Assembly (NCBI GenBank): GCA_028015205.1
Contig: CM051514.1
Location: 37,836,150 to 37,900,149, forward strand
Source of the DNA: Mytilisepta virgata
Taxonomy: Eukaryota > Mollusca > Bivalvia > Mytilida > Mytilidae
Reading direction: 5' to 3'
DNA: 64,000 nucleotides
How positions within the stretch are numbered: position 1 is the first letter of the stretch; each line of letters starts with the position of its first letter. The position numbers and the translations under genes were made by a program. Positions 1-64,000 of this stretch are shown piece by piece. The notes beneath the pieces were generated by a model that was not told the origin of the DNA, ran no database searches, and saw nothing but the letters and a program-made list of their open reading frames with translations.

Positions 1-270
1 TTTCCCCTTTTTTCATGGTCTCTTAATGTTTCCCTTCAGTTCTTCCAATGGTTTGTTTTACTGATAAATGTGAAATCCTCAGGTGTACATCCTTTATGTT
101 TAACTAGTATATCTAAGTGACAGAATAGAATAAATACAAGGTTGCATGCAGACAGCTATGTAGAAATCCGAGTGACAATAAAAAGCGATAACGACTAAGA
201 TAAAGACAAAATTATTGGCAATTATGTATTTTAAAAATAATCTAAAGCCTTAAACACAGAGATTTTATAT

Positions 271-322
271 GGTCGGGTTGTTGTCTCTTTGACACATTCC
301 CCGTTTCCATTCTCTATTCTAT
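271..322. repeat. Dispersed repeat tail
   Basis: A block with GTCGGGTTGTTGTCTC followed by TTGACACATTCCCCGTTTCC recurs at about 11193-11247, and both occurrences recur in copy B (30149-30197 and 41115-41165). It is likely the 3' tail of a retroelement. Confidence 0.5.
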
Positions 323-650
323 AATGGTTAAAATTGCATGTAAATGATCACCGTTTCATAACTGTCACTACATTTTATGTACTTTCCCTTATGTGATTCA
401 TAATTCCGGTACTGAAATACTTTTTCCATCATAAAAATCAAAATAATAAAAGAATATACATAATAATAATACAAATAAAACTTTACGTGTAGCTTAAAAA
501 AATGGCTATTGTTGACAGTAATTTACTTATCAAACGACGTGTCATTTGTAACATATTTTAGAAAAAGAAAGATAGTCAACACTTTTCATTTGATAAAAGA
601 AGAAAAATATAAGAATATAATCGTCGTAAGTGAATGTGTTGCTTTTTCAG

Positions 651-728
651 GGTTTAACAAAAAGATATTTTTTGATAAAAAAAATAGTCACCATGAAAAG
701 CATGATGAGAAGTAATAAAAGAAGTCAG
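651..728 (+). other. First coding exon of galactosyltransferase A with upstream splice acceptor
   Basis: A pyrimidine-rich acceptor ending TTTTTCAG stands at 643-650, so this exon probably begins at 651 with a 5'UTR segment spliced from a further upstream exon that I cannot locate. The ATG at 693 is preceded by GTCACC. The donor GTGAGG follows at 729. The same arrangement is kept in copy B around 30569-30604. Confidence 0.6.
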
Positions 729-3700
729 GTGAGGTTATATTGTAAAGAAATAAATCAAAACAATTTCATCATACATGTAAATAGATATGATAAGTGCAAT
801 AGGAAATATTCATTTATGTATAGTTAAAACCGCAGTACACCCGTGTATTTTTTTGGATATGAATAACATTAATTTTAGAGGCACAGACAGACGTGTATTG
901 AAATTACAATAAGCATCGATTGTAAAGTCAGACTTTTTGTGCTTTGCTCTAGAAAATTATTTTTCTGTTTGACGCAATGTAAAGCTTCATATGCGGAGCA
1001 AGAACTGCTAACCCTTAGGGAGCACCTGAATTCCCTCCTGGTTTTTATAGGAGTTCGTGTTGTTCATTGTTTTTTTAGTTTTCAGTGTTTATTTGTTGTG
1101 CTTGTGGTTGTTTTTGTCTTCCCAGGTTTGTCTGTCTAATGGATTGCAGTTTTTTTTTTGTGTTTGCTCTTTAGGTATATTTGTCCTCTTTATTACATGC
1201 ACTTCAATATTTATCATATTCTTTGAATATATTTTGGTTCGTGGACTGAGACTGATATGCTTTGCATGGTTATAATCATGATAATTGCACATACAACCAC
1301 TGTTCTCATTAATTTTTTAATTCATTTTGACATGTATATCTATGTATAAAATTGATAATGCTTTTCTGTTTTCTTCCTGGATGGAATGTCAGAAAGCATT
1401 GCAAATGGTCAAGTACTGGGTAACAACTCCTATTTTGTATTTAATGAAGTTGATTTTACCAAACAATCTCCAGCAAAGAAACTGCCCAATCTCAAACTCA
1501 TACCAGTTGTTTTATTTCGCTAAAGGTAGACAATGTTAGAAAGCCTTCATCTTTAAAAAAAAAAATGTATCAAAACTGATATACCAATGTCTGATAAATA
1601 ATTTATACTTAAGCGATCTGATTTTGTGCCGTTTTATTCTAAATGTCTCGTTCAATTTAAAAGCTGAAGTTAAGTTTTTACACAATATATTATCAAACTC
1701 AACATTTATTCTGCAAGCAATGCATTTGGGTAAAACTATATACCTAATTCATATATTTTGCAGCACCTTATTGATAAAAGTTTTAAACTAAAGTTCTCTA
1801 AGTTTTTAAACGCGTTCACCATCAAACATAAAAAAACACTATGTTAGAAAAAACATCATTTTCCAATGCATATTTATAAAACCAAATACAAGATAAGTAC
1901 ATGAACGTGTTTATATACTTTTTTTTACACATCTATATCTTTTTTTTCCAGATTTTTAGGTTCCAGTTCAGACATCTCTGTTTCACATTGCTCTTGTGTT
2001 ACCTGCTTTCCGTTGGCACCATCTACTTTGTCAATAATCATTTTAATGGAATTTTATCACGTGTCGACAAGTTGCTTAGAAATTATAACATACGTGGAGT
2101 ATTCATGATTGAAAAAAAGAAAAAGAATGAAAATAGTTCTGAGCTGGAAAAAGCTTTAAGAGTATACCTAAATTTCACTCACGATACCAACGCCTGCCAT
2201 TGGCCTCCAACAGATTTATGTGTGTATTTACTGATATGTCATTTAAACTTTAGACATCCAAGAAATTATGCTAATTGGTCAATACAATTTATAGAATTGG
2301 TTTGAATTGTACTATTAACTACATATAAAATGTATCACAAAATACCGAATAAAGTTGATGCACTGTATGGCCATTTCATTGACTGACAGTAATAACTACA
2401 AGCAGCCGTCTAATCACAGAGAAGAAAATGTGTTTTGCATAATAAGATAAATTCTGAGAAAAGTGAATTTTTACGCATGATTAGCTACCACAGTTCAATC
2501 GTATACTGTCCATTTGCTGTTCAGCGGATAAAGCCAAACAACTGGAAGGGGAATAATCTTTCTACACTAGTAAATTTGCAGTCATGCTCAATTTAATTCA
2601 ACGTCAAACACTTTGCCACCAGTTACGATTCGGCATTATGATGATCAAGAACAGTAAATATTATCAGACAAATGCGCGTCCTTAGACCACTCGTTCACCA
2701 AATGTCTCCTTATTTAAATAACTAATGATCTTTAGATGCATGCAACACTCGTTAGCACAACTTATATGTTATAGTTGTTTTTTATGAAAAGCAGAAATTT
2801 TTTTTCAGTTGGACGACAAAAACTAAACAAAAGTATGTTTTCGTTTGAGATGTTAGAGAAGAGGTATAGCTTCATGGAATATGGACATTACACTCCAAAA
2901 TGTAAACCTTATCAGAAAGTGGCTTTAATTGTACCTTACAGAAACAGGGAACCACAGTTAAAAGCTTTTATCAATAATGTGCTGCCAAGGATAAATCGAC
3001 AACAACAAGAATTTGGTATATATCTTGTAGAGCAGGTAATGTTTACATTTGACGTATACCAATCTGTCAACATAACTACATAGACAAAGTCTGCGTTTAG
3101 AACTTATTACGACAATACGGTGTTAAACAACAGTAAATCAATCAATCATTAATGACTATACCTACATGGTTACATGTAATTAGTGGATATGTGCCCATAA
3201 GGTTCATAATTCTTTTTCATAAAAGACCCTTTAAGGTTTTCAACAATGAGTCAAAGGATCACAAGATCGGAATGGCATATAGGGTCGACTTCAAGCAGTA
3301 CGTCTAAATAACAATTCGGAAAATAAATACATCAATATTTTTTCTCTCTCAATATATTTCACATAACATAAAACGTTTTCATTTTCTTCTTAACACAAAC
3401 AAAATGTTTCAATGTTCACGTTACAGTATTGATAAATGAACCACTGTCATTGGTTTTGTTCTCAAGATATCTGAAACGGAAATACCATAAAAGACGCATC
3501 AAATTTACTCAATACACCAATTACACTTTATCTAAACCGGAGGTAAAAAACAGGATTAATGAATTGTACAATTTTGATAATCAGATCAACGATGATGTTT
3601 ATCATCTTTTCATTATGTATTTTCTTTTCTATTGAGAAAAAAATCACTTCGATATTAATCTAACAATGTTGATGTCTAGTTTAAACCCCCTCCTTAAGGT

Positions 3701-6700
3701 CATGAATAAATTTACTGAAAACTTAAATCGAAAAAAGCAATATCACATCACGGTCAAATTTTGACTTAATACTTGACAGACATATGATTCACGTGCAGTG
3801 GTTTAATAAAAGAATGACAGTTTGCGGGCAAGAAAAAAAAATATTGATAGGTTTTAAGCTTGTCTGATGAGTCTTAGGCATCTTGTGCATAAAAATTGGT
3901 ATCATAGAATTTACTGCAAGATTATCGTACATTAATTTACAATGCAATAGCTTACTACAATTCAGAGCTAACAAACTTTTATTTAATATTGCCTTGCTTT
4001 GTCTAAAATCTCTTATATATTCTTTTTGAGACAAACACCAAAATGACAAATGTCCATTTTATTAATCACCGTTACATGTAATGTACTTATCATTCAAGAA
4101 AAAAGAAATTTGTTTAAGGCCGATAGTTATCCGTTTAACAGAGGAATGCTCACCAATATTGGATACCAGCTTGCTATGGAAGACTATAGGTATGATTGTA
4201 TTATTGTCCATGATGTTGATCTGTTACCGGAAGACGACAGAAACTTGTATTTTTGTAGCAATAAATCAGTGAACCACATGGCTGGTAGAATGGAACGCCA
4301 TAAGTACAGGTAAGAACAAATCTTTATTCCTACTACTTCTACGTGTCTAGCTGAAAGCCTATACTTATGGACACGGTTTGATAGTGTGTTGGAACAAGCC
4401 ATAAAGCTGCTGTTTTAAATTTTGAATAAAGCTCATTTCTCTTAAAACAGGTTTATTTTACTTGTAAAAAAGACAGTGACTAAGTTGTGCGCAGTTTTCC
4501 AAGGAAAGGTAAAACGGCAGAAATAATTATGCAGAAACTCTAAGATATCGCTATCTGACCTTCTGCGATCCCCACCTACCAAGACAAACACTAAATGAAC
4601 AAGTGTGTAGGACCAAAAAATAATACAACAAAATTAATAACCACAAAGCTTAATATATAAAGAAAGACAACCACTTAAAATTCACTGTCATATCTTGCAA
4701 TTGGGGCATACACACTTACAATGCAGACTGCAAGTGAAATCTTGAACTCAGTACAGTTTCTATCTAATTTAGATTAAAGAAAAATTAAACATCATTTAAA
4801 AAATCATGTCTAACTAATCAGCATTCCTCACATCCAAACAAAAATGTAAGAAGAAACAACAACGAAAATGATGTACATAGACTCAGCTTCAAACGAAACA
4901 TTATGTAAAAAAAAGAAAAAAAAGTTAAAACAAAACCTCATCAGATGTTAGAATCTTGCTTTAGGTTAAATTATTTAGTTTTTAACTCTTTTGTCATTTT
5001 ATAACAGAACATTTTTTGGATTGTGTAAGTATCACTTTCACACCAGAATCCACATGTTAGCAGCTGACCTGGTGATATTGACTCTTGAGACTCAATGGTA
5101 ACAACTGACTTTCATGTGTTATATGTGCACATTTCAACAAACCAGCACTCAAAGCTGAAAATGTTGAAAGCCGAAAAAATAAGCAAAATGTCATACAACA
5201 TAACAAAATTTCATATTACCAAATACGTTAAACCTATATATATATTTATCAATTACGGACTTTGAATCGGGTCAATACAATATATATGGACCTGGTAGAA
5301 TGATATCGACCGAGATCGATATCAACCTAACAGGTCTATTTATAATGTGTTGGCCGAATTAAAAGTCTTTAATTGTTATACTAAATATGCACTATCTGTT
5401 TTCAAAAAACCTCCTCAGCACTTTCAAACAAGAATATGTCAAATGAGCATTTTGATAGTTATCCACGTAGACAATGAAATATAACGTGAAACAGATTTAA
5501 TCAAATAAAATGGAAAAACTCTACATTTTGAATCCGGATCTAATGTTAGTAATATGGAGTCAATGTGCTTTTACAAGAGGTCAATACATGAAATATCCTG
5601 GTACATGTAATCATGTGACAAAACTAACCAATGAGAAAACATGTAATAAGTAAATATATAGCTATGCTGGAGGAGGAGGAATAAATTAACCAATTTTTTT
5701 ACAATACATCTGCAAACGAATATCTAAACAATAAGATTTAAAAAGAACATGATTATTGTAAAAAAATCTCGGTATTCCATTTTTAAACAGTTTACCATAT
5801 CCAGGGTTCGCTGGTGGAATAACCTCAATGACTACTGAACAGTTCAGGAAAAGTAATGGATTTTCAAACACATTCTTTGGTTGGGGTGGAGAGGATGACA
5901 ATTTTAAAACAAGGTACAAAGCTCTACATGTATAGCATGTTTTCTTGATCTGTAAAATGTATACTATGTGCTCCTAATGCTTCATAAACTTATTTCCTGG
6001 TAAAAAAAATTGTGGCTTTGATAAAATAATACACATTTCAAAAAAAAAAGAAAAGCCAGATTCTGAAATATAACATGTTTTAAATTGTTGGAAGCAAAAT
6101 GTTCAAGCGTTCATTTCTATAGAGTGAATTCATAACACCGAAAATTTACTCTCGTTAAAAGTTACGGAAAAAGACGCAGTTAACGTTTTTATTGAAAAAA
6201 ACACTTTTTTTATTTCATCATTTTTTTCTATAAACAAGACAGTTTATGCAATTGTATAGAACCTGTACTGGGGCATAAAATTGTATTTAAATTAGATATT
6301 TAAATAGTGTATAATGTATTAGTGTTCGTTCATTCTTTGTGCATGTAATTATGTAGGTTGAACAATGCTGGGTTCCTCATCAGAAGACCTTTGGAGATAT
6401 TTTCTCATTGTGGAGACATTGAACACGAAAAGGCTAAACCTGGCAAACATAGGTAATTTAAAGTAATCTACTAATTTGCAGTGTAATGTTTGTAGATGTA
6501 TGTTTATTGTGACATTATTTTTCTTTATAACATTATAGAAAATTGTATGAAGATAACAGAGCATGGTGGGAAAATGTTCCAAACAAATAAAACATTTTAA
6601 TAGTTTGAAAACGTTTCGTTTTCTGATATTGCATGATAGGTTAGGTTACTTAACATTGGCCTACGCCGTTACAGCGAAAAAAAAAATCCGTTCTTCACCC

Positions 6701-8116
6701 GGTTGTTTGAACAAGGGTTAAATTTAACCATTGGTTAAAAGTAGTGCGTTTCTTTACAATTTTACCGTCGGTTAAATTTAACGATGGGTTAAATATGTTG
6801 AACAACTGGGCCCTGTGGGTCACGAAGATTCATTTCCTACACATGACAAATGATTCTTGGAGTACAAGAACATATGATAGCTTTTCTAATAATGTCTCAT
6901 AACCGAAACGTATCTTAATTAACACAAGTGAAATGAAAGTTTTATTGTATTAGGTATAAAGTTATGCGAAAGGCAAAGGAAATGTGGAAATTTGAAGGAT
7001 TGAACAGTTTGCGATACCAGCTACTAAAAACGGAAAAGAAAAAATTGTATATTTGGATCTATGTGAAAATAGATAAGGTGAGTTACCATGCACAGTATAC
7101 AGCACGTGTAACTGTTTCTTTTCTGAACAAAACGTTTAAATCTTGCATTGGTGATAATGTTTACCATATATTAAAAGCATTCAAGCAAACCATTTGTTGT
7201 AAAATTTACGACGTTTTAGATTAATGAACTTCCAACCTCCTTTTAAAACAGACTGGGGCACTTTGAATTTGTACTTGCCTGTCAGTTCTTAAGAACTTTA
7301 AAATACTCTATTCCGAAAAGGATACATTGTTCCCATCAATATCTACTCTTCTCTTGGATAAATACATGTAAAACATGTGTACATTTATATTTCTTTTGAT
7401 ATTTCAGAATGTATTTAATATATTCTGGGGCCTCGGTGGCCGAGTGGTCTAGGTAGTTCGTCATGACTACTAATGATCACTAGCCTGTCAACGCTGGGGT
7501 TGTGAGTTCGAATCTCACCTGTGGCGGGGTGTGTTCGACTCCGACCTTAATTGACAAGGATTGCCAATTTTCCTACCGAAGGTCGGTGGTTCACTCCGGG
7601 TACTCCGGCTTCCTCCACCAATAAAAACTGGCCGCCGCGAAATGGCCAAATGTGCTGAAAACGGCGTTAAACCCCAACTAAACAAACAAACAATAATATA
7701 TTCATGAATAGTTCTTATTGAAGCTGAATAAATCATTATTGTCTTCCCTCATTTCATAATGAGTATTCTGTCAAAGATACAAAGACAATAACAGTCATTA
7801 CTCCAATAAAAGACCGCCCGGTTTCAGTTAAAATAAAATGGTACACGAAGTGAAGCATGGAAGTTGTCATGGTCGAAAATAATTTAGAAGTGGTAAAGAG
7901 TGATAAGTACCCACTTCCACGGAATCCATCTTCTGTATCCAATGTACATGTATATGTACATATTTATTGTGACAGTTTCAGAAAAATCTCATAATTGAGA
8001 GTTAATTTATCTCGCGTGTCCGTTGAAGAAACCAAAAAGAACATGTAATTACCTAACTTACTTTTTTACTTTTTCAGAGTGTTGTTGGTAATCTTGAAGA
8101 AGTTAAACTTGCTTGA
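693..8116 (+). CDS. Beta-1,4-galactosyltransferase family enzyme, copy A (8 coding exons, 367 aa)
   Basis: Type II Golgi glycosyltransferase expected to transfer Gal or GalNAc from a UDP-sugar in beta-1,4 linkage. Coding exons: 693-728, 1952-2219, 2809-3035, 4119-4309, 5791-5913, 6357-6452, 6954-7077, 8078-8116; all introns are GT-AG, phases agree, and the sum is 1104 nt ending in TGA. Residues 1-20 are basic and cytosolic, about 21-39 a membrane anchor, then a stem. Seen motifs: VALIVPYRNRE, the FNRG block (183-186), the HDVD metal site (D209-x-D211), LPYPGFAGG (242-250), GWGGEDD (271-277) and a downstream His (H305) matching the family's metal-binding His. NxS/T sites occur in the stem. The start was chosen because MKSMMRSNKRSQ has a good context and splices in phase onto the anchor exon. 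Length fits the family. The 289-equivalent position is Phe (F247), so Gal versus GalNAc donor use is open. Confidence 0.93.
1010..1245 (+). repeat. LINE-like 3' tail fragment in intron 1 of galactosyltransferase A
   Basis: The stretch around 1074-1190 (TTTTAGTTTTCAGTGTTTATT, GTCTTCCCAGGTTTGTC, TAATGGATTGCAG) matches 19729-19845 downstream of a coding remnant, and more weakly 22220-22300. The frames through it (939-1139, 1057-1275) are therefore repeat-derived, not genes. Confidence 0.5.
6698..6810. repeat. Small palindromic element (MITE-like) in intron 6, copy A
   Basis: The ends are inverted repeats: CCCGGTTGTTTGAACA on the left and its near complement ending TGTTGAACAACTGGG on the right. 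Internally GGTTAAATTTAACC-type palindromes repeat. Length is about 113 bp. It is also present in copy B (36442-36554), so it predates the duplication. Confidence 0.55.
7427..7692 (+). repeat. tRNA-derived SINE (family 1), copy A
   Basis: The head has a pol III A box (TGGCCGAGTGG) and B box (GTTCGAATC) with a long variable-arm-like spacing, as in Ser/Leu-type tRNAs. A non-tRNA body of about 150 bp follows, ending in an AAACAAACAAAC tail. A second member of the family lies 1.2 kb downstream. It sits in the last intron of the galactosyltransferase gene. The minus-strand open frame through it (7515-7736) is not a gene. Confidence 0.8.
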
Positions 8117-8125
8117 TACAGCAGT

Positions 8126-8131
8126 AATAAA
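8126..8131 (+). terminator. Polyadenylation signal of galactosyltransferase A
   Basis: AATAAA lies 10 bases after the TGA of the last exon and is kept in copy B at 37857-37862. Its closeness to the stop codon means it may or may not be the signal used. Confidence 0.4.
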
Positions 8132-8661
8132 TTAATGGACTAAAGCGTCATACTTGCCGACATGCTACTGTACTAGTGTTTTAACAGTACAGATAGTACT
8201 TTGTGTTATACCGAAGTCATCTATTCACAATTTAAATTTTATAATTTCAAGTTGTATTGTACATGATATGTAAACATGAAGATCTAGCTGAATTTGTTTT
8301 TTTTTTTTTTTTTTTTAATTTTATGTACATATATGCTACTTTAACCGAAATTGTTTTTATTAGTACATTGTACATGGACTATAGGGACAGCAAATTTGTT
8401 GATGCATGTTATGTGCACATTTCGATAAGAATATCTCGTAACCAGTTGTCATGCTTCAAGAAATACCTCAAGAAAATAGAAATTTCGAAGTGTAAAAAAA
8501 TAGATGTTTATACTTAAAGAAATCAAAGAGTCATAAAAACAACAACGCCAGAGCGATACTCCCAAGATTTCAAACATTTTTGTTTTTTCTTAAATGCGAA
8601 AATACCTAGGATTGCATTCGAAAAGCAAAGACGAGAAATATGAAGATACCATGGATGATGT

Positions 8662-8920
8662 GGCGCCCCGGTGGCCGAGTGGTCTAGGTAGTTCGTCATG
8701 ACTACTAATGATCACTAGCCTGTCAACACTGAAGTTGTGAGTTTGAATCTGTGGTGGGATGAGTTCGACTCCGATCTTAATTGATAAGGATTGCCAATTT
8801 TCCTACCGTAGGTTACTGGTTCTCTCCAGGTACTCCGGCGTCCTCCACCAATAAAAACTGGCCGCCGCGAAATACCCAAATGTGCTGAAAACGACGTAAA
8901 CACCCACTAAACAAACGAAA
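8662..8920 (+). repeat. tRNA-derived SINE (family 1), second member, copy A
   Basis: Same head and body as the element at 7427-7692, with a degraded B box region (a short deletion after GTTTGAATC) and the tail ACTAAACAAACGAAA. It is also present in copy B at 38398-38656. The long shared stretch with the first member (from the A box through the middle of the body) shows one subfamily. Confidence 0.78.
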
Positions 8921-11570
8921 TATACAAACCAGGTATGATGATCATCAGTATGTAAAGCTAGAAATGAAATTAATTTTCTAGTACTCTTTCGGATGATTTG
9001 TTTACATTTTTCTTGTTTGGAAATTTTGAATTGTAATCTGCTGAATAAATACCGAATCGATAGGACAGTAGTGAAAACCCATAAGACGAAGACAAGTTAA
9101 TGGGAACAGTAATAGAATAAAAAAATAATGTAACCGAAATAATAAAAAACAAAATAAAACGCTTATAACATACCAAATAAAACGTAACAGGACAATACTA
9201 AAACACAAGGAATGTGAACTCCTATTTAATATTGTACATGCACCCGTTTTTGTTTTTTAATGATGACATAAAATTGTTTTATGACTCCATGTGGCAGAAA
9301 AGCAGTTAACGGACATTTTAAATTGGATAATAATTATGTTTTGAATCCTCTAGAGATGATCAATCTACAAGATTACAATACATGGACTGCATATTCCAAA
9401 CATTTATCATGTTTGAAGTATTCAAATTGTTATGCAGTTTACCGTTATAGTTGAACGGGATTTGAAATTTTTGTTTTAATATGAATTCCAATGAAAAAAA
9501 GATACTGGTAAACAAATAAATGTATATAAGAAGCAAAGTAAAATCACTGAAGATAATAAAACTAAAACGTATTGATCGAAAAGATTGAAAGTCATCCGCG
9601 TGTCGCTGTACATTATAGTAGGATCAATGAAAGAGTGGCGGTATTTAAAATGCTACTGTTTATGGTTCAGTTGAATTGTGTAAATAACTATAATTAAATA
9701 TCTTGTGTATTTAATGTAAACATATATGTGTACATGGAAGGGTGTGTAACGTTTTTATTATATTATTAGGTATGTCTAACAACTTTATTGTTAAATTCTC
9801 GGTGAGATAGAGACAAATTCATTATACATAATTTGAAATTAATATCCAATTGAAATCTAAAGAAAAAAATATCCTCTGACATTGATCAAGATTTGTATTT
9901 TGTATCATGCCTTTATACAGTCAACAGTAAAACATACAAGTTTATATATACATGTATGAAGTCGTGTGCGAGGTGAAAAAAATTATTTGCAAGATGAATT
10001 ATAACTGTCCATACATGTTTTAATTTTTATGTTTTGATATTGAAAAGACGTTAATATTATTTAAACGATTATCTATTATTTTTGTTGTTGTTGTCTTAAG
10101 AGGTCGTTTTGCACCTTCAACATGGTATAAAACATTCGATATTCTGCAATATACATGGCCCAGTACATCTATAAAAAGACGTCCTAAGTTCAAACATGTT
10201 TGCTATTAGGTTTTGGTAGTGTAACGTCAGCATTTTATTCTCGCGCGTATATGTGCTTTGAATAACTTTCTCTTTTTTGCCTTCATCATATTGCAATTTT
10301 CAAAATTTAATATTCGTAAAAACTTCAATATCGAGGTTACAAGGTGCTCATTTGGATTAACAATCATTAGGAACGCTCGGACGTGTTTGCCTGAAAGCCT
10401 GAAATATAAAAGCGTAATCAATTATCAAAAAACTTGTTTTGATTTCGTTTACTGTGGTTTAACACCACTTTTATAGCATTTGAATATTTTATGAAGGTCG
10501 GTTATAATTGGTTGTAAAATTCAGCGTACTCGAAAGAACCATCGAAACTGGCCAGTCGAAAACACACTTCACTACGAATTTGATTCGTGTTCAGAACCTA
10601 TAGGTTCACATGCTAGTTTTCATTAACAGTTATAAAACACGTAGACGATGGACCTATAGGATAACACAAACGTAATAAACTTTTCTTTGAGGATTTTAAA
10701 CGTTACCTATAAGAAAATTATAGGATTAATAGTTAAGTATACGGTGTAAATGATATTTTGGAGACCAGCTGTGTGCAATATTCACATGTATATTGATACA
10801 TGAACCAGCTAAAACATATATTATGTACATATATAGAGCGGTTTTAAGGAGTTGTAAAGTACATTCTACATGTACATTCATGACTTAAAACAATTAATTA
10901 AATGCAAGTATAATTAATATTAAATTATCCTGAAGGAATTTAATCCAACTGTTTATAGTGTAAAGTTCGTGAACTGCAAGCAGAAGTATTTGAATTTCGG
11001 TCACTGGGGAAGCTATGGCTATTGTGAGCTACATATAGCAAGCCACGGTATCGCTCAATGGTACATTGTACATACATGTACATGTACATTGTATGTTTAC
11101 ATTATTACACGCATATCAGGACAAGAAAGTTTAAGTTATATGAATATGAACCATGCTTGAAGACCCATTGGTAGCCTTGAGCTGTTTTGTGCTCTTTTGT
11201 CGGGTCTTGTCTCATTGACACATTCCCCGTTTCCATTTTCTATTCTATCTGCACTAGCCAGAAACGCTAAGCCGGGTTGTTAACGTTCTAGTTCACGAGG
11301 TAACAGTCAAAAGGAAGGCATTCAGCCTTGATAGATTATATAAATTCCCAGCCGGGTCTTTGTTCCTACTTTTAGATGCCGCATGCTTGGTGGAAAATGA
11401 AGAAATATCAATTTTAAAATCTTTGATTTGATCCAGACGCACACAAGGAGAGCATGCTACATTGACCACGAGACCACCGACGCAGTTGTTTTAAATAACA
11501 AACCTAACGACATTTATTTATATGGTAGTGATAATTTTACTATTTTTTCTGCAGGTGTACTGTAAATGGA
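8921..11570. other. Intergenic region, copy A
   Basis: AT-rich spacer between the galactosyltransferase and methyltransferase genes. I see no coding exon. It contains a degraded family-2 SINE (11101-11490). Copies A and B diverge here by many small indels, more than in the exons. Upstream exons of the methyltransferase, if any, would be non-coding and cannot be located by eye. Confidence 0.5.
11101..11490 (-). repeat. Degraded tRNA-derived SINE (family 2) with nested insert, copy A
   Basis: Shares with the elements at 15711-16045 and 27994-28349 the blocks GCATATCAGGAC, GCTGAGCCGG-like, CTTTTAGATGCCGCATGC and the terminal CCACGAGACCACCGA, which is the complement of a tRNA-like A-box region. 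About 11165-11250 is a foreign insert carrying a common mussel-type tail (TTGACACATTCCCCGTTTCC). The intact counterpart in copy B spans about 40990-41407. Confidence 0.6.
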
Positions 11571-12657
11571 ATGACTCGAATAATACGACGAACATGGATT
11601 ATTCTTATGGTCCTATTGTTTTATACAATCTTAATGGTCATTACCATAGCTTCCATTAGCTGAGTGACAACGACAGCACTGGTTCAAAGCTGAGGCTTCT
11701 TGAAAGTAATATTCAGTCATCCAATAAGAAAAGAACAATCAAGAACTTTAAAATTCCCCGTTTTAGTAAAACTCAAGAGTTACTTGAGCGGGAGAAGTTA
11801 CCACGTGTATATACAATTTCAAATGGTTCGTGGAAATTATCTGGTGTATGCAAACCATTGACAAAATACATAGACGATGATAACTTTTATTTAACTACAG
11901 TAAATTCTGAAGCAGGTTCAGTAAATTTGTACGTTCATAATCCCAAATATGACGCAATTTCCGGAACAATTCAAAAACGTCGGTCCTTTGAGTCTGAAAA
12001 CGTTGATGCTGTTATCTCCATGTTAAGGAAAGACCCAGAGTTATCGTTAATTGATATCGGGACAAATGTAGGAATACATGCACTTTCAGCCTCCTTACTC
12101 GGCAGACAAGTATTAGCCATTGATGCCGGAAAAGAAAATATCGAACATGTGTGCGCATCAATTCACCATAATAAATTTTAAAATGTTGCTTTAGTTTATA
12201 ATGCGCTTTCCGACAGTCATGGGAAGGTTAAATTTAGACACGGAATAGAGGGTGACTTTGGATTAGCTCATGTTGATGCAGATGGTATTGCAACAAAAAT
12301 GAATTCTAGGTTTGAGAAATATTTCAAAAACGGTATAACAACAATAACCGATGCTGTTAAAATGGATGAAATATTTAGCCTACCTTGATGGACGTAGAAG
12401 GACACGAACATCGAGTTTTGCTTGGTGCTATGAATTTCATGAGGAAAAAACGTAACTTAGTCAAAGGTATTTTTATGGAGTGGCAATGGTTTTCCGGACG
12501 CGATGCTGAAAATACTATAAAAACATTAATGACTGGTTGGACCTTCGAGCCATACAGATTTATAGGAACATATGAACTACTTAATTTGAACAACACAGAT
12601 AACTGGCCAAAAGATGTATTGTGGTTGCCAAAGCACACGAACAACAAAAATGAATAA
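11571..12657 (+). pseudogene. FkbM-family methyltransferase, copy A (disrupted)
   Basis: Homologue of the copy B frame at 41488-42510, a SAM-dependent FkbM methyltransferase with an N-terminal membrane anchor. A splice acceptor (TTTTTTCTGCAG) sits about 20 bp before the ATG. Lesions seen by comparison with copy B are: loss of 4 bases near 11660, giving TGA at codon 31 (11661-11663); a substitution creating TAA at 12179-12181 where copy B has AAA; and loss of about 31 bases near 12386, just before the KMDVEG motif. The DIGTNVGIHALSA motif (about 12054-12092) and the C-terminal tail, ending NWPKDVLWLP then TAA at 12655-12657, remain readable. A functional protein from this locus is unlikely. 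Confidence 0.85.
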
Positions 12658-13860
12658 AATCCCTTAGATTCAAATAAATGCATAAATAAGATATGTTTAT
12701 GTTGTTTAATATCTGGTAGAAAAGTGTAATGTTGATTGCCTTTATTATTATACATTTATCAAGGTTGGAATACACTCTGGCTGTCACATTTCGAAGTGAT
12801 TTTAGCAATTTTACGTTTTCAATCTCGGTCACAGTTGGTGCATTACTACCTGTAAACCTTGATTCATTTAATGATTTTTTTATTATTTAAGTTACGATCC
12901 TCTTCAGTTTATGTTTCGGGTTTCCTACCAATCGTAATTTGTTGTTCGTTCCCCAAAATCTGTGTATAATCCTCTTTAAAAATCAATTACTCTTCCAACA
13001 GGGACAAAGTAAAAGTATTTGACAATTAAAAAAAATAATTTGTCCCATCATTTCTAATATTTCTAATATTTATAAACATTACTAAAATGCTTCCTTTGGC
13101 GATTCAAAAATTTTAATGATGAATAGTCCTATTACTAAGACATCCATGTTTTTCCAGTTATCAACTTCCCCTGTAATTGCATATACATTTACATTGGCTA
13201 GAGATATAGGGGAGGGTTGAGATCTCACAAGGCATGTTTATCCCAGCCGCATTTTTCCGCCTGTCCCGAGTCAGGACTTTAGAACGTTTGAAACTGATAA
13301 TTTTTTGTATTGAGATTTTGTTCCTATCTAGTATAGTTTGCGAGATATAAAATAAAATATAAAAGTGTCAAGGGCACTAACCTTTACAAGTTGTCGTTAA
13401 ATGGATTCGAACCCATGAGACAAATGTAGATCTTTACATTCTAAACATTTTTGTCAATACACTTCATCAGCTATCTTTTACGGTTTATGAGACAGAGGGG
13501 TAACAAGGTTTAAGGTCAGAGGTCAAGTTTAACCTTGACCTTTGACCTGGGGTCATTTTAAAGATTTTGATATCTTATGAACACTGATGCAAGTCCCAAA
13601 TCTCTACAACTAACTGTCTATGAGTTTTGACCATTTATGTGTTCTGTTAAATATTTAATGTCGTTAAAATAGAAAATATACAGTATATTTTAAAATTGTA
13701 TTTACAAATTTGTTCATAACCTCTTTTCACAACTTAAGCATCACCCTAAAAATAACATATTCATAAAGACAACAGAGTATACATTATTGCTGAAATTCTT
13801 TCTATATACAAGACAAAACGATGACACATGTAGTCCACCCTTTAACAAGACATTAAACGT
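12658..13860. other. Intergenic region between convergent genes, copy A
   Basis: Separates the + methyltransferase from the 3' end of the - sulfotransferase. AATAAA motifs follow the methyltransferase stop. Bases about 13250-13580 are absent from copy B (see findings); they include a GGTCAAGTTTAACCTTGACC inverted pair. No coding exon seen. Confidence 0.5.
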
Positions 13861-16800
13861 TTACACATCCAGTTCATATGTAAACTGAATCTTGGAATCT
13901 TTCATAATTCCTTTGTATTGTTTGTCAAAACGTTCGTTCTGTGATACAGTAAACCAATTCTTCCAATCACCAACCTGTCCTGTAATACAAAAATATAATG
14001 ATGAAAATTTAGACCATCAGTTCATTTTAGAATTAATTCTCTTTCGTTCTATCCTGAAACCGCACAAATCCTAGTGGAAAGTAAATATTCTATTCAAAAT
14101 TCTGTGACAGTTTATGGTAATTTCACACAAGTATTAGCCTTTTTATTACCCAGCTCTCTCATATTTTAAAAAAATGCGATGATATTGTAGAATATAGCAC
14201 GTGCAAGATTTTCACCCGAGACTACCAATGAACGTTTCCAGACTTTAAATTTAAGATTGAACCTACAGGTGTTAAAAAGCGCAAAGAAAGATTATATTTT
14301 ATAGTCTTTAATCACATCTATATTATCATTTTTCATCATCTTTCTTACAATCAAAACAAAGTTAAGTACAATGTACATTTATTAAAATCTACATTATTAT
14401 CAACCACTTCAGGAAGATTCCCGCTGACTTTTGAATGCAAAAATGATGAATAGTGTCCTTCAGAATAAAGCTGGCCGTGTGTCGTAAAATTGGTCCATCG
14501 ACACATAAATGTTTTTGGTTGCCAAATAATGTGCTTGTATCTAAATTAGCAACAATGTGCACTTATAAAGTACACATAAATCATAATGTTAATAATCGTG
14601 ACAATTGACCATGAATTCAATTAATGATAAACTTGTGATGAATTGGAAAGCTAGTTTACTTTTCGTATCCAATCAATGCATTACCTTTTCGAAATAGTGT
14701 TGACTTGCCAGAATCATTCAAAAACGACGTCGGGTCAAATCTGTTATTTTTTAATTGATCAAAGCTGCATTTCTCTGCAATCTCTTTTGCGAACTGTTCT
14801 GTGCAAGGAATGTCTAAGAATTTTGCTATCCTAAGTACGTTTCCAGTAAGATCCTGTAAAGAAATCCAATATGCTGTAATTATCAATATGTGAGACGACT
14901 CTGCAAGGATTAAACATAAGAATACCATAGTGACAAAACAGTGGGATAAGCCCGTTACATCGAACCCCAATGACAATACCAACTGGTGAGAATGCAACAT
15001 TACAGGCAAATACAACAACGATATACATATATAGCTAAACGAATAAAAAACATAAAATGAACTGAACATAGAATAAGACTGTACAGAAACTAAAAGAATT
15101 GTAATGTAAACTCCCACTAAAACCCAGAAGTGCTCTGGAACGGTAAGTATATGTTTGTCTTGCTTCATTTAACATAACCTCGTCAGATCACCATCTACGA
15201 CCATGGGATTTTAGATTTGTATGATATAAACACCAAAAACATTGTGTACTGTTTCAATAAACAGGAATAGTGTCAGGATATACAAGGGGAGATTTAGGTA
15301 CCCATAAAACCGGTTAAACCCCACTATTGTTCAGTGTATATACCAAGTCGGACTATCCTGACTCTCTGTTGTCTTTATATTTATGTTTTAAATCTTTTAT
15401 GTTATTTTTGTCACGAGTTCTGTCCGTTGGGTATCATTGATTGATTGGTATGTTATTGCTAACCTTTTCTGTTATCCATTTTGTTGTCTATATGTATTAT
15501 AGACATGTATATGTAAGACTCTGCATATATATTACCATTTTACATTACTAAATAACAGGACATGTCAGTAGAGGTAATAATATATACGTGGAACTTGGTC
15601 AATTCCTGTTGTGTTCTATAAAATTCATACTTAGATTTCAATTTTATAATTATGCAGAGAACCATTTGTACTTATTTTAAACATTTCACTATATTGACAG
15701 GTTAAATGGTTGATGGATGGGTGGATTATTGTTTTACATCAAGTGGCAACCATTACTGCATATCAGGACGAGAACATATTATTATGATTTGACTATGAAC
15801 CCTGCTTTAGGTTAGACCGCAAAGCTGAGCCGGATTTTTAACGTGAGCCTCACGAGGTAAGAGACTGCAGGAAGACGTATCGCACCAACCAGACACATTT
15901 TACTGACTCCGAGCTGACCAATCCTTTGCTCTTACTCCAAAGCGGAAAGGTAGAAAATACCAATGTTAATGTTTTTGGTTTGATCCGGTCATTATTCGAA
16001 TTACTGACCATCTGCAAACGAGGCGTGCACAAAACCATCGAGGCTGTATCAGGTTTAGTGGAAAAGATATCTTCAATGTACAACAATAAATAGTATACTT
16101 ACTCTTTTCATATCTTCATAATATACGGGTAAAATTGTCTTCTTATCTAACTCCTTTTCCCATTCCTTCGTATATTCGTACCAACCACCATATAACTGAC
16201 CTGAATGAAACAGAAGCAAAAGCTAAATATACAAAATGTAATGAAAATTAATATTCGTATTTAACTGCTTGACTTTAATATAAAGATTAACGAGAAGAAA
16301 ATTTGTTATGAAGAACATAGGCGATTTAATCAAATTGAACATTATATAATCACAAGACACATTAAGGATATAACATGTATTTCCTTATATAAATGTATAC
16401 CAATCACTTTTAATCCTTACCTTGATTGCCAATAATGGTTTTTTCGAAGAAATCTTCCCATGGGAGGTCTTTTTCACTCATTCGCTTTCCTTTCTGAAAG
16501 TTGTAATAGGAAACGAAGAGATCTTTCGGATTTCTTTGAACATAAATAATTTTCCCAATCCCATTCCTAACTTGAAGAGGAAGATAGCGGTGTGGCATGT
16601 GTGTCATGAGAAGTCTCGGAGATTCCATTTTAATAATAGTATCTAAGCTATCATTTATTTCGAAAAACGAATTTATTGCCTTGTGACTATTGTATTGTGT
16701 AGAATTTGATAACAGCATCCCAAGGATCTCATGTGTCCAGTTTGTACCTGAAATAATTCAAATAAACAAATCAAAACATAACAAACAAAAAGACGTACAT

Positions 16801-19800
16801 GCAAAGTTATCTTATAAATTGTATCACAAAATACCTCAATAAATTTGATGCACGGTATGACCATTTCCTTGACTGATAACTCATCATGTAATGATGAATT
16901 AATAAGCACAATCATAAAAAATCCAAAAGTCTAAAGAAGTCATCTAATGTTTTTTCTGTAAATATAGGAATATTCACTTTAATCTTGACGAAAGTTCAGC
17001 TGCTCACACATAACAAGATACGTGTACCAAACGTCAGTTAATTTAACGGAAAAAAATTAATATGGTATTTATGTTTACCTGCTTTTGGAAAGGAACACAA
17101 GAATACATCCGATTCCCTGCACTCTAAATCCTTTCTCTCTTGAAATTTTCTTTCCGAACCTGGGTATACTCCTGGAAATGGTGGCCACAGAAGACCATCG
17201 TACTCAATAGGTTTTCCTATTTTCTTGATCTCTTCAGATATCTTTGTAATGTCGCTAATTGAAGAGAAAAAAATCGATTGTAATTATCCTGTTATTATAA
17301 GATTAAAAAAGGACATTGGTTTCATATGTTCACCTGAATCACGAATTAAAACATTTATCATCCAGTGATAATCCTCGAAAATTGGAAATATCAACATTGA
17401 GGATCTTCGAAAAATATTTTCACTGGACCACGAAAATGTAAATTAAATAGCAGGTACTCCAACATAGAAAGGCAGAAATATTTTTTAAATATCATTTAAT
17501 TTTTCAACATTTAGATAAATATTATCCATCATGTATGCACATCGAAATGTAAAACATAACAAACAACATTGATTTTCTTGTATATCATTATTGTTATCTA
17601 TTTGTTATACAAAATACAATGCCTTTTAGAATCTGTAGATTTTATCATCTTTTATCATCTTTTAAGATATACTAATATTGAATGAGATGTTATCTCATCA
17701 ACACATACATCACAGTGTGGGAGCGGAAATAAACATGTTTTCTGTCAGTTGTTAAGTTGAGATTTTGTATAGCAGCAAATCGGTCACTTGAAGGAAGATC
17801 GCTCATACTTAATAATAGTTTTTGTATTCTACACAGATTTTATGGCAATTTTAGGTATGTTTGCCTCCTTTGACACTTGGCTGTTTACAGGCCTATAAAA
17901 TTACATGAACATTTGTTCACAAATATGATTAATATCACTTTTATCAAGCTTTGATCACGATGCTTATTACATTTAGTGTTTGAAATTTTGACTTTAAAAC
18001 TGAATAAGTAAAAATTTAATGGTTTTAAAATTATTTTGCATATAAAATGAAGTAAATTACTTGCAAACAAACAACACATCATTTTTCTGACTGTATAGGT
18101 GCTTGTATGTTTACTGTATGGGCGCTTGCAATTTTTTTGTACAGTCACTTGTTGCAATATAATGTACTTGGACTATAATATGGGGTAATTTCATGAATAT
18201 TAGGAAACACTGTCCGTAGTAGAATATAATATTCTACGAAGGGACATTATTTCCCAATTTTGTGTAATAGCGCCTTCATTGTATATCAAAGCAAATAAGA
18301 CCTTCCAGCCAACCAAGAAAACGATGAGCACTCAGTGCAATATCAGCGCTAATTTTTGGTTGTGTTTAACAAGGAATATTACATTGGTATACAACAAAAA
18401 TTCATATAGAGATAGAGTATTATGCGAATGATATCATAAAATAGTCATTTCGGTCACATGGAATAATTATATAAGGAATATTTCCAATTTTTGAACAGTT
18501 TATACGATATAACCTGGTTTGGGTCAATTTACGCATAATTAACTAGCGGTTTATGAATGCCATAAACTGGCCCAAACCATGTTATTGAAGTATAACCTGT
18601 TCAAAAATTGGAAACATTCCTTATAATTTAATTTCCAAACAGAAGTACAATGATCCCTTGATTCAAGAATCAATAATGACATTGGACTTAATTTACAAGT
18701 GGCGGATTAATTAAAGACCAAACCAGGTTATACGGTATAACCAATGTTGGTCTATACTGTTCATCCAATCAAATTAAATTAATAGACACTAATGGTTTTT
18801 GATACTGGCTTTATCACGTTGAATATCGGTTGAGACGAAAGCGAGACATATATTCAAATTGATGAAGTCAATATTTAGTACATTAGTGTCTATTATTATT
18901 TCTCCTATTCCTGACGTGTTTAATCGGTGGGATAAAAATACATAATATCTTTAACCACTTCCTGGTGGTTAAATTTCTACGTGGGAATTACCGCCCTTTT
19001 TTCTACAGTTATTAGAACGATAAACTAGAGAAGTCCCGAAATGACCTCTATGTAAACAAACTACATAGCAACGACATTTTCTTGAGGTTTTTGTCGAAAA
19101 TCATAGGAGAAACAGATTCCCGTTCAATTTACTCCTTGTGGAATTTCTCCACACTCTAAAGGCTCGCGTGTTGAAAATCGAAAATTTAACTATCTCGGGG
19201 TGGATAAATTCCATAACTCACTCGTACCTGAAGAAGAATTTATTTTTATCGGCGAAGCATCCGCTTTTGACGTCATAATGTATTGCATGATATTTTCGAG
19301 TGTCATGAATACTGAAAAATGACTGACTATTATATCAAAAGGGAAAAGTGTGAATTGCCGATAAACCATTACTCTTATCTTTATTTGCTGCCCCCATGTG
19401 AGCCACGAAAATACAAACATTGAACAAAGAAACAAACACAAAGTCAATGATACAAAGTATTTATAAATGTAAAACTCAAATAAGTCAAATATATTTGTAA
19501 TTCATACGTTATAAATGTACTTTGAGCTGCCTACTGGAGCATTAAGATTCAACTTGTAAAACTGTTTAACCAGGGTTTTATCAGGGATAAGTTGATGTCA
19601 TCACTTAGGAAATTTTACGGTCGTCATCACGGATTGATTGACCGTTACAGTGTTCCAATATCTAAGATGATGTTGGACCTGTTCCCAATGTCGTAACATT
19701 TCATGTACCTCCACCGATTTGTTTTTTTAGTTTTCAGTGTTTATTTGTTGTTCATGTGGTTGTTCATTTGTCTTCCCGAGTTTTGTCTGTCTAATGGATT

Positions 19801-20588
19801 ACGGTTTTGGATTGCTCCTTAGGTATATTCGTCCTCTTTTATTACATTCATAATTACACGATGTGTCTTGCGAGCGACATAAAACCTTGAGTGTGTGTCA
19901 TCCTCTAACGAAATATGCATTAAACTTTTCACACGAGATACGGCAAACCTTTTTGTCTTAGCAAGCACATATACAAACCAAGTTTGTATTGTTTCACATT
20001 CATTTCAATATAGGGAATTAACGAGGCAACACAGGAAATTCGTATTTAACATGAAGATTAACTGATCATTTTAGTATTCAAAATGAGTAAATATTATTTA
20101 TAGGAAGGGATAAAGAAATCACGTTTACAAAGTATTTGAAGAAGCTGCGTTGTACCAACAATCGATGATTTCGAAACATTTTTGACTTGAAATGTCTGTT
20201 ATAATCAATAAATGTAGGTTTTAACAAGCATGAATGAATAACATCTTATTGTTTTAAATTCTTATCGATTTATTTCATTGAAAAATATTTTTGTAAATAT
20301 GGAAAATAGTCAAAAGCGTACCTTCTCCAAAGCGTTTATCCTTATATAGCGCTTGACAGAATCGCAATTCAAATGTTGAAAAAAATACTGTACACATCCG
20401 CTCCCACACTGTGTACATATATCCTTTCAATTATATACACGCAAAGCTCCAACCTGCTTGCTTAAAACTTGTATCTGTTTTGAAGATGTAAAAATATAAT
20501 ACTGTCTTATTTTAAAAAGTATATAATATATTAAGTTATACGAAATATATTCTGAGAAAACTTACATTATCTTGGCGTCCTCCATCAT
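13861..20588 (-). CDS. Cytosolic sulfotransferase (SULT family), copy A (6 coding exons, 303 aa)
   Basis: Transfers sulfate from PAPS to a hydroxyl or amine acceptor; no signal peptide is seen, as for cytosolic SULTs. Coding exons in order: 20588-20566, 17254-17079, 16747-16421, 16200-16103, 14853-14685, 13979-13861; all phases agree, 912 nt, TAA at 13861-13863. Motifs: FPKAGTNW (63-70, PAPS 5'-phosphosulfate loop), MTHMP with candidate catalytic His116, YVQRNPKDLFVSYYNF (135-150, 3'-phosphate binding), LYGGWYEYTKEW, and FRKGQVGDWKNWFT near the C-terminus. Length fits SULTs (about 290-300 aa). The start exon encodes MMEDAKI and splices after AT at donor GTAAGT, joining C of exon 2 to make Ile. 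Intron 1 is 3.3 kb and carries a putative transposon. The frame running on past 14685 to 14656 is intron read-through. Confidence 0.93.
15711..16045 (-). repeat. tRNA-derived SINE (family 2) in a sulfotransferase intron, copy A
   Basis: Closely related along its length to 27994-28349, which keeps a clear tRNA-like head on the minus strand. The 3' tail lies at the low-coordinate end (TGGATGGGTGGATTATTG). Present also in copy B at 45391-45708. Lies in the intron between sulfotransferase exons 4 and 5. Confidence 0.7.
18470..18626. repeat. Inverted-repeat (hairpin) element, copy A
   Basis: Arms of about 55 bp: ATAAGGAATATTTCCAATTT through GTTTATACGATATAACC on the left pairs with the reverse complement of the right arm ending AATTGGAAACATTCCTTAT. 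It could form a long hairpin RNA or be a MITE. Present in copy B at 48265-48421. Confidence 0.65.
18781..18894. repeat. Short inverted-repeat element, copy A
   Basis: AATAGACACTAATG at 18781-18794 is repeated inverted as CATTAGTGTCTATT at 18881-18894, bounding about 114 bp. In copy B the left arm has one mismatch. Confidence 0.45.
19575..19850 (+). repeat. Retroelement 3'-end remnant (coding tail plus UTR), copy A
   Basis: A frame reads SLRKFYGRHHGLIDRYSV, a peptide that I associate with retroelement-derived frames common in molluscs, then a stop. A 3'UTR-like stretch shared with 1074-1190 follows. The copy B version (about 49415-49730) has an extra GACTACAACCGGATTGAC block. This is a fragment only. 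Confidence 0.45.
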
Positions 20589-20841
20589 TTCAAATCTGTT
20601 ACGTAATATTTTTATTTGAATAGGAAGTAAACATTGATTTAACAAGCCGTCGGTCTATCTTATATATAGTTTGTCAAGTTGAAAAGGTAGAATGTATGGC
20701 ATTATACCGCTATAAGGAAAGGGGGCAACGTGTTTACCTTATATGTGGTGGACCGATCCATTAATATAGTACATATTCGATCATGTGAATACTAAATATC
20801 AATGCATTCTTAAAGTTGATTAGGTGGAACGTGTGTAAATG

Positions 20842-21254
20842 AAAGCTTACTGGTGATATACATACATTAGTGTTGCTTTTATGCCTTTATTTACTTTGTT
20901 TTCATCTTTTAGTTTTTTGTTTGTAATTCATAATTATTAATAATTAGCTTGATATAAACAGATGGATTATCGGCTATTTATCAGAAATCATCCTTTTTGG
21001 GAATTTTATTTGGAGTTACTCCTAAAAATGTACTTTCTCTGTAAAACTAGAAAGCTTACTGGTGATATACCTACAAAGTGTTGCTTTTATACCTATTTCT
21101 TTTTTTTCATCTTGAAGTTTTTTATTTGTAATTTATTATTATAATTAATTGGTTTAAATAAATATATGGATTTTTTAAGCTATTTAACATAAATCGTCCA
21201 TTTTGGAATTGAATTTGGAGTTACTCCTAAAAATGTACTTTCTCTGTAAAATCA
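20842..21254. repeat. Tandem duplication, two units of about 209 bp
   Basis: GAAAGCTTACTGGTGATATAC begins unit 1 at 20841 and AGAAAGCTTACTGGTGATAT begins unit 2 near 21049. Both units end in GGAGTTACTCCTAAAAATGT and TTTCTCTGTAAAA. The units have diverged by scattered indels. No coding sequence is seen. Confidence 0.75.
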
Positions 21255-21523
21255 AATCCTTTCAGGGATGAAAAACTATCCTAACTAAAACCATGCTTTG
21301 TTCAGTTAATATTGAGATTTCCTATAGTTACTTATACTTAAGTGGAAAATATGAAAAATGTTCCTTACGACTAACAAATATTCCAAACGGAGTTCTTGTT
21401 TGAGGCGGTTCATTCCCATTTATATTCTACATCATTTCATTCGTACGAATATGAAACAATTAAGGATGATCGTTGGTACAATAGGAAATAAATAGGATTT
21501 GAAATACGTGAAAAAATGATATA

Positions 21524-21860
21524 TATGTTCACCTGTGCATTAAGGTTAATGCACACCGCTGAAAGGAAGTTTCATCAAATTCCTTTGAGCGGTTATGGAG
21601 TAGTTGTGGATAGAAGTTTTGCACCCCCCCCTTTTTTTTGCAAAAATGTAAATTTTTACCAAAAAAAAAATGAAATTTTATAAAAATGAAATATATATGG
21701 ACACCTGTGCATTAAGGTTATTGCACGGAGAAAGTTTCATCAAATTCCTTTGAGCGGTTTACGAGTAGTTGAGAATAGAAGAAAAGTGTGACGATGCAAG
21801 ACGACAGATCGTGATCTATGTGTCGACCATGCGTTCCGCAGGCGACACAAAAATTGTTTT
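21524..21860. repeat. Imperfect tandem duplication with C and T tracts
   Basis: The block CACCTGTGCATTAAGGTTA followed by AAGTTTCATCAAATTCCTTT and GAGCGGTTT occurs at about 21531-21597 and again at 21703-21760. Between them lie C and T homopolymers. It resembles a dispersed repeat rather than a gene. Confidence 0.6.
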
Positions 21861-22817
21861 AAAGAGCATAGACGATATAATCAAATAGAAGCGCCGGCAT
21901 ATGGAGTATATATTTCACAACTCATACGTTATTCCAGAGCTTGTGACATATACATCCTGATAAAAAAGTGCTCAGACAGGGGTATGTTGTCCTAAGTTGG
22001 AGTCATCCTTATTAAAGTTTTATAGAAGTCATCATGACTAGGTTGACAGGTATGAAAAAACCGTTTCCCAAATGAAAATGGACCTGTTCCATTGATGTTT
22101 TCCCTTCCTCAGACCTGATTTGACATGGGCAGCATTGTGGGTGTCCTGCAGGAAGCAGAGACTGCTTACTCTTTCGAAGCACCAGAGTCTACCCTCAGTT
22201 TTTTAGTGAAGTCCATGTTGTTCAAATGCTTTTAGTTTTTACTTGTGGTGCATGTATTGTTTTGGTCTTGTCTTCGTTGTTCTCCGGAGTTTGTCAGTTG
22301 TTTCGATTTTCCGCTGGTCCGAATATCCCATTCGTGCTTAGCTCTGTCCTTAGATGGTTTTTGCTTTACCCATTTTGGTCATTTTGGTAAAGTTTTTTCT
22401 TTCTTTTTACTTTCCCCTAAAGATTCGCGTTACTTCTGGTTAAAAAATAACAAATGCGATTTTACTTTGGTCGTTCAAAACAGGTACAAATACGTTTTTG
22501 GTACTGAAAATAGTGGTCGTTGGTCGCGTTTGACAGGTGGTCGTCCACGGGGTGCTTTAATTAGAAAAAAAACGTCCGTGCAGCAAAAAACCGATCGTTA
22601 AAGCCAGATGGTCGTTCATTAGAGAGGTCGATCAAGTCAGGTTTTACTGTACTTTGAATTTTCTTTTCAACCTTTTGGATTAATATTTTGGTTTTCAAAT
22701 TTTAGGCATTGAGCACCACTGAGGAGTCGTAAATCGACGAACTGGATACATCTTGTGCATCAAAATGGGTATCAAAGAATTATATATAAATATATACCCA
22801 TCACTTGTAATCCTTAC

Positions 22818-23622
22818 CTTGATTGCCAATAACGGTTTTTTCGAAGAAATCTTCCCATGGTAGGTCTTTTTCACTTTCCTTTCTGAAAGTTGTAATAGGA
22901 GACGAAGAGATCTCTCGGATTTCTTTGAACATTTTCCCAATCCCATTCCTAACCTGAAGAGGAAGATAGCGGTATGGCATGTGTGTTGCGAGAAGTCTGG
23001 GAGATTCCATTTTAATAATAGAATCTAAGCTTTCATTCATTTCGAAAAACGAATTTATTATGTTGTGGCTGTTGTATTGTGTAGAATTTGATAACAGCAT
23101 CCCAAGGATCTCATGTGTCCAGTTTGTACCTGAAATAATTCAAATAAACAAATCAAAACATAACAAACAAAAAGACGTACATGCAAAGTTATCTAATAAA
23201 ATGTATCACAAAATACAAATAAATTTGATGCACTGTATGGCCATTTCGTTGACTGACAACTCATCAGCAGTGCTCGAGATCAAAATGTTGGAAATCCAGT
23301 TGAAGATATAATGATGAATTATTAACGACAACCATCAAAAATCAATAAGTCTAAAGACGTTATCTACTGCTTTTCTGTAAATAGGAATATTTACTTCAAT
23401 CATGACGAAAGTTCGTACATAACTAGATACATGTACCAAACCTCAGTTAATTTAACGAAAAAAAAAATTAATATGATGTTTATCTTTACCTGCTTTCAAA
23501 AGCAACACAAGAATACATCCGATTCCCTGCACTCTAAATCCCTTATTTCTTGAAATTTTCTTTCCGTACTCAATCGGTTTTCCTATTTTCTTGACCTCTT
23601 GAGATATCCCTGTTAGGTCCTT
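22818..23622 (-). pseudogene. Sulfotransferase fragment C (exons 2-3 only, broken)
   Basis: Homologous to sulfotransferase A exons 2-3 with the intervening intron. The exon 3 equivalent is 23129-22818, with 7- and 8-base deletions relative to copy A: together they restore frame but replace the YVQRNPKDLFVSYYNF signature with unrelated residues. The exon 2 equivalent (about 23622-23490) lacks its middle and carries a frameshift with in-frame TGA at the PAPS loop. No exons 1 or 4-6 were found nearby. Retention of the intron shows DNA-level duplication, not retroposition. Similarity continues into upstream intron sequence to about 23898, where an inverted-repeat element begins. Confidence 0.85.
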
Positions 23623-23899
23623 AAAATGACATATTAAGTTTTTACAAACTGCAGAATCACTGCTTCTCGTTGGATATGTAACATCGCTTCACCTGAACCA
23701 CGCATTGAAACATTTATCAATTAGTGATAATCGTCTAAAATTGGAAATCTCAAAAATATTTTCACTGGACCACGAAAATACAAATGTAAATGAATCAGCA
23801 GGTACTCCAACATAGAAATGCAGACATATTTAATGTTTCTAGTTCTGTAGAAAGCCAGTTCTTAACAACAATAAACTTCCAATCGTTTATTTATATCAT

Positions 23900-24230
23900 A
23901 AGGGACGAGATCGAAAGTTCAATGTAGGATAACAAACTTAATTCACATAGTTTTTTAACTGACCCCCCCCCTTTCTTAACTTAATATGTGAAAAATTGAT
24001 TGACCAATATGGGCATATTCTTTGAGAGTATACTTTTTGTATCATGAGTTCTGTTTTTCCTCAACAATGTATGTTTGTTCTGTATATTGACTTGGACATC
24101 ATTTGAATCCGTATTTTTCAATCCGAAAAACGATGTCGGATAACAAAACTTGCAGCGATTTTTACCCCCCCACCCCAAACTATTTGAATTAAGTTTTTTA
24201 TCCTACATTGAACTTTTGATCTTGTCCCTA
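23900..24230. mobile_element. Inverted-repeat element (MITE-like), 331 bp
   Basis: The left end AGGGACGAGATCGAAAGTTC with AATGTAGGATAACAAACTTA is repeated inverted at the right end (complement of about 24185-24230). The arms are about 45-50 bp, and each is followed internally by a C-rich or G-rich tract. A solo left end of the same family is at 25658-25740. No clear target-site duplication was found. The minus-strand frame 23981-24178 is internal filler. Confidence 0.65.
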
Positions 24231-27200
24231 ACATTATTCATGCCGATGCACAGATTTACCGTTATTTTTTAGTCTGCAAATGACTATGAAAATATGAAAG
24301 AGGGATACGTTGGATCATTTTTTTTAAATTTTTATCATAAAATACCTGCATATACCTGACAAAAGGCTACGTAAAGGAACAACACATTTATAGATTTTCT
24401 TCTTTTTAAAGTTTAATACGGATTCACTAACATCAGTTTTCTTGATTATGGTAAACACTGTTGGGCGACAAATGTTTTAAGTTCTGAATAGATACGGCAT
24501 CTTCTAAAAATAATGTGAATTTTAAACAGTTTATCCCTACTAAAATCACCAATGGGATGTGCTCCTAGGCGACAGGAGGAAGGTACAGAAAAGAAGAATC
24601 AATCATAAAACCGAAGGTTATTGGCAGGAATTGACATAGGTATAAATATTTTGGTGTCCAGATTAAAATGAAAAAACAAATACATTACAAAAGAAAACAA
24701 AATTTTAACACAGGGGATGTGAGATGTTGGTTTCGAGAACGTAGTAAGTTGAAGTACGTGTGAGACATTTTTCCTATATGTTTTGTGCTCAACGCAGACA
24801 ATATAGAAAGAGGAAAGGATAATTAACTCAAACTAATGTAGAGCAAGGTGTAAATACCGAAATTGTCAAACAATCTCCAAGGGCTTGCGAAATATGCATA
24901 TTTGCACTCCTTAATTTAAAAAAAAAATGGTCTACTGTTTTCCAGAATGAAAGATTTGAAATTGTGTACAAGATAAAATGAAGGGAATTGATATCACATT
25001 TACTTACGAATCATAGACTGATTTTTTAAAAAAAATCCAAATAATACATGTACCAAACGTGAAAAAGTAGAAATACATGAAAATATTAAAGGACAACATT
25101 TCTCTTCATTTGTATTTCAATTTGTGTCAATAGTCAACGAATAAGCTATGCCTGCTTCTTTATAAAAGTTAGTTTAGTTATTTTATTTAAAGTAAGCACA
25201 TCAGACTAAACTAATCTCTCTTGGATTTATATTCATTTTGTTATTTTGACCCTTTTTGTACGCGTTACACTTTGTTTGCTGTTAAAGTATTTCAACTAGA
25301 TTTTGAAATATTCCGGCTATAAACTTACCGGGACAAAATTCGGAAATTACATGTAAAAGCACGGCTCCCTATCTATTTTCGGCAGTAGACCTACAGTATT
25401 ACTCATAAACACGTGTATCTCCAGCAGTGAAAAGAAATTTCATTGGCCAAATAAAATTCACAACTTGGAAGCTTTCTTCTTGAATTTAAGATAACCAATA
25501 TCGAATTCGATTACTATTCTTCGGATCATGAATCTCGAATTCCGAATGTCGAAACTCGCATGATCCTTCCTTTTCTACGAATGTGTGTTATTCACTGGTC
25601 TATGTTTCACTGTTGAATGTTATTGTTTTCATTTTACATTATTGCAGAAACCTATTAGGGACGAGATCAAAAGTTCAATGTAGGATAAAAAACTTAATTC
25701 ACATATTTTTTTTCACTGACCCCCCCCCCCTCTCTTAACTAATTTTGGATATTGATTTTGCAATCATCTCAACTTTATAAAATTGTTTGTAATGTTCTTA
25801 CGAGACTATAACGAAACATTCCCATCTACGTCATACCTATACATAGAAGTCAGTGGACGGTATTCTGTGGTAAATGTAATAAATACAATTTAAGAACCTT
25901 TCTTTTAATGGAAATAATAAAATACCAATATCAATGGCATAATTTTTTTCAAATTTTAATGTTTATGCATTATTGCTTGTGATTGGAATGTGTCTTCCTA
26001 AACAGAAAAAATACTGTCACTCAAAGTTATGTTTAACGTTTGTTATAATCATCACTACATGTAATTGTATTGACTAATATAGGGCTTTTATGACGAAAAT
26101 GAAATTAGATATCTTCAGTTAGGTTTTAACTCCTACCTGATTTGACAGATTTGATATCTATTTTTCTTATTAAAGCAGAACATTCTCCTATTCCTATTTC
26201 TCTGTCATGGCAAGTGTTCATTTTTTTAGTTTGGTCTCACTGTACAGTTTACATGTGTCTGTATTTGGGTTTCCATCTTATGATTTAAACCTTCAATTTA
26301 TTGCCTCGGTGATAGATTTGAAAAGGTTTCTTTTTAACTCGTACGCACACAAATTGACAAAACGAAGCAGACTAACTGTTGCATGCAGATATAAATCAAA
26401 TCTTGGTAAAGAGAAAAAGCTTTTTATAATATAATATAAACGAGAAATTATGTATTTTCCAAATACAAAAAAGCCATAAACGCAGAGATTTTATCGACAT
26501 TATAATAGTTTAAATTGCATTTACAAGATCTCCACTTAAAACGTGCCAAATTTGTCTTTTTGTAAATTCGTTGTATCAAATGATATATTTATAAATATAT
26601 TTTGTAGACATTCAATTACTAATAAAATAGTAACTATCTATAGTTCATAAAATATTTTATATAAAATCGGAAAGAATACTGTTTGGAATACAAATACAAG
26701 AACGTTTTATCCTTAGATAATATCGTTTCATGATTTTACAAAAGAAAATGTTTTTATCAGAAACTAGTAGCAACAGAAGAAGATATATAGGGTGACACCT
26801 TAAAGAAATAAATCAAAACACAATTGTACATTGGCTCCATTTTCATATTGCAGCTTGAGGCTGAGTGTCCAAACAGAAGTCAGGCAACACATACACACAT
26901 GTAATTTATATTATCATAAAATATCTATTTCACATTATCATATACATGGTGTGGAAATTAATCTATTCTTCTTCATGAGATTGAGTGTTAAAACTAATTA
27001 TAAGGCATTTAAAAACACTAAATGATTGTCAAGTGCAAAGACTGTCATTTCTTATTGAATTTCGAAATGTAATTAGATTTGGCAAGGGACAAATCTTAGG
27101 TTACTCCAATATAAATAGATTGTTGCAACATAATACTTTCAGTTTGCGTACTGACGTAAGTGAAACTTACCTCCAACTTTTAAATTGGAAGTAAATAAAT

Positions 27201-27660
27201 AAATTTTAATAATTGTTGATTACATGTATAAATGTATTAAATATCTAACGCTGCTGTGTGGCACAAGTCCCTAGATACAGGGTATGGCCAGCTCAGTTGC
27301 TATTATTTCTGCAGTAACGGAACTGACACATGTGTAGAACTCCGTGACTCCTACCAACAGCGGGCACGATTTTAGTATTATTAATTTCTTTTTTTTTAAT
27401 ATAAATTTCATCCAAATAAGTTGTTGAATCTAATTTTAAAAAGTATTCCCACTTAAGCATACCCTCTATTTGACGTATCTTTTTTTATCAAATATGTACA
27501 GTGAATACAAAACGTACAAAAAACAAAAAACAAATGAATGTCATTATGCAAATTTGCTCGATATTTGAATAATTTTAAAATAATATGACATCCATGAATA
27601 ATTTTTACCTATAAAATACAGTAACTACACTTCTGATACAGAATGGATTAAAATAACAAT
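24231..27660. other. AT-rich non-coding stretch
   Basis: No exon with convincing protein features. Short frames (26207-26434, 26831-27025, 26985-27194) have low-complexity AT-driven composition and no recognisable motif. A more GC-balanced block at about 27245-27370 stands out and may be a repeat fragment, but it is not identified. Confidence 0.4.
25658..25740 (+). repeat. Solo end of the 23900-24230 element family
   Basis: AGGGACGAGATCAAAAGTTC, AATGTAGGATAAAAAACTTA and a long C tract match the left terminus of the inverted-repeat element at 23900. No matching right end is seen downstream, so it is a truncated copy. Confidence 0.6.
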
Positions 27661-29010
27661 AAACATATTACATATAACTTCAACAAGTAATATGATCGAT
27701 ATAATATATTGATCTTTGTCACAAAAACTTGCTCTTTACATAACGAAATTTTACATATCTGATACCACAACGTAACATATTGTTGCACAGAAAAACATCT
27801 CCAAGTGGCCTGATATCAAATATTAAATCTCACTATCAAATTGGTTTGCAATTGATGAATCCATTATAATTTTAACATGAAAAGTAACAATGTTTCAATA
27901 CCTCTCCTAAAATGTAGAACTGATATTAAGATTTAAGAAAGTTAACAGTGAAAGTGAAAAACTGACATATATCTCCTTTATAGTTATATTTAGAATGGAT
28001 GGGCGAATTGTTGTTTAACGTCAAGTGGAAGCCAGGTGCATATCAGGACGAGAACATGTATGATAATGAATATGATCCCTGCTTTGTACTAGACAGACAC
28101 GCTGAGCCGGATTTTTAATGTGCTAGCTCACGGCGTAACTGTCCGCAGGAAGACATATCACCCCACTCGGACATTATAATGACTTCGAGCCGACCAGTAG
28201 ATCTTTGCTCTTACTCCTAGATGCCGCGTGCTTGGCGAAGAAGCAGCAAATGCCAATTTTAATATCTTTGATTTGACCCGGCCGGAGATCGAACCCGCGA
28301 TCTTCCGCCCTTGAGGCGAGCACGCTACCAACAGACCACCGAGGCGGTTACTATTTATTTAGGTATATGAAGAAAACCAACAGGTATGTTAAAATTTCTT
28401 TGTAATATTTTTATTTAGATTTTAAATTCATCCAAACTTTCTGTGATTTAAAATTTGGTAAAGCAATATTTCAATCTCTATTCTCATGAATGAATATAAG
28501 TAGCCTGACTTGTATAAATATTTATGTGAATATTGGTAGTAAATTCTTTTATACCAATATAAGGCATATTTTGTCGCTTTACGAATTTTATTGTGCAGAG
28601 TTGTGATTATTTTCACAAAATTTGCTTTTTACGTAACGAACTTTTAATATATCATATATCACACCTTAACATGCACACAAAAACACCTGCAGGTGTCCTG
28701 TGTCGTTTGTTAAATTTAAATATCAAATTGGTTTACAATTGATGAATCTATTATAATTTTCAAATCAATAGTAACAATGCTACATGGACTTTTCGTTTGA
28801 TCTTCTGAAAGGCAAAATGAATATTGGAATTTAAGTAAAGTTTACATAATGGTTGTTTGAAATGGAAACGAAGATATAATATTACATATATCCTTTTCAT
28901 ATTTGTTTAGGTATATGAAGAAGAAAACGAACAGGTATGTCAAAATGTTATATTTTTTATTTGGATTTTAAAATGATCTCAACTTTCTGTTATTTTACAT
29001 TTGGTAAAGC
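27660..29010. repeat. Local tandem duplication interrupted by a SINE
   Basis: Blocks ATCAAATTGGTTTGCAATTG (about 27836) and ATCAAATTGGTTTACAATTG (about 28722), followed by GATGAATC-ATTATAATTTT, and later TTTAGGTATATGAAGAA (28357 and 28906) with ACTTTCTGT and TTTGGTAAAGCAAT, show two diverged copies of a unit of about 500-900 bp. The first copy is split by a family-2 SINE, which therefore inserted after the local duplication. Confidence 0.65.
27994..28349 (-). repeat. tRNA-derived SINE (family 2), best-preserved copy
   Basis: Read on the minus strand the head begins near 28349 with CCGCCTCGGTGGTCTGTTGG, has an A-box-like TGGTCTGTTGGTAGC and a B box GGTTCGATCTC, then a body of about 260 bp and a tail near TGGATGGGCG. 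It is a pseudo-tRNA head, not a functional tRNA gene, because it is fused to the repeated body. Confidence 0.75.
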
Positions 29011-29875
29011 AATCTTTCAAACTCTTAGGTATTGGTTATGCTGGGATGTCAAGTTTTCATTGAGTTATTGTTTTACACAACGCCACCTATTCTCAAGGTA
29101 TAATATAGAAGAAAGAAAAATCTAGACTGGTATTCGATTTCAGTATCTAATATATGTACATGTTTAGATGATGCCATTTCTCTATAGGTTTATAATTCTG
29201 AATTTAAGGATATCAAGAATCGTTTATGTCATCATGAACTTAAAATAAACCGGACTATAGACAAAATGACTTTGCATCCTACCTCTACAGGGTAGAATGG
29301 ACTAGAAATCAAAAGTCTATGAGAGACGCTGTGATTACATCCTGCTAATTGCGAACTTTTCCTTTCCAAGAAATGTTAAACATACCAATGTCTCCGGCTT
29401 ATGACGACCATATTTCAATTAATCACTGCTTCCATGTCTGTGACCGGAAAACAGAGCCAAATTAATGTCACGTAATTTCCTTGTCAAAATTGTGCCAACT
29501 TTTGTTTATATCATCATTACAGAAAATGGATGGTCGTTATCACGATTTAATTACATGTAGCTGAGACGGAGTTTTTCATTAATTCTAAAGATATTCGATA
29601 TCTTCCGCTAGTTTTTTTCTTTCTACAGGATGACACACCGTCTTCTTGACTGAACATCTGATTTTTTCAAATACAATGTGACCTTTGTTATTACTTGAAC
29701 ATTTTTGGAATTTCAAATTGCTTTATGTTTATATATTTCTTGTTCTATATCTCTTCTATCGCTTTGTATCGATATTTGTTTTTTCAAACTGTTTAAATAT
29801 TTTAAATGTTTTCTATGTAATTTTTTTGTACATTGCACCTGTTTGCAAGAGCTTACCATGTCTTTGGTCTTTTAA
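29010..29875. other. Non-coding stretch before copy B
   Basis: AT-rich. The frame 29685-29939 runs into duplicated sequence and is a T-rich artefact. If the duplicated unit extends left of the window, part of this stretch may also belong to copy B. Confidence 0.35.
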
Positions 29876-30568
29876 TTTCCCCTTTTTTCATGGTCTCTTA
29901 ATGTTTCCCTTCAGTTCTTCCAATGGTTTGTTTTACTGATAAATGTGAAATCCTCAGCTGTACATCCTTTATGTTTAACTAGTATATCTAAGTGACAGAA
30001 TAGAATAAATACAAGGTTGGATGCAGACAGCAATGTAGAAATCCGAGTGACAATAAAAAGCGATAACGACTAAGATAAAGACAAAATTATTGGCAATTAT
30101 GTATTTTAAAAATAATCTAAAGCCTTAAACACAGAGAATTTATATGGTCGGGTTGTTGTCTCTTTGACACATTCCCCGTTTCCATTCTCTATTCTATAAT
30201 GGTTAAAATTGCATGTAAATGATCACCATTTCATAACTGTCACTACATTTTATGTACTTTCCCTTATGTGATTCATAATTCCGGTACTGAAATACCTTTT
30301 CCATCATAAAAATCAAAATAATAAAAGAATATACATAATAATAATACAAATAAAACTTTACGTGTAGCTTTAAAAAATGGCTATTGTTGACAGTAATTTA
30401 CTTATCAAACGACGTGTCATTTGTAACATATTTTAGAAAAAGAAAGATAGTCAACACTTTTCATTTGATAAAAGAAGAAAAATATAAGAATATAATCGTC
30501 GTAAGTGAATGTGTTGCTTTTTCAGGGTTTAACAAAAAGATATTTTTTGATAAAAAAAAATAGTCACC

Positions 30569-33500
30569 ATGAAAAGCATGATGAGAGGTAATAAAAGAAG
30601 TCAGGTGAGGTTATATTGTAAAGAAATAAATCAAAACAATTTCATCATACATGTAAATAGATATGATAAGTGCAATAGGAAATATTCATTTATGTATAGT
30701 TAAAACCGCAGTACACCCGTGTATTTTTTTGCATGTGAATAACATTAATTTTAGAGGCACAGACAGACGTGTATTGAAATTACAATAAGCATCGATTGTA
30801 AAGTCAGACTTTTTGTGCTTTGCTCTAGAAAATTATTTTTCTGTTTGACGCAATGTAAAGCTTCATATGCGGAGCAAGAACTGCTAACCCTTAGGGAGCA
30901 CCTGAATTCCCTCCTGGTTTTTATAGGAGTTCGTGTTGTTCATTGTTTTTTTAGTTTTCAGTGTTTATTTGTTGTGCTTGTGGTTGTTTTTGTCTTCCCA
31001 GGTTTGTCTGTCTAATGGATTGCAGTTTTTTTTTGTGTTTGCTCTTTAGGTATATTTGTCCTCTTTATTACATGCACTTCAATATTTATCATATTCTTTG
31101 AATATATTTTGGTTCGTGGACTGAGACTGATATGCTTTGCATGGTTATAATCATGATAATTGCACATACAACCACTGTTCTCATTAACTTTTTAATTCAT
31201 TTTGACATGTATATCTATGTATAAAATTGATAATGCTTTTCTGTTTTCTTCCTGGATGGACTGTCAGAAAGCATTGCAAATGGTCAAGTACTGGATAACA
31301 ACTCCTATTTTGTATTTAATGAATGTTGATTTTACCAAAAAATCTCTAGCAAAGAAACTGCCCAATCTCAAACTCATACCAGTTGTTTTATTTCGCTAAA
31401 GGTATACAATGTTAGAAAGCCTTCATCTTTAAAAAAAAAAGGTATCGAAACTGATATACCAATGTCTGATAAATAATTCATACTTAAGCGATCTGATTTT
31501 GTGCCGTTTTATTCTATTCTAAATGTCTCGTTCAATTTAAAAGCTGAAGTTAAGTTTTTACACAATATATTATCAAACTCAACATTTATTCTGCAAGCAA
31601 TGCATTTGGGTAAAACTATATACTTAATTCAGATATTTTGCAGCACCTTATTGATAAAATGTTTAAACTAAAGTTCTCTAAGTTTTTAAACGTGTCCACC
31701 ATCAAACAGAAAAAAAACACTATGTTAGAAAAAAACATCATTTTCCAATGCATATTTATAAAACCAAATACAAGATAAGTACATGAACGTGTTTATATAC
31801 TTTTTTTTACACATCTATATCTTTTTTTCCAGATTTTTAGGTTCCAGTTCAGACATCTCTGTTTCACATTGCTCTTGTGTTACCTGCTTTCCGTTGGCAC
31901 CATCTACTTTGTCAATAATCATTTTAATGGAATTTTATCACGTGTCGACAAGTTGCTTAGAAATTATAACATACGTGGAGTATTCATGATTGAAAAAAAG
32001 AAAAAGAATGAAAATAGTTCTGAGCTGGAAAAAGCTTTAAGAGTATACCTAAATTTCACTCACGATACCAACGCCTGCCATTGGCCTCCAACAGATTTAT
32101 GTGTGTATTTACTGATATGTCATTTAAACTTTAAACTTTAGACATCCAAGAAATCATGCTAATTGGTCAATACAATTTATAGAATTGGTTTGAATTGTAC
32201 TATTAACTACATATAAAATGTATCACAAAATACCGAATAAAGTTGATGCACTGTATGGCCATTTCATTGACTGACAGTAATAACTACAAGCAGCCGTCTA
32301 ATCACAGAGAAGAAAATGTGTTTTGAAACACTTTGCCACCAGTTACGATTCGGCATTATGATGATCAAGAACAGTAAATATTATAAGAAAAATGCGCGTC
32401 CTTAGACCCCTTGGTCACCAAATGTCTCCTTATTTAAATAACTAATGATCTTTAGATGCATGCAACACTCGTTAGCACAACTTATATGTTATAGTTGTTT
32501 TTTTTATGAAAAGCAGAAATTTTTTTTCAGTTGGACGACAAAAACTAAACAAAAGTATGTTTTCGTTTGAGATGTTAGAGAAGAGGTATAGCTTCATGGA
32601 ATATGGACATTACACTCCAAAATGTAAACCTTATCAGAAAGTGGCTTTAATTGTACCTTACAGAAACAGGGAACCACAGTTAAAAGCTTTTATCAATAAT
32701 GTGCTGCCAAGGATAAATCGACAACAACAAGAATTTGGTATATATCTTGTAGAGCAGGTAATGTTTACATTTGACGTATACCAATCTGTCAACATAACTA
32801 CATAGACAAAGTCTGCGTTTAGAACTTATTACGACAATAGGGTGTTAAACAACAGTAAATCAATCAATCATTAATGACTATACCTACATGGTTACATGTA
32901 ATTAGTGGATATGTGCCCATAAGGTTCATAATTCTTTTTCATAAAAGACGCTTTAAGGTTTTCAACAATGAGTCAAAGGATCACAAGATCGGAATGGCAT
33001 ATAGGGTCGACTTCAAGCAGTACGTCTAAATAACAATTCGGAAAATAAATACATCAATATTTTTTCTCTCTCAATATATTTCACATAACATAAAACGTTT
33101 TCATTTTCTTCTTAACACAAACAAAATGTTTCAATGTTCACGTTACAGTATTGATAAATGAACCACTGTCATTGGTTTTGTTCTCAAGATATCTGAAACG
33201 GAAATACCATAAAAGACGCATCAAATTTACTCAATACACCAATTACACTTTATCTAAACCGGAGGTAAAAAACAGGATTAATGAATTGTACAATTTTGAT
33301 AATCAGATCAACGATGATGTTTATCATCTTTTCATTATGTATTTTCTTTTCTATTGAGAAAAAAATCACTTCGATATTAATCTAACAATGTTGATGTCTA
33401 GTTTAAACCCCCTCCTTAAGGTCATGAATAAATTTACTGAAAACTTAAATCTAAAAAAGCAATATCACATCACGGTCAAATTTTGACTTAATACTTGACA

Positions 33501-36500
33501 GACATATGATTCACGTGCAGTGGTTTAATAAAAGAATGACAGTTTGCGGGCAAGAAAAAAAATATTGATAGGTTTTAAGCTTGTCTGATGAGTCTTATGC
33601 ATTTTGTGCATAAAAATTGGTATTATAGAATTTACTGCAAGATTATCGTACATTAATTTACAATGCAATAGCTTACTACAATTCAGAGCTAACAAACTTT
33701 TATTTAATATTGCCTTGCTTTGTCTAAAATCTCTTATATATTCTTTTTGAGACAAACACCAAAATGACAAATGTCCATTTTATTAATCACCGTTACATGT
33801 AATGTACTTATCATTCAAGAAAAAAGAAATTTGTTTAAGGCCGATAGTTATCCGTTTAACAGAGGAATGCTCACCAATATTGGATACCAGCTTGCTATGG
33901 AAGACTATAGGTATGATTGTATTATTGTTCATGATGTTGATCTGTTACCGGAAGACGACAGAAACTTGTATTTTTGTAGCAATAAATCAGTGAACCACAT
34001 GGCTGGTAGAATGGAACGCCATAAGTACAGGTAAGAACAAATCTTTATTCCTACTACTTCTACGTGTCTAGCTGAAAGCCTATACTTATGGACATGGTTT
34101 GATAGTGTGTTGGAACAAGCCATAAAGCTGCTGTTTTAAATTTTGAATTAAGCTCATTTCTCTTAAAACAGGTTTATTTTACTTGTAAAAAAGACAGTGA
34201 CTAAGTTGTGCGCAGTTTTCCAAGGAAAGGTAAAACGGCAGAAATAATTATGCAGAAACTCTAAGATATCGCTATCTGACCTTCTGCGATCCCCACCTAC
34301 CAAGACAAACACTAAATGAACAAGTGTGTAGGACCAAAAAATAATACAACAAAATTAATAACCACAAAGCTTACTATATAAAGAAAGACAACCACTTAAA
34401 ATTCACTGTCATATCTTGCAATTGGGGCATACACACTTACAATGCAGACTGCAAGTGAAATCTTGAACTCAGTACATGTTCTATCTAATTTAGATTAAAG
34501 AAAAATTAAACATCATTTAAAAAATCATGTCTAACTAATCAGCATTCCTCACATCCAAACAAAAATGTAAGAAGAAACAACAACGAAAATGATGTACATA
34601 GACTCAGCTTCAAACGAAACATTATGTAAAAAAAAGAAAAAAAAGTTAAAACAAAACCTCATCAGATGTTAGAATCTTGCTTTAGGTTAAATTATTTAGT
34701 TTTTAACTCTTTTGTCATTTTATAACAGAACATTTTTTGGATTGTGTAAGTATCACTTTCACACCAGAATCCACATGTTAGCAGCTGACCTGGTGATATT
34801 GACTCTTGAGACTCAATGGTAACAACTGACATTCATGTGTTATATGTGCACATTTCAACAAACCAGCACTCAAAGCTGAAAATGTTGAAAGCCGAAAAAA
34901 TAAACAAAATGTCATACAACATAACAAAATTTCATATTACCAAATACGTTAAACCTACATATATTTATCAATTACGGACTTTGAATCGGGTCAATACAAT
35001 ATATATGGACCTGGTAGAATGATATCGACCGAGATCGATATCAACCTAACAGGTCTATTTATAATGTGTTGGCCGAATTAAAAGTCTTTAATTGTTATAC
35101 TAAATATGCACTATCTGTTTTCAAAAAACCTTCCTCAGCACTTTCAAACAAGAATATGTCAAATGAGCATTTTGATAGTTATCCACGTAGACAATGAAAT
35201 ATCAAGTGAAACAGATTTAATCAAATAAAATGGAAAAACTCTACATTTTGAATCCGAATCTAATGTTAGTAATATGGAGTCAATGTGCTTTTACAAGAGG
35301 TCAATACATGAAATATCCTGGTACATGTAATCATGTGACAAAACTAACCAATGAGAAAACATGTAATAAGTAAATATATAGCTATGCAGGAGGAGGAGGA
35401 ATAAATTAACCAATTTTTTTACAATACATCTGCAAACGAATATCTAAACAATAAGATTTAAAAAAAACATGATTATTGCAACATCTGTAAAAAAATCTCG
35501 GTATTCCATTTTTAAACAGTTTACCATATCCAGGGTTCGCTGGTGGAATAACCTCAATGACTACTGAACAGTTCAGGAAAAGTAATGGATTTTCAAACAC
35601 ATTCTTTGGTTGGGGTGGAGAGGATGACAATTTTAAAACAAGGTACAAAGATCTACATGTATAGCATGTTTTCTTGATCTGTAAAATGTATACTATGTGC
35701 TCCTAATGCTTCATAAACTTATTTCCTGGTAAAAAAAAAAAAATTGTGGCTTTGATAAAATAATACACATTTCAAAAAAAAAGAAAAGCCAGATTCTGAA
35801 ATATAACATGTTTTAAATTGTTGGAAGCAAAATGTTCAAGCGTTCATTTCTATAGAGTGAATTCATAACACCGAAAATTTCCTCTCGTTAAAAGTTACGG
35901 AAAAAGACGCAGTTAACGTTTTTATTGAAAAAAACACTTTTTTTAATTCATCATTTTTTTCTATAAACAAGACAGTTTATGCAATTGTATAGAACCTGTA
36001 CTGGGGCATAAAATTGTATTTAAATTAGATATTTAAATAGTGTATAATGTATTAGTGTTCGTTCATTCTTTGTGCATGTAATTATGTAGGTTGAACAATG
36101 CTGGGTTCCTCATCAGAAGACCTTTGGAGATATTTTCTCATTGTGGAGACATTGAACACGAAAAGGCTAAACCTGGCAAACATAGGTAATTTTAAGTAAT
36201 CTACTAATTTGCAGTGTAATGTTTGTAGATGTATGTTTAGAACTGGTATATTGTGACATTATTTTTCTTTATAACATTATAGAAAATTGTATGAAGATAA
36301 CAGAGCATGGTGGGAAAATGTTCCAAACAAATAAAACATTTTAATAGTTTGAAAACGTTTCGTTTTCTGATATTGCATGATAGGTTAGGTTACTTAACAT
36401 TGGCCTACGCCGTTACAGTGAAAAAAAAAATCCGTTCTCCACCCGGTTGTTTGAACAAGTGTTAAATTTAACCATTGGTTAAAAGTAGTGCGTTTCTTTA

Positions 36501-37847
36501 CAATTTTACCGTCGGTTAAATTTAACGATGGGTTAAATATGTTGAACAACTGGGCCCTGTGGGTCACGAAGATTCATTTCCTACACATGACAAATGATTC
36601 TTGGAGTACAAGAACATATGATAGCTTTTCTAATAATGTCTCATAACCGAAACGTATCTTAATTAACACAAGTGAAATGAAAGTTTTATTGTATTAGGTA
36701 TAAAGTTATGCGAAAGGCAAAGGAAATGTGGAAATTTGAAGGATTGAACAGTTTGCGATACCAGCTACTAAAAAAGGAAAAGAAAAAATTGTATATTTGG
36801 ATCTATGTGAAAATAGATAAGGTGAGTTACCATGCACAGTATACAGCACGTGTAACTGTTTCTTTTCTGAACAAAACGTTTAAATCTTGCATTGGTGATA
36901 ATGTTTACCATATATTAAAAGCATTCAAGCAAACCATTTGTTGTAAAATTTACGACGTTTTAGATTAATGAACTTCCAACCTCCTTTTAAAACAGACTGG
37001 GGCACTTTGAATTTGTACTTGCCTGTCAGTTCTTAAGAACTTTAAAATATTCTATTCCGAAAAGGATACATTGTTCCCATCAATATCTACTCTTCTCTTG
37101 GATAAATACATGTAAAACATGTGTACATTTATATTTCTTTTGATATTTCAGTATTTAATATATTCAGGGGCCTCGGTGGCCGAGTGGTCTAGGTAGTTCG
37201 TCATGACTACTAATGATCACTAGCCTGTCAACGCTGGGGTTGTGAGTTCGAATCTCACCTGTGGCGGGGTGTGTTCGACTCCGACCTTAATTGACAAGGA
37301 TTGCCAATTTTCCTACCGAAGGTCGGTGGTTCTCTCCGGCTTCCTCCACCAATAAAAACTGGCCGCCGCGAAATGGCCAAATGTGCTGAAAACGGCGTTA
37401 AACCCCAACTAAACTAACAAACAATAATATATTCATGAATAGTTCTTATTGAAGCTGAATAAATCATTATTGTCTTCCTTCATTTCATAATGAGTATTCT
37501 GTCAAAGATACAAAGACAATAACACTCATTACTCCTATAAAAGACCGCCCGGTTTCAGTTAAAATAAAATGGTACACGAAGTGAAGCATGGAAGTTGTCA
37601 TGGTCGAAAATAATTTAGAAGTGGTAAAGAGTGATAAGTACCCACTTCCACGGAATCCATCTTCTGTATCCAATGTACATGTATATGTACATATTTATTG
37701 TGACAGTTTCAGAAAAATCTCATAATTGAGAGTTAATTTATCTCGCGTGTCCGTTGAAGAAACCAAAAAGAACATGTAATTACCTAACTTACTTTTTTAC
37801 TTTTTCAGAGTGTTGTTGGTAATCTTGAAGAAGTTAAACTTGCTTGA
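30569..37847 (+). CDS. Beta-1,4-galactosyltransferase family enzyme, copy B (8 coding exons, 367 aa)
   Basis: Paralogue of the gene at 693-8116. Coding exons: 30569-30604, 31833-32100, 32531-32757, 33840-34030, 35520-35642, 36090-36185, 36698-36821, 37809-37847; lengths are identical to copy A (36, 268, 227, 191, 123, 96, 124, 39 nt), with all GT-AG sites kept. By eye only three coding differences exist: Ser7 to Gly in exon 1, one silent change in exon 4, and Thr to Lys in exon 7 (within QLLKTEKKK). Anchor, D209-x-D211, GWGGEDD and H305 are all kept, so both copies should be functional enzymes. Poly(A) signal AATAAA at 37857-37862. Confidence 0.93.
36442..36554. repeat. Small palindromic element (MITE-like), copy B
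   Basis: Copy B partner of 6698-6810 in the same intron, with the same inverted CCCGGTTGTT / AACAACTGGG ends. Confidence 0.55.
37167..37422 (+). repeat. tRNA-derived SINE (family 1), copy B
   Basis: Partner of 7427-7692, with a short deletion (GGTTCTCTCCGGCTTCC here against a longer version with GGGTACTCC in copy A). Pol III A and B boxes are intact. Confidence 0.8.
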
Positions 37848-38397
37848 TACAGCAGTAATAAATTAATGGACTAAAGCGTCATACTTGCCGACATGCTACT
37901 GTACTAGTGTTTTAACAGTGCAGATAGTACTTTGTGTTATACCGAAGTCATCTATTCACAATTTAAATTTTATAATTTCAAGTTGTATTGTACATGATAT
38001 GTAAACATGAAGATCTAGCTGAATTTGTTTTTTTTTTTTTTTTTTTTTTTTTAATTTTATGTACATATATGCTACTTTAACCGAAATTGTTTTTATTAGT
38101 ACATTGTACATGGACTATAGGGACAGCAAATTTGTTGATGCATGTTATGTGCACATTTCGATAAGAATATCTCGTAACCAGTTGTCATGCTTCAAGAAAT
38201 ACCTCAAGAAAATAGAAATTTCGAAGTGTAAAAAAATAGATGTTTGGACTTAAAGAAATCAAAGAGTCATAAAAACAACAATGCCAGAGCGATACTCCCA
38301 AGATTTCAAACATTTTTGTTTTTTCTTAAATGCGAAAATACCTAGGATCGCATTCGAAAAGCAAAGACGAGAAATATGAAGATACCATGGATGATGT

Positions 38398-38656
38398 GGC
38401 GCCCCGGTGGCCGAGTGGTCTAGGTAGTTCGTCATGACTACTAATGATCACTAGCCTGTCAACACTGAAGTTGTGAGTTTGAATCTGTGGTGGGATGAGT
38501 TCGACTCCGATCTTAATTGATAAGGATTGCCAATTTTCCTACCGTAGGTTACTGGTTCTCTCCAGGTACTCCGGCGTCCTCCACCAATAAAAACTGGCAG
38601 CCGCGAAATACCCAAATGTGCTGAAAACGACGTAAACACCCACTAAACAAACGAAA
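38398..38656 (+). repeat. tRNA-derived SINE (family 1), second member, copy B
   Basis: Partner of 8662-8920, nearly identical. Confidence 0.78.
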
Positions 38657-41487
38657 TATACAAACCAGGTATGATGATCATCAGTATGTAAAGCTAGAAA
38701 TGAAATTAATTTTCTAGTACTCTTTCGGATGATTTGTTTACATTTTTCTTGTTTGGAAATTTTGAATTGTAATCTGCTGTATAAATACCGAATCGATAGG
38801 ACAGTAGTGAAAACCCATAAGACGAAGACAAGTTAATGGGAACAGTAATAGAATAAAAAAATAATGTAACCGAAATAATAAAAAACAAAATAAAACGCTT
38901 ATAACATACCAAATTAAAACGTAACAGGACAATACTAAAACACAAGGAATGTGAACTCCTATTTAATATTGTACATGCACCCGTTTTTGTTTTTTAATGA
39001 TGACATAAATATGTTTTATGACTCCATGTGGCAGAAAAGCAGTTAACGGACATTTTAAATTGGATAATAATTATGTTTTGAATCCTCTAGAGATGATCAA
39101 TCTACAAGATTACAATACATGGACTGCATAGTCCAAACATTTATCATGTTTGAAGTATTCAAATTGTTATGCAGTTTACCGTTATAGTTGAACGGGATTT
39201 GAAATTTTTGTTTTAATATGAATTCCAATGAAAAAAAGATACTGGTAAACAAATAAATGTATATAAGAAGCAAAGTAAAATCACTGAAGATAATAAAACT
39301 AAAACGTATTGATCGAAAAGATTGAAAGTGATCCGCTTGTCGCTGTACATTATAGTAGGATCCATGAAAGAGTGCATGGCGGTATTTAAAATGCTACTGT
39401 TTATGGTTCAATTGAATTGTGTAAATAACTATAGTTAAATATCTTGTGTACTTAATGTAAACATATATGTGTACATGGAAGGGTGTGTAACGTTTTTATT
39501 ATACTATGAGGTATGTCTAACAATTTTATTGTTAAATTCTCGGTGAGATAGAGATAAATTCATTATACATAATTTGAAATTAATATCCATTTGAAATCTA
39601 AAGAAAAAAATATCCTCTGACATTGATCAAGATTTGTATTTTGTATCATGCCAACAGTCAACAGTAAAACATACAAGTTTATATATACATGTATGACGTC
39701 GTCTGAGAGGTGAAAAAATTATTTGCAAGATGAAATATAACTGTCCATACATCATGTACATGTTTTAATTTTTAAGTTTTGATATTGAAAAGATCTTAAT
39801 ATTATTTAAACGATTATCTATTATTTTTTGTTGTTGTTATCGTAAGAGGTCGTTCTGCACCTTCAACATGGTATAAAACTGGCCATTTATTCTGCAATAT
39901 ACATGTACCAGTACATCTATAGTTCAAACATGTTTGCTATTAGGTTTTCGTAGTGCAACGTCAACATTTCATTTTCGCCCGTATATGTGCTTTGAATAAC
40001 TTTCTCTTTATCCCCTCCATCATATTGCAATTTTCAAAATTTAATATTCGTAAACTTCAATATCGAGGTTGCAAGGTGCTTATTTGGATTAAAAATCATT
40101 GGAAACGCTCGGACCAAGAAGAATGGAAAGCATGAAATACAAAAGCGTAATCAATTATCAAAAAACTTGTTTTGATTTCGTTTATTGGGGTTTAACACCA
40201 CTTTTGTAGCATTTGTATATTTTGTGGAGGTCGGTTATAATTGGTTGTAAAATTCAGAGTACTCGAAAGAACCATCGAAACTGGCCAGCCTCGGAGTTGA
40301 ATACACACTTCACTACGAATTTGATTCGAATTCAGAACCTATGTGTTCACATGCTAGTTTTCATTAACAGTTATAACGCACGTAGACAATGGACCTATAG
40401 GATAGCAAAAACGTAATAAACTTTTCTTTGAGGATTTTAATCGTTACCTATAAGAAAATTATAGCATTAAATAGTTAAGTATACCGTGTAAATGATATTT
40501 TGGTATATTGATACATGAACCAGCTAAAACATATTTCAGGCACATAGAGCGGTTTTAAGGAGATATAAGTACATTCCTCAGGTACAGTCATATATTAAAA
40601 CAATTAATTAAATGCAAGTATAATTAATATTAAATTATCCCAAAGGAATTTAATCCAATTGTGTATAGTGTAAAGTTCGTGAACTGCAAATTTCAATCCG
40701 AAGCAGTATTTGAATTTCGGTCACTTGGGAAGCTATGGCTATACAGCGGGTATTATCTTTGTGAGGTACATATAGCAAGCCACGGTATTGCTCAATGGTT
40801 CAGTGTACAAACATGTACATGTACATTGTATGTGTACATACATATCTAAAACATAAATTGTACAGAAAGTATCATAAATAAAGTTAAAAGTATTTCTATA
40901 TTTATAAAAGATAAAGATAACATCTTTTCTAATATACATATATTTCACTATGAATATTAGAATAAAAGATTAAGGGTATATATAACCGATTGATTATTAT
41001 GTAACGTCCACTGGCAGTTATTACACGCATATCAGGACAAGAAAGTTTAAGTTATATGAATATGAACCATGCTTGAAGACCCATTGGTAGCCTTGAGCTG
41101 TTTTCTGCTCTTTGGTCGGGTCTTGTCTCTGTGACACATTCCCCGTTTCCATTTTCTATTCTATCTGCACTAGTCAGAAACGCTGAGCCGGATTGTTAAA
41201 CGTTCTAGTTCACGAGATAACAGTCAAAATGAAGGCCTTCAGCCTTGATAGATTATATAAATTCCCAGCCGGGTCTTTGTTCTTACTTTTAGATGCCGCA
41301 TGCTTGGTGGAAAATGAGGAAATATCAATTTTAAAATCTTTGATTTGATCCAGATGCACACAAGGAGAGCATGCTACATTGACCACGAGACCACCGAGGT
41401 GGTTGTTTGAAATAACAAACCTAACGACAGTTAGTTATATGGTAGTGATAATGTTACTATTTTTTCTTCAGGTGTACGGTAAAAGGA
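38657..41487. other. Intergenic region, copy B
   Basis: Counterpart of 8921-11570: AT-rich, no coding exon seen, with a family-2 SINE near its end. Stretches around 39650-40900 differ from copy A by many small indels. Confidence 0.5.
40990..41407 (-). repeat. tRNA-derived SINE (family 2) with nested insert, copy B
   Basis: Fuller than its copy A partner: the tail region GATTATTATGTAACGTCCAC is kept here. The internal TTGACACATTCCCCGTTTCC insert is shared, so that nesting predates the duplication. Confidence 0.6.
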
Positions 41488-42510
41488 ATGACTCGAATAA
41501 TACGACGAACATGGATTATTCTTATGGTCCTATTGTTTTATACAATCTTAATGGTCATAACCATAGCTTCCATTAGCTTGATGAGTGACAATGACAGCAC
41601 TGGTTCAAAGCTGAGGCTTCTTGAAAGCAATATTCAGTCATCCAATAAGAAAAGAACAATCAAGAACTTTAAAATTCCCCGTTTTAGTAAAACTCAAGAG
41701 TTACTTCAGCGGGAGAAGTTACCACGTGTATATACATTTTCAAATGGTTCGTGGAAATTATCTGATGTATGCAAACCATTGACAGAATACATAGACGATG
41801 ATAACTTTTATTTAACTACAGCAAATTCTGAAGCAGGTTCAGTAAATCTGTACGTTCATAATCCAAAATATGACGCAATTTCCGGAACAATTCAAAAACG
41901 TCGGTCTTTTGAGTCTGAAAACGTTGATGCTGTTATCTCCATGTTAAGGAAAGACCAAATGTTATCGTTAATTGATATCGGGACAAATATAGGAATACAC
42001 GCACTTTCAGCGGCCTTACTCGGCAGACAAGTATTAGCCATTGATGCCGGAAAAGAAAATATCGAACATGTGTGCGCATCAATTCAGCATAATAAATTTA
42101 AAAATGTTGCTTTAGTTTATAATGCGCTTTCCGACAGTCATGGAAAGGTTAAATTTACACACGGAATAGAGGGGGACTTCGGATTAGCTCATGTTGATGC
42201 AGATGGTATTGCAACAAAAATGAATTCTAGGTTTGAGAAATATTTCAAAAACGGTATAACAACAACAACCGATGCTGTTAAAATGGATGACATACTTAGC
42301 CTACCTCGTTTAACGTTTTTTCGAAAATTTATTATAAAGATGGATGTAGAAGGATACAAACATCGAGTTTTGCTTGGCGCTAAGAATTTCATGAGGAAAA
42401 AACGTAACTTAGTCAAAGGAATCTTTATGGAGTGGCAATGGTTTTCCGGACGCGATGCTGAAAATACTATAAAAACATTAATGACTTGTTGGAGCCATAC
42501 AGATTTATAG
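41488..42510 (+). CDS. Membrane-anchored FkbM-family methyltransferase, copy B (C-terminally frameshifted, 340 aa)
   Basis: SAM-dependent methyltransferase of the FkbM group, probably Golgi- or ER-anchored because residues about 8-31 form one hydrophobic segment after a basic N-terminus (type II). It is a single coding exon; an acceptor (TTTTTTCTTCAG) lies about 15 bp upstream, so a 5'UTR exon is likely. Motifs: SLIDIGTNIGIHALSAAL (160-177, SAM-binding motif I), the following acidic LAIDA (183-187), and KMDVEGYKHRVLLGA (284-298), the typical FkbM block. Compared with copy A, 7 bases are missing at about codon 336, so the frame ends SHTDL instead of continuing some 35 residues to NWPKDVLWLP and a stop. 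The remaining coding sequence is readable to 42602. Activity is doubtful, since the lost tail is conserved between family members. Confidence 0.85.
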   Translation: MTRIIRRTWIILMVLLFYTILMVITIASISLMSDNDSTGSKLRLLESNIQSSNKKRTIKNFKIPRFSKTQELLQREKLPRVYTFSNGSWKLSDVCKPLTEYIDDDNFYLTTANSEAGSVNLYVHNPKYDAISGTIQKRRSFESENVDAVISMLRKDQMLSLIDIGTNIGIHALSAALLGRQVLAIDAGKENIEHVCASIQHNKFKNVALVYNALSDSHGKVKFTHGIEGDFGLAHVDADGIATKMNSRFEKYFKNGITTTTDAVKMDDILSLPRLTFFRKFIIKMDVEGYKHRVLLGAKNFMRKKRNLVKGIFMEWQWFSGRDAENTIKTLMTCWSHTDL

Positions 42511-42602
42511 GAACATATGAACTACTTAATTTGAACAACACAGATAACTGGCCAAAAGATGTATTGTGGTTGCCAAAGCACACGAACAACAAAAATGAAT
42601 AA
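42511..42602 (+). pseudogene. Out-of-frame C-terminal remnant of methyltransferase B
   Basis: In another frame this reads the tail GTYELLNLNNTDNWPKDVLW that ends the copy A gene, closing with TAA at 42600-42602. It shows the frameshift is recent. Confidence 0.8.
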
Positions 42603-43516
42603 AATCCGTTAGATTCGAATAAATGCATAAATAAGATATGTGTGTGTTGTTTAATATCTGGTAGAAAAGTGTAATGTTGATTGCCTTTATTATTATACAT
42701 TTATCAAGGTTGGAATACACTCTGGCTGTCACAGATCGAAGTGATTTTAGCAATTTTACGTTTTCAATCTCGGTCACAGTTGGTGCATTACTACCTGCAA
42801 ACCTTGATTCATTTAATGATTTTTTATTATTTAAATTACGACCCTCTTCAGTTTGTGTTTTGGGTTTCCTACCAACCGTAATTTGTTGTTCCTTCCCCAA
42901 AATCTTTGTATAATCCTCTTTAAAAATCAATTATTCCTCCCACATGAACAAAGTAAAAGTATTTGACAATTAAAAAAATAATTTGTCCCAGTAATTATAT
43001 TTATTTTCGTTTTGGAAATCCCCCGTTCAGAATCATTTCTAATATTTATAAACATTGCTAAAATGCTTCCTTTGGCGATTCAAAAATTTTAATGATGAAT
43101 TGTCCTATTACTAAGACATCCATGTTTTTCCAGTCACCAACTTCCCCTGTAATTGCATATACATTTACATTGGCTAGAGGTATAGGGGGAGGGTTGAAAT
43201 CTCACAAGGCATGTTTAACCCAGCCGCATTTTTGCGCCTTATGAATATTGATGCAAGTCCCAAATCTCTAACCGTCTATGAGTTTTGACCATTTATGTGT
43301 TCTGTTAAATATTCAATGTCGTTAAAATAGAAAATATACAGTATATTTTAAAATTTTATTTACAAATTTGTTCATAACCTCTTTTCACAACTTTAGCATC
43401 ACCCTAAAAATAACATATTCATAAAGACAAGAGTATACATTATTGCTGAAATTCTTTCTATATACAAGACAAAACGATGACACATGTAGTCCATCCTTTA
43501 ACAAGACATTAAACGT
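42603..43516. other. Intergenic region between convergent genes, copy B
   Basis: Counterpart of 12658-13860, but about 330 bp shorter. It has an extra short block near 42990-43035 absent from copy A. No coding exon seen; the frames at 42674-42930 are not supported because copy A breaks them. Confidence 0.5.
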
Positions 43517-46500
43517 TTACACATCCAGTTCATATGTAAACTGAATCTTGCAATCTTTCATAAGTTCTTTGTATTGTTTGTCAAAACGTTCGTTCTGTGA
43601 TACAGTAAACCAATTCTTCCAATCACCAACCTGTCCTGTAATACAAAAATATAATGATGTAAATTTAGACCATCAGTTCATTTTAGAATTAATTCTCTTT
43701 CATTCTGTCCTGAAACCGCACAATTCCTAGTGGAAAGTAAATATTCTATTCAAAATTCTGTGACAGTTTATGGTAATTTCACACAAGTATTAGCCTTTTT
43801 TTTACCCAGCCCTCTCATATTTTTAAAAAAATGCGATGATATTGTAGAATATAGCACGGGCAAGATTTTCACCCAAGACTACCAATGAACGTGCATATGA
43901 TTTTAAGGTTCCAGACTTTAAATTTAAGATTGAACCTACAGGTGTTAAAAAGCGCAAAGAAAGATTACATTTTATAGTCTTTAATCACATCTATATTATC
44001 ATTTTTCATCATCTTTCTTACAATCAAAACAACGTTAAGTACAATGTACATTTATTAAAATCTACATTATTATCAACCACTTCAGGAAGATTCCCGCTGA
44101 CTTTTGAATGCAAAAATGATGAATAGTGTCCTTCAGAATAAAGGTGATCTTGTGTCGTAAAATTGATCCATCGACACATAAATGTTGTTAGTTGCCAAAT
44201 AATGTGCTTGTTTCTAAATAAGCAATAGTGTGCACTTATAAAATACACATAAATCATAATGTTAATAATCGTGACAATTGACCATGAATTCAGTTAATGA
44301 TAAACTTGTGATGAATTGGAAAGCTAGTTTACTTTTCGTATCCAATCAATGCATTACCTTTTCGAAATAGTGTTGACTTCCCTGAATCATTCAAAAACGC
44401 CGTCGGGTCAGTTATGTTATTTTTTAATTGATCAAAGCTGCATTTCTCTGCAATCTTTTTTGCGAACTGTTCTGTGCAAGGAATGTCTAAGAATTTTGCT
44501 ATCCTAAGTACGTTTCCAGTAAGATCCTGTAAAGAAATGCAATATGCTGTAATTATCAATATGTGAGACGACTCTGCAAAGATTAAACATAAGAATACCG
44601 TAGTGACAAAACAGTGGGATAAGCCCGTTACATCGAACCCCAATGACAAGACAAACTGGTGAGAATGCAACATTACAGGCAAATACAACAACGATATACA
44701 TATATAGCTAACCGAATAAAAAGCATAAAATGAACTGAACATAGAATAAGACTGTACAGAAACTAAAAGAATTGTAATGTAAACTCCCACTAAAACCCAG
44801 AAGTGCTCGTGAACGGTAAGTATATGTATGTCTTGCTTCATTTAACATAACCTCGTCAGATCACCATCTACAACCATTTGATCTTAGATTTGTATTATAT
44901 AAACACCAAAAAAACATTGTGTACTGTTTCAATAAACAAGAATAGTGTCAGGATAGACAAGGGGAGATTTAGGTACCCATAAAACCGGTTAAACCCCACT
45001 ATTGTTCATTGTATATACCAAGTCGGACTATCCTGACTCTCTGTTGTGTTTATATTTATGTTTTAAATCTTTTATGTTATTTTTTGTCACGAGTTCTGTC
45101 CGTTGGGTATCATTGATTGATTGGTATGTTATTGCTAACCTTTCCTATTATCCATTTTGTTGTCTATATGTATTATAGACATGTATATGTAAGACTTTGC
45201 ATATATATATTACCATTTTACATTTCTAAATAACAGGACATGTCAGTAGAGGTAATAATATATACGTGGAACTTGGTCAATTCCTGTTGTGTTCTATAAA
45301 ATTCATACTTAGATTTCAATTTTATAATTATGCAGAGAATCATTTGTACTTATTTTAAACATTTCACTATATTGACAGGTTAAATGGTTGATGGATGGAT
45401 GGATTATTGTTTTACATCAAGTGGCAACCATTAATGCATATCAGGACGACTATGATATGACTATGAACCCTGCTTTAGGTTAGACCGCAAAGCTGAGCCG
45501 GATTTTTAACGTGTTCCTCACGAGGTAAAAGACCGCAGGAAGACGTATCGCACCAACCAGACACATTTTACTGACTCCGAGCTGACCAGTCCTTTGCTCC
45601 TACTCCAAAACGGAAAGGCAGCAAATACCAATGTTAATGTCTTTGGTTTGATCCGGCCATTATTCGAACCACTGACCATCTGCACTCGAGGCGTGCACCA
45701 AACCAGCAGTATCAGGTTTAGTGGAAAAGATATCTTCAATGTACAACAATAAATAGTATACTTACTCTTTTCATATTTTCATAATATACGGGTAAAATTG
45801 TCTTCTTATCTAACTCCTTTTCCCATTCCTTGGTATATTCGTACCAACCACCATATAACTGACCTGAATGAAACAGAAGCAAAAGCTAAATGTACATTTA
45901 TATACTAAATGTAATGAAAATTAATATTCGTATTTAACTGCTTGACTTTAATATAAAGATAAACGAGAAGAAAATTTGTTATGAAGAGCATAGGCGATTT
46001 AATCAAATTGAACATTAAATAATCACAAGACACATTAAGGATATAACATGTATTTCCTTATATGAATGTATACCAATCACTTATAATCCTTACCTTGATT
46101 GCCAATAATGGTTTTTTCGAAGAAATCTTCCCATGGGAGGTCTTTTTCACTCAATCGCTTTCCTTTCTGAAAGTTGTAAAGGGAAACAAAGAGATCTTTC
46201 GGATTTCTTTGAACATAAATTATTTTCCCAATCCCATTCCTAACTTGAAGAGGAAGATAGCGGTATGGCATGTGTGTCACGAGAAGTCTCGGAGATTCCA
46301 TTTTAATAATAGTATCTAAGCTTTCATTTATTTCAAAAAACGAATTTATCATGTTGTGGCTGTTGTATTGTGTAGAATTTGATAACAGCATCCCAAGGAT
46401 CTCATATGTCCAGTTTGTGCCTGAAATAATTCAAATAAACAAATCAAAACATAACAAACAAAAAGATGTACATGCAAAGTTATCTTATAAATTGTATCGC

Positions 46501-46930
46501 AAAATACCTCAATAAATTTGATGCACGGTATGACCATTTCCTTGACTGACAACTCATCATGTAATGATCAATTAATAAGCACAATCATAAAAAATCCAAA
46601 AGTCTAAAGAAGTCATCTAATGTTTTTTTCTGTAAATATAGGAATATTCACTTTAATCGTGACGAAAGTTCAGCTGCTCACACATAACAAGATACGTGTA
46701 CCAAACCTCAGTTAATTTAACGGAAAAAAAAATTAATATGGTATTTATGTTTACCTGCTTTTAGAAAGGAACACAAGAATACATCCGATTCCCTGCACTC
46801 TAAATCCCTTCTCTCTTGAAATTTTCTTTCCGAATCTGGGTATACTCCTGGAAATGGTGGCCACAGAAGACCATCGTACTCAATAGGTTTTCCTATTTTC
46901 TTGATCTCTTCAGATATCTTTGTAGTGTCG
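43517..46930 (-). CDS. Sulfotransferase (SULT family), copy B, exons 2-6 only
   Basis: Exons in order: 46930-46755, 46420-46094, 45863-45766, 44526-44358, 43635-43517, with the same lengths (176, 327, 98, 169, 119 nt) and phases as copy A and an intact frame to TAA at 43517-43519. The start exon seen for copy A at 20566-20588 has no counterpart, because the duplicated segment ends first at 50031. Unless a new first exon is used, there is no in-phase ATG. The PAPS loop reads FLKAGTNW here instead of FPKAGTNW, a change in a normally invariant Pro. MTHMP-equivalent VTHMP, YVQRNPKDLFVSLYNF and FRKGQVGDW are kept. It may be a recently silenced copy or a gene with a captured promoter. Confidence 0.8.
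45391..45708 (-). repeat. tRNA-derived SINE (family 2), copy B
   Basis: Partner of 15711-16045 in the same sulfotransferase intron, with several small deletions. Confidence 0.68.
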
Positions 46931-48264
46931 CTAATTGAAGAGAAAAAAATCGATTGTAATTATGCTGTTATTATGAGATTAAAAAAGGACATTGTTTTCA
47001 TATGTTCACCTGAACCACGAATTAAAACATTTGTCATCTAGTGAAAGTCCTCGAAAATTGGAAATATCAACATTGAGGATCTTCGAAAAATATTTTCACT
47101 GGACCACGAAAATACACATGTAAATGAAATAGCAGGTACTCCAACATAGAAAGGCAGAAATATTTAATGTTTCTAGTTCTGTAGAAAGCCTTTTCTTACT
47201 AACAATATCCAATCGTTTATTTATATCATTTAATTTTTCAACATTTAGATAAATATTATCAATCATGTATGCACATTGAAATATAAAACATAACAAACAA
47301 CATTGATTTTCTTGTATATCATTATTGTTATCTATTTGTTATACAAAATACAATGCCTTTTAGAATCTGTAGATTTTATCATCTTTTAAGATATACTAAT
47401 ATTGAATGAGATGTTATCTCATCAACACATACATCACAGTGTGGGAGCGGAAATGAACATGTTTTCTGTCAGTTGTTAAGTTGCGCTTTTGTATAGCAGC
47501 AAATCGGTCACTTGAAGGAAGATCGCTCATACTTAATAATAGTTTTTGTATTCTACACAGATTTTATGGAAATTTTAGGTATGTTTGCCTCCTTTGACAC
47601 TTGGCTGTTTACAGGCCTATAAAATTACATGAACATTTGTTCACTATGATTAATATCACTTTTATCAAGCTTTGATCACGATGCTTATTACATTTAGTGT
47701 TTGAAATTTTGACTTTAAAACTGAATAAGTAAAAAATGTTAAGAAATAAGAAGGTATTCTTTAGGTTATCCGGAAGTCAAATCATTTTTATACCCTAAAA
47801 CCAAATTTTATGGTTTTAAAATTATTTTGCATATAAAATGAAGTAAATTACTTGCAAACAAACAACACATCATTTTTCTGACTGTATAGGTGCTTGTATG
47901 TTTACTGTATGGGCGCTTGCAATTTTTTTATACAGTCACTTGTTGCAATATAATGTACTTGGACTATAATATGGGGTTATTTCATGAATATTAGGAAACA
48001 CTGTCCATAATAGAATGTAATATTCTACGAAGGGACATTATTTCCCAATTTTGTGTAATAGCGCCTTCATTGTATATCAAAGCAAATAAGACCTTCCAAC
48101 CAACTAAGAAAACTACCGATGAGCACTCAGTGCAATATCAGCGCTAATTTTTTGTTGTGTTTAACAAGGAATATTACATTGCTATACAACAACAATTCAT
48201 ATAGCGATAGAGTATTATGCGAATGATATCATAAAATAGTCATTTCGGTGACATAGAATAATTA

Positions 48265-48421
48265 TATAAGGAATTTTTCCAATTTTTGAACAGTTTATAC
48301 GATATAACCTGGTTTGGATCAATTTACGCATAATTAACCAGCGGCTTATGAATGCCATAAACTGGTCCAAACCAGGTTATTGAAGTATAACCTGTTCAAA
48401 AATTGGAAACATTCCTTATAA
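48265..48421. repeat. Inverted-repeat (hairpin) element, copy B
   Basis: Partner of 18470-18626. The arms still pair along most of their length. Confidence 0.65.
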
Positions 48422-49414
48422 TTTAATTTCTGAACAGAAGTACAATGATCCCTTGATTCAAGAATCAATAATGACATTGGACTTAATTTACAAGTGGCGG
48501 ATTAATTAAAGACCAAACCAGGTTATACGGTATAACCAATGTTGGTCTATACTGTTCATCCAATCAAATTAAATTAATAGACACAAATGGTTTTTGATAC
48601 TGGCTTTATCACGTTGAATATCGGTTGAGACGAAAGCGAGACATATATTCAAATTGATGAAGTCAATATTTAGTACATTAGTGTCTATTATTATTTCTCC
48701 TATTCCTGACGTGTTTAATCGGTGGGATAAAAATACATAATATCTTTAACCACTTCCCGGTGGTTAATATTCTACGTGGGAATTACCGCCCTTTTTTCTA
48801 CAGTTATTAGAACGATAAACTAGAGAAGTCCCGAAATGACCTCTATGTAAACAAACTACATAGAAACGACATTTTCTTGAGGTCTTTGTCGAAAATCATA
48901 GGAGAAACAGATTCTCCTTCAATTTACTCGTTATGGAATTACTCCACACTCTAAAGGCTCGTGTGTTGAAAATCAAAAATTTAACTATCTCGGGGTGGAG
49001 AAATTCCATAACTCACTCGTACCTGAAGGAGAATTTATATTTATTGGCGAAGCATCCGCTTTTGACGTCATAATGTATTGCATGATATTTTCGAGTGTCA
49101 TGAATACTGAAAAATGACTGACTATTACATCAAAAGGAAAAAGTGTGAATTGCCGATAAACTAAATTTCCAGACCTTTAGACATCAAAAGGAGGTTACTC
49201 AAATTACTGATATCTATATTTGCTATCCCCATGTGGGCCACGAAAATACAAACATTGAACAAAGAAACAAACACAAAGTCAATGATACAAAGTATTTATC
49301 AATGTAAAAGTCAAATAAGACAATTATATTTGTTATTCATACGTTATAAATGTACTTTGAGCTGCCTACTGGAGCATTAAGATTCAACTTGTAAAACTGT
49401 CTAACCAGGGTTTT

Positions 49415-49730
49415 ATCAGGGATAAGTTGATGTCATCACTTAGGAAATTTTACGGTCGTCATCATGAATTGATTGACCGTTACAGTGTTCCAATATCTAA
49501 GATGATGTTGGACCTGTTCCCACTGTCGTAACATTTCATGTACCTCCACCGATTTGTGACTACAACCGGATTGACTTTCTTGGACGTGTTGTTCATTGTT
49601 TTTTAGTTTTCAGTGTTTATTTGTTGTGCATGTGGTTGTTCATTTGTCTTTCCGAGTTTTGTCTATCTAATGGATTACGTTTTTGGATTGCTCCTTAGGT
49701 ATATTCGTCCTGTTTTATTACATTCGTAAT
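49415..49730 (+). repeat. Retroelement 3'-end remnant, copy B
   Basis: Partner of 19575-19850, with a longer middle block (GACTACAACCGGATTGAC) before the shared tail. Confidence 0.45.
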
Positions 49731-50031
49731 TACACGATGTGTCTTGCGAGCAACATGAAACCTTGAGTGTGTGTCATCCTCTGACGAAATATGCATTAAC
49801 CTTTTCACACGAAATACGGCAAAACTGTTTGTCTTAGCAAGCAGCTATACAAACCAAGTTTGTATTGTTTCACATTCATTTCAATATAGGGAATTAACGA
49901 GGCAACACAGGAAATTCGTATTTAACCTGAAGATTAACTGATCATTTTAGTATTCAAAATAAATATTATTTATAGGAAGGGACAAAGAAATCACGTTTAC
50001 AAAGCATTTGAAGAAGCCGTGTTGTACCAAC

Positions 50032-50330
50032 AATAAGTAGTTATGTATAGACAGTTAGCGGCCTTGAAGCTGCAGCAATTCCAGTTAGTTACGTCACAAA
50101 GGTTGAAGATAGCTTGTAGCAGACACCTGCTTCCATGACGTCAGACCAGGTGTGGGGGAAATCGATATGCTTCAAGTTATGGTCTATAGCTTGCTGCAAT
50201 TTAGAAATGACATTAATCTTTAAGTTGAGAGATTTCCTATAGCAGGTGCCCTTGTCGTAGTTAATAGCCTGCGGCAATTTTGACCTGTAATTAATTAGCT
50301 TAGCTCTTGTCATTTAAGTTTAAAGTAGAT
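50032..50330. repeat. Unidentified GC-richer block at the copy B boundary
   Basis: Noticeably less AT-rich than its surroundings. Contains related internal words: TAGCTTGCTGCAATTT, TAGCCTGCGGCAATTT and GAAGCTGCAGCAATTCC. A 74-residue minus frame (50089-50313) has no motif that I recognise. It looks like a dispersed repeat fragment; its position at the exact duplication edge is notable. Confidence 0.4.
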
Positions 50331-53300
50331 CAGTATTTCTTTTTTAAAGGAGTGACAATGAGTGAAAAGTTAGTTGTAATAAAAACTGAAGATTTGGATA
50401 TAACTGTATTCATTTGGTTTGTCGAAACAGATTGCTGATAATTTATCTTGTGTCTCGACAAATCAAAATAGTCAGAAATACCAAACAGCATATCGTTTCA
50501 AGAATTATATCTTAGACTTTGAAATTTGTTTTTCTTCTTACAAATGTAAATGATTATATTAAGTAAGAGATATTTAAATGTGCGAGACTTTCAGTAGATT
50601 AAACATCACGTCATCAAAAGCATATTTTAAAAGTTGTGAACTGACTTTCTAGTAATTTTTTTAATTCAATATTAAAGAAACGTTTTATAATGGTGAAAAA
50701 TTTTAATCGATCACAAACGAGATTTCCTCGTACATTTTGTCAGAAATAATTTGTGATATTTGTTTAACAACCTTATGAACAAGAAAATATGAAGCCGCAT
50801 GACACTCTTTACTAAAAAGAAAATAATTCCTTCAACAATGTTAAACTAATGTAAATGACATGAACATACTGTTTCGTGTGATGATTGATGATCGACTTGA
50901 TTTTTAAAACTGAAAACAAAATTTTGAAAGAATCAAAAATGAATATCAACACGTTTTCCTGTTGTAAATTTCTAACTAGAATAAATATCAAGATTTTTAG
51001 TTTTCAACTTGTTATCGTTTTTAATTTTATTTCATTCCAATGTAAAATTTATTTGTAAGGAGCTTAAAAGATTATTTAGTTAAAAAATTAATAAAACGTT
51101 TATCTTTAAAATTTCATATCTATTGAATGAAAAATATCCAATGGTTGAAGTTACATGTGTTTTATTCAGAGTATAATTGAAATATTTTTGATTAAACATA
51201 TCTGTCTTATTTAGAACATTTGAATATTACTTAATTATTCAATAAAAGAATGTCAACAATTTGTTTTCAAAGAAGCGTTTAATAAAAACGAATTAAGTTT
51301 CATTCTCTTAATACTAGGAAAAGCAGAACTATATATTTCACCAAGTTTACTTTCTTAATTTATTCTTAATTCAAAAATTAACTTTATGTAATTTTTTTCA
51401 AAATTTTCTTTGTCTTCCTCCTACATTTTATCGGTTGATTTCTTATTTGTTCAAATATTTACTATTCGCTCTTTATAAATAGGAGATAGTTTCCGATTCT
51501 GAAAAACTATTTGAAAAATTATCCTAATATCTTTCAAAGGTAATTTTGTTTTTTAAATTGATTTTATTACAAAATCTTTTAACTAGAAATGGATACGAAA
51601 ATGTATTCACTTTTCATTTTGATCATAAAAAATTAAATCTCGATTCACAATTTTTTTGTTCAAGCATAGATATATATTTCTCAGTTTTCAAACATTGGAA
51701 ACTATTATAGAGGTTGATGAAAATTTGATACATTCACCAAAAAAAAGATTGTCATATAACACGCAAAAACAACTACATTCTAAAAAAACGTTTTAATTTC
51801 TTCAAATATAAAATCCATTTGTTAAGTTAAGATTTGGGAAAAAAAGATTTGTTTACTAGGAACAAGGAGGTCCTAATAGAACTTCCTTGCTAGGAAGTAA
51901 CACCAAACTGTACTCCTGTTTTAATTTGATGATTCAAATTTGATTATTTATTCTTAAAGTTTCCACAAAAATTATAGTTCAAACATTGATATATATATAT
52001 ACTTTGGTATCAAATACTGAATACTATTAAAGAGCTTGATAAAGATTTAATGCAGTCCAAAATAAAAAAGGAAAATCCAGGATTTCCTTTTTATCGACTA
52101 TGTTTTGGCATTTTCTATAAATTTACATAAATTGGCAACTTTTTTTATGATTTTGTCTGACATTTTTCAACTGACATGAGAATGGTAAGACTAGGTGGTA
52201 TTCTCTGATAGAATTGGGTATAAAAAATGAAAACCTTCAGAAATAGCATTAAATAATATCAATCTTATTTGAGAAGATGATTTCTCAAAATACTATAGAC
52301 ATACAGACATAGTTCTTCTAAAAACTTTGTTCCAGGTTAAATGGTTAGTACGTATAAAACCATTATCTTGTATCTGAGAAGAAAAATCTTCCAGAAAGGA
52401 AGTTGAATTTTACTGAAAGTGCATCATCATTATTATTTTCAGAAGAATTTTCTTCTTAAATATCATAATTTGAGAAAAATTTTCTCCAGTTGTAGCTTCA
52501 GACTAAAGATATAAAATAAAAGGATCATTAACAAAAGCGCTATCTATATACTTTTTTGTAAGAATATTCCAGTCTTTTGGCGGTATTTTCCCCATGTATT
52601 ATGTAATTTAACCCATAACCCTCTTGGAAACAATCACTGAATATCGGCAAAATAATACAGAAGAGTCAAAACAGTGGGAAAATTTATTCAAACTCATGAG
52701 AATGGAACATAACAAACAATTGCCACAAGGATACATGTACAACTAAAAGAATAAACTAGAGAATAAGACACGGATGAATATAGGTCATATCTTGACCAAA
52801 GGTTCTGTACTGTATATATTATGATTAATCAAGAAGCCGGATTATTATGTATGGTTTATTAAAATTTAATGAATGCATATACGAAAACCACGAAAATTAA
52901 TGCTATACATTGTATAAATCCTTAGTGTTGAATTTATTGTTTCCATGTTGAATAATTTTCTCTGACTATATAAGAAAAAATAAGATAAAAGTTGTGTCGG
53001 AATGTGTATGAGTAATACCAGTTTCAGCCAATTGTTTTACAGTTACAGGATTTGTTTCTTTACTACATGTGCTTCGACGTATTAAATCCTGCTTATATAT
53101 CACTACAGTTAATGTAAAAATTCAGAAAATACGAAAAGGCTGGGGTAATGAGCTTCAACAGTACAACCAACAAAACCACGAAACGCTGTGATAGCTACTG
53201 GAAATTGGTCCATGTTTTATGTCCTCTAGCATGTTGACAGATACTCTTTTGGCTAGTGAAACTTGTTCGCGCCATTCTATTTCCTTTCAACATTTTCAAA

Positions 53301-55570
53301 TAAAATATTCTGTACTTTCATCCGAACACTGCAATGCTGACCTGAAATTTGTAATAATAATAGTAATAAAACTGGTAAAATAAATTCATCTAAACATTAT
53401 CCTGCCCATTATTGGAAGTATGTAACTTTGAACAAATTCAAAGTTTCAATTTTGATAAAAGGCATTTTGTCTACTAGAATTAAAAGTATCTTGATATACT
53501 TATGCATTGAAAATTTACAATAGTGTATTTCAAAAGTTTTAAAGTTTCTTTTTTTTTCTAACTTAATTTATGTGGCTGAATACCGGATGAAAAAAATCCA
53601 CCACACTCTTCTATGTAATTAAGCCACATCAAATTGATATTTAGTTCTTTGGATTTCGCCGCTCCCATTTTTAGAATATTTAATTAAGAAATAAATTGCG
53701 GCCTTATTTTGCAAAAATGCTGAACATTCGTCCCAAATTCCTCATTTTTCAATACATTAAAAATGAAAAAGTTGTTCTCCCGCTACTGAAATTACGTAAA
53801 AGTTAGCATTTTCCCCATTTTTTGCAATATTTTACTTTACAAAATCAGTGCCCGCACATAAATTTGATCTTCGCCTAAAAACTAATCCTCAAGAAAAAAA
53901 AATAAAATTTTGATCTCCCCGGGCGCCCAAGATACCCAAAAATCCGAAAAATTAAAATTCAATTTGGTGTGGCTCTACTATTAAGAATATCTTTTACTTT
54001 AGCCTCGATTTCATGAAATTTGAGAGCTCATAATTACAAACATTATGAACATAGCTTATCAATCACTTCCCGCCGAATTAATGTGTGCTGGTACAGATGT
54101 ACCTATATGTACAGTGTTATTTTTCTGCTTACAAATTAAAGAATACTCGGATTTGGACAAAATCTTGGTGCATTCGTTTTAGGAAATTAAGATTACTTTA
54201 CTATATAAAATAAATATCATTATAGATATAAAAGTTCAAATACATTACACATATGAAAGAATGTTTTGTAAAAATAATTTTTGGGGGGGCGAAGTTAACA
54301 ACTTATATTTGCTCGTTACGGAAAAAATATAAAAAATGATGTTTTGCATACGTACATGTATATGTAAAAATTCTTTCAAGAGTAACCGTTTAATATTTTA
54401 CGGTTGGGGAGAACGACAAGAATAATTTTTAATACTGAAATTGTTTCCCGTTTTTCTGAACCAGACATCCTTTCAGCACGTAATCGCGTCCAACTTTGTT
54501 TTTAATCCTTTCTTTTCACCCAGTTTTTGATATTGCCTTTTCTTAACTGAAATTTGAAACCTAGCTCTGGTTGTTGTTTTCCCTTAAAGTTTAAAATAGT
54601 TACCATAATATTAATAATTTACCAGATTTCAGGGTTCTTCACATATAACACCACGCCAAACAACAATTAAAATATATTATCTGAAATAATCTAGTATATT
54701 GTAATTTGGATGGTAACACTGATTTCTCGGCAATAGTATTTATTTATTAAACAAGAACTTTGTTATTTCATGATTTTTTTTCATATCAATTACTTAAAAA
54801 CAGTCTTAAAAAAAAGAAGAAGAAAAAATTGGGAGAATGTCATTGTACAAATGAACATTTTTATAACCGTCAACTTTTACACATAAATCATTTTAACTGA
54901 CACATACATCGTAATACACCCTTTAATTTCCAAAGGGTAAACTACAGTTGAGTCCGATTAACTTGTGTTGAAGGAGAGCCTACATATATTTAAAAACAAA
55001 AACAAAATGAACTTCTATTTTCTCCCCCAAAGCAACCCATGGTTAATGTGAAGGAAAATTTACAGTCATGTTTACATTCGGGATTAGAGGATTTTTTTTT
55101 TATAAACGTTTGCTTTAAAATAATTGTATAACACTCAGATCCTATCCAATTAAAAAATTATTTTAATGGGCCAGTAATACATGTTGTCAGTACCGGCGAA
55201 CCCACAAAAAAATGACAACATTTCTATAAAAATTAAAAAAGTTTATGGTATATTATAATAACCTATATGAACACATGATCAAGACTATATGGCGATGCCA
55301 ATTGTTTTAGATATTTAAAAGCAAAGTAGTAGATAATCGTTTTCTTACATGTTTTGTTTATGAAGTCATTTATTAATTTTTTTGATTTGTAGGTTGACAC
55401 TGTTTATACGAAAAACGGAACTTCGGTTATGATATATCTGTTATGCTTAAATCTTACCTTAATTTAATTTTGGTAAATTCCTGATCACAAAATATTGTTG
55501 AAGTCACAACTTTTGCCCTTAATAAATCCATTGTTTATTTTACACATCACCGTATACTATCTTTCATTAG
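50331..55570. other. Very AT-rich intergenic stretch
   Basis: About 5 kb without a convincing coding frame on either strand, dominated by A and T runs and short poly-purine patches. No element ends or tandem arrays stood out. Confidence 0.45.
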
Positions 55571-55735
55571 AGGTTGGGGAAGTCAGTATATATAAATACA
55601 TCAGGTGTGCTTTGTTGAAACTGTTATCAGGTTTACTGGCTGGAGGTAATCTCTTCAGATCAGAAATGGACAGGAATATTTTGTTTACAAAAGATAACAT
55701 CAAATATACCGATTATGTTTTTGCATTAAATACAG
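55571..55735 (+). CDS. Candidate isolated coding exon (55 codons, unidentified)
   Basis: Bounded by a pyrimidine-rich acceptor (ATCTTTCATTAG) and a donor (AATACAG then GTCATG), open throughout, 165 nt with phase 1 at both ends. It encodes a non-low-complexity peptide including KLLSGLLAGGNLFRSEMD and DNIKYTDYVFALNT. The surroundings are strongly AT-rich, which makes this composition stand out. No family is recognised and no partner exons were found, so it could be an exon of a gene with long introns, a remnant, or chance. Confidence 0.25.
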
Positions 55736-58202
55736 GTCATGTTTTAATATATTTTTAAAGTACATTTATACTTCTTTAATTTTTGGTTGCCAGTTTGAAC
55801 TTTTCAGCTTTGTACACAAAATATTGCAGAAACATGCAAAATAAAAATCATTGTATTGGTGCGATTCTGTCATAACTGGTAAATGAAAATACACAGATAT
55901 ATTGTATGACTTTTAATATGACTAGTTTTTTCAATTCAGTATTTATGTATCACTTACAAACTATGATACACAAAACTGGGACTATTACATGTACAATAGT
56001 CCCAGCTCAAAATAAGTGTATAGTTGTGATTTATTTTATGACGATTACAAGTATACAACAATTAGTTTGCTAAATATATATTAATTTTCCGGTTTATTTT
56101 AAGAATTTTTGATACCAAAACATGATTTTCCCGAAAATAATTGAAAGGGACCGCCTACTGATGAGAACATAAATATGTGGTAGAGTGAATTTTGTAAATA
56201 TTTTTAGCAGAATATGGATTGATTTCTTATAAATATTAATAATTTGATATTGTTTCCAGTTTGGTAATAAAAATATGTAACTGAATATTCATTAAATGAT
56301 ATTTGATAATTTTTGTCAGTTATATTTGATAATGATAATAATTAGTATTAAATTAGATTATTTTAATTACATACTTATATTTTATATATTAAGTTAATGA
56401 CCCAAGGTTTTGTACTTTAAACCTTAACATCAAATTCTCTCATCTGATTGGTCTGCTTTGGTCATATGTTCTTTTGGGGGGAATTTCATTGTTCTTTAAT
56501 CACTCCATGAAAAATTTTCTACTTGATAAGATGCTGTTTGTAGTATAACTAAATTGAAATTGGTACCCGGAATGTCATTTGTTTTCTAGAAGGTCAGTGT
56601 CCTATGTTATCTTATAACTAACTTTATTAATAGTCATATCCTTAATATGTAGTAAAAATGAGATGGGTGAATGAATGAATGAATAAGTGAGAGATGTATG
56701 AATTTATTCTGTGTAAGAGTTGTTAAACAGATCTAAAACAAATAAAATGGTTAACAAGATTAAAATAAAGTAAAATCATAATACTATAAATAATGGTTAA
56801 TAAATACAGATTACAAATATGGGAATGTATGAATCTTCTGAATAGTCATGAAAATAAATAACATGATAATCTAAGATTTCAACAGTCTTAAATATTTAAA
56901 AAGTAATGATTTTATTCATAATCCTGATTTTAATATTTTTGTGTCAATACTGTGATCATATAGATTTGTCACAGAACACTGTGTTTATGATTGCTCAAAT
57001 TTGTTATTCAGGTTGAGATGAATATCCATAATCGATGATATGATTTAATGTACATTGAGGACCTTTGCACCTCATGTGAGGTAAGAATCATGTGTGTTAT
57101 TTTTAACCATGCTGCTTAGCTTTGCTAACAATGCTTATTTTATTTGCTATTCTAATGCTTTGTATTTTTGTTCATTTTCTTTACATTTTGTTACTAATTG
57201 AATAGTGAACATGATTAATCTCTATGTAAAATGAGGTTTAATGTATTTTTGAACTAAGAACACATATTCAGACAAGACTGATTTAATTGCTGTTCTTCAT
57301 CCTTACGTATATATTTATATGAGCTTGATAAGCTGGTAACTGTGTATTTTTCTTATTTTAAATAATACATGTATGTCTTGTACAAATGTACTGTATAGTT
57401 CAAGAGTTATCTTTCTTGCACTGGAATTTAATATTATTTTCTATTATATATTTTAGGGTCAACTCTAACTTAACTCTAATTTACATTGTTACATCTCTAC
57501 AATAAAGAATCCACGAAATAAACCAGTGTTATTTTTGTGCTTATTTCACCTGGTTTCAAATATTTCCGACTAAATATTATTTACATGTTTTACCTTCCTA
57601 TTACATGTAAATTCAGAGTTGTCCACAGCTATGGCAATTAGCTAAAAAGTAATAAACGGGTTTGCCTTAAAGTACATGTAGCTTCTTCCAAAAGTAAAAC
57701 TATCCTTTTCCTAAATAAAATTTCTAAAAGTTTGATGCTGTTCATGTAAGAATTGTAAAAGAAATTATTCCACCTTTTAACAACCTTTTACTTTGTTAAA
57801 GGAAACACAAAGGAAGTCAATCTTCTAAGGTGAATAAAACTGCAAACACTCAATGAATTTATATTTAAATGTTTAATAATATGTAGCAATTAATTTATCT
57901 TTCATTGGCAGAAATGACACAGAAAACCTCTGGAGATTGGTTCTATAGATCTAATTGCTGGACGGGACAAGAAAAATATTCCTAAAAATATTACTTTCAG
58001 ATATCGTAATTCAAAAACATTGAGGTCCTATGAATTTTAGAAACATAAATAAACTAACAATAAAATGATTCAAAATTTAAAACATTCAACTTGGCTTCAA
58101 ATTTTAAAATTATATCCGAATAAACCCCCCTTAAACTTTGGCAATCAAGTAGATTGTATGTGCATTGGTGGGAAAGAGGTTTGCGTATCTAAATGTAAAT
58201 CC
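55736..58202. other. AT-rich stretch with a GAAT microsatellite
   Basis: No coding exon is identified. A short GAAT/GAATG repeat lies at about 56666-56685. AATAAA occurs at about 57501, but without a gene to attach it to. Confidence 0.4.
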
Positions 58203-58343
58203 TTGGTGTATGGCATGGTATTGGTTGCTAAAAATTGATATTTTTCATTTAAATGGAATATATTTTATTCAAATGGTATAATTTGTCATTTAAATGCAAT
58301 AGTTTTTATTTAATTGGTATATTTCTTCATTTAAATGCAATAT

Positions 58344-58634
58344 GAGGTCGGAGATGGAAAATAAGAGAGCGAGAGAGATTCTCACTCCCTCCCCCGTCAG
58401 TAGTCGGGTCTCCGGACATTTCCGCCAGGCAACGCCGGCTCTGTGAACCAGAACATTGGGAGGAAGACGCGTCGACAAAACAGGTAATCGACGACAGGCA
58501 TGCGTCCCTCCGGCACGGAACCGGATCGGAAAGGAGACACTGGTCTGTATTTAAGGCGCCGGAGCGAAACCGAGTACGGTCGCTTCGACGGCCCAACGCG
58601 CAAAGACACAGGCAACTTTGCGATTGTTGTTCAA
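58344..58634 (-). other. ITS2 spacer segment (captured rDNA)
   Basis: Minus-strand sequence immediately 3' of the 5.8S copy. It is GC-rich and ends CTCCGACCTCA, the usual start of 28S, before changing abruptly into the CATTTAAATG array. About 290 nt, a normal size for a molluscan ITS2. Its identity rests on position and the 28S-like junction. Confidence 0.7.
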
Positions 58635-58790
58635 CCGACCCCGAGACAGGCGTGGCTTCGGGAGTGACCCAAAGCCGCAATGTGCGTTCAAAATATCGAT
58701 GTTCAATGTGTCCTGCAATTCACATTAATTCACGCAGCTGGCTGCGCTCTTCATCGATACACGAGACGAGTGATCCACCGCATAGAGAAG
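58635..58790 (-). rRNA. 5.8S rRNA (diverged copy inside a mobile element)
   Basis: On the minus strand the sequence reads GCGGTGGATCACTCG, ATCGATGAAGAGCGCAGC, GTGAATTGCAGGACACATTG and TTTGAACGCACATTGCGGC, the conserved core of metazoan 5.8S rRNA, over about 156 nt. Differences from the usual sequence (CGTCTCGTGTATCGATG where CGGCTCGTGCGTCGATG is usual) suggest a pseudogene. It is flanked by spacer-like GC-rich DNA and not by 18S or a full 28S, so it is not part of an rDNA array. Confidence 0.85.
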
Positions 58791-59040
58791 TTTCTTTCTC
58801 ATGTTTGCGGCCGGGTCTCGTCGCTGGCAACAGAGACGACGGACTGGCCTGGAGGGTAAATACGGAATCGGAGACGCTGTTACACCCTCGAGTGATTTTC
58901 TTCGTGTGTTCGAAAGGAAAAAAAAACAAAAATTCAAGTTTTTCGTCACTCCGACACGCGGGCGAGAAGGGCGCTTTTAAAGCTCGAGGGCTACCCTTCT
59001 GGCAGAATGCGTGCCGCAGCGAATTAAAGTTAAACGACAA
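58791..59040 (-). other. Partial ITS1 spacer segment (captured rDNA)
   Basis: Minus-strand sequence immediately 5' of the 5.8S copy, GC-richer than the flanks. The expected 18S 3' end (GGATCATTA) is not seen at its outer edge, so ITS1 appears truncated where the right arm begins. Confidence 0.6.
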
Positions 59041-59275
59041 ATATAGCAATTGAATAAAAACATTGCATTAAAATTACAAATTATATAAAAAAATATTGAA
59101 TTTGAATGACAAATTATATCATTTGAATAAAAAATAATCCATTTAAATGAAAAAATATACCGTTTAAATAATCAAAATATTGCATTTAAATGAAGAAATA
59201 TACCAATTAAATAAAAAATATTGCATTTAAATGAAAATATCAAATTTTTGCAACCAATACCATGCCATATTGGTG

Positions 59276-62200
59276 CAATAAATTAATGCATCTTAATTTA
59301 TGCAATTGAAATATGGTCAATAGCTTTAATTTAAACCACAAGCGGTTGAAAACGTCATACATGAGAATATTGCACTGTTTTTTTTTCAAATATGTTACAA
59401 CATACATGTGTACTCTTTAGAAATGAAAAGCACAGCACGTAAAAGTATAAGAAGCAGAGGTAACTATGCAGAGATTTAAAATAAACGCGTAAATTTATCA
59501 TAAACCTACTATTAAATAAGGTCATCTGGGTATTTGATAAAGGAGTTGTTTTCATCCAATTCATATCTCAAGTTGGAATACATGCTAAAACAATAACCCA
59601 AATCGTAAACGAGCAGATTAAAATGCCACAATATTCGAAAGGGTAGCGCCAAACAATCTATGGACAGAGCTATGCACGAGGAAGATACTATTTTCCCCAC
59701 AAGTTAAGACTTTATTATAGTAAATCGTATAAACAATTGACTATTATTAGCTATTATAAAGGATCTTTATTACCATACATATTAAAAAAAGTGTTTTTGT
59801 TCCCGAAAATGGAGAAAATGTGGAACTTTATCCTATAGCGGAATAGACTGGCGAATTCAGGTCCCAAATTTATATACATGTAAACTGTTTAAAGAGACAG
59901 ATCATAATATGCTAACTACAAGTACAACGTTTTGGTTCGAACTGACGATCTAACCTAGCCTATATCGACTTGAGAATTATTCAGATCCAAATTCAATGGC
60001 CACTTACATACTGAATCGGATCAGCGGTGAATCCATTGTGGGGGAGGACGGTACTCGGCAATCGCTCTCTCTAAACTTTCAGTAGAATTTTTATGTTATG
60101 TAAAAAAATAACAAGATCGGGACATATTCTCCACAAATTATTTCGTCTCATTTCGCTCGACATTTTCTTTTATATGAAACATGGACTTAAATACCAGATT
60201 TTGGTGGCCTCTGAGTGGCCCATTATATTTAATTTTTTAATTTGTTGTGCTGTGGTTTTTAAGCTTTTGAGTGTTTTGAGTCATGTTGTCATAGTTTTAT
60301 TAGTCTTGTGTTTGTCTCTGGGCTTATGATCAGCTTTGATACATTTGTATCATTGGAATTGCGGTTTTCCCTGAATTCTGTTTATACTTTTTTGACGAGT
60401 TGTCTCTGAGCCATATATTTTTCCACCATTGCTGAATCTTTTAATTCACTTGCAGTATTTTTTCTTCGTCGTAGATAACTTAGGAGCCAATATATGTTGG
60501 CTTCCAGGAATATTACCACTGTTTGACGACCATTTTGCGTTTAACATAATAACGAAAAAAATTATGCCTATTTTTTTATAAAAGAAATCTGGCTTATATT
60601 TGCTCTTATCTTTAAAGCTTCTGAATGCTTTGCCCCCTGGACTTACCCCATATGTACTGTGTTTATCGACAAAATGTGCACACAGCAATTATTTATGTCA
60701 TATTTATTTTATGAGATGCATGTTCATACATGTATCTGTCATAAAATTAGAACATATTTTTAGGACAGTAAGTTTTGGTATTGGTGATATAACAAATAGA
60801 AGACAATAGCAAAGATGCATGTCCTACATTGTATTAGTTCGAGATACCTCTCTGACGTCAAAAAAATGCAAGCCGTAAAGTACTAAGGGAGTAGGGCCAC
60901 TTTCCCCTTGTTTTTGTTTCACAATTACCATTGATTGTTTAATCTTCAATATTTATCTACTTTTTATCATTAACGATTGTTTAAGTGTATTTTTATCATT
61001 AATACATTCATGTTTTCTACCCGCAAAGGTCATTTATATTGACGATTTTGGTAAATTTTAATAACTTTTGGGAATATTGCCAAGAAGGACACTCAGAACC
61101 AACCCATTGTACTGTTATTGGAAATGATATACATAATGTCACATACAGCAAAATTGAAATCAATGCAGGAGTAAATTGCCCCAATCTTAAATAAGTGTCG
61201 ATTCTGGGCTAAGTAGACAATTTCCAAGTTTGATACATAGACTGTGTTCTTGTGTCCCACTTCTTTAATATTACATTACATGTACTTGATAATCATCGGG
61301 TTCAGTAAGGGTTGAATTGACAAAGAATTATTGAGGCTGAATTTACAATTCTGCAATTTTCTTAAAAAATATCCATACCAAACCTCCTACTTGATTTATA
61401 CAGTGTTTTTTATCGTGGAATTCGGAACGGTAGCATGGGGACCAGTGGGTACATAAAGTGATGTCATAGTATCGCCTAAATTAAACAAATTTTAAAGATT
61501 CCTAACATTGAGGTATACCTGATAAGTATATATTTTGACGGCTTCTATTTTTGTTTACAAACGAAGTCCATATTATGAATCTCAATTTACCAAAATTCAA
61601 ATTAAAATTCAGTACAGGAGTGTTTTAGGCTTAACAGTATAATTTACCAAATTATCATCAATATAATCAATTCTTTATATGATAAAAAATTCCTCATTGG
61701 CTTATTGATCTTCGCCAAAAACTTTTTATTTGAGACCAATTTCTATGTATATCTGAAAAATTGATAAATTACTTGTTTATTAATATGCATTTTATTCGAA
61801 AAGTCTTGAGATATCTCTGAACTAAACATGGACGGACAACTGAGAGGATCATTGATGTTATGAGGAGGTGTTTTTACGACAGCACTATTCATTTCCTTTC
61901 ATTTATTGCAAATGAGAAAAATTGTGTTCATACAAGCTTGTGTATAATTTATTTCTAAACGCAATGGAAATAAGTTTACTCTTTTTTATATATAGGTGCC
62001 GTTTTCCCTTTCCCCCCTTAATGTTATTCTAGAAGTGTACATTATTTGCTGAATTCGTATAATTTATTATTTTGATGCCAAGTTGGCCAATATGAATTTT
62101 GTGCCTTGCCAATGTTTCAGTTTAAGTTCTTATTGAAAATGTTTGCCAGTATCCCACTATCTGTCTATATGTTTTTATTTTTTGTTTTTTGTTTTTCGTA

Positions 62201-62680
62201 TACAGATGCCACGTGATTTACATGCATATAAAAAACTGAAATAGCGCTCAAATCGGAGCTAGGAATCGCCTTAGTTAAACAATATCATAATATCAGTACT
62301 CGTAATTTATAAGTATGTAACCGAAATATTTCGAACGTTTCCTTCACCCTTGAGAGGGGGTGGGCATAATTATTATTTCTTATTTATTTTTAAATCCGTA
62401 CATTCGGGCATATTTTGATTGTTTCGTCCATCAGTCACACTCAACTCCTCGGTCACGTTAGGTTTACAGATTTTATTTAGGTTTTAGAATTTTGATTGTC
62501 TAAACGGGTCAAATTTAAATTTGTTGACCTAACCTTCTCTTTTATTTGACAGTTTATTCGTTTTAGTTCTTTTCAGTATTGTAATATAGTTTATGCGGTT
62601 CCGCAATAAGGTTTTCGAATTTTGAATTTCTAAAATTGCGATTTTTAGCTTCAGTTGTGAGCTATTGCAATCACTTGGGG
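59276..62680. other. AT-rich intergenic stretch
   Basis: No convincing exon. A T-rich, retroelement-tail-like stretch lies at about 60210-60425 (TTGAGTGTTTTGAGTCATG, TTGTCTCTGAGCCATAT). The remainder holds nothing that I can identify. Confidence 0.4.
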
Positions 62681-63810
62681 TCCTCTCCTCTGAAACCACC
62701 GTGCTAATTGAGACCAAACTTTGTTGGAATGGTCCTTAAGTGGCTCCCTACCAGAATTGTGTCTGACATCCCTGACTTCCAACAGACATGGCTGCTGTGA
62801 CTAAAAATAGAAAAGCGGGCGGGGGGGGGGGGGGGTAATTTAAAAAATATTCCTCTATGAAACTACATGACCAATTAGAACCAGACTTGTCAGCAATAGT
62901 CCTGAGGAGGTCCTCTTTCAGAATTATTCCGATGGCCCAGAATGTCAACCAAGATGGCCGCAACAGTCGAACTTAGTTTAACATATGACCCTATGGGAAA
63001 ATACATTTAAAAATGTTCTTGTCTGAAACCACTAAGCCAATTGGAACTAAACTTGACAGCAATGGTTCTTTCATGGTCCTTCTTCAGACTTTAGTCCGAT
63101 GACCTGGACTGTCAACCAAGATGACCGCCAAAGCCGAACATTGTTTAACATAGGACCCTATGGGAAAATTCATTTAAAAATGTCTGAAACCACTATGCCA
63201 GTTAGAACTAGACTTGGCAGCAATGGTCCTTAGATGGTCTTCTTTCAGAAATGTGTCCGATGACCCGGACTGGCAACCAAAATTCCTGCCACAACCGAAC
63301 TTTGTTTAACATAGCACTCTATGGAAAATTCATTGAAAATCTTTTTGTCCACTGAGTCAATTTAAATCAGACTTGGCATCAATGTTCCTTAGATGGTCCT
63401 CTTTCAGAATTAATTATGTCTGATGACCTAGTCTGTCAACCAAGATGGCTACCACAGCTGAACATTGTTTAACATAGGACCCTATTGGAAAATTCATTTA
63501 AAAATCTTCGTCTGGAAACCACTTAGCCAATTGGAACTAAACTTGACAGCAATGTCATTACATGTTCCCCTTTCAGAATTTTGTCCGATGACCCGGACTG
63601 TCACCCAAGATGACTGCCACAGCCGAACATGTTTAACATTTAAAAATCTTTTTGTATGAAACCACTGAGCCAATTGGAACCAGACATGGCAGAAATTGTC
63701 CTTAGATGGTCTGTTTTAAGAATTGTTTCCAATGACCTAGACTGTTAACCAAGATGGCTGCCACAGCTGAACTTAGTTTAACACAGGACCCTATTGAAAA
63801 ATTCGTTTAA
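62680..63810. repeat. Tandem repeat array, about 7 units of roughly 165 bp
   Basis: The marker CAACCAAGATGGCYGCCACAG recurs, with variation, near 62776, 62946, 63114, 63275, 63438, 63602 and 63749 (spacings about 170, 168, 161, 163, 164, 147). Each is followed by GTTTAACATAGGACCCTATG and a block containing GAAACCACTGAGCCAATTGG and TTGGCAGCAATGGTCCTTAG. The first unit contains a G homopolymer at about 62820-62835. It is non-coding; the short frames in it are chance. Confidence 0.88.
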
Positions 63811-64000
63811 AATGGACTGTTATACTTAAAGATTTTTAGTCATGCTTAAGGTGGAAAAGTTAAATCCAGGTGAGAAATACAGGCTCATATGAGCCTCTAT
63901 TTTCATTTTTACATTGTATTTTATTTCTTCATAGAATGATGGCACTCTATATCTGTAGGCTGGCAAGAAAGTTTTTTATTTTAGACTTTCGGTAAGTATC
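63811..64000. other. Right window edge
   Basis: Unique-looking AT-rich sequence after the tandem array; nothing identifiable before the window ends. Confidence 0.3.

Follow-up and report, generated by a model that had tools for sequence, protein, structure and literature searches.

An element with an ITS-5.8S core

Within the window (the whole 64,000-nucleotide, or 64-kb, stretch of Mytilisepta virgata DNA that was analysed), an element copy with TTGGTG on either side spans positions 58209-59269, inside a larger dispersed repeat. The features of this region are listed below.

52686-63812, no strand: larger dispersed repeat holding the window copy, interrupted; its true ends may differ
58203-58208, no strand: left target-site duplication, TTGGTG, from the sequence and the family-wide 6-bp duplications
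58209-58244, plus strand: left terminal inverted repeat (TIR) with the TATGG end, 36 nt, 94% identical to its right counterpart, with the outer 20 nt exact
58209-58343, plus strand: left arm, including five subterminal repeats of 20-21 nt
58343-58349, minus strand: GACCTCA, resembling the first bases of 28S rRNA, followed by the arm; the junction is the same in the 30-core consensus
58350-58635, minus strand: ITS2-derived segment, between 5.8S and the 28S-like start
58636-58789, minus strand: putative 5.8S rRNA pseudogene (Rfam RF00002, 128.1 bits)
58790-59038, minus strand: ITS1-derived segment, beside which about 174 nt of most other copies are missing
59039-59269, plus strand: right arm, including about eight subterminal repeats of 21 nt
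59234-59269, minus strand: right terminal inverted repeat with the CCATA end
59270-59275, no strand: right target-site duplication, TTGGTG, from the sequence and the family-wide 6-bp duplications

The preliminary description had reported 20-bp terminal inverted repeats, long arms of subterminal repeats and a perfect 6-bp flanking duplication, and all three were borne out. The copy begins with TATGGCATGGTATTGGTTGC (58209-58228) and closes with the exact reverse complement (59250-59269), the inverted repeat extending to 36 nt at 94% identity; the five left and about eight right subterminal repeats make up the long arms, and TTGGTG stands intact at both flanks. BLAST joined the two arms over 137 nt at 87% identity, and several of the arm repeats are centred on CATTTAAATG. 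In its exact form this word occurs six times in the 64-kb window, each time inside the arms; with one mismatch allowed it was no commoner there than chance (13 matches, 11 expected), and therefore the word by itself is no proof. The 12-nt core of the TIR, searched in the window with up to 2 mismatches, was also not above chance (6 versus 3.6).

The same description had placed a 5.8S sequence with ITS-like flanks on the minus strand of the core, and this was confirmed over the full length of the gene: 58789-58636 matches the Rfam 5.8S rRNA model from position 1 to 154 of 154 (128.1 bits, E 5e-32), with spacer-like DNA on either side. This was the sole rRNA match above the Rfam cut-off in the 64-kb window; 18S and 28S, which flank the ITS region upstream and downstream in a unit of an rDNA array, gave no Rfam match over the cut-off there. 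The minus strand of the core runs out in CGACCTCA directly at the left arm, which agrees with the earlier claim that the core ends at the usual 28S start. We take CGACCTCA to be that start by its match to the usual 28S sequence.

An open frame also runs antisense over the core. Its 133-aa part had no Pfam match. The 235-aa frame had 321 protein matches, and the one that we compared aligns through 5.8S into both sides; judging from this one alignment, the matches are presumably antisense frames of other rDNA, and we set the frame aside as a protein gene.

Elsewhere in the window, a segment of about 29.9 kb is duplicated in tandem (1-20162 and 29876-50034; aligned pieces 92-98% identical), and both halves contain a fragment of a sulfotransferase. 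Each half also has two copies of a 265-bp repeat, perhaps a tRNA-derived SINE, within which tRNA-like matches lie at 7430-7526 and 37170-37266 (30.3 bits against the 29-bit Rfam cut-off). Positions 41488-42510 encode an FkbM methyltransferase domain (Pfam) whose best named relatives are from Mytilus edulis and M. coruscus (54-61% identity; top match overall 59%).

Copies, target sites and the surrounding repeat

To look for other copies with these arms and the same ITS core, we searched the element against its own assembly (1,034,323,453 bases in 109 contigs, about 895 Mb of them in the 13 large contigs C1-C5 and C7-C14), scoring 40 of 76 first-look candidates. This yielded at least 209 matching pieces, and 30 loci were read; the 29 loci other than the window copy were 82-94% identical to it. 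Together with 9 further stretches and two of four further loci from a 5.8S search described below (L056 and L059), this gives at least 41 loci in which part of the core is accompanied by one or both arms. By flank comparison and end sequences, the 41 loci reduce to about 26-27 insertion sites, the lower figure applying if L006 and L018, with 255 bp of common flank, are one site. Twelve loci occupy a single TTGGTG site, as judged by one or both flanks (L001, L002, L003, L004, L009, L012, L013, L015, L016, L042, L043 and L059), and three other sites are each represented by a pair of loci (L035/L036, L037/L038 and L039/L040). Both-ended copies are 541-1,545 bp long, apart from L033 (3,113 bp, with an insertion). 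In this copy on contig C12, the insertion of about 2 kb (about 2500 to 4460) has GGTCAAGGCGAAGTAATTGAA inverted ends and TTAA flanks and is apparently another DNA transposon. Outside the assembly, neither the TIR nor an ITS2 word had a match in viral contigs, and a 17-mer of the TIR, scanned on two strands over 257 Gb of genome contigs, matched 31 bacterial stretches once each, with about 30 expected by chance.

Target duplications were counted for the 20 sites at which both ends could be read, each represented by a single copy; single-ended loci were left out, as were second copies of counted sites (L002, 5/6; L003, perfect; L036; L038). The 6-bp flanks matched perfectly at 11 of the 20 sites and at 5 or more of 6 positions at 17, compared with 1 perfect and 3 near matches among 380 mispaired flanks. 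No perfect duplication of 3, 4, 5, 7, 8, 9 or 10 bp was found at the 20 sites, three of which (L008, L017 and L029) have no good duplication.

We also compared 19 joined sites with the fetched loci and the window and found uninserted paralogues with a single 6-mer for two of them, L020 and L035. The L020 insertion reads TTTTTATCCCAC-element-TCCCACCGAT, and its empty paralogues, in the window at 18899-19045 and 48694-48840 (reverse strand), read TTTTTATCCCACCGAT, with one TCCCAC. Two other relatives of this site have extra junction bases (L020:702-859) or a changed 6-mer (L010:3348). For L035, an uninserted repeat copy 1.3 kb away has one ATTGAC. A third match, for L026, covers 49 nt (window 18590-18638) and is too short to count. 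The family has spread by transposition. The proposal that a transposon family routinely carries ITS is thus supported by common arms and core, by the 6-bp duplications and by the two empty sites.

An assembly artefact or contamination, in which ITS reads were joined to a repeat, merits almost no credence as an explanation of the window copy: misassembly is unlikely because other copies exist, and at about 26-27 sites, spread over many contigs, the junctions are the same while the copies have private mutations.

The larger repeat around the window copy is discontinuous and takes up some 11 kb of the window. Most pieces of its C9, C13 and C14 relatives are 90-99% identical to it (one piece 82%), more diverged relatives on C1, C5, C7 and C14 are about 78-93% identical, and these relatives carry the element at the same TTGGTG. 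The window copy was re-copied as a passenger of the larger repeat, and the TTGGTG insertion is common to 12 loci because this repeat was duplicated together with the element that it contains. About 1.4 kb of the window (56177-57557) is absent from relatives of the host repeat such as L002, L003, L004 and L032, and at the edge of the repeat (62871-63812) there is a 161-bp satellite-like array, with related arrays in L031 and L032.

Source and decay of the ribosomal cargo

The window copy is a shortened member of the family. Among 30 aligned copies, 21 hold all or part of about 174 extra nucleotides between ITS1 and the right arm, so that the typical cargo, in rRNA sense, consists of this upstream part, ITS1, 5.8S, ITS2 and seven bases like the start of 28S, whose junction with the arm is the same in most copies. 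The upstream part is also missing in L002, L003 and L004. It was lost after insertion at the site of the window copy, because three loci of that site, L009, L013 and L043, retain it. In most aligned copies it holds TGACGTCA inside a TTTGAC..GTCAAA inverted motif, and the portion beside the right arm may be of element or rDNA origin. The stretches that adjoin ITS1 in most of 19 aligned copies (e.g., L010:2277-2465), TTTGACGTCACAAGGTCAAA (which contains the palindrome TGACGTCA) and TGCAATAATTGCA, are promoter-like in appearance.

We then searched the assembly for 5.8S, scoring 40 of 27,267 first-look candidates, and 37 matches were reported: element copies account for 35, and L057 and L058 for one each. 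In the control of this search, 9 of 14 prokaryote genomes also gave a match to the 5.8S family, 5 of them over the cut-off; a 5.8S match alone is therefore weak, and the assignment of copies rests on the common arms too. L057 (C9:63299800-63304800) is a broken rDNA unit about 93 kb from the contig end, with matches to a shortened 18S gene (819 bits), to 5.8S (77 bits) and to 28S (186 bits). L058 (C4:42490000-42495000) contains, at 2277-2586, an ITS1-5.8S fragment without arms before an unrelated tandem repeat. No intact rDNA array was found among the 37 reported matches; such an array may be absent from the assembly or lie beyond the scored candidates.

With the host's own rDNA judged from one broken unit, L057, the core could be compared with that of the species. 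The family consensus is 86% identical to L057 in 5.8S and 87% identical in the first 70 nt of ITS2, and the two have bases such as CATCGATATC in common. This likeness suggests that the cargo probably came from the rDNA of the mussel's own lineage. It is very improbable that the copies are decayed leftovers of rDNA arrays, or pseudogenes of rDNA that recombination, and no transposon, has moved. The broken unit L057 and the arm-less fragment L058 speak for such a history; against it, 35 of the 37 reported 5.8S matches lie in armed copies, with 6-bp duplications and empty sites, and the window matches 5.8S without 18S or 28S.

Divergence from the consensus over 30 rows was 4.5% in 5.8S, 5.1% in ITS2 and 6.0% in ITS1, the last figure being too high because the ends of L024 and L028 are misaligned; the upstream part, in the 21 rows having it, diverged by 0.6-8.3%. 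Within 5.8S, paired positions diverged by 4.0% and unpaired ones by 4.7%, and of the 57 changed base-pair cells, 40 were broken, 15 were kept by a one-sided change and 2 were compensated. The drift of 5.8S at almost the rate of the spacers argues that these copies are pseudogenes, apparently carried as passenger DNA without function; on that near-equal drift, together with the broken pairs, we reject a functional 5.8S in the copies. It is unlikely that the ITS-5.8S block and the upstream 174 nt or so form a mobile transcription unit whose RNA, or whose nucleolar association, aided the spread or reseeded the rDNA array.

The 30 cores gave a star-like tree; 20 of its 26 inner branches were weak, and the bootstrap was unsettled. 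A star-like tree is the expectation for a single uptake followed by a burst, and the uptake of ITS probably happened once. Nine labelled TTGGTG-site loci split on the tree, requiring 3 changes and not 1, a number as low as which was reached in 0 of 500 shuffles; given its weak branches, the tree neither shows nor excludes a single origin of the TTGGTG-site loci.

Superfamily and comparison with known systems

In complete IS3EU families the ends are TA..TA and the duplications usually 6 bp (PMC10045372); in those of rust fungi, the ends are TAYGG..CCRTA and the TIRs exceed 30 bp (PMC12730594). TATGG..CCATA was present at 16 of the 20 both-ended sites, the window copy included; in the other four (L010, L020, L028 and L041), one base is changed at one end. 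The window copy consists of arms and core, with no apparent room for a transposase. On the fit of ends, TIR length and duplication length, and with no such room, we call the family a putative non-autonomous IS3EU.

Several other classes were considered. The preliminary description had called the element foldback-like, which holds for its long repeat arms; it is not a classical Foldback, as the ends fit IS3EU better and Foldback FB elements make 9-bp target duplications, of which there was no perfect case at the 20 sites. Pokey is of the piggyBac type, and the TTAA duplication expected of it is replaced here by varied 6-mers. Polinton/Maverick elements end in AG..TC, and the ends here are TA..TA. 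Dada elements do make 6-bp duplications. So do hAT6 (PMC12730594) and Polinton (PMC10045372), and the same kind of element from one of these three superfamilies (a derivative, in the case of Polinton) is an alternative as to superfamily; we regard it as unlikely, since TATGG..CCATA fits the IS3EU signature of the rust-fungus families (PMC12730594).

Thus, the window copy very probably belongs to a family of the non-autonomous IS3EU kind that took up ITS and then spread. An ancestral element would have taken up the ITS region from the rDNA of the host lineage, probably once, either when a transposon lying within an rDNA unit or close to one came to enclose it or when gap repair with an rDNA template put ITS between IS3EU ends. 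An autonomous relative would have supplied the transposase, which, acting on the ends and subterminal repeats, would have moved the element through the genome by cut-and-paste. Where the window copy lies, the upstream part was lost after insertion, and the copy was multiplied again inside the larger repeat.

As far as our literature searches reach, an IS3EU-type family carrying a whole ITS1-5.8S-ITS2 block is new. No element of this kind was described in the titles and abstract openings of the literature retrieved on DNA transposons holding ITS or 5.8S, which does not establish absence from print, and the term IS3EU did not appear in a subset of that literature. The family documents a route by which a DNA transposon can multiply the standard barcode region of nuclear rDNA outside the array. 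Because 35 of the 37 reported 5.8S matches are transposon copies, ITS mining in this lineage could return such copies as apparent paralogues or species. Contamination of ITS barcoding and ectopic rDNA recombination, both suggested in the preliminary description, would be possible consequences.

The family can be set beside four known systems. Like the FB elements of Drosophila, it has long inverted arms of short tandem repeats; it differs in its 6-bp duplications and IS3EU-like ends, where FB makes 9-bp duplications. Like Pack-MULEs and other non-autonomous elements that capture genes, it encloses a captured host segment between transposon ends, but it belongs to another superfamily and its cargo is ribosomal spacer DNA. 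With IS3EU/GingerRoot elements it shares TA..TA and TAYGG..CCRTA ends, TIRs of more than 30 nt (36 here) and 6-bp duplications, whereas the copies here apparently lack a transposase and carry ITS1-5.8S-ITS2, a cargo unmentioned in the passages on IS3EU in the two sources (PMC10045372, PMC12730594). Pokey of Daphnia is a DNA transposon with related MITEs whose 5' repeats derive from the rDNA IGS and/or ITS, and it inserts at TTAA, also at a specific rDNA site (PMC4912750). Pokey is a precedent for the uptake of rDNA spacer by a DNA transposon; the family described here differs in its varied 6-mer duplications and in a cargo that forms one block with a full-length 5.8S. Besides Pokey, it is thus another DNA transposon with rDNA spacer sequence, one whose uptake of rDNA can be tested by comparing mussel species.
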